From positions 1 to 25,666 of the IMG/VR virus record IMGVR_UViG_3300030118_001255: 25,666 bases of DNA; one strand, written 5' to 3'. The stretch comes from a virus. Under the pieces are notes generated by a model that searched no databases, was not told where the DNA came from, and was given only the letters and a program-made list of their open reading frames with translations. The position numbers and the translations under genes were made by a program. Positions 1 to 25,666 of this stretch are shown piece by piece. The number at the start of each line of letters is the position of its first letter. The first letter of the stretch is position 1.

Positions 1-388
1 TCTTCAAATTAGGTGTAATTTGTCTATCAAGAAAAAACTGTGTTGTTCTGCCGGTGCTGGTTTTGTTAGGTATAGCAAGATAGCTATCCCTACTTATTCT
101 ACTTATAGCAAAGTCTACACCGTCTCTGCGAACAACTGCTGATAATATATCAATCACATCTGTGCCTAAAGAGTACTCAGTGTCAGCAGCTGTGACAGTC
201 TGTGTTCTTTGCTCAATAGTCCATTGGTTTAAACCACGGTTAGCCCATTCAGCTAACATAATATTTAAAGATCGTCTAGCACTTGTCAGATCATAGCCTG
301 TTCTTACTTCAAGGCCGCATCTTTCATACGCTTCCTCAATATATTCTGCTACATCTAATTCAAAATCGGTTGATGAGGAAGTTGCCAT
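1..388 (-). CDS. Head-to-tail adaptor-like protein (partial, runs off left edge)
   Basis: The ATG is at 386-388 and the frame stays open to the window edge, giving the first 129 residues. The start reads MATSSSTDFELDVAEYIEEA, followed by ERCGLEVRTGYDLTSARRSL and a segment with AEWANRGLNQWTIEQ. This pattern is one I recall from marine phage proteins annotated as P22 gp4-like tail accessory or adaptor proteins, which close the portal and join it to the tail. Its place at the end of the head gene block, 2 nt after the preceding stop, fits that job. The C-terminal part is missing, so the family call is by memory of the N-terminus only. Confidence 0.6.
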   Translation of the reverse strand, partial: MATSSSTDFELDVAEYIEEAYERCGLEVRTGYDLTSARRSLNIMLAEWANRGLNQWTIEQRTQTVTAADTEYSLGTDVIDILSAVVRRDGVDFAISRISRDSYLAIPNKTSTGRTTQFFLDRQITPNLK

Positions 389-390
389 AT

Positions 391-1059
391 CTAATCCTTA
401 TATAAGTTATCAAACGTCACCTTCGGGTCCATATAACTATTATCACATTCTGCATTATGAATCCACTGACTTGGTTTAAAATCAGGGGCACCTTGTCCTG
501 TTTCCCATAATGCAGGGCTGGTTGCACGAACCCTGTTGTTAGGTAATGCTACTATATTTCCAGTCCATTTACCAGCATCTGTTAATTCAATGACATGACT
601 TTGTTTATGTTGAGCAGGATCGTCCGCAATATCAGATTCTGTATAATCAACTGTAAACAAATATTTACCTGTATAGAACTCGCCGTCTATCTTACATTTC
701 CAAGGACTAGAACTGGTTCTATCAAACTTAATAACTGAGTGATAATGAGAGCTACAATCCCAAGGTTGCACTAAATGAACAGGCATAGGCTCTGGCCATT
801 CTTCTAATGGTGTGTCCGCAACGAGAGCTGCGATAGGCATCCTCGCCCACATAGCACCGCCGTTGATGTTTTGACTTTCATCAAAGTCTGACTCACAACC
901 AGTAAATATCATTTGAAAACTTAAACATCTGTCAGGAACTGTTGTCACTGCAATAGCCATCGCGTGTAAGTAATCACCATGATGTTTTTCATGGTTGTGA
1001 GTATATTCTCTTCGCACCCAGCATTTAAAATGCGGGATGTTGCTTTGTAAATAAGGCAT
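391..1059 (-). CDS. Conserved hypothetical virion-block protein (222 aa)
   Basis: I recognise the start MPYLQSNIPHFKCWVRREYT as a recurrent marine phage protein of unknown function. It has no transmembrane segment or signal peptide. It is a mixed-composition globular protein rich in Trp and His (for example PWDCSSHYHSVIKFD) and has a C-terminal acidic stretch. It lies between the basic small-protein cluster and the adaptor gene, which suggests a structural or assembly role, but no motif shows one. Its start is 3 nt after the stop of the Lys/Gly-repeat gene, so translation is probably coupled. Confidence 0.8.
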   Translation of the reverse strand: MPYLQSNIPHFKCWVRREYTHNHEKHHGDYLHAMAIAVTTVPDRCLSFQMIFTGCESDFDESQNINGGAMWARMPIAALVADTPLEEWPEPMPVHLVQPWDCSSHYHSVIKFDRTSSSPWKCKIDGEFYTGKYLFTVDYTESDIADDPAQHKQSHVIELTDAGKWTGNIVALPNNRVRATSPALWETGQGAPDFKPSQWIHNAECDNSYMDPKVTFDNLYKD

Positions 1060-1062
1060 AGA

Positions 1063-1317
1063 TTAAGCTCTACCACCTCTTCTCATTTTTTTAATAGCTC
1101 CGCCTTTGGCAAAACCTTTTTTCTTCATGCCTGCTGCACCGCCGCCCATCATCTTTTTAACAGCTCCACCTTTAGCATAACCTTTCTTTTTCATACCAGC
1201 AGCTCCGCCACCTCTCATTTTAGCAAAGCCTTTTTTCTTCATACCGGCTGCACCACCGGCCATCATTTTTTTTACTGGTTTCTTTTTTTTAGCAAAACCT
1301 TTTTTCTTCATAGCCAT
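1063..1317 (-). CDS. Lys/Gly-repeat basic protein (84 aa)
   Basis: The protein is low-complexity: by my count about 25 Lys and 21 Gly in 84 residues, with no Cys or Trp. It is built from copies of KKKG(F/Y)AK alternating with GGGAAGM or GGA(V/I)KKM. A clear Shine-Dalgarno sequence (AAGGAG) precedes the ATG by 6 nt, so it is a real gene rather than repeat noise. Such a chain would be disordered and strongly DNA- or RNA-binding. It is the last member of a row of basic proteins downstream of the capsid genes, so binding the packaged genome is a reasonable guess. No function is established. Confidence 0.75.
   Translation of the reverse strand: MAMKKKGFAKKKKPVKKMMAGGAAGMKKKGFAKMRGGGAAGMKKKGYAKGGAVKKMMGGGAAGMKKKGFAKGGAIKKMRRGGRA
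1063..1317 (-). repeat. Internal tandem repeats encoding KKKGFAK / GGAAGM units
   Basis: Within the Lys/Gly gene the same coding unit (plus strand, roughly ctttttcttcat plus gccggctgcaccacc variants) recurs about every 50-70 nt. Copies contain AAACCTTTTTTCTTCAT near 1122, 1232 and 1294, with a diverged one near 1181. The copies differ at third positions, which indicates old duplication followed by selection on the protein. Unequal recombination could change the number of units. Confidence 0.6.
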
Positions 1318-1328
1318 TTTGATCTCCT

Positions 1329-1709
1329 TTATGCTCTAACAGCTCCTGTTGTTTGTTTTCTTCTATTTGCCATGACAACGCCACAACCCCTTGCTACAAC
1401 ACGCCTTGGTTTTAATTTACCATTATACGGGCGTTTTGCTTTTGTTTCAGGTACACGACCACCACTGCTCATCTTAGTAACCTTTGCGGCAGGTGTATTA
1501 CCCACAACTGTTTTACCTTTTGAGCCTGCCTTTTTCTTTTTTCTAGCAGTAGAAGCTCTTTGTGATTGTGTCAAACTATTTGCTTTTGCTCTTGGTAAAC
1601 AACGATCAGGGTTCTTCTTGTCCTTTGACGTCCCACATTTTCCCTTGATTTTCCCATCAGTTCCTATGCGAACCCAATCTTGTTTAAGCCAATTTTTCAG
1701 AGCACCCAT
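1329..1709 (-). CDS. Basic protein with DUF5872-like N-terminus (126 aa)
   Basis: The N-terminal half reads LKQDWVRIGTDGKIKGKCGT followed by SKDKKNPDRCLPRAKANSLT and a KKKKAGSKGK stretch. I associate this pattern with DUF5872-like phage proteins (from memory). The C-terminus has ARGCGVVMANRRKQT, a Cys-Gly-Cys-like tail motif that recurs in small marine phage virion proteins. The chain is strongly basic and has four Cys. The start overlaps the preceding stop by one base (TAATG), so translation is coupled within the basic cluster. The function is unknown, and nucleic-acid contact in the virion is inference. Confidence 0.75.
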   Translation of the reverse strand: MGALKNWLKQDWVRIGTDGKIKGKCGTSKDKKNPDRCLPRAKANSLTQSQRASTARKKKKAGSKGKTVVGNTPAAKVTKMSSGGRVPETKAKRPYNGKLKPRRVVARGCGVVMANRRKQTTGAVRA

Positions 1710-1942
1710 TACTTACCCTTTCTTTTTCCGCCTTTTGCACCCTTGGCATAATTAGGGTCTTTACAATATTTAGATGCGGCAAGATTAGCATAAGCACTTG
1801 GATATGTATCAAAAGTACGTTTAGCCCAAGCTTTGCCTTCAGGACATATCTTACTGCCCTTGCTCTTCGCCGCCCCACCTTTTTTAAAGTATGTGACCTT
1901 TGGCTTAGATGGTTTGGGTCCAGTTCTAACTGCTGATCTCAT
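1709..1942 (-). CDS. Small basic protein with ICPEGKAWAKRTFDTYPSAYAN motif region (77 aa)
   Basis: The recognisable core runs from about residue 31 to 60 (KICPEGKAW, then FDTYPSAYANLAASKYCKD). It is a recurrent phage small-protein core with two conserved Cys and a Tyr-Pro-Ser-Ala-Tyr centre. Flanks are Lys/Gly-rich (FKKGGAAKSKGSK at the front, KGAKGGKRKGK at the end). It overlaps the upstream gene by four bases (ATGA) and the downstream gene by one (TAATG), so it is a coupled member of the basic cluster. The biochemical role is unknown. Confidence 0.75.
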   Translation of the reverse strand: MRSAVRTGPKPSKPKVTYFKKGGAAKSKGSKICPEGKAWAKRTFDTYPSAYANLAASKYCKDPNYAKGAKGGKRKGK

Positions 1943-2226
1943 GCTTGCCTCGCTTTCCTTATTTGTTCTTTACCTTTTTTAAATATACTAGCCACTTCTG
2001 TTTTACCCATAACTTTGGCTCTTTGTTCACCAACTGTCAAGATTTGGATTTTTCTTGCAAAAGGTTTTTTTATTTTTTTTACTTTAGCTACTGTTGCTCT
2101 AGCATCAGCAGGAGTAGCAAACTTTATACTAACCGTATCTTTAGGGTTCTCGTCAGTATATAAACGTCTGCCAGAACCTTTTGGTTTTTTTCCCGTTCCA
2201 ATTTTAGGATCTTTTTTGCTTCCCAT
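1939..2226 (-). CDS. Small basic protein with KKPKGSGRRLYTDENP motif (95 aa)
   Basis: The N-terminus KIGTGKKPKGSGRRLYTDEN followed by PKDTVSIKF is a signature I know from several marine phage genomes. The rest is a Lys/Arg/Ala-rich helical segment. The start codon lies inside the 3' end of the preceding 45-codon gene (23-nt overlap, +1 frame). The stop overlaps the next start by ATGA. No enzymatic motif is seen. It is likely structural or nucleic-acid binding, from charge and position. Confidence 0.75.
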   Translation of the reverse strand: MGSKKDPKIGTGKKPKGSGRRLYTDENPKDTVSIKFATPADARATVAKVKKIKKPFARKIQILTVGEQRAKVMGKTEVASIFKKGKEQIRKARQA

Positions 2227-2341
2227 TTTTCTTTGCCCTGCTTGGTAATAAACCTTTATTTACAGCTCTTGCTCTTTCACTAAACCCAAGTTTTTGTTTA
2301 TTTTTTATTTTTCTTTTTATTGTTCCTAGTCTTGCTACCAT
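2204..2341 (-). CDS. Very small basic protein (45 aa)
   Basis: The ATG is at 2339-2341 and the TAA at 2204-2206. The protein starts MVARLGTIKRKIKNKQKLGF and ends AKKNGKQKRS, with roughly one third Lys plus Arg. It starts inside the 3' end of the 51-aa gene and ends inside the 5' end of the 95-aa gene, both times at the sequence AAAAATGG. This overlap chain and the matching composition of the neighbours are the evidence that it is translated. Its function is unknown. Confidence 0.6.
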   Translation of the reverse strand: MVARLGTIKRKIKNKQKLGFSERARAVNKGLLPSRAKKNGKQKRS

Positions 2342-2453
2342 TTTTTAACAACCCTATTAGTGTTTTAGACTGACCTGCGTGTGCCTTTGAAGCTTTTTTT
2401 AACTTGCCCGCAACTGTTTTTATTTTGCGTTTTGCTCTACCTGTTAATGCCAT
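2298..2453 (-). CDS. Very small basic protein (51 aa)
   Basis: The ATG is at 2451-2453, overlapping the upstream stop by one base (TAATG), and the stop is at 2298-2300. The sequence starts MALTGRAKRKIKTVAGKLKK and ends with a Lys/Asn-rich tail (RNNKKKNKK). The tail codons overlap the next gene's start by 44 nt. It resembles its neighbours in composition and is probably part of the same virion-associated basic group. There is no recognisable domain. Confidence 0.6.
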   Translation of the reverse strand: MALTGRAKRKIKTVAGKLKKASKAHAGQSKTLIGLLKNGSKTRNNKKKNKK

Positions 2454-2662
2454 TAATTACTCATCCCTATAAATATTGAAATTATACCAACTAACTGCAA
2501 CACAGCACCTAATATAATAGCCCATATACGAGCGTCAATTTTGTCTATTTGTTTTTGTAAATGATTAAGATGATTGCTTTCAAGACGGTCCATGCTGTCT
2601 TCTAATATAGCCATGCGCTTGTCTAAATCATGCAAAAAATCTTTTTCTCTTTTAGTAGCCAT
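2453..2662 (-). CDS. Coiled-coil plus C-terminal transmembrane protein (XhlA/holin-accessory-like, 69 aa)
   Basis: I chose the ATG at 2660-2662 (MATKREKDFLHDLDKRMAIL). It overlaps the upstream TGA by one base and has AAGGTGG about 8 nt upstream; a GTG at 2674 would add four residues. Residues about 8-45 are a charged heptad-like helix (LDKRMAILEDSMDRLESN, then LQKQIDKIDARIW). Residues about 47-66 are one hydrophobic helix (AIILGAVLQLVGIISIFIGM). This layout is that of XhlA-type phage membrane proteins that help holins. It is the only non-basic gene in the cluster. The lysis role is inference. Confidence 0.7.
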   Translation of the reverse strand: MATKREKDFLHDLDKRMAILEDSMDRLESNHLNHLQKQIDKIDARIWAIILGAVLQLVGIISIFIGMSN

Positions 2663-2946
2663 CAACACTTCCACCTTCTTCTAGCCTGCCTTAGTCTGCT
2701 ATTAGGATTAGCGGCGGCCTTTGGAAACTTTTTCATTTGACCCGCACTCCTAGCACAAAAAGACTTTCTTCTTTTAGCGTCCTTACTGCCTTTTTTAACT
2801 TTACCCGTTACAGCAGTTTTAAGTTTACTGCCGGGGTTTGCACGGCGATATGCTTTAACTCCAGCTTCAGTCATTCCCGCCCCAGCTTTTGTAGGGCGGA
2901 AGTTTTTTTTGTTGCGCGGCGGCATTTTTGATTTACGCCTAGTCAC
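2662..2946 (-). CDS. Basic Cys-ended protein, DUF6321-like (94 aa)
   Basis: The segment RPTKAGAGMTEAGVKAYRRA then NPGSKLKTAVTGKV, the KRRKSFCARSAGQMKKFPKA stretch and the terminal RQARRRWKC form a pattern I associate with DUF6321 phage proteins (name from memory). It is very Lys/Arg-rich with one internal and one C-terminal Cys. I take the GTG at 2944-2946 as start because AGGTG lies 5 nt upstream; the in-frame ATG at 2925 has no Shine-Dalgarno sequence. It is coupled to the next gene by TGATG. The function is unknown; position and charge suggest a virion or DNA-binding role. Confidence 0.75.
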   Translation of the reverse strand: MTRRKSKMPPRNKKNFRPTKAGAGMTEAGVKAYRRANPGSKLKTAVTGKVKKGSKDAKRRKSFCARSAGQMKKFPKAAANPNSRLRQARRRWKC

Positions 2947-2953
2947 AGATCAC

Positions 2954-3226
2954 CTAGTTAAAGAAAAAAGTCACTGCTGTGATATTTGTTAATGTTCCAA
3001 CAAATATATCACTAACTCTTATCCCTTCAGCAGGGATGTTAACAGAGTGTGTATCAGAAGCGTTAAAATCTAAATCTAAGACTGTAGCACCTCCGGAACC
3101 ATCTGTAACGGTTAGCCTTGGGGTTCCAGATGCAGTTTTTAATTGTATCTGTCTAATTCGAGCAGGACCAACAGCGAGCGAACCCGTGCCAGTAATCCGT
3201 TTCGTCCTTATATCAGATCCGGCCAT
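2954..3226 (-). CDS. Small beta-rich structural protein (90 aa)
   Basis: It starts MAGSDIRTKRITGTGSLAVG and continues as alternating short hydrophobic and polar stretches typical of a beta-sandwich (VDLDFNASDTHSVNIP-like turns, ending AVTFFFN). It has no Cys. I recall similar proteins next to capsid genes of marine phages, where they are presumed decoration or minor head proteins. A Shine-Dalgarno sequence (AGGAG) lies 8 nt before the ATG, and the 168-aa decoration-like gene is 12 nt upstream. The role is inferred. Confidence 0.7.
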   Translation of the reverse strand: MAGSDIRTKRITGTGSLAVGPARIRQIQLKTASGTPRLTVTDGSGGATVLDLDFNASDTHSVNIPAEGIRVSDIFVGTLTNITAVTFFFN

Positions 3227-3238
3227 TTATATCTCCTA

Positions 3239-3745
3239 TTACTGGTCAGCGAAAGCTGGAGCGTCTTCAGAGACTACGTTACCCCAAATGTAGTAGTTTG
3301 TGCTATCTTTACCTACTATATTTATTTCCATGCTACCAAAATCAGTTAAGGTTAACTTAGAGTTAGAACTACCGTTCGCATAAACGCTCACATTGTCAGC
3401 GTTTGTATCTAAGTGCTGTACATTACCTAAGAAAAAATTTGAGTTACCCGGAGTAACAATAATTAAATTTTCTGCTTCCTCCGCAGCTCCTGCGTAGATA
3501 AATTTAAAAGTAGCTCCTGCAACTGGGGCTGGTAGTGTTATTGTTCTGTTAGATGCGAGCGCTGGAACTGCAAGAACTCTTCCGCTATGTGTTGCGTTAT
3601 CAAGAGTTTTGTCTTCATCTCCTAATGCAACCGGTGCATCACCCATAGTGATAACTTCTGTAATTGTTCCAGTGGATGCGTTCTTACTTATAGTTTTAAT
3701 TGTGCTCTCAGATCTGATTGGACCTGAAAAAGTTGTATTGGCCAT
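3239..3745 (-). CDS. Capsid decoration-like protein (168 aa)
   Basis: It starts MANTTFSGPIRSESTIKTIS and is a Thr/Ser/Asn/Gly-rich, beta-predicted protein with a repeated turn-rich pattern (LPAPVAGATFKFIYAG, NVSVYANGSSNSKLTLTDFG, ending YYIWGNVVSEDAPAF). Such proteins follow the major capsid gene in many marine phages and are thought to decorate the head. A strong Shine-Dalgarno sequence (AAGGAG) is present. It is the first gene after the terminator at 3814-3845, so its level relative to the capsid protein is probably set by partial read-through or a local promoter. Confidence 0.75.
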   Translation of the reverse strand: MANTTFSGPIRSESTIKTISKNASTGTITEVITMGDAPVALGDEDKTLDNATHSGRVLAVPALASNRTITLPAPVAGATFKFIYAGAAEEAENLIIVTPGNSNFFLGNVQHLDTNADNVSVYANGSSNSKLTLTDFGSMEINIVGKDSTNYYIWGNVVSEDAPAFADQ

Positions 3746-3768
3746 GTCAATCTCCTTGTCTTGGCAAA

Positions 3769-3790
3769 TGTCGAAGTTAATTCTTCGTCA
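3769..3790 (-). promoter_or_regulatory. Inverted repeat in the leader of the decoration-like gene
   Basis: The plus strand reads TGTCGAAGTTAATTCTTCGTCA, a dyad with arms TGtCGAAG / CTTCGtCA and a 6-nt TTAATT centre. A further CTTG/CAAG pair lies outside it. It lies 24 nt upstream of the ATG at 3745 and downstream of the capsid terminator. It could be an mRNA-stabilising or processing hairpin, or a protein site. Only the symmetry is seen directly. Confidence 0.4.
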
Positions 3791-3810
3791 AGGTAATTTT
3801 AGTATACATA

Positions 3811-3845
3811 AAAAAAACGAGGACAGCAAGCACTGTCCTCGTTTT
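3811..3845 (-). terminator. Intrinsic terminator after the major capsid gene
   Basis: A 13-bp perfect stem (AAAACGAGGACAG / CTGTCCTCGTTTT, 3814-3826 and 3833-3845) with a 6-nt loop is followed on the minus strand by a run of seven T. It begins 19 nt after the capsid stop. It is the only strong terminator inside the virion block. Confidence 0.9.
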
Positions 3846-3864
3846 GTGCGAAATGCAAAATTAT

Positions 3865-4770
3865 TTATGCACCCGGAGTTGCAAATACACATCTCCAGTC
3901 TGAGACACCAAAGCTGTATCTTTCTCTAGCTTTGAACCTCATGTTACCTGTGTCAAAGTCGCCTTCCATAGCGGTTTTGATTGGTGAACGGTTGAAGTAT
4001 TTAAAACCGTTTGGAGCATCTGTTTTAATGAAAAACGCATCTGTATCAGTTAAGAAATGGTTTACAACTGCACCTTCTGGTAGCATACCCATGTTCTTAA
4101 TTGCGTTTGCATCGTTGTCAGAAGTTCCAACTCTTAAATTACTGTTCATGATTCTTTCGGCAGTGAACTGTAATTCTTTTGGAATTATTAACTTCATGCC
4201 TCTTACAGCGATCTTCAAGCCTCTTTCATCTTTGAAACCTGCAATATCAATCAATGCCTGCTCTAATGATGTCTCATTTAAGTCAGAAGCCACTGATAAG
4301 ATGTTGCTCTGATTACCATTAATAGTCGGGTGTGAAGCAGACGCTAATGCAGCACCGTCGCCGATTGCACTTGATGTACTAAAAGCATTGTTCAATATGG
4401 CAGCAGCTTTAATCTGCTTAGTTTGTGCCATAGATCTAGCTAATGCTTTTGTATATCTACTTGCAAGTCTATCATAAAGATTATCTTCAATAGCCTCTTC
4501 TGTGATTGAGAAAGCTAAAGCGATAGTCTCATGTGTGTATCTTGCAGTAAATGTCTCTTGTGCATCGTCAAAACTTACAGCTCCACCTTCTGACTTAGTA
4601 GGTGCAGTTGAGAAGCCTGCTAACATCACTTCTTCTTCAAACGCTCTATCTGATGATTCTTCTTCAAAAATCTCAGCATGCTCGTTTTCATACCTGTCGT
4701 ATTCAAGCCCAAATAAGGCGTTTAGACCGGGCTCTAGCTCTTTCGCTAGTTGTGCTCTTGATATAGCCAT
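3865..4770 (-). CDS. Major capsid protein
   Basis: The start MAISRAQLAKELEPGLNALF then GLEYDRYENEHAEIF is the typical N-terminus of uvMED-type major capsid proteins, sometimes annotated as Mu gpT-like. The family has the HK97 fold. The length of 301 aa is normal, and there is no obvious cleaved delta domain, which fits the separate scaffold gene upstream. The E-loop region (about 40-85) has the family pattern EEEVMLAGFSTAP. The protein ends in a beta-rich part (RYSFGVSDWRCVFATPGA). An AAGGAG Shine-Dalgarno sequence is present. It is followed by a strong terminator, as expected for the most abundant late mRNA. Confidence 0.92.
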   Translation of the reverse strand: MAISRAQLAKELEPGLNALFGLEYDRYENEHAEIFEEESSDRAFEEEVMLAGFSTAPTKSEGGAVSFDDAQETFTARYTHETIALAFSITEEAIEDNLYDRLASRYTKALARSMAQTKQIKAAAILNNAFSTSSAIGDGAALASASHPTINGNQSNILSVASDLNETSLEQALIDIAGFKDERGLKIAVRGMKLIIPKELQFTAERIMNSNLRVGTSDNDANAIKNMGMLPEGAVVNHFLTDTDAFFIKTDAPNGFKYFNRSPIKTAMEGDFDTGNMRFKARERYSFGVSDWRCVFATPGA

Positions 4771-4782
4771 ACTCTATTCTCC

Positions 4783-5415
4783 TTATATACCAGCATTGTC
4801 TGCTGTATTAACAGCAGCTGCAAAGCCTGAGTTAAAGTGTCCTAGAAGACGCACAATATACTGATGACCCACGGCTGAGTAATCTGTATTTCCTTCGTCT
4901 TCGTACAACCCTACAATTCTAACATCCAAAGTACCTGTTGTTGCAGCTGTTGAAATGTCAAGCATATCAGTGGATTGACCTGTATTGGTGCTACCATTAT
5001 TAACACTTGCCATTGAAGCATTTGCAAAAACATCTGCTAAGGCTGTCGCTCTATTTGTGTTAGTTCCATCTGCAACAACAGTGAAGAGTTGCATTGGATT
5101 GTCATATACAAACGCCTTAATAGGAAAATTTGTATCAACACTGACATTGTTTGATCCCGGCCAAAAGTTTTTAAATGTTGTCTTTTTTGTGCCTGAGTCG
5201 ACATATTCAACACCATAAAAAACTCCTAACGGGCTGACCGCTTGGTCGGTTATGTCTATGACACCCGCCGCAGTAGGTATAACAATGCCACCTTGATAAA
5301 TAGCATTTGTATTGTTTGACGCAATTTCGTACTGTGTTGCACCAGTAGTGTTAGCGGCAGAACCTGTTAAACCTATTGGACGTAAACCATAGCCACCTGA
5401 TAAATTATTAGCCAT
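4783..5415 (-). CDS. Virion-associated hypothetical protein next to capsid (210 aa)
   Basis: The N-terminus MANNLSGGYGLRPIGLTGSA is conserved, by my recollection, in proteins directly upstream of the major capsid gene in marine phages. The body is Asn/Thr/Ala/Gly-rich and beta-predicted (IYQGGIVIPTAAGVIDI, GVFYGVEYVDSGTKKTTFKN, FWPGSNNVSVDTNFPIKAFV), with no Cys and no transmembrane segment. It is probably a head structural or accessory protein. The position is conserved but no function is shown. It is 12 nt upstream of the capsid gene with a GGAG Shine-Dalgarno sequence, so it is likely co-translated. Confidence 0.8.
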   Translation of the reverse strand: MANNLSGGYGLRPIGLTGSAANTTGATQYEIASNNTNAIYQGGIVIPTAAGVIDITDQAVSPLGVFYGVEYVDSGTKKTTFKNFWPGSNNVSVDTNFPIKAFVYDNPMQLFTVVADGTNTNRATALADVFANASMASVNNGSTNTGQSTDMLDISTAATTGTLDVRIVGLYEDEGNTDYSAVGHQYIVRLLGHFNSGFAAAVNTADNAGI

Positions 5416-5440
5416 TTAAGTCTCCGATTAAGATTAAAAG

Positions 5441-5926
5441 TTAAGATTTTTTTCCTCCGAATGATACGCGAGACTGACGATCTGGTCTACTAATGGTCAT
5501 AGTAGAGTGAGCATTTTCTCTCATCATATCCTGATCCACAGCTTCCATCTGATCTGCACTTCTTTCGTTAAAATATGCAGTTCTTTCAGCAACTATTTCT
5601 AAGGGTATGCGAGCTAAAACCAATCCACCGACTCCAAAAACTCCTTCGTACTTACCTCCATCGACTACTGGAGCTTCAAAATCTGGATATTCATCTTTCC
5701 TTACGAGCTCCCAACCTTCTCGTAATTTAGCTGAAACATTTTTGGTATCATTGAAACCTCTTGTTTCTGCTCGTATCCAGCGATGCTTGTAGCCATCAGG
5801 GGCTGGTGGTGCGTCTAACATAGACGGTGGAGCCCACGGTTTTCTTGCAGCTGTCTTTTCTCTTGTGTTTGATGATCTAGGAGATCTCGAAATAGTCTTA
5901 TCAAACATTTCCTTTTGGTTTTCCAT
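5441..5926 (-). CDS. Conserved head-block protein of unknown function (161 aa)
   Basis: The recognisable core is KPWAPPSMLDAPPAPDGYKH then RWIRAETRGFNDTKNVSAKL, with a Pro-rich lead and a Trp-Arg strand. It is followed by REGWELVRKDEYPDF and GVFGVGGLVLARIPLE. The end has SRPDRQSRVSFGG. I know this as a recurrent marine phage protein lying between scaffold and capsid. It is not membrane bound and has no catalytic motif. An assembly role is inferred only from its place. An AAGGAG Shine-Dalgarno sequence overlaps the scaffold stop. Confidence 0.8.
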   Translation of the reverse strand: MENQKEMFDKTISRSPRSSNTREKTAARKPWAPPSMLDAPPAPDGYKHRWIRAETRGFNDTKNVSAKLREGWELVRKDEYPDFEAPVVDGGKYEGVFGVGGLVLARIPLEIVAERTAYFNERSADQMEAVDQDMMRENAHSTMTISRPDRQSRVSFGGKKS

Positions 5927-5931
5927 ATCAA

Positions 5932-6840
5932 TTACTCCTTCACATATTTTGCGTACTCTGCGAGAGGAACGCCAAGTTTTTTCGCAAGTGCAACTTGCCT
6001 ATTAGTAAGTTTTACCTGCCTCTTCCCACTACTGCGTCCAGTTGTTCTTGACGCAGAGGCAACATTCTGGACGACTTTTTTGCTCTGTGCGCCGTTAGCA
6101 AACTTATGAGGAAACTCATCCCCCATACGTTTGTCTAATTCAGTATAGTATTCATCGCTCTTAGGGTCAATACCTTCTTGTTCTACCAAGTCCTTATGTA
6201 TCCCAAAAGCAGCATATGTCATGGCACTATCATTGCCAAACCATTCATTTTTCTGTGCCCATGCCTGTGCCTTTGCATCAGGCTCTGGTGGGGGCTGTAC
6301 CGGCTGACGGGTAGGTTGAGGTGCAGGAGCGGCTGTTTGCGCCTCAGCGGCTTTATTTCGCTCTGCATTAGCCGCTTTGGCTTGTGCCGCTCTATCGGCC
6401 TCAACTGCCAGCCTTGTCATTTCTTTTTGTGCAGCTACAGCAGCCTCAGTATCTCCTACTTCCATAGCAGCTCTAAGATTTTGCTCTGTCTGCGCCATTT
6501 GTGATTCTACGCGACCTGAATACTGGTCAACGTAGTTTGTATCCATTTGGTTAAGTTTTTGAGCTAACTGTTGGTTTTCCTGTTCTTTTTGTTTTGCGAA
6601 ACGGAGCGCTTCTTCTGCGTTTTTCTCGGCTTCACGCATTTTTTTGGTGAGGCGGTTGATTCTTTTTTGAGTTTGGTTTTCGGCTTTTTTAAACTCGTCT
6701 TCAGTTTGCTGATCCTCTGCAACAGGCTCAACTTGAACATCATCAGTCTCAGCTTTATCTTCGACAGTAACTTCAACATCTTGTCCCTCATCTTCTAGTT
6801 GTAGATCTAATTCTTCTTGTTTTTCTTTTGTCTCTGCCAT
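5932..6840 (-). CDS. Capsid scaffold protein
   Basis: Residues 1-50 are very acidic. Residues about 55-175 are a long charged coiled coil rich in Gln, Lys and Glu (RLTKKMREAEKNAEEALRFA). Then comes a Pro/Gln linker and a globular part with WAQKNEWFGNDSAMTYAAFG. The last 26 residues form a basic amphipathic helix (KLTNRQVALAKKLGVPLAEY), the usual capsid-binding end of scaffolds. I prefer the second ATG at 6840 because AGAGG lies 6 nt upstream; it directly abuts the first ATG at 6846. It acts transiently inside the procapsid. Confidence 0.88.
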   Translation of the reverse strand: MAETKEKQEELDLQLEDEGQDVEVTVEDKAETDDVQVEPVAEDQQTEDEFKKAENQTQKRINRLTKKMREAEKNAEEALRFAKQKEQENQQLAQKLNQMDTNYVDQYSGRVESQMAQTEQNLRAAMEVGDTEAAVAAQKEMTRLAVEADRAAQAKAANAERNKAAEAQTAAPAPQPTRQPVQPPPEPDAKAQAWAQKNEWFGNDSAMTYAAFGIHKDLVEQEGIDPKSDEYYTELDKRMGDEFPHKFANGAQSKKVVQNVASASRTTGRSSGKRQVKLTNRQVALAKKLGVPLAEYAKYVKE

Positions 6841-6849
6841 TTTCATCCT

Positions 6850-7263
6850 CTAGTAGTGTAAAATGTCTTCAGGGTCCAATATCTTGGCTAAAATCTCATC
6901 ATCATTCAAAATTCTTACTTCTCCGCCATCAATCTTAAATCGTGAACCAGAGTACCTAGCAAACATTACCCAGTCTTTTTCTGCGCACCACGGTCCTGCC
7001 GGAAATTTTGTTTCATCTTTGTAAGCTAAAGGTCCTGCTTTCAACACATAACCTACCTGAGTGGAGACTTGACCTTCTTCAATCAGCTTGTCTGGTAGTA
7101 ATATACCACCCTCTGTCTTCCCTTTACCCCTGTACGGCAGGATAAGAAGTCTCCAGCCTGTAGGAGAGGGCATACGCTCTAACAGTGTACTGCTGATTAA
7201 AGAGGGGTCTAGGACGCGATCTTTGGGTTCTACATAGGTTTCTTCTAAACCGTTCTCACTCAT
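6850..7263 (-). CDS. GroES-like co-chaperonin (phage-encoded)
   Basis: From residue 30 on the chain follows the Cpn10 layout. PTGWRLLILPYRGKGKTEGG then ILLPDKLIEEGQVSTQVGYV corresponds to the first strand, the mobile GroEL-binding loop (KTEGGILLP) and the next strand. KDWVMFARYSGSRFKIDGGE then VRILNDDEILAKI matches the GroES C-terminal barrel and the DxIL ending. Phage GroES analogues such as T4 gp31 replace the host co-chaperonin for capsid folding, and this gene sits directly before scaffold and capsid. Two ATGs are adjacent; the second (7263) is 6 nt from GAGG and is chosen. The N-terminal extension of about 28 aa is unusual. Confidence 0.85.
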   Translation of the reverse strand: MSENGLEETYVEPKDRVLDPSLISSTLLERMPSPTGWRLLILPYRGKGKTEGGILLPDKLIEEGQVSTQVGYVLKAGPLAYKDETKFPAGPWCAEKDWVMFARYSGSRFKIDGGEVRILNDDEILAKILDPEDILHY

Positions 7264-7459
7264 CATCTACCTCTTGTCTGTTCAATAAATCTTTTATCTC
7301 GTTCTCAACGTATTCCAACGCTTCCATTTCACCCATCATCTGTTTGTAATGCTCCATACTCTTTATCGAGTTATGTCTCAAAACATTTTCAACGATGTTT
7401 CTTCTTTCATTTATAACGCGAAATACAGCTTCTGCAAGATAAATCTCACTTTTTGCCAT
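7256..7459 (-). CDS. Small helical acidic protein (67 aa)
   Basis: It is a mainly alpha-helical protein (MAKSEIYLAEAVFRVINERR, then MEHYKQMMGEMEALEYVENE) with no Cys and no membrane segment. A GAGG Shine-Dalgarno sequence precedes the ATG. The 3' end overlaps the GroES-like gene by 8 nt, so it is coupled to it. I recall similar short proteins next to phage GroES genes but know no function. Confidence 0.7.
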   Translation of the reverse strand: MAKSEIYLAEAVFRVINERRNIVENVLRHNSIKSMEHYKQMMGEMEALEYVENEIKDLLNRQEVDDE

Positions 7460-7476
7460 AAAAACCTCATATTTTC

Positions 7477-7656
7477 TTATTCTGTCTTATAATGTCTTAT
7501 ATCTTGTGGTCTACTTTCGCATATTGGACATTTATATTCAAGGAATTTCATCACACCTGCAAAAGGAATAGGTTCTTCCTCTTCTATTGGGACAAAAGCT
7601 ACTTTGTGAATGTAACAGATTTCATCATCGAGTGTCACGCCTAACCCCTTCAACAT
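7477..7656 (-). CDS. Small putative zinc-binding protein (59 aa)
   Basis: The ATG is at 7654-7656 and the TAA at 7477-7479. The sequence starts MLKGLGVTLDDEICYIHKVA and has an acidic middle (IEEEEPIPF), then KYKCPICESR-like text (LEYKCPICESRPQDIRHYK). C14/H17 (CYIH) and C44/C47 (CPIC) could form one zinc site. The Shine-Dalgarno sequence is weak and the start is the only ATG after an upstream stop. The open frame, the C-x2-H plus C-x2-C spacing and the tight fit between neighbours support it. Confidence 0.6.
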   Translation of the reverse strand: MLKGLGVTLDDEICYIHKVAFVPIEEEEPIPFAGVMKFLEYKCPICESRPQDIRHYKTE

Positions 7657-7719
7657 GTTTTTTGTAAAAATAATTACCTATTTTGTTGAAAAACCTAAAC
7701 AATTCTAAATTTAATCTTG

Positions 7720-7860
7720 TCATACTTTTCTCACAGTTTGCTTTGCTCTTCTAAAGTTTTTCTTCGTAGGAGCTCCTTTTGACCCAGCTTTGCGCATCCT
7801 CTCGCCACTACCAGCTGCAATTCTTTTTCTTTTTGCGTGTATGTTTTTATATAAACTCAT
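7720..7860 (-). CDS. Small basic phage protein MSLYKNIHAKRKRIAAGSGE type (46 aa)
   Basis: The ATG at 7858-7860 overlaps the holin stop (ATGA) and the TGA is at 7720-7722. The N-terminus SLYKNIHAKRKRIAAGSGER and the following MRKAGSKGAPTKKNF are a recurrent short phage protein signature. About one third of residues are Lys or Arg. It resembles the basic proteins at 1.0-2.9 kb but sits in the lysis cassette. The function is unknown. Confidence 0.7.
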   Translation of the reverse strand: MSLYKNIHAKRKRIAAGSGERMRKAGSKGAPTKKNFRRAKQTVRKV

Positions 7861-8252
7861 TTGGTTAGTCCTTTCTGCTTTTCATATGTCCTGAGTCCTC
7901 CGATGCCAAGCATGCCGCCGAGAACCGTGAGAAGTGTACCCATATCAAATTCAGGCAGATCTGGTAGTTCTGCACCGGCAAAACTTGCACCAAATATAAT
8001 TAGATCTTTTACGATAAAGTGATAGGCAAAAGCAATCGCGCAGACCCACCCAACTGCTGGGCGCCAGCCGCCCTTGAATATAGAGCCACTTGCCGCTTCT
8101 GCTTTGTTTATCTCCAACTGAGCAAGCAGAGCCTCCTGCGCATGTTTTTCAGACATGGTGGCTATCTCGTGTGCGAGCTTCGCCTTTTGATCTGCATCAG
8201 GTATAAATTTATCTAGCAGTCCTGTTACTGGACCTATTAACGCTTGTAACAT
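7857..8252 (-). CDS. Holin of the 3TM (GTA_holin_3TM-like) superfamily
   Basis: Residues 1-20 are amphipathic or hydrophobic (MLQALIGPVTGLLDKFIPDA). Residues 21-57 form a charged helix. The signature SGSIFKGGWRPAVGWVCAIA is followed by two hydrophobic segments (FAYHFIVKDLIIFG, and LLTVLGGMLGIGGLRTYEK). The KGGWRPAVGW motif is typical of the alphaproteobacterial gene-transfer-agent holin family. It would form lesions in the inner membrane at the end of infection to release or activate the lysin, which is not in this window. It is coupled on both sides by TAATG and ATGA overlaps. A GGAGG Shine-Dalgarno sequence is present. Confidence 0.85.
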   Translation of the reverse strand: MLQALIGPVTGLLDKFIPDADQKAKLAHEIATMSEKHAQEALLAQLEINKAEAASGSIFKGGWRPAVGWVCAIAFAYHFIVKDLIIFGASFAGAELPDLPEFDMGTLLTVLGGMLGIGGLRTYEKQKGLTK

Positions 8253-8569
8253 TACTTACCTCCTCTGTTCATAAAAGCCGAAGCTCCCATGTAAGCAGCA
8301 ACAATCCCGCCGCCAGTGATATAAAAAAGATTGCTAATATCGGAAAGTGCCTTAACTCTTTCGAGATCAACAAAGAACATCGCACCAGTAAATAAAGCCA
8401 TAGCAACCAAACTAGCAGTAGCCATACGTCTCTGTGCCCTTTGTTTTCGTAAATCATGCTCTAGTTTTTTTATCTCTGCCACATGACTTAGTTCTTCGTC
8501 AGAGACAATACCATCGCCATCTTCGTCGTATTCCGCATATATAGATTGTTTTTGTAGTTTTTTCTGCAT
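8252..8569 (-). CDS. EF-hand plus two transmembrane segments, lysis-cassette protein (105 aa)
   Basis: Residues 15-27 (DEDGDGIVSDEEL) match an EF-hand calcium loop with Asp or Glu at positions 1, 3, 5 and 12. A charged coiled helix follows (HVAEIKKLEHDLRKQRAQRR). There are two membrane segments, about 50-67 (ATASLVAMALFTGAMFFV) and 81-99. Its adjacency to the holin suggests a lysis-related or membrane-anchoring role. Marine phages carry similar proteins but their function is not known to me. Calcium binding is predicted from the loop only. It is coupled to the upstream gene by TGATG. Confidence 0.8.
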   Translation of the reverse strand: MQKKLQKQSIYAEYDEDGDGIVSDEELSHVAEIKKLEHDLRKQRAQRRMATASLVAMALFTGAMFFVDLERVKALSDISNLFYITGGGIVAAYMGASAFMNRGGK

Positions 8570-8769
8570 CAGTATACTTTTACCTTATCAGGATTGACAC
8601 TTGGAACTAATTTACAAATACACTCGTATGTAACACTTTGACCCACCTCATTCTTGTACTCCTGCTTACTTAAAAATTTTGTGTAGTAAGTACAATCATT
8701 AACAGACTTAAAATACACTCCACCTTGAGCTACTCCGTTCATGTAACAAGCAAGCATAAAGGCTGTCAC
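8569..8769 (-). CDS. Small Cys-containing lysis-cassette protein (66 aa)
   Basis: The start is a GTG at 8767-8769 overlapping the upstream TAG (TAGTGA), so it depends on coupling; the ATG at 8757 lacks a Shine-Dalgarno sequence. The sequence MTAFMLACYMNGVAQGGVYF is a short hydrophobic lead with one Cys, then KSVNDCTYYTKFLS and YECICKLVPSVNPDKVKVY, for four Cys in all. A recurrent marine phage protein looks very similar. Disulfides and export are possible but unproven. Confidence 0.7.
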   Translation of the reverse strand: MTAFMLACYMNGVAQGGVYFKSVNDCTYYTKFLSKQEYKNEVGQSVTYECICKLVPSVNPDKVKVY

Positions 8770-8969
8770 TACACCAAATCTTTGTAGTAGTTAGGATCGC
8801 CGCGGACTAGCTCTACTGCGCCACCACCAGCCATCTTGATAGGCTTGACCTTATCACCATGACCCTGCTGTATTAAGAACTGCTCAAAACTCATGGTATC
8901 AGAAGCCGGACCCTCAAAAAACTCTTCTCTTAACTCTTTCTCAGTCCTTTTGTCACCTTTTTTAGCCAT
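8769..8969 (-). CDS. Small hypothetical protein after portal (66 aa)
   Basis: The ATG at 8967-8969 overlaps the portal TGA by one base, with GGAGG 6 nt upstream. The N-terminal half is charged and helical (KRTEKELREEFFEGPAS), with SFEQFLIQQGHG in the middle. The C-terminal part is IKMAGGGAVELVRGDPNYYK. The GGGAV segment resembles short Gly-Gly-Ala-Val stretches in the basic proteins and in the large DUF6884/ART-like protein. The function is unknown; a virion-associated role is possible. Confidence 0.7.
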   Translation of the reverse strand: MAKKGDKRTEKELREEFFEGPASDTMSFEQFLIQQGHGDKVKPIKMAGGGAVELVRGDPNYYKDLV

Positions 8970-11374
8970 CACTGACCTCCTTTTTGTTGTTTCATTACTT
9001 CACGCCTTTCAGCTGCATTGATCCTTGCAGCAGTCTGCTTCTCCTGACTTGCAAGCCTCTTATCAAACTGAGCATCTCTTTGTTGTACCTTCTGTTGCTC
9101 CAGACCCAGTTTAGCCCTGTCAATCTCTGCATCGTTCTGTTCGCCCTGTGCTCTAACCTGTAGCTCCTTCTCTTTGAGCTGTACCAACGGATCTGGTCCG
9201 GGAGCCGTGAGCTGTCCACTTAGTTGCTTGAGCTGAGTCATACCTTCAGCTATCAATTGTGCAATCCTTGCTTCTAACTCTAAACTCTGCATTTCCTGCA
9301 TAGGCTGACCACCCGTAGCCGCCATCATTTCCTGCATAGCACGCTCCTTGGCGCCAATCCTTACATGCTCCATTATATGTTTCTGTAGTGCTACAGCTAT
9401 CTGCGGTGTGCCTGCGACCAGAGGTGTTGATCCAAAAACCATGTGGGACATTATGTGAGCCTCGTGATCCTGTCCCTCAAAAGCTACCAAGCTTATCTGA
9501 TCCAGCGCATCTATGTTCTCCTGAGCTGGATCTTTAGGGGTGGGCTCCGGCTCAGGAGTTCTTTTCAATATTCTGTCAATATCTCTTACACCTAAAGCCT
9601 CGTACATATCTCTAAATACTTCATACATGTTGTGCATGTCAGGTGCCGCTGTTGCAAGCTGCATCTTAGTTTGAGCCAAAGATATTCTCTGCGCCTGACT
9701 AAATATGTTAGGATTGGACACAGGAACCACATCAACCATCTCGTCGAAGTCCTGTCTCTTGATCGTACCATCTACACCCGTAATACTATATGGATATTCG
9801 TCAGGTAAAAAGTCAGCCATCACCTTTGACAACAACTTAAACTCTAACTTCATCGCATAATGCAGTCTTTTATGTACAGCTGACATGACTCGTGAGCCCT
9901 GTTCCAACATAGCAATAGTTGTACCTACCGCTGCCTGCTGATTACCATCGCCTACTTTCATATCAGTAATAGTCGCGAATCGCCGTCCTGCATCAACTAC
10001 AAAGCCCAACAACGCCATCAAAGTCTGGTCTGGACCCTTGAACGGCAGCGACATTAAACTTGCTCTTATGTCCCCGCCCGGTGCATCAACGTCTCTGAAC
10101 TCACCCGGCTGTAGCGGCTCGTCATCATCCCTGATCCGTAGGCCGCGGGCCTTGAAGCCAGCCGGTAGATTAGATAGCGTACCCGCATCAATCAGTTGCC
10201 TTAGTGCGGCAGTCGCGGTCCTTGATAAACCACCAATAGTATGTATTAATCCTAATCCGTAGAAACCAAAACCCGGTAAAAACTTATAATGTACAAAATA
10301 CTGTATCTTTTTCTTGTCTTCGTCATCTTCGTCATAGTTCCTGCGAATTGACAGTATCTGCCCGTTGTCCTGTGATATTGTCACAATATACGGCACCTTG
10401 ATGCCTGTCGGCTCACCGTCGTCGCCCATCTCTTCGTAACCCTCTAGGTCAAGATCGACATGACACTCAAGTAAAGTACAGTCATAATCTACGTTTGATG
10501 GATACATACCATCAATACGCTCCAGCTCCTCTTGCACCGCGTTACTGTCTCCTTGCGCCGGTATTACAGGTATATCTCTGTAAAAACCCGATAATTGTCT
10601 TTTACGCAGGTCATTCAGGCTCATCTTCACAACATGAGTTATATTAGGGCATGTTTCTAAATCAGATGTGCTATATGGTACAATCAAGTTCTCAGCTGGT
10701 ACAAACTTACTTACAGCTCGTCCTAAGTTCTCATCATAGTAAACTTTTTTGAATGTTGACCCTGCAAGCGGCAAATAGAACAACATCTGGTCAAACTCTG
10801 GTGTGTATTCCTCCATAACAGAAGAAATGTAGTAGTTCATAAATTCTTTTACACGCTGTGCCTGATCTTCTTTCTCAGGCGTACTGGATCCTAAGACCTG
10901 TGTCCTGACTGGACCACCCGGTGGCAGCAACTCGTTGAAGGCTTGTGCCTGAAACTGCGTGGCTGATTCAGCGAGTAAAGGGTGCGTAACACCGCTTGCT
11001 CCTCTGAAAGGCTGTGCTCGCTCTTCGTAATTAAATCCCAACAACTCCAAACCGTTAGCGAAAGCATCTTCCCACTCCTGTCTGCTTGACTTGTTTTCTT
11101 CAAACTCGCCTGTTAATTCGCCAGAAATCCTGCCAAGTTCTGTGTCTGATAGCTGCTCCGCTAAGTTTTCACCAAATTCACCCTCTGGTCCACCTACGTT
11201 TGGATCAAAGTCTACAACCACGCCGCCGTCATCTTCTAGCGTGACCTCTACTTCAGGTGAAGATAAGTCTTCAAGACTGTCTGTAATCTCTACATCAACC
11301 TCATCTTTCATGTCCTGAATGTTTATCTGCGATGGTATCTTGTCCATCAAACTTGCTATTGGTTCTCTTGCCAT
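8969..11374 (-). CDS. Portal protein
   Basis: At 801 aa it is in the long range of podovirus/uvMED-type portals. The first 75 residues are acidic. The conserved portal body starts near GELTGEFEENKSSRQEWEDA and has RGASGVTHPLLAESATQFQA, YYDENLGRAVSKFVPAENLI, VHYKFLPGFGFYGLGLIHTI and ATAALRQLIDAGTLSNLPAG. These are patterns I know from marine phage portals. The last 110 residues are a Gln/Glu/Lys-rich coiled region, probably facing the capsid interior (barrel). It forms the dodecameric DNA gate that TerL docks to. A strong AAGGAG Shine-Dalgarno sequence is present. Confidence 0.9.
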   Translation of the reverse strand: MAREPIASLMDKIPSQINIQDMKDEVDVEITDSLEDLSSPEVEVTLEDDGGVVVDFDPNVGGPEGEFGENLAEQLSDTELGRISGELTGEFEENKSSRQEWEDAFANGLELLGFNYEERAQPFRGASGVTHPLLAESATQFQAQAFNELLPPGGPVRTQVLGSSTPEKEDQAQRVKEFMNYYISSVMEEYTPEFDQMLFYLPLAGSTFKKVYYDENLGRAVSKFVPAENLIVPYSTSDLETCPNITHVVKMSLNDLRKRQLSGFYRDIPVIPAQGDSNAVQEELERIDGMYPSNVDYDCTLLECHVDLDLEGYEEMGDDGEPTGIKVPYIVTISQDNGQILSIRRNYDEDDEDKKKIQYFVHYKFLPGFGFYGLGLIHTIGGLSRTATAALRQLIDAGTLSNLPAGFKARGLRIRDDDEPLQPGEFRDVDAPGGDIRASLMSLPFKGPDQTLMALLGFVVDAGRRFATITDMKVGDGNQQAAVGTTIAMLEQGSRVMSAVHKRLHYAMKLEFKLLSKVMADFLPDEYPYSITGVDGTIKRQDFDEMVDVVPVSNPNIFSQAQRISLAQTKMQLATAAPDMHNMYEVFRDMYEALGVRDIDRILKRTPEPEPTPKDPAQENIDALDQISLVAFEGQDHEAHIMSHMVFGSTPLVAGTPQIAVALQKHIMEHVRIGAKERAMQEMMAATGGQPMQEMQSLELEARIAQLIAEGMTQLKQLSGQLTAPGPDPLVQLKEKELQVRAQGEQNDAEIDRAKLGLEQQKVQQRDAQFDKRLASQEKQTAARINAAERREVMKQQKGGQ

Positions 11375-11393
11375 TTAGATCTCCTTTCAGGAA

Positions 11394-12980
11394 CTATACC
11401 ACGAATTTGATAAAAGGTTCAATACCTTGTGGTTTTCTGGTCATATTGACTGCTTTGTCTTTCATGCTAACGACGCCGCCTTCTTCTTTCATTATGTCTG
11501 GATCGTTCGCAGCTGCGGCATCCTTCTTGGCAAAAGGGCTTTGCAAAACTTTAGTGCTGCCTTTTGGTCTGTCTAACAACATCACATATGATAGTTCTTT
11601 TACATCTTCAAAATCATTTACATAAGGTATGTGTGTAAAACCTTTTTCAGCTAACTCTCTTGAAAGTTTTCTCATGGCTTGTCTTATATCATCATCTGAA
11701 ACATTTGGGTTTTCAAAATACAAATCGTCTTTAGTAAACTTATTATTACTTAATCGTCCCAGCTGATTAGCTTTGTATAGTGTTAATTCTGTCTCCGTAA
11801 ATGCTTTCTTTGTTGCAGGATTTAAAAAAGGTTTGCTTAAATCTGCTTTTAACGGTACAGAGCCACCAAGAAAATCTGGATTGTCTGGTTTGATGCCGCT
11901 TTCTTGTATATCTTGTAATATTTCATCTGTGGTTTTACCCTCATATCTTTTATTAAGATCGGGCATAATGCCATAGTTTTTTGTAAAAAAACGATCAGCG
12001 GCCGCTTTTGGTGTAGACCCAACATGTGGTCCTAAATCCGAGAAAGGTAGTTTATCTAAATCAAACTTAGAAAACCCCGGCTCCATAGAAAAGTGATACA
12101 CAGGCGTATCTATTTTGCTAAAAGCCAGAGCTGACTTAACAGATTTTCTTTGATCTCCAATGCCTCTTCCGCCCGGTATCTCTGTTACATTTGCATCACC
12201 TGACGCAGCTAGTATTACATCCTTATAGTTCTTGCCGCCCTGAACCACAACCTTATCGTAGCCCTCTAAGGTATTCTTTATCCTGTCCATTTGGCCTGCG
12301 TCCTGTTTAAATTCATTTGCTCTGTTGGTATCCATCAACTGATCGTAATCTTTTATTTTAGTATCGGCTCTTATCAAACCATGCTTTGCTGACAAAATAG
12401 CTACGTCTACATTATCCGGCACACCCTGTTTTTTTAAACTTTGGAATATGGGCCCCAAGTAACGGTCAACTGCTTCCATGTCTCCAACGTCAGGACATTT
12501 TGTTGAGCTACAAGATAAAACAAGAAGCTGCCTTCCCTTTTTAGACTGTGGAGCAAATAAGCTGCCTGAACCTAGGTCTATGTCGTCAGTTGCCTTGGTT
12601 CCGCCTTTGGGAGGCTCAAAATCTGTCATAGCCATAATAGAACTGTCGGGACCTTCCATCGCAAGCTTTGGTCCCATGTACGGAATAAAACCCTCAAGAC
12701 CTTTTTTTGCTATTCTTGCAATAGGTCCTATGCCGGGCGCAACACTTGCTGTCCCTAAAGTTACTAAGCCCATGCCTTTAAGAGCCTGAAGTACATCATC
12801 ACTCTGCATCATCTGACCACCCAGCGATAAGATGCCGGGCAGCTCGTATGCAGCTATCGCTTCTCCTGTGCCGGGCAGGAATGATGCAGCGTCATACACA
12901 TCCTGTGCAGACATGCCTTTTTTACCTTCAGCTTCTAGTCTTGATAATACGTTTCTGTAATTTTGCTGAAGATCAGCCAT
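11394..12980 (-). CDS. Two-domain protein: DUF6884/YaaA-like segment plus ADP-ribosyltransferase-like segment (528 aa)
   Basis: Residues 1-110 are Gly/Ala-rich with weakly hydrophobic helices (GILSLGGQMM, GLVTLGTASVAPGIGPIA). Residues about 150-265 carry LLVLSCSSTKCP, RYLGPIFQSL, DVAILSAKHGLI and DYDQLM, the Cys-Ser-x-x-Lys / Ser-Ala-Lys-His-Gly / Tyr-Asp order of DUF6884 or YaaA-like proteins. Residues about 292-475 begin PVYHFSMEPGFSKFD and LGPHVGSTPKAAADRF and end IPYVNDFEDVKELSYVMLLD, the layout of phage ART-PolyVal-like domains (candidate H296, H319, E458/E462). The tail EEGGVVSMKDKAVNM resembles ends of internal virion proteins. It lies between TerL and portal, so it may be packaged and injected. 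This is inference. Confidence 0.65.
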   Translation of the reverse strand: MADLQQNYRNVLSRLEAEGKKGMSAQDVYDAASFLPGTGEAIAAYELPGILSLGGQMMQSDDVLQALKGMGLVTLGTASVAPGIGPIARIAKKGLEGFIPYMGPKLAMEGPDSSIMAMTDFEPPKGGTKATDDIDLGSGSLFAPQSKKGRQLLVLSCSSTKCPDVGDMEAVDRYLGPIFQSLKKQGVPDNVDVAILSAKHGLIRADTKIKDYDQLMDTNRANEFKQDAGQMDRIKNTLEGYDKVVVQGGKNYKDVILAASGDANVTEIPGGRGIGDQRKSVKSALAFSKIDTPVYHFSMEPGFSKFDLDKLPFSDLGPHVGSTPKAAADRFFTKNYGIMPDLNKRYEGKTTDEILQDIQESGIKPDNPDFLGGSVPLKADLSKPFLNPATKKAFTETELTLYKANQLGRLSNNKFTKDDLYFENPNVSDDDIRQAMRKLSRELAEKGFTHIPYVNDFEDVKELSYVMLLDRPKGSTKVLQSPFAKKDAAAANDPDIMKEEGGVVSMKDKAVNMTRKPQGIEPFIKFVV

Positions 12981-12987
12981 TTACGCC

Positions 12988-14442
12988 TCAATAATAAGCC
13001 CTTACCTGTGCCGACCCATCGCTCTCGTCCCAATCATCACTCGGTAGCTGTACAAAATTACCCTGACGATACCGCATGAGAGCCTGTGTCATGCTATCAA
13101 CAAGGTCATCATACTCTCCATTTGGAAAAGCTGCAACCTCTTCTATCATCTCATCAGCAAAAGCCTCATCGGGGGCCCAGACCATGCCTGCTTCAAACAA
13201 CGGAGACACTGAATGTACTCGTGATACCTTATCGTTGCCTTTACTCGGTGTAAAGTTAACCACAGGTATGCCCATGTTCCGTAATTCGTGGGTCAAAGGC
13301 ATACCAGAAGCCTTCGCTTCTATGATAACTGTCTCTGGGTCCCAATAATTATACTGATCTAACGCTAATTCTTTCAGCTCTGGGAAGTCCCAGCGTCCTT
13401 TTTTGCTATCGAGCAGTATCAAAGCCGGTGGTCCGCCCTCTTCTTCTGGATAGAACACGCCCCATGTCGTTATCGCACTATAGTCAGCCGTTTCTCGTTT
13501 CGAGAAAGCCGTATCGTAGCTTTGAATGACATATTGCAGGTTAGGAACTGCTGTTTTTTCCCATTTTTGCCACCATTCACGCTTAATTATCGCATTTTCT
13601 TCACCCGTGGGCCGTTGTTGGTACTGCGCGTTCCATTTACTAGGAGGTATTGACGCTTTTACCGCCGTTAAATCGTCCAAACTCCAATATTCTGGCCAAC
13701 ATGGCTGCCCACTGTCAAAAATAGCAGGCAGTTCTACTATCTCCCACTGGTCTGCAAGCTTATCTTTAGCCATAGAACGCATCAGCTGCCCCGTTAAATC
13801 CTTTTCGGACCATCTTGTCTGCACCAAAACTATACTTCCACCCGGCTGGAGCCTCTGTCGGGGGCCCCCAGTGTACCAATCCCACGCATCTTCAAAACCA
13901 TTGTTACTCATCGCAGTTTGTTCCGAGTGCGGATCATCAATAATAACAAGATCACCGCCTCGACCAGCTAAGTTTGACCCAACACCGACCGCATAGTACA
14001 TGCCACCCTTGTTCGTGTCCCATCTTCCAGACGCTTTACTGTCGGCTGCTAACTTTACATCGGGGAAAACTTCACGGAACTCTTCTGTGTCCAAAAGGTT
14101 TTTGACCTTACGACCAAAATTGACTGCCAGTTCTGTTGTGTGTGTTGCCTGAATGATCTTCATGTTTGGATTTTTGCCCATCATCCATGCCGGGAACAAA
14201 AAGGATGCGAACTCTGACTTGGTATGACGGGGTGCCATGTTGATGATTAGACGTTTTAGTTCTCCAGTCGCTACCCGTTCTAACTTCTCTGCTATGATCT
14301 CGTGGTGTCTGCCCTGTATGAAGCTCGGCCAGATGGTTTTTACAAAAGATAAAAATTGATTTTGACAAGTTTCATTCTTCTCTAATTGAGCTAATCTTAG
14401 TTCTAGTTTTAATCGTCTTTCGTCGTGTGATGTAACTTCCAT
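12988..14442 (-). CDS. terL: Terminase large subunit
   Basis: The ATPase domain has an adenine-side motif near NETCQNQFLSFVKTIWPSFI, a Walker A at residues 70-77 (APRHTKSE) and a Walker B with catalytic acid at 165-170 (LVIIDD). The coupling segment VLVQTRWSEKDL is at about 206-215. The RNase H-like nuclease has D310 (QSYDTAFSK), E375 (VIIEAKASG) and D445/D446 (NGEYDDLVDSMTQAL). The length of 484 aa is normal. It translocates and cuts phage DNA at the portal. A 14-bp palindrome touches its start codon and supplies the only Shine-Dalgarno-like AGGGG. The small subunit is 6.5 kb away. Confidence 0.95.
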   Translation of the reverse strand: MEVTSHDERRLKLELRLAQLEKNETCQNQFLSFVKTIWPSFIQGRHHEIIAEKLERVATGELKRLIINMAPRHTKSEFASFLFPAWMMGKNPNMKIIQATHTTELAVNFGRKVKNLLDTEEFREVFPDVKLAADSKASGRWDTNKGGMYYAVGVGSNLAGRGGDLVIIDDPHSEQTAMSNNGFEDAWDWYTGGPRQRLQPGGSIVLVQTRWSEKDLTGQLMRSMAKDKLADQWEIVELPAIFDSGQPCWPEYWSLDDLTAVKASIPPSKWNAQYQQRPTGEENAIIKREWWQKWEKTAVPNLQYVIQSYDTAFSKRETADYSAITTWGVFYPEEEGGPPALILLDSKKGRWDFPELKELALDQYNYWDPETVIIEAKASGMPLTHELRNMGIPVVNFTPSKGNDKVSRVHSVSPLFEAGMVWAPDEAFADEMIEEVAAFPNGEYDDLVDSMTQALMRYRQGNFVQLPSDDWDESDGSAQVRAYY

Positions 14443-14456
14443 TTAGGGGCCCCTAA
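14443..14456. promoter_or_regulatory. Perfect 14-bp palindrome at the terL start
   Basis: TTAGGGGCCCCTAA lies immediately upstream of the terL ATG (14440-14442). It contains the only purine-rich Shine-Dalgarno-like run, so folding or protein binding would hide the ribosome site. It is GC-rich in AT-rich surroundings. It could be a translational control hairpin, an operator or part of a packaging site. Confidence 0.5.
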
Positions 14457-15080
14457 CAGTATCTTATTGTATGCGATTTATGGCTTATTATACTATAGTT
14501 AATCTTTATTTCAAATTTTATGTAATTGTTTGTGAAAAACTTGGCACTTGCCTGCGTGCACAACGGCCGTGGCACTCGATTCGTTTTTCTTGTCAATTGT
14601 TTTTTTTTGCAATTTTTTAGCCTCAATTTTGGAAGGATCCTAAGCAATTTTTATTAATTTTTTTCAATTCCTTCTGGAATAAATTTATTAATTTGCGCGT
14701 TTGGATTCGTGGATTAGGTACCAGCTGGGCGCGGTGAAGGATCAAGAATCACGGTTCGCGGATCACGGTAAATTAAAAATTAGTCACGGCTAAAAAAGTT
14801 TAAGCAGCATCTAATAAAGTTAGATTCATTAATACTTAAACGCGGATCTTCGGCGGGCTGGTAAGTGATCTGTAGGTTTCGGATCTGTCCAGACGTCCAG
14901 CGGTGCCTTATTTAACTATTTTAAACCGCAATAATTTAAACCAGATAAATTGAAGTTATCTAGTAAAAATCCCGGTCGATTAGTGGATAAGTTCACGGTT
15001 AAAAATTTAAATTGTTAAGGTTTCCGCGGGTTCTAAAGGTTTAAATTTAATCAGCTTGTAACGGAAGGTTAAAAAGAAAA
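14457..15080. other. Gene-free region with short repeats (candidate packaging/origin/control region)
   Basis: I see no supportable gene in this stretch of about 620 bp. It has AT-rich blocks interrupted by GC-richer islands near 14550-14580 and 14695-14770. TCACGG occurs at 14749, 14763, 14784 and 14993, three of these followed by TAAA within 3 nt. GGATC occurs at 14635, 14739, 14760, 14844 and 14881. The motif TTAAACC is repeated near 14922 and 14936. The position between early units and terL suits a pac/cos site, a replication origin or the late promoter region. Confidence 0.5.
14471..14488 (-). promoter_or_regulatory. Weak copy of the early-unit dyad upstream of terL
   Basis: ATGCGATTTATGGCTTAT keeps the left arm and centre of the dyad (ATGnGATTTAT) but the right arm is degraded. 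It lies 29 nt upstream of the terL start, next to TATAAT-like text (TTATTATACTATAG on the plus strand). It is a possible promoter or operator for the late block, weaker than the other copies. Confidence 0.4.
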
Positions 15081-15100
15081 AAGCCCCATAAATGGGGCTT
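15073..15100 (-). terminator. Intrinsic terminator at the end of the 15.1-15.6 kb unit
   Basis: A 9-bp perfect stem (AAGCCCCAT / ATGGGGCTT, 15081-15100) with a 2-nt centre is followed on the minus strand by a T-rich tract (TTTTTTCTTTTT). It ends the leftward unit of the 107-aa and 37-aa genes before the gene-free region. Confidence 0.85.
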
Positions 15101-15120
15101 AAATCGAGCTGGATAATTTA

Positions 15121-15234
15121 TTAATGCGGGTAGGCAATTAATAAAATTAAAATAGCAAATAAGATTATTACTGGAAAAAAAAGAAGTTCAGTAATTAAAA
15201 TAAAAATTTTCCTAAGTTTTAAATAAGTTTTCAT
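15121..15234 (-). CDS. 37-residue single-pass membrane protein
   Basis: The ATG at 15232-15234 overlaps the upstream TGA by four bases (ATGA) and the TAA is at 15121-15123. It starts MKTYLKLRKIF and continues with about 24 hydrophobic residues (ILITELLFFPVIILFAIL and on) ending IAYPH. A basic N-terminus followed by one membrane helix suggests an N-in membrane peptide. The coupling overlap, and a terminator that starts 20 nt past the stop, support it. Candidate roles include superinfection exclusion or membrane modulation; none is shown. Confidence 0.6.
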   Translation of the reverse strand: MKTYLKLRKIFILITELLFFPVIILFAILILLIAYPH

Positions 15235-15554
15235 TTACTTAAAACTCCGTTTTCAATCGGGGTATTCAAATATTTTGAATCGGTTTTATATCCTCCATCA
15301 TAAAATTGAAGCTCTGATTCTCCTTTATGGAGTACGGCTCTTTTTATTAATTGCTTATCAATATAAAAATGAAATTCTCTATCGCCGTTTTCGTGTAGTC
15401 GGTGGGTTGTGCAATGTTTCAAAAATAAATGACTATTTTTTGAACTGGTACCGACTCTTACTTCTACCTCTCCCGTATTTTTTACGCCGTAACTTTTACA
15501 GCTATTATAAATACAAGCTGTGATAATATTCCAGATTGGATATTGTCTAGACAT
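15231..15554 (-). CDS. Conserved hypothetical early protein (107 aa)
   Basis: The start MSRQYPIWNIITACIYNSCK followed by SYGVKNTGEVEVRVGTSSKN is one I recall from marine phages and from roseophage/SAR11-type genomes. The rest is beta-rich with HLFLKHCTTHRLHENGDREF and HFYIDKQLIKRAVL. No catalytic motif is evident. It is the first gene of its unit, behind a strong terminator, a dyad copy and the TATAGGAG leader. It is coupled to the 37-aa membrane protein. Confidence 0.75.
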   Translation of the reverse strand: MSRQYPIWNIITACIYNSCKSYGVKNTGEVEVRVGTSSKNSHLFLKHCTTHRLHENGDREFHFYIDKQLIKRAVLHKGESELQFYDGGYKTDSKYLNTPIENGVLSK

Positions 15555-15578
15555 TTTGTAAACTCCTATAATATTAAA

Positions 15579-15596
15579 ATGTGATTTATCCCATAT
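15579..15596 (-). promoter_or_regulatory. Early-unit dyad (operator/promoter), copy identical to 18990-19007
   Basis: ATGTGATTTATCCCATAT contains the symmetric pattern ATG-n-GAT-TT-ATC-n-CAT. On the minus strand it is preceded by TATTAT and the terminator of the upstream unit, and followed by TATAGGAG and the start at 15554. The 18 bases are identical to those at 18990-19007. Confidence 0.65.
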
Positions 15597-15598
15597 AA

Positions 15599-15634
15599 TA
15601 ATAAAAAACCCGTTAAAGTCAATTAACGGGTTTT
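15599..15634 (-). terminator. Intrinsic terminator after the 96-aa gene
   Basis: A 12-bp perfect stem (AAAACCCGTTAA / TTAACGGGTTTT, 15605-15616 and 15623-15634) with a 6-nt loop is followed on the minus strand by TTTTTTATTATT. It separates the 15.6-16.3 kb unit from the next one. Confidence 0.88.
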
Positions 15635-15655
15635 AAGCAGCTCTTTTTGAATTTA

Positions 15656-15946
15656 TTAAATATGTGAATATTTTTTTAATTTTTTTCTGATTTTTTTACT
15701 ATCTAATAAATAATAATAAAGCTTGTCTATTAAATCATCTGGAATAAATCCATCATTAGAAAGTTGTAGACAATCGGCAATAGTTAATTTTTCAACTTTT
15801 ACCGTGTGCCTTCTATTTACTTCCCTTTCATCAAAATCTTCATCAGCTAAATTATTTATATTTATGTCATCAAAATTTATGACGTTTAAACCTACCTGAT
15901 TTAAATTATTCATAAGCTGATCTAAATTTAATTTATCTTTTGGCAT
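15656..15946 (-). CDS. Hypothetical acidic early protein (96 aa)
   Basis: I do not recognise this protein. It is Asn/Asp-rich in the first half (DQLMNNLNQVGLNVINFDDI, then NINNLADEDFDEREVNRRHT). A helical second half ends in a basic stretch (KKIRKKLKKYSHI). The start lies inside the end of the 116-aa gene (14-nt overlap) with GGAG upstream, and a terminator follows. Its AT-rich codon use matches the neighbours. Confidence 0.65.
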   Translation of the reverse strand: MPKDKLNLDQLMNNLNQVGLNVINFDDININNLADEDFDEREVNRRHTVKVEKLTIADCLQLSNDGFIPDDLIDKLYYYLLDSKKIRKKLKKYSHI

Positions 15947-16283
15947 TTTTTAATTTCTCCTCTCTAGCGTCTAATATTTGTTGTTCTTTTAACTTTTTAC
16001 TAAACCATTTTCTCATAGGTGTATTACCTGAGTTTGTTTTTAAACCTATAAACTTTTTCAATAAATCCATATCGGCAAGTATTGATTTAAAAGTTTTTGG
16101 TTCATAATGAAAAGGGCAACCGTTAAACATTTCAGCTATAGAAATTCTATAAAAAACTTCCTTAATATTTTTCTCGGTAAAATGTCCAATTTCAATTACC
16201 ATTGTACAATAAATCATCTCAGTAATTACCTGATCTGATACGCCGTCTAAATTACATTCTTTATAATTATAATGTAAGGCCAT
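15933..16283 (-). CDS. Hypothetical early protein (116 aa)
   Basis: The family is not recognised. It is a helical protein with TEMIYCTMVIEIGHFTEKNI and KEVFYRISIAEMFNGCPFHY in the first two thirds. The last 30 residues are basic (RKWFSKKLKEQQILDAREEK). It opens its transcription unit behind a terminator and an extended -10-like TGTATAAT, with the standard TATAGGAG leader, so expression early in infection is likely. Confidence 0.7.
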   Translation of the reverse strand: MALHYNYKECNLDGVSDQVITEMIYCTMVIEIGHFTEKNIKEVFYRISIAEMFNGCPFHYEPKTFKSILADMDLLKKFIGLKTNSGNTPMRKWFSKKLKEQQILDAREEKLKNAKR

Positions 16284-16303
16284 TTAATTTTCTCCTATAA
16301 GGT

Positions 16304-16326
16304 TTGTGATATGGGATATTATACAT
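16304..16326 (-). promoter_or_regulatory. Promoter region with extended -10 and a diverged dyad
   Basis: On the minus strand ATGTATAATATCCCATATCACA has an extended -10 (TGTATAAT) followed by CCCATATCACA, related to the GGGATAAATCACA of other units. The adjacent TACATATATGTA (16322-16333) is a perfect 12-bp palindrome. It feeds the gene starting at 16283. Confidence 0.5.
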
Positions 16327-16331
16327 ATATG

Positions 16332-16364
16332 TACAAAAAATAAAAGCCCCGTCTGGACGGGGCT
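16332..16364 (-). terminator. Intrinsic terminator after the DUF932 gene
   Basis: A 9-bp stem AGCCCCGTC / GACGGGGCT (16345-16364) with a 2-nt centre is followed by TTTTATTTTTTG on the minus strand. It lies 29 nt past the DUF932 stop. Confidence 0.88.
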
Positions 16365-16392
16365 AATATCGGCGTTAATATGTAGGTAGTTT

Positions 16393-17547
16393 TTAACTTG
16401 CCATTGCTACCCTATTCCAATCGGTTTTACCTAGGTTTAAAACTTTCCCGCCTAAGCGCTGCCAAAAATCTACGTTGTCAGGATCAGCAGTATTACCCAC
16501 GGCAGTACAAGCGTTAACAAGTGTTGCCCTATTAATTTTTTGTGACTGCTCATAACCTGATTGTCCTATGGTCTGAAGTAAACCCTCTAATACATTGCTA
16601 GTTTCTTTTTTAGATAAAGTTAAAACTTTTCCTAAATTTTCAACTGATTCATTCATGGGTACGTTAACTACGTCTTCCTTAGCTCTTCGCATCTTTTCAA
16701 TGTTTTCATCAAAAGCATCTCTACTAGCATATGAGCTAACAATATCCCTGAGCTGAAGTTTTAAGCTATGGTTGTCGGCTTGTTTAGTTTCATCAGTTAA
16801 TACATTCCAAGTATCGCCGTCCCTCGCGCTAGTAATATGTGCCTTTCGGGTTACATTCTCGGTTTGCATACCATTTAAACAAGCCAGCGTCCAATTTATA
16901 CCAAAAACTGCTACTGATCCTGATCCAGTTTCGGAATTACTAATTCCAATTCCATGCGCCATTGTATCGCCTACCCCTGCATCAGCTTGTATAACTTCAG
17001 ATTTTAAACGTATGTAAAGTTTTTTATCTGTATTGGCAAAGTTAACTATTTTCCAGCAAGCATCCGACTCTCCAAGTGTTGGTAAAGCTGATTCCAATAA
17101 ATCAGAATTATCAAAAGTCTTAAATTTATCAGATAAAAAAGCTCTAGCCGTACCCGTATGATTGTCATAATTAAAGGGGTTTGTATGATTTGCATTATCA
17201 AAAGTTCTAACCATACGTTTGGAGTTTTCTTTTTGCCAGATAGCGTTAATCAAATTATCCATTTCTCTCGGATAGTTCTGTTGTAAACGTCTAGCCGTTG
17301 GCGTCGCTATCTCAGCCTTTTGAGCTATTTGGTCAAAACAATGTTGATTAACATTAAGTATTTTAGTCGGCTCGCCTTGGTTCGCTTCCATAACAATCTG
17401 ACTATGTGCAGTTTCTCCTTCGTTCTGCAAAGTTCTAAACTGAAGCTGATTAGTCGGCGCTATGTAGTCTTGCTTCATTTTATTCTGTTCAGTAATAACA
17501 TGAAGCATATCTTCTAAAGATCTATTTTCGTTTTCTAAATGTCGCAT
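16393..17547 (-). CDS. DUF932 family protein (384 aa)
   Basis: The middle carries the family pattern. RAFLSDKFKTFDNSDLLESA is followed by LYIRLKSEVIQADAGVGDTM, then HGIGISNSETGSGSVAVFGI and NWTLACLNGM. DUF932 proteins occur on phages and plasmids and are sometimes annotated as phage/plasmid-like TIGR03299 proteins. Their biochemical activity is not settled as far as I know. The N-terminal 100 residues are polar and helical, and the length is normal. The gene is alone between two terminator hairpins, with a dyad/promoter upstream of the first hairpin, so its expression may be attenuated. A TATAGGAG leader is present. Confidence 0.85.
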   Translation of the reverse strand: MRHLENENRSLEDMLHVITEQNKMKQDYIAPTNQLQFRTLQNEGETAHSQIVMEANQGEPTKILNVNQHCFDQIAQKAEIATPTARRLQQNYPREMDNLINAIWQKENSKRMVRTFDNANHTNPFNYDNHTGTARAFLSDKFKTFDNSDLLESALPTLGESDACWKIVNFANTDKKLYIRLKSEVIQADAGVGDTMAHGIGISNSETGSGSVAVFGINWTLACLNGMQTENVTRKAHITSARDGDTWNVLTDETKQADNHSLKLQLRDIVSSYASRDAFDENIEKMRRAKEDVVNVPMNESVENLGKVLTLSKKETSNVLEGLLQTIGQSGYEQSQKINRATLVNACTAVGNTADPDNVDFWQRLGGKVLNLGKTDWNRVAMAS

Positions 17548-17573
17548 ATTTTTCTCCTATATAAAATGCAATT

Positions 17574-17600
17574 AAAAAAAGCGGGGTGTGATGCCCCGCC
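17574..17600 (-). terminator. Terminator-like hairpin between a promoter and the DUF932 gene
   Basis: The stem is GCGGGG / CCCCGC (17581-17586 and 17594-17599) with a 7-nt loop, followed on the minus strand by seven T. It is unusual in lying downstream of the dyad/promoter at 17606-17631, inside the presumed DUF932 leader. It can act as the terminator of the upstream gene or as an attenuator. The loop reads CATCACA, like the ATCACA of the dyad copies. Confidence 0.8.
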
Positions 17601-17608
17601 TTAATAGT

Positions 17609-17626
17609 ATACGATTTGTCTTATAT
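17609..17626 (-). promoter_or_regulatory. Early-unit dyad overlapping a -10 (DUF932 unit)
   Basis: ATACGATTTGTCTTATAT has the pattern ATA-n-GAT-TT-GTC-n-TAT with one mismatch. On the minus strand TTGACA (17631-17626) precedes it and TATACT (17611-17606) overlaps its far end, but the spacing is only 14 nt. It sits directly at the 3' end of the 233-aa gene. Confidence 0.6.
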
Positions 17627-17627
17627 G

Positions 17628-18329
17628 TCAAACTAGTTTACCAAAATCTCCCGCTATATGATGCCTTAATACAGTTCCGTATGGTAGTTCCTGAGCGAAT
17701 TTTAAAAGTTTTAGTTCATCAGAATCTTCATCAGCTGTCTTAGTTGTGGCCTCCCAGTGTAATAAAACATTTCCACCAGTTGCATAACAACCGCCCTTAT
17801 GTATTTCACTACCCGCCTTTTTCTTATAAACGCCGTGATCGGTAAACCCTACAATAAAGTTTCTATCCATACGACTACATAAAGGTTTTCCATTTCCGCA
17901 AGTACTACAATCTGTACTAGTATATTCTGCGGGGCATCTAACTATTTTATGATCGTTAATAGTTTCTGATTTGCCATTTGTTTTCCAAAATGTTTCTTTT
18001 ACGTTTATTACTGAGGGTACGAATGAATTTAAAAACAAGTCGGCTAAGTTTCGAGCTGAATAGTTTATAACAGTCTTACCTATCTTTAATTTATGTTTCC
18101 ATAAACTAGGGTTAAAATGTGAGTAAGTAAAACTAACGCCGCCTTTTGGGACGGCGTCAGATACTGCATCAAGATAGCTAAGATCTATTTCAGTTGCACC
18201 CGCTGAAGTGTCAGGTTTTAAATTACAATCGATTGGGCAAGTTGCAAATTTATCAGCTCCACCCGCTCTATATGTTACTGCACAATTTGTAGTTTTTTTC
18301 GCAGTTGATTTTTTAACTAATTTCAACAT
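17628..18329 (-). CDS. DUF7227-like Cys-rich protein with unusual block order (233 aa)
   Basis: The blocks in order are MLKLVKKSTAKKTTNCAVTY; ATCPIDCNLK (C31, C35); GGVSFTYSHF; INYSARNLADL; VRCPAEYTSTDCSTCGNGKP then LCSRMDRNFIVGFTDHGVYK; and last GGCYATGGNVLLHWEATT then YGTVLRHHIAGDFGKLV. In the family as I remember it, the GCYA...HW...AGD blocks follow the first Cys pair directly, so they would be N-terminal. Here they are at the C-terminus. The Cys pattern suggests metal binding. The function is unknown. It overlaps the upstream gene by 17 nt and has GGAGG before the ATG. Confidence 0.7.
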   Translation of the reverse strand: MLKLVKKSTAKKTTNCAVTYRAGGADKFATCPIDCNLKPDTSAGATEIDLSYLDAVSDAVPKGGVSFTYSHFNPSLWKHKLKIGKTVINYSARNLADLFLNSFVPSVINVKETFWKTNGKSETINDHKIVRCPAEYTSTDCSTCGNGKPLCSRMDRNFIVGFTDHGVYKKKAGSEIHKGGCYATGGNVLLHWEATTKTADEDSDELKLLKFAQELPYGTVLRHHIAGDFGKLV

Positions 18330-18774
18330 TGTTTTGCACCCTCCATATTTTAGCTACTTTATGTTCAAATTTGTCTTCCAGATATTCTATTATGCAAGTA
18401 AGCTCCGATTGGGTGTAGTCTTTTGCATAATCAGATTTTTCATACTGCTTAATAGTTTTAGATACATGATAAAAAATATCTTCATAATCAGTAAATGTTT
18501 TTAACTTTGGATCTTTAAACCATTCGCTTAACAAGTCATAAAAAACAAGAAATTTGTAAACTGGATTTTCTTCGTGAGCAGAATCTAATATTTTTTTATA
18601 CTTATTTGCCATATCTATTTTTGAAATTAAGTCTTTAGTTATTTTATTAGACCATTCCTCATTACTCATTTTATTGTGAGAAACATTCTCAGGATCATAG
18701 TGAATACCAAATTTTTCAAATACAATATCCAGTACTTCTCCATCTGTTAAATCTTCATATTTATCTTCTTCCAT
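18313..18774 (-). CDS. Hypothetical helical protein (153 aa)
   Basis: I use the ATG at 18774 (MEEDKYEDLTDGEVLDIVFE) because GAGGAGG lies 5 nt upstream; an ATG at 18804 would lie within the preceding gene. The protein is Lys/Asp/Glu-rich and helical (NPVYKFLVFYDLLSEWFKDP, YTQSELTCIIEYLEDKFEHK). No known domain is recognised. It sits mid-unit, with its start overlapping or abutting the 66-aa gene stop, so it is coupled. Confidence 0.7.
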   Translation of the reverse strand: MEEDKYEDLTDGEVLDIVFEKFGIHYDPENVSHNKMSNEEWSNKITKDLISKIDMANKYKKILDSAHEENPVYKFLVFYDLLSEWFKDPKLKTFTDYEDIFYHVSKTIKQYEKSDYAKDYTQSELTCIIEYLEDKFEHKVAKIWRVQNNVEIS

Positions 18775-18775
18775 T

Positions 18776-18976
18776 TTAGTCCTCCTCTTTTTTTGAATAT
18801 GCAATAACTAAAAAGTCTATATCTTCGAGTGATCTATCGTCTTTCTCAGGATCTTCGATAAAGTCTGCAAGTTTATAATGTGATTTACCCCCGAACCAAG
18901 CCGTTCCGTCTTTGGTGTTCATAGGTATCCACCCGTTTTTGTCTAGGTGTTTAAGTTGGTCTTTATTTAGAAACAT
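18776..18976 (-). CDS. Hypothetical small early protein (66 aa)
   Basis: I do not recognise it. It starts MFLNKDQLKHLDKNGWIPMN, continues with a central WFGGKSHYKLADFIEDP and ends in an acidic region (DDRSLEDIDFLVIAYSKKEED). It is first in its unit, 13 nt downstream of a dyad copy with TATAGGAG, which implies a very short mRNA leader. The Gly-rich hinge and acidic end suggest a small globular protein; DNA mimicry is possible but not shown. Confidence 0.7.
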   Translation of the reverse strand: MFLNKDQLKHLDKNGWIPMNTKDGTAWFGGKSHYKLADFIEDPEKDDRSLEDIDFLVIAYSKKEED

Positions 18977-18989
18977 TAATTTCTCCTAT

Positions 18990-19007
18990 ATGTGATTTAT
19001 CCCATAT
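18990..19007 (-). promoter_or_regulatory. Early-unit dyad (operator/promoter), identical to 15579-15596
   Basis: ATGTGATTTATCCCATAT has ATG-n-GAT-TT-ATC-n-CAT symmetry. On the minus strand TTTTGTAACAAT precedes it and ATAGGAGAAATTAATG follows almost at once. The start codon is only 13 nt from the dyad, so transcription must start within or just before it. Confidence 0.65.
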
Positions 19008-19017
19008 TGTTACAAAA

Positions 19018-19045
19018 TAAAAAAGGCCGTGTCAATCACGGCCTT
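19018..19045 (-). terminator. Intrinsic terminator before the 18.3-19.0 kb unit
   Basis: A 9-bp perfect stem AAGGCCGTG / CACGGCCTT (19023-19031 and 19037-19045) with a 5-nt loop is followed by TTTTTTATTTTG on the minus strand. It ends the unit that starts at 20524. Confidence 0.88.
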
Positions 19046-19050
19046 AATTC

Positions 19051-19128
19051 TTACTTTCTACGGCGTTTCATATGTTTCTCATAATCATCGCCAAAAAGAC
19101 GTTTTAACAGATAGTGTATCAAAAACAT
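19051..19128 (-). CDS. 25-residue mini-gene with strong ribosome site
   Basis: The ATG is at 19126-19128 and the TAA at 19051-19053. The sequence is MFLIHYLLKRLFGDDYEKHM plus KRRRK. AAAGGAGG lies 4 nt before the ATG, as good as any Shine-Dalgarno sequence in the window. It fills the space between the 141-aa gene and the terminator. It has a short amphipathic or hydrophobic head and a basic tail. It may be a real peptide, but length alone cannot prove it. Confidence 0.5.
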   Translation of the reverse strand: MFLIHYLLKRLFGDDYEKHMKRRRK

Positions 19129-19142
19129 TTTGCCTCCTTTCA

Positions 19143-19568
19143 TTATTCATTAATTTTTCTCCAATGCTCAGGTACTCGAAAAAAATCATTGCCGTCGGTC
19201 TCTAGATCTCCATTTTTATTTGGCTTCGTCGAGTAGATAGCGTCCTCTCTTTCATCAGTAAGATCATTTATATAAAAGTTCATATCAAAATATTCATTTC
19301 TAAAATAGAAACTATGCCAATCATCGCCACTATCAGGATTTAAATGATTTTTATAATAATCTTGATATGCCTCTCTCGCTTTAGTTCTGAACTCTCTATT
19401 GTTTTCGTACAACCATTCCATACTAGGTTTGTTTCCGTCTTCATCTCTTTTATAAAAACGAACTATGTAAGCTATGTCATCGTCCACAATCTCCATATAG
19501 TCCCAGTTAGTGTGGCCAACCATTTTTTGAGAGGCCTCGTCTAAATAGTCTGAATCATATTTAGCCAT
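19143..19568 (-). CDS. Hypothetical acidic protein (141 aa)
   Basis: I chose the ATG at 19566-19568 (MAKYDSDYLDEASQKMVGHT), with GAGGAG 7 nt upstream; upstream in-frame ATGs lie inside the preceding gene. It is Asp/Asn/Tyr-rich (DDDIAYIVRFYKRDEDGNKP, FRTKAREAYQDYYKNHLNPD, FRNEYFDMNFYINDLTDERE) with a net negative charge. It overlaps the upstream gene by 8 nt. The family is not recognised; many early phage inhibitors have this size and charge, but no role is shown. Confidence 0.7.
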   Translation of the reverse strand: MAKYDSDYLDEASQKMVGHTNWDYMEIVDDDIAYIVRFYKRDEDGNKPSMEWLYENNREFRTKAREAYQDYYKNHLNPDSGDDWHSFYFRNEYFDMNFYINDLTDEREDAIYSTKPNKNGDLETDGNDFFRVPEHWRKINE

Positions 19569-19977
19569 TGGTTTTCTCCTCTGAACAATATTGACGTTTC
19601 CACATTTCAATATTAGGCCAATTACATTGCGGATCATTTCCAATGGTATCGTAGTCCATCCAACCATTAGATTCATCGACACCTTTTAAGAAAGCGAGAT
19701 ATTCTTCTTCGCTATCAAAAGTATATTCTTTGATATCGTCTGCGCTTTTAGAACTACCCCAAGCTATGTGGATTTTTATTGGTTCAAACTTTCTCAACAA
19801 AGCTTTTAGTTTTCTGTAATCTTTTTTTAAATCTAACTCACTTTCATAATGAAAACCAAGTTGGGTTTTTGAGTTTACAGCGTCAAGTCCCTGAGAAAGA
19901 CCCGTAGACAATATGGCTCTCATTTCAACCACACAGCTTTTCAACAAGTCTAACTCTTCTTTAGATAGATTATTCAT
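19561..19977 (-). CDS. Hypothetical early protein (138 aa)
   Basis: The N-terminal third is helical (NLSKEELDLLKSCVVEMRAI). The middle is basic (LKKDYRKLKALLRKFEP). The C-terminal part has HIAWGSSKSADDIKEYTFDS then EEEYLAFLKGVDESNGWMDY. The last segment resembles small proteins that recur on marine phages with Trp and a Phe-Asp-Ser-Glu-Glu turn, but I know no function. Its ATG is directly after the upstream TGA with GGAGGG before it. Confidence 0.7.
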   Translation of the reverse strand: MNNLSKEELDLLKSCVVEMRAILSTGLSQGLDAVNSKTQLGFHYESELDLKKDYRKLKALLRKFEPIKIHIAWGSSKSADDIKEYTFDSEEEYLAFLKGVDESNGWMDYDTIGNDPQCNWPNIEMWKRQYCSEEKTNG

Positions 19978-20262
19978 TCAACCCTCCACAAACTTTGAAA
20001 GATCAACATCACAATACTCAGCGACATCTTTAGGACATTTAAAACGAGTGAACAAAAGCTTGGCATCTTGTAAGATGCCTCGCTCTTTTCTTCTACTCTC
20101 AGTTAAACTAAGCTCTCCGTCTTCAGTAATGCTTTCAGGAGCTAGGCCACACACAATGTTTTCCCAACATTCCCTAGCCTCAGCTTTGGTTTTTGGAAAA
20201 GCACCTCTAACATAGTTCCATCTTGGATCATCATTGGGAAATATAATTTTAACTCTAGCCAT
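19978..20262 (-). CDS. Hypothetical early protein (94 aa)
   Basis: It starts MARVKIIFPNDDPRWNYVRG and continues AFPKTKAEARECWENIVCGL. The charged C-terminal half has ESRRKERGILQDAKLLFTRF. Three or four Cys are scattered without CxxC pairs. GGAGG lies before the ATG. It overlaps the upstream 89-aa gene by 8 nt and abuts the next gene, so it is mid-unit. The family is not recognised. Confidence 0.7.
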   Translation of the reverse strand: MARVKIIFPNDDPRWNYVRGAFPKTKAEARECWENIVCGLAPESITEDGELSLTESRRKERGILQDAKLLFTRFKCPKDVAEYCDVDLSKFVEG

Positions 20263-20524
20263 TCTGCACCTCCATAGATCTCCAAACTATTTGGTTTTCT
20301 TGCTCAAGGCTGACATTGATGTGCTTATTGAAGTTATCGCAAACTTGTCTGCAATGTCCCCAAGATCCTACAAACTTATCCATCTCATGCGGATCATTTG
20401 GATCGGCCTTGCCCAACGGCTGATAGCCTCCTTGGTTCCAAGTTACTTTTGCAACTCGATATATACCTCTCTGTCCTTCTTCTTTGACAGGCGTATAACA
20501 ATGTTTGTCTTCAGTTTTAATCAT
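20255..20524 (-). CDS. Hypothetical early protein, first of its unit (89 aa)
   Basis: It starts MIKTEDKHCYTPVKEEGQRG and continues IYRVAKVTWNQGGYQPLGKA, with GSWGHCRQVCDNFNKHINVS near the end. It is a compact beta/alpha protein with Cys, Trp and His conserved-looking positions, and I cannot place it. It opens the 20.5-19.05 kb unit behind a dyad copy and a TATAGGAG leader. Confidence 0.7.
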   Translation of the reverse strand: MIKTEDKHCYTPVKEEGQRGIYRVAKVTWNQGGYQPLGKADPNDPHEMDKFVGSWGHCRQVCDNFNKHINVSLEQENQIVWRSMEVQNG

Positions 20525-20549
20525 AACATTTCTCCTATAAATATGTGTT

Positions 20550-20567
20550 ATAGGATTTATCTTATAT
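20550..20567 (-). promoter_or_regulatory. Early-unit dyad (operator/promoter) of the 20.5-19.05 kb unit
   Basis: ATAGGATTTATCTTATAT has perfect ATA-n-GAT-TT-ATC-n-TAT symmetry. It is 26 nt upstream of the ATG at 20524 and immediately downstream of the nuclease-like gene stop. On the minus strand CTATAACA at its end is -10-like. Confidence 0.65.
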
Positions 20568-20571
20568 ATTA

Positions 20572-21006
20572 TTAATCAAATATCAAGGAAAAAGTTTTAG
20601 ACCAATCAAAAGGGTATTCTGTTTTGAAGATAGGTTTGAGTTTCAGACCTTTTATTCTCAGGTCTACTGCCTGACTACCCGCATACAAATACATTGTATC
20701 TTGTGATCTAACAAGAACCCATACGGAAGCTCGGCTGTGTCTGGTAAGCCAAGCGATTTGTAATGAAGATAGTCTAACTACATTACCACTAGTAACTTTC
20801 AGCTCTACAAAATGAAATTGGTTTTTATCATCACAGATCATTAGATCAGGAATACCAAGTGTCATCCAGTTTTCTATTCTAGTTAGCAAAATGTCTTTGG
20901 GTAATCGGCCGACGGCTTTTTTAATTTCTTGAAAGAACCCGCTTTCCTTCTTCGGCTGAACTGGTGGCCTCGTGGTCAATAACTTCTTCAGCGTATCTCG
21001 GTTCAT
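20572..21006 (-). CDS. VRR-NUC-like nuclease (144 aa)
   Basis: Residues about 20-75 contain SGFFQEIKKAVGRL, IENWMTLGIPDLMICDDKNQ and FHFVELKVTSGNVVRLSSLQ. This is the E...G-I-P-D...E-x-K pattern of the VRR-NUC / PD-(D/E)XK superfamily (E28, D54, E68, K70 by my count). The spacing Gly-Ile-Pro-Asp then about 13 residues to Glu-Leu-Lys is typical. Such small phage enzymes are Holliday-junction or end-processing nucleases. Its start lies 86 nt inside terS with AAGGA 5 nt upstream, so it is coupled to the packaging gene. Confidence 0.75.
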   Translation of the reverse strand: MNRDTLKKLLTTRPPVQPKKESGFFQEIKKAVGRLPKDILLTRIENWMTLGIPDLMICDDKNQFHFVELKVTSGNVVRLSSLQIAWLTRHSRASVWVLVRSQDTMYLYAGSQAVDLRIKGLKLKPIFKTEYPFDWSKTFSLIFD

Positions 21007-21481
21007 ATGAATCCTTTATTTCTTTGAGAGCTTTCAACACTTCATCCTTGGACATACTATCAATAGTGCCATGACGGATTTCAGATTTATTAATGTAGAT
21101 ATTACCATTTGCCTGACCTCTCCTGAACTCAGCTTGTACAGCCGCTGAATATGCACCATTTTCTAGTGCAACATCTCTTATTCTTTGTAAGTCTCGTAAA
21201 TGTCTTTTGTAAGTAACACCGTACTTTTCATCCAGCTCGTCCCGATAAATCTGTATTGCCCTACAGACATGTGGGCAAATATCAGGATTAGTCATTTCGT
21301 ATGCACGAGTGTGAGCGGAAGAAGCTGGGAAGCCCGCATTGATTGCAGCTTCTCTCATGGTTATTGTTCCATCGTTGCTAACAAGTTCTTTTACAAAAAG
21401 CTCTTGTTTTCGCGATAGCTTACTATGAATATCTACTTTAGGCCTTCCCCGACCTTTTTTAATAGGCTTCAAATTATTCAT
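20921..21481 (-). CDS. terS: Putative terminase small subunit
   Basis: An AT-hook-like GRGRPK at residues 10-15 is followed by a helix-turn-helix segment, LSRKQELFVKELVSNDGTIT then MREAAINAGFPASSAHTRAY. Its order (QxxFVxEL...AAxxAGF...A..RA.E) is that of Terminase_2-type small subunits. A long helical oligomerisation part (LDEKYGVTYKRHLRDLQRIR, ENGAYSAAVQAEFRRGQANG) and an acidic tail come next. It would recognise the packaging site and load TerL. It is 6.5 kb from terL. A GTTAC iteron cluster lies 80-180 bp upstream of its start. Confidence 0.75.
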   Translation of the reverse strand: MNNLKPIKKGRGRPKVDIHSKLSRKQELFVKELVSNDGTITMREAAINAGFPASSAHTRAYEMTNPDICPHVCRAIQIYRDELDEKYGVTYKRHLRDLQRIRDVALENGAYSAAVQAEFRRGQANGNIYINKSEIRHGTIDSMSKDEVLKALKEIKDSYEPRYAEEVIDHEATSSAEEGKRVLSRN

Positions 21482-21560
21482 ATCTCTATATATACACCAG
21501 AAATTATTTTTTTACAAAAAACTTTTTGAGGCCCATTAAGGCCAAAATTGATTTAAGAAG

Positions 21561-21661
21561 GTTACATATTTAAAAACACAAGTGTAACCAATTATGTAAC
21601 CAGTAAAACTGTTGATACATAAGGGTTACAGAAGAAAGTTACATAAGTTACACCAGTTACG
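21561..21661. repeat. Cluster of seven GTTAC iterons upstream of terS
   Basis: GTTAC(A/G) occurs at 21561, 21625, 21638, 21647 and 21656. The inverse TGTAAC occurs at 21583 and 21595. The last three direct copies are spaced exactly 9 bp, and the two inverse copies 12 bp. The surroundings are AT-rich and gene-free. Such arrays are typical of sites for replication initiators, repressors or terminase small subunits. Confidence 0.7.
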
Positions 21662-21709
21662 CCTATATTTAGTAAAAAAATATTTTTTTATTTTCAGCTC
21701 TATATATAA

Positions 21710-21740
21710 AGGGGAGTAACTTTTGTCACTCCCCTTTTTG
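21710..21740. terminator. Terminator hairpin between the 155-aa gene and the iteron region
   Basis: An 11-bp stem AGGGGAGTAAC / GTCACTCCCCT (21710-21720 and 21725-21735) contains one G-T pair and a TTTT loop. The T run (TTTTTGTTTTT) is on the plus strand; on the minus strand only TTTATATAT follows. It lies 8 nt after the minus-strand stop at 21744, so it probably ends that gene, and it may also stop rightward transcripts. Confidence 0.75.
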
Positions 21741-21743
21741 TTT

Positions 21744-22211
21744 TTAAGCAGAAAGTTGTTTTAATACATCTTTCTTTGGATGAATATAATCTATAATAGC
21801 ACTAACAAGCACCCTATGTGATTTACCTCTACCCATATATTTTCCGGCTTCTTCAAAAGCTTTTTGAAGTCCGAACTTATATATTAAATCCCAGACTATA
21901 GATTCGTTTGATACAGCTTTCAAGCTTTTGACCGCTTTGCCCTGAACATAAATAGTACTTTTATGACTACTAAAATTACTTTTATGAACTCTTACAAAAT
22001 CCTGAATATAACTTATTGGAAAATTACCCTTTCCATCAAAGTTTTTACTAGAAGTGTAGTAAGACGGAGCATTTAAGCTATATGGATCACCCAAGGTATC
22101 GTAAATTTCATCTTTAGATAATTTACTCAAGAAAGTTTTTACTTTTCTTGCCATGATCTTATCAAACTTATTTGCTTTATTAATTAACTTTTGTTTTTCA
22201 CTTTTAAGCAT
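21744..22211 (-). CDS. Hypothetical basic protein (155 aa)
   Basis: The family is not recognised. It is Lys/Ser-rich and helical at the N-terminus (MLKSEKQKLINKANKFDKIM, ARKVKTFLSKLSKDEIYDTL). The middle is Tyr/Ser-rich (NAPSYYTSSKNFDGKGNFPI). The end is MGRGKSHRVLVSAIIDYIHP. The charge and size would suit DNA or RNA binding. It stands alone in its unit behind a leader of about 100 nt and a dyad copy, with TATAGGAG directly before the ATG. Confidence 0.7.
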   Translation of the reverse strand: MLKSEKQKLINKANKFDKIMARKVKTFLSKLSKDEIYDTLGDPYSLNAPSYYTSSKNFDGKGNFPISYIQDFVRVHKSNFSSHKSTIYVQGKAVKSLKAVSNESIVWDLIYKFGLQKAFEEAGKYMGRGKSHRVLVSAIIDYIHPKKDVLKQLSA

Positions 22212-22298
22212 TACGCTCTCCTATATTATGTGATTAAAAATAAGAAACTGCTTTGGCCTAAACCAAAAGTTTTTTGACACCAACAATTTCAAACAGAT

Positions 22299-22316
22299 AT
22301 GAGATTTCTCCCATAC
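22299..22316 (-). promoter_or_regulatory. Early-unit dyad (operator/promoter) of the 155-aa gene
   Basis: ATGAGATTTCTCCCATAC keeps ATG-n-GAT-TT and the C-CAT outer arm, with inner symmetry GAGA-TT-TCTC. It lies about 88 nt upstream of the start at 22211. The leader between them contains CTTTTGG / CCAAAG, able to form a small hairpin, and ATGTGATTA, a partial second copy near 22228. Confidence 0.55.
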
Positions 22317-22335
22317 TTAATAGTACCATAATGAG

Positions 22336-22357
22336 AAATTAATACAAGTATTAATTT
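22336..22357. repeat. AT-rich 10-bp inverted repeat
   Basis: AAATTAATAC / GTATTAATTT are perfect arms separated by AA. It lies between the methyltransferase-like gene and the dyad at 22299. There is no T run on the minus strand, so it is not a clear terminator. It may be a weak terminator, an mRNA 3' end stabiliser or an operator. Confidence 0.4.
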
Positions 22358-22456
22358 TATCTAATAAAAACAATGACTTATTTATTTAACAAGTTAACTA
22401 ATATTTATATTTCAAAATTATTTTTCCTGATTCGCTTACGAATGATTCGCCGGATT

Positions 22457-23176
22457 TCACTCAAAAAGGTTTCCTTGCGAGGCGTGACGCGTGGGTCGAG
22501 GATGTGGAGTTGCCACACTTTCTTCATAGTCTGTTCGTCGTTCCAGCTTGGCCCTTGTTGGTGGGATCCATTGAACTTCAGTTTTAAATTTTGGAACCCG
22601 TCTTTGAGAGCTTTCCCAGATGAACCAAGCATAGCTAGTAGCCGTTGAAGCATTTGCTGACAGACGACCTTTAATGATTGGAACTCGTTCTGTAAATTGA
22701 GCAATAATTGTTGGCGGGTTTTGTTTAAATAGTCTTTCATATCGACCTACGCTTTCTATGAATTGTGTCCGAGCAAAGATAGCCGTAGATTCTTTAGCCA
22801 AGGGTAAGGCCTTGAGTACAAATTCTTCAGCTAGATTGAACGGCGGGTTAGTAATAATAAAATCGTACTGCTCATTGACGTCCTTAGACAGAAAGTCTGC
22901 GATACGATCTTGTCCATAATCAGCTATGTCACATGACATAACTTCAGGGAAATATTCTTCGAGGACCTTGGCCATATGTCCAGCGCCGCACGCTGGTTCT
23001 AGGCAAGTGTATTTAACAAAGTCATCGTCGGGTTGTTGCGGAAAAATAAAATTTGGCTTTAGTATGTGTTCAAACAAAGCACGGGTTGCCCAAGGCGGGG
23101 TAGGAAAGTAATCAAGACTATCCTGATCCTCATGCCGTTGGGACATAACCGCGTGTGTTTTGTTTTGTTCAGACAT
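22457..23176 (-). CDS. DNA adenine methyltransferase-like protein (239 aa)
   Basis: Motif X-like YFPTPPWATRALFE is at residues 23-36. Motif I LEPACGAGHMAK is at 59-70 (AdoMet binding). The acidic loop SCDIADYG is at 81-88. The catalytic motif IV YDFIITNPPFNLAEEF is at 104-119 (NPPF 110-113). TSYAWFIWES is near 180. This is the layout of small phage N6-adenine methyltransferases without a visible recognition domain. No partner endonuclease is seen, so protection from host restriction or regulation is more likely than a restriction-modification pair. It overlaps the upstream gene by 8 nt. Confidence 0.85.
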   Translation of the reverse strand: MSEQNKTHAVMSQRHEDQDSLDYFPTPPWATRALFEHILKPNFIFPQQPDDDFVKYTCLEPACGAGHMAKVLEEYFPEVMSCDIADYGQDRIADFLSKDVNEQYDFIITNPPFNLAEEFVLKALPLAKESTAIFARTQFIESVGRYERLFKQNPPTIIAQFTERVPIIKGRLSANASTATSYAWFIWESSQRRVPKFKTEVQWIPPTRAKLERRTDYEESVATPHPRPTRHASQGNLFE

Positions 23177-23468
23177 TTACAGGCACTACCCATTCATCAC
23201 TATCAACATACCGAGCATCAGGGTATCTTGTCCTTATTTGATCTATCTCACAATCAAAACAAGTATACTCAATATCACATTGACTACATTCTTTGTTAGG
23301 CTCAATGCTGTCATCGTCAATCGGCTTGTGATTATATACCGGCTTACCATCGTCGTAATAAACGTCACATTGACTACAAGTCTCAGGAACTTCGTCGTCT
23401 GCAAGCATGGAGCTGTAGATGTAGCCACAATCGGTACAACTAAACTTACCTTCTTGCTCTCTAACCAT
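23169..23468 (-). CDS. Cys-rich zinc-ribbon-like protein (99 aa)
   Basis: I chose the ATG at 23466-23468 (MVREQEGKFSCTDCGYIYSS); the in-frame start at 23495 lies deeper in the previous gene. There are four C-x2-C pairs: CTDC at the front, CSQC with DVYYDDGKPVYNHK in the middle, CSQC again and CFDC. The first pair plus EVPETCSQC is a rubredoxin-like knuckle arrangement; the second half repeats CSQC. It would bind two metals. Its role next to a methyltransferase is unknown. Confidence 0.75.
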   Translation of the reverse strand: MVREQEGKFSCTDCGYIYSSMLADDEVPETCSQCDVYYDDGKPVYNHKPIDDDSIEPNKECSQCDIEYTCFDCEIDQIRTRYPDARYVDSDEWVVPVNV

Positions 23469-23646
23469 TTTCAATCGACTCCTTTTCCATTTCAACTAGG
23501 CCGATAGTCCTTTCTAGCTGAGTTAATTCTTCTTTCCACATCGGTTCATCAGGCTCACATTCTACTTGTTTCTTTTTTTCAACAACCATGTTGCCTAAAA
23601 ACTCAAGGGTAATATCCATATATAATTTATCATATCCTCTAGCCAT
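23461..23646 (-). CDS. Small helical acidic protein (61 aa)
   Basis: The ATG at 23644-23646 overlaps the previous stop by 8 nt with AGGGG upstream (a GTG at 23649 is an alternative). The sequence is largely one or two charged helices (ITLEFLGNMVVEKKKQVECE, then WKEELTQLERTIGLVEMEKE). It has no recognised domain and is mid-unit between the 80-aa protein and the Cys-rich protein. Confidence 0.65.
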   Translation of the reverse strand: MARGYDKLYMDITLEFLGNMVVEKKKQVECEPDEPMWKEELTQLERTIGLVEMEKESIENG

Positions 23647-23881
23647 CACTGCCCCTCATATTAAATTCATCAAATAACTTATAACAAGCCTCATCTAAAG
23701 CTTTGATATCAGATAACATAAGATCATTGATATCTCTAATTGACATAAGAGCAGTATTCACAGCCTCGTAAGCATCGTGAACCGCTTGCAGCTGTCCGAC
23801 AGTCATGGCTCCCATAGCTTTTTGTTTCTCTGCGATCTCTTTATCTCGCTTTATTTCCCATTCTTCTTTTTTATTAGTCAT
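23639..23881 (-). CDS. Small helical early protein, first of the methyltransferase unit (80 aa)
   Basis: It is a charged coiled N-terminus (MTNKKEEWEIKRDKEIAEKQ) then helices with GQLQAVHDAYEAVNTALMSI and an acidic end. It is not recognised; the composition suggests a helical bundle or dimer. It opens the 23.9-22.4 kb unit behind the structured leader at 23900-23979, with TATAGGAG before the ATG. Confidence 0.7.
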   Translation of the reverse strand: MTNKKEEWEIKRDKEIAEKQKAMGAMTVGQLQAVHDAYEAVNTALMSIRDINDLMLSDIKALDEACYKLFDEFNMRGSDG

Positions 23882-23899
23882 TTTTTTCTCCTATATAGT

Positions 23900-23979
23900 T
23901 GGTGTGGAGCGCCTTGAGGTTACGTCACTAAGATAAATGCTGAGATCTACCACAGTCCTGAACGAGCTAAACACTCCAC
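23900..23979 (-). ncRNA. tRNA-like structured leader of the methyltransferase unit
   Basis: On the minus strand the 80-nt element begins GTGGAGT and ends GCTCCAC-A-CCA. This gives a 7-bp acceptor-like stem (one G-T pair), a discriminator base and an encoded CCA. Near its 5' side TTTAGCTC and, 15 nt on, TGGTAGATC resemble a tRNA D-arm. No normal T-arm or anticodon arm can be drawn, so it is not a standard tRNA. A sigma70-like promoter predicts transcription to start at its first base, and the ribosome site follows within 10 nt. It may be a cis-regulatory RNA or a decayed tRNA. Confidence 0.45.
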
Positions 23980-23986
23980 GATTCCA

Positions 23987-24016
23987 GGTATACGATTTAT
24001 CTTATACGTTTGTCAA
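23987..24016 (-). promoter_or_regulatory. Promoter with dyad operator (methyltransferase unit)
   Basis: On the minus strand TTGACA (24016-24011), an 18-nt spacer and TATACC (23992-23987) form a sigma70-like promoter. The perfect dyad ATACGATTTATCTTAT (23990-24005, plus strand) lies between the two boxes and overlaps the -10. This is the clearest copy showing operator geometry. Confidence 0.7.
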
Positions 24017-24017
24017 T

Positions 24018-24063
24018 AAAAAAAGCTCCGAGGAAACATGGAGGACACGAAACTCGGAGCTTT
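24018..24063 (-). terminator. Intrinsic terminator with a 20-nt apical loop
   Basis: An 11-bp perfect stem AAAGCTCCGAG / CTCGGAGCTTT (24022-24032 and 24053-24063) is followed on the minus strand by seven T. The loop is unusually long and on the minus strand contains TCCTCC, the anti-Shine-Dalgarno core. It ends transcription from the 253-aa gene or from the short putative promoter at 24119-24148. Confidence 0.85.
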
Positions 24064-24118
24064 ATCACATTTTATATAGGATAAGAGCAAATGAAAAAGG
24101 TTACTCACTCTTAAATTT

Positions 24119-24148
24119 GTTATCGCATATATTTATATACGCTGTCAA
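24119..24148 (-). promoter_or_regulatory. Possible promoter for a short RNA ending at the 24018-24063 terminator
   Basis: On the minus strand TTGACA (24148-24143), an 18-nt spacer containing the near-palindrome GCGTATATAAATATATGC, and GATAAC (24124-24119) are seen. Transcription would give an RNA of about 95 nt with no open frame. The -10 is poor. Confidence 0.35.
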
Positions 24149-24150
24149 AC

Positions 24151-24912
24151 TTATTTTTTACCGATACTTCTCAAACTTTCCATAACTTTGTCTATATCAG
24201 GCTCCGTGCCGTTTGGATCATAGACACATTTGTACTTTTTCGGGCACCAGCTTTCAATTAACATTGTAAATGTTTTATTACCGCCTTGGTATATACAAGC
24301 TCTTTTGTCTGTATATTTTGATGTGATTCGCTTCTTTAAACGACAAGTTGTGTATTTTTTCTTAATAATCTTACCCTGATTTTCTAATTGTTGTTTAGTA
24401 TAAGCACGGGGCGTGAAGGTATAGCCATCCGCTTTTGCTTTTTTAACCCAGATACTAGCCACCAGTACAGCAAAACCACCGATAATAGATACGACTATCA
24501 ACCAAGTTACCGCTTCTCCTATCTGTCGTCTGAGCTGTTGCTGTTTATAAATAGTTTCTTGCCGTTGTTTTCTAATCTGCCCTTCCATTTTGAGCAAATC
24601 GTCGTAGGCCTGTGGCCCGTAAGTCATGTTAAGAAAGATTTTGAGCTCGTAGCGCTGCTCTTCCAACTTCTTCTTTGCCGCGTAAGCAGCAAGAGCTGCC
24701 TCTTCGATAGAACCGGCCTTGAACAACTTTCCGAAAAGGGGAGGATTCTTTGCTTGTTTCTCGGCATTGTCTATGTCTGAGACAGCTCCCATCCAACGTC
24801 CGACGTCTGAAGCCATTGATTCAATATCTTTAGCTGCGGCAAATCCTTGTTTGATTGCATTAAAAGCGCTATTAGCCACGCTCATAGCTGCGGTAATTGT
24901 CAACGGGTCCAT
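24151..24912 (-). CDS. Coiled-coil single-pass membrane protein (253 aa), marine phage family
   Basis: The N-terminus MDPLTITAAMSVANSAFNAI and the segment RWMGAVSDIDNAEKQAKNPP then LFGKLFKAG are, by recollection, a recurrent marine phage protein. Residues 70-130 are a charged coiled coil (AAYAAKKKLEEQRYELKIFL, GQIRKQRQETIYKQQQLRRQ). Residues about 134-156 form one membrane helix (VTWLIVVSIIGGFAVLVASI). The C-terminal 90 residues are basic with four Cys (TTCRLKK, ACIYQGG, WCPKKYKCVY), probably outside the cytoplasm and disulfide-linked. The function is unknown. The Shine-Dalgarno sequence is weak. Confidence 0.75.
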   Translation of the reverse strand: MDPLTITAAMSVANSAFNAIKQGFAAAKDIESMASDVGRWMGAVSDIDNAEKQAKNPPLFGKLFKAGSIEEAALAAYAAKKKLEEQRYELKIFLNMTYGPQAYDDLLKMEGQIRKQRQETIYKQQQLRRQIGEAVTWLIVVSIIGGFAVLVASIWVKKAKADGYTFTPRAYTKQQLENQGKIIKKKYTTCRLKKRITSKYTDKRACIYQGGNKTFTMLIESWCPKKYKCVYDPNGTEPDIDKVMESLRSIGKK

Positions 24913-24991
24913 AATTTACTGTAACACACTTTTAAAAAAAAATAAAAGTCAAGACTGTTATTATAAAAAAAGTTATTTATAGTTAGAAGTT

Positions 24992-25171
24992 ATGACCAAT
25001 CAAACATTTAGGGGTAGACCAGTGACAATATGTTGTACTTGTGGCGGAAAAAAATACGCATCGACCTGTAAATGTCACAAAATTAACCATAGACCGATAA
25101 AAAAAGGAGGAAATAAATGGATTTACCAAACAGAAGACCATGTGTCACGACTGACGTTGGAGAAGGACTAG
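24992..25171 (+). CDS. Small plus-strand zinc-knuckle-like protein (59 aa)
   Basis: It starts with an ATG at 24992 and ends at TAG 25169-25171. The sequence MTNQTFRGRPVTICCTCGGK then KYASTCKCHKINHR has C14-x2-C17 and C26-x-C28-H, a plausible zinc knuckle in a basic context. The C-terminal 18 codons overlap the next gene in another frame, and its Shine-Dalgarno sequence (AGAAG) is weak. The Cys pattern supports it. It begins the only rightward unit in the window. Confidence 0.55.
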   Translation: MTNQTFRGRPVTICCTCGGKKYASTCKCHKINHRPIKKGGNKWIYQTEDHVSRLTLEKD

Positions 25172-25329
25172 CCGTTAGTGTATCATACCACCCAGAAACT
25201 AACGAGGCGGTTGAGGTATTTGTATCTAGTAGGGGTAAAAAGGCATCTGATGGGCCCATGACAGACGCGTTATATAACTTAGGTGTTCAGGTATCGAGTA
25301 TCATACAAAATAAGGAACGAATCACTTAG
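25117..25329 (+). CDS. TSCPD-like small protein (70 aa)
   Basis: It starts MDLPNRRPCVTTDVGEGLAV and continues SVSYHPETNEAVEVFVSSRG, ending in a helix (TDALYNLGVQVSSIIQNKER). The order LP-R-R...T...strand...ETxExFv...Gly-Lys...helix is that of TSCPD-domain proteins, stand-alone relatives of a segment of class II ribonucleotide reductases. Here it could be a nucleotide-metabolism accessory, but this is inference. AAAGGAGG lies before the ATG. Its 3' end overlaps the convergent RHH gene by 8 nt. Confidence 0.65.
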   Translation: MDLPNRRPCVTTDVGEGLAVSVSYHPETNEAVEVFVSSRGKKASDGPMTDALYNLGVQVSSIIQNKERIT

Positions 25330-25519
25330 AAACTTGGTTGATTCGCTTCATATTAGCTTCAACGAACTCTTCAACTCTCTGCTGCTCTTCAGATTTATAC
25401 TGTGAATATATGTATCTGAGCTGGCCGCCTATTGTCCGGCCTTCTTTTTTAGCAGATTGCTTGATCTTTTCGTAGACATCTATCGGTACAAGAACACTTT
25501 TCCACTTGGTTGTATCCAT
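25322..25519 (-). CDS. Ribbon-helix-helix (Arc/CopG-type) regulator (65 aa)
   Basis: I chose the ATG at 25517-25519 (MDTTKWKSVLVPIDVYEKIK), with AAGGAG 5 nt upstream. Residues 6-12 form the DNA-contacting strand (WKSVLVP). Residues 13-25 are helix A (IDVYEKIKQSAKK), then Glu-Gly-Arg-Thr and helix B (IGGQLRYIYSQY), the RHH fold. The rest is a charged coiled tail. Such dimers bind short dyads, and a dyad-like ATGCGATTTTATATGAT lies in its own promoter. It is the best candidate in the window to bind the repeated dyads; this is untested. Confidence 0.75.
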   Translation of the reverse strand: MDTTKWKSVLVPIDVYEKIKQSAKKEGRTIGGQLRYIYSQYKSEEQQRVEEFVEANMKRINQVSK

Positions 25520-25543
25520 AATTATCTCCTTTTGTAGGATATT

Positions 25544-25561
25544 ATGCGATTTTATATGATA
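25544..25561 (-). promoter_or_regulatory. Diverged dyad/promoter of the RHH gene
   Basis: ATGCGATTTTATATGATA keeps the left arm ATGnGATTT of the shared dyad. On the minus strand it reads TATCATATAAAATCGCATAA, with CATAAT as a possible -10 and TTGAAA 15 nt before it. It suggests autoregulation of the RHH gene. Confidence 0.45.
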
Positions 25562-25575
25562 TTTCAAGAAAAAGC

Positions 25576-25604
25576 TTGTATATTAAGGATTTATTTTGTA
25601 AAAT
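25576..25604 (+). promoter_or_regulatory. Sigma70-like promoter of a short plus-strand transcript
   Basis: TTGTAT (25576-25581), a 17-nt spacer and TAAAAT (25599-25604) form a good sigma70-type pair. Transcription would start near 25610, just before a terminator. Confidence 0.5.
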
Positions 25605-25609
25605 TCTAG

Positions 25610-25656
25610 TTGCCAAACGCATCATGGAGGCTCAAGGTTATTCTTGAGCCTTTTTT
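25610..25656 (+). ncRNA. Possible small RNA of about 47 nt
   Basis: The promoter at 25576-25604 and the terminator at 25629-25656 enclose about 20 nt of leader with no meaningful open frame (only a 7-codon ATG frame). The unit looks like a small RNA gene, but the terminator could simply end transcripts entering from the left. Confidence 0.35.
25629..25656 (+). terminator. Intrinsic terminator at the right edge
   Basis: An 8-bp perfect stem GGCTCAAG / CTTGAGCC (25629-25636 and 25643-25650) with a 6-nt loop is followed by TTTTTTCTTTT on the plus strand. Confidence 0.88.
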
Positions 25657-25666
25657 CTTTTACGGT

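Follow-up and report, generated by a model that had tools for sequence, protein, structure and literature searches.

Repeated dyads upstream of accessory operons in HTVC023P-like marine phages: the probable operator of a small ribbon-helix-helix protein

A dyad repeated at the promoters of minus-strand operons in a tailed-phage DNA fragment of 25,666 bp (the window, i.e., the whole stretch analyzed) is probably the operator of a small ribbon-helix-helix (RHH) protein encoded in the same fragment, which, judging from sequence, would act as an autoregulated Arc/omega-like repressor of a multi-promoter regulon. The fragment belongs with phages of the HTVC023P/HTVC027P type, sharing 63% terL identity with Pelagibacter phage HTVC027P and 56% with HTVC023P. 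The minus strand is the coding strand for almost all genes, and the stretch from terL to the RHH gene is filled with mostly small genes (Table 1). In 47 of 48 loci from relatives, the gene directly before RHH is of DNA polymerase size (median 635 aa) and is taken as DNA polymerase A on account of its location and length, following the annotation of the named relatives; this puts the RHH gene at the junction of the replication genes and the small-gene block. RHH-carrying phages are uncultured, marine and widespread, and the RHH gene is found too in phages with a GC content of 0.45-0.55. The contigs of the relatives are metagenomic, many of them being fragments.

Table 1. Positions of the dyads, arms and main genes in the window.
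Feature	Position	Strand	Remarks
Structural genes	low coordinates of the window		
terL	12988-14442	minus	
Weak terL-promoter site	14469-14488	minus	perfect arm TCGCATA (14470-14476) and a degenerate partner, 3 mismatches
Dyad ATATGGGATAAATCACATTT	15577-15596	minus	promoter of 15231-15554; TTGACT (15617-15622) falls within the upstream terminator
Single arm TCCCATA	16310-16316	minus	just after TATAAT, upstream of 15933-16283
Dyad ATATAAGACAAATCGTATAC	17607-17626	minus	promoter of 16393-17547; left arm overlaps TTGACA, then TACTAT
Dyad ATATGGGATAAATCACATAT	18988-19007	minus	promoter of 18776-18976, 18313-18804 and 17628-18329; TTGACA (19030-19035) is part of the upstream terminator
Dyad ATATAAGATAAATCCTATAA	20548-20567	minus	promoter of the operon beginning with 20255-20524
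Dyad GTATGGGAGAAATCTCATAT	22297-22316	minus	upstream of 21744-22211, terS-like 20921-21481 and VRR-NUC-like 20572-21006
Dyad GTATAAGATAAATCGTATAC	23988-24007	minus	in the promoter spacer, after TTGACA (24011-24016); serves a structured leader and the operon from 23639-23881 to methyltransferase 22457-23176
RHH protein	25322-25519	minus	65 aa, MDTTKWKSVLVP..., proposed repressor
RHH-gene promoter	25533-25559	minus	three direct arms, 10 bp apart, over the -10: TCATATA (25553-25559), TCGCATA (25543-25549), TCCTACA (25533-25539)

Six strong sites (15579, 17609, 18990, 20550, 22299 and 23990) fit the pattern TATRNGA-N4-TCNYATA. When ATRNGATTTATCNYAT was searched with up to 2 mismatches, 13 matches were found in the window vs. 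1.26 expected, and 0 of 100 shuffles reached 13. A matrix made from the six sites gives them 25.7-28.2 bits, training sites scoring high by construction; the next-best separate place (14471) has 14.4 bits, scores elsewhere in the window do not exceed 15, and shuffles yield 0.15 matches scoring at least 12 bits. When repeated palindromes were sought de novo in the intergenic sequence, the dyad ranked first both in the window and in the relative G001. The strong copies reported in the preliminary description are real. All six are intergenic and lie at promoters of minus-strand operons; since they all stand upstream of minus-strand genes, the minus strand is the functional reading, in which the dyad is TATRRGAYAAATCNYATA. 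The weak copies proposed at 14471, 16304 and 25544 did not hold up as dyads: the first two turned out to be single-arm sites, and the third failed as a dyad and is read as tandem arms.

Across relatives, the consensus loosens to GTATRNGA-NNNN-TCNYATAC. Variation among 51 site families is concentrated in the dyad centre and at the R/Y positions, the arm bases T, A, T, G, A and T, C, A, T being near-invariant. The outer arms had been said to change together; they do so at all six window sites, but R and Y are complementary in 15 of the 51 site families vs. about 22 expected by independence, i.e., there is no covariation. The argument from paired changes therefore fails, although the two-fold symmetry of the dyad stands. 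The centre is mostly NAAN, and in nearly every site its A-rich strand runs with transcription. This fixed orientation is neither required nor explained by a symmetric repressor.

The position of the dyad relative to the promoter elements varies. In 15 site families a TTGAC-type -35 box lies 8-9 bp before the dyad, which then occupies the spacer and supplies the -10 with its right arm, at a distance of 17 bp. A separation of 22-30 bp, seen in 22 site families, brings the left arm to the -10 or close to it, with the start covered by the dyad. A few site families have the -35 at 11-19 bp, and some of the -35 boxes are located inside the terminator of the preceding gene. No clear -10 was found in the 17-bp class (TTGACAATAAATTAAAA-GTATGCGACAACTC). 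Where a dyad arm is the -10, occupancy of the dyad should block RNA polymerase, and the varied positions over working host-type promoters are consistent with a repressor acting by polymerase exclusion. The earlier claim of a symmetric protein site rather than a plain -10 is strongly supported by the linkage to RHH described below, with the correction that the arms do double as -10 hexamers. This double use, together with a centre whose orientation tracks transcription, is also what one would expect if the dyad were just an extended consensus of early promoters and had no protein dedicated to it. We consider such an explanation very improbable, because the two-fold conserved arms stand in different registers with respect to the -35, the arm reappears as direct repeats at the RHH gene, and the remaining modules of these genomes are free of the dyad.

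The arm is also found outside the dyads. At the terL promoter it is conserved, 5 of the 6 distinct upstream sequences having it, and with one good arm present, weaker control of terL is predicted. The promoter of the RHH gene, thought earlier to hold a diverged copy of the dyad, carries the tandem direct arms TCATATA, TCGCATA and TCCTACA instead. The dyad arm is present in 52 of 59 divergent RHH promoters, vs. 5.4 in shuffles. A second direct copy of TCNYATA stands at exactly +10 in 38 of 42 RHH promoters, and a third at -10 in 24 of 42. These tandem arms cover the -10 region of promoters that have a TTG -35. One 7-bp element is used in two layouts, inverted at the target promoters and direct at the RHH gene.

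The RHH protein scores 25.7 bits against Pfam RHH_5, just below the cut-off of 26. Profile comparison gives pArc with an E-value of 4e-4, and Arc is the best solved relative by sequence. A model of the monomer has a pLDDT of 85, the N-terminal strand not being seen in it, and its top fold matches are CopG, Arc, AmrZ and MatP, with probabilities of 0.9-0.99 and E-values above 0.1. By these tests of sequence and modeled fold, the protein is predicted to belong to the ribbon-helix-helix (Arc/MetJ/CopG) superfamily, whose members have a strand at the N-terminus followed by two helices. Dimers of such proteins bind DNA cooperatively through their strand pair.

In near-complete relatives the dyads occupy the stretch from the RHH gene to terL, and the replication and structural modules show no cluster. 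In 105 distinct RHH loci, some of which were fetched by the dyad itself and scored with a matrix trained on such sites, 125 sites of at least 17 bits lie downstream of the RHH gene (544 kb) and 0 upstream (430 kb). The RHH strand carries 111 of the 125 downstream sites; among loci with a flank of at least 4 kb, a site is present downstream in 45 of 50 and upstream in 0 of 42. On account of the dyad-fetched loci and the dyad-trained matrix, the test was repeated on protein-fetched loci with a matrix from the window only. With this matrix of the six window sites, 46 divergent RHH loci show a site in 15 of 16 long downstream flanks and in 0 of 25 upstream; the held-out test gives 59 matches vs. 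a mean of 1.3 for column-permuted matrices. Similarly, RHH-fetched loci contain 52 dyad matches at no more than 1 mismatch, and permuted palindromes give 0.6. Of the 41 contigs of 8 kb or longer that a scan of IMG/VR with the DNA pattern alone returned, 22 have RHH; the RHH-less ones mostly hold single sites in other contexts or end before RHH would start.

The dyad cluster is absent in HTVC027P, 023Pt_psg01, DSL-LC04 and HTVC023P, where 0-1 matches at 2 mismatches are found, as in shuffles, and de novo search reveals no comparable palindrome family. These four phages share DNA polymerase, helicase and terL. Three of them have no RHH match, and HTVC023P has a remote RHH-like match only (E 0.003). 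This remote relative, gp13 (MDIDKWKSVAIKR...), at 8538-8756 of HTVC023P (L008), stands without a TCNYATA arm upstream and may have an operator of its own.

Co-occurrence alone cannot name the binder, since DNA polymerase, helicase and other genes are linked to the dyads as tightly as RHH (46-47 of 48 loci). It is the named relatives free of dyad clusters, together with the arms in the RHH promoter, that point to RHH, and the promoter arms do most of this work. Another regulator, encoded by phage or host, might act on the dyads and control the RHH gene as well; such a protein would agree with the equal linkage of other genes, and a host factor could explain the single-site matches in other phages. 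This appears unlikely, considering that no HTH_3 protein above the cut-off was detected in 8 relatives (one HTH class searched), that RHH is the sole known DNA-binding regulator class among the families near the RHH gene, and that tandem arms in that gene's promoter are typical of autoregulation.

Dyad-like sites were also seen in RHH-less phages, namely GGGTATGGGATAAATCCCATACCC, and TTGACACCYATTGTAATGTATGAGATAAATCCCATAT before a gene. A single such site without RHH is present in L234, L239 and L254, and in L236, L240, L255, L260, L263, L289 and L293. Matches of the TTGACACCYATTGTAAT family and of the GGGTATGGGATAAATCCCATACCC pattern in other phages were set aside, being single-site and RHH-free.

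A repeated, oriented element upstream of operons may in addition recall the promoter of a T7-like single-subunit RNA polymerase. Pfam PF00940 (T7-type RNA polymerase), for which T7 itself was positive, has no match in 7 RHH-bearing relatives (49-61 kb) or in 2 named relatives; a study of HTVC027P reports that this phage depends on the host polymerase and that its early genes are of unknown function (PMC12753301), and sigma-70-type -35 boxes stand beside the dyads. The T7-like reading was rejected on these grounds and retains next to no likelihood. A role as a temperate immunity or lysogeny repressor was rejected as well: the tyrosine integrase Pfam PF00589 was found in 0 of 8 relatives, with 14 of 14 controls positive. 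The earlier suggestion that the dyads and the RHH gene form one regulon is strongly supported by linkage on many divergent contigs, by the arm in the RHH promoter and by the absence of a T7-like polymerase.

From these sequence data we infer binding by RHH, repression rather than activation, and the timing. Each RHH dimer would bind one 7-bp arm, TCNYATA. At the target operons two facing arms, with 4 bp between them and centres 11 bp apart, would be bound over a sigma-70 promoter, and at the RHH gene two or three direct arms, repeated at 10-bp intervals across the -10. The TTGAC/TATA promoters would be used by host RNA polymerase early in infection; as RHH accumulates, it would occupy the arms that overlap the -10, spacer or start site, shutting off the accessory block from RHH to terL and, via the arms in its own promoter, limiting its own synthesis. 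Early shut-off with autoregulation is preferred in view of the absence of a tyrosine integrase and of a T7-type polymerase and the reliance of HTVC027P on the host polymerase. RHH could alternatively be an activator or have a dual, concentration-dependent effect like omega of pSM19035, an RHH protein that binds heptads and is reported to activate or repress its promoter (PMC4803016). This is improbable, more so than a different regulator, since the dyads overlap the -10, spacer or start in several registers and are accompanied by good -35 boxes, an arrangement that fits polymerase exclusion.

Viewed as a repressor, the phage RHH protein may be compared with several known systems. Omega recognizes 7-bp heptads in direct and inverted repeat, regulating itself and further promoters (PMC4803016). 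By description, the phage system shares with it a small RHH protein and a 7-bp arm in palindromic and non-palindromic layouts that include its own promoter. The phage arm, however, is TCNYATA and not NATCACN, the arms are spaced at 10-11 bp, and the dyads serve an accessory-gene block rather than copy control and partition. By analogy, the phage system appears omega-like in its working, with no claim of identity with omega. P22 Arc, whose half-sites are about 11 bp apart and whose operator lies in a promoter spacer, is likewise a phage RHH repressor, as proposed here for the present protein, and ranks with the top matches by sequence and by fold; the present system differs in its six or more dispersed promoters, its tandem autoregulatory site and its operator. 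SvtR, AvtR and F55 of archaeal viruses are also virus-encoded RHH regulators, SvtR repressing its own promoter and binding other viral sites and F55 using tandem repeats (PMC5569661), but they have archaeal promoters and unrelated operators.

Repeated elements, mostly in one orientation, before many small phage genes are known as SAS/ESAS in mycobacteriophage cluster K (PMC3203893) and as stoperators in cluster A. Unlike the dyad, ESAS has 17-bp arms, a variable spacer and no known binder (PMC3203893), and stoperators are reported to be sites of immunity repressors with an asymmetric recognized sequence (PMC9283540). Aca regulators resemble the RHH protein in being small and in being paired with a single regulatory sequence common to early accessory genes (PMC11065993); Aca8, however, is a wHTH protein, and a search for defence or anti-defence names among the target genes here gave weak methyltransferase matches only. 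In the literature searched, no description was found of the operator, the regulon or the double use of the arm (inverted and direct) in these phages. The protein class and the regulatory logic are known; the proposed operator and regulon are new.

Two RNA features accompany the dyads. A conserved structured leader of about 90 nt (window 23895-23987, minus strand) lies between the 23988 dyad and gene 23639-23881; it has the pattern TTTAGC..GTTCAGGACTGTG ... CTTAGTGACG..ACCTCAA and is closed by a covarying stem, with two-sided changes in 5 of 27 pairs. An Rfam search of the window, leader included, gave no match. The dyad precedes TTTAGC by 16-17 bp in 31 of 31 distinct leader copies with enough upstream sequence. 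A terminator-like hairpin with a U-run (17573-17602, minus strand) directly follows a dyad promoter, before the gene of a 384-aa protein (16393-17547, minus strand; phrog_1362, unknown function) that has its own dyad promoter in many relatives. The hairpin is kept in relatives with altered stem sequence (GCGGGGC, AGCTGGG, GCGGGT), and is either an attenuator or the terminator of the upstream gene.

In these HTVC023P-like and related marine phages, portable promoter-operator-terminator cassettes may tie exchangeable accessory genes to a single RHH repressor at the junction after DNA polymerase, so that a new gene arriving with its cassette would join the early regulon, the first cassette carrying an undescribed leader RNA; we hold the arguments for and against this picture to be about evenly balanced. 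Shared early promoters have been used in archaeal viruses to find anti-defence genes (PMC11065993), and the phage operator could similarly guide the search for co-switched small genes. In general, the dyad and RHH make up a predicted protein-DNA pair that is testable, and the dyad operator would directly point to those functionally uncharacterized small genes that switch together.
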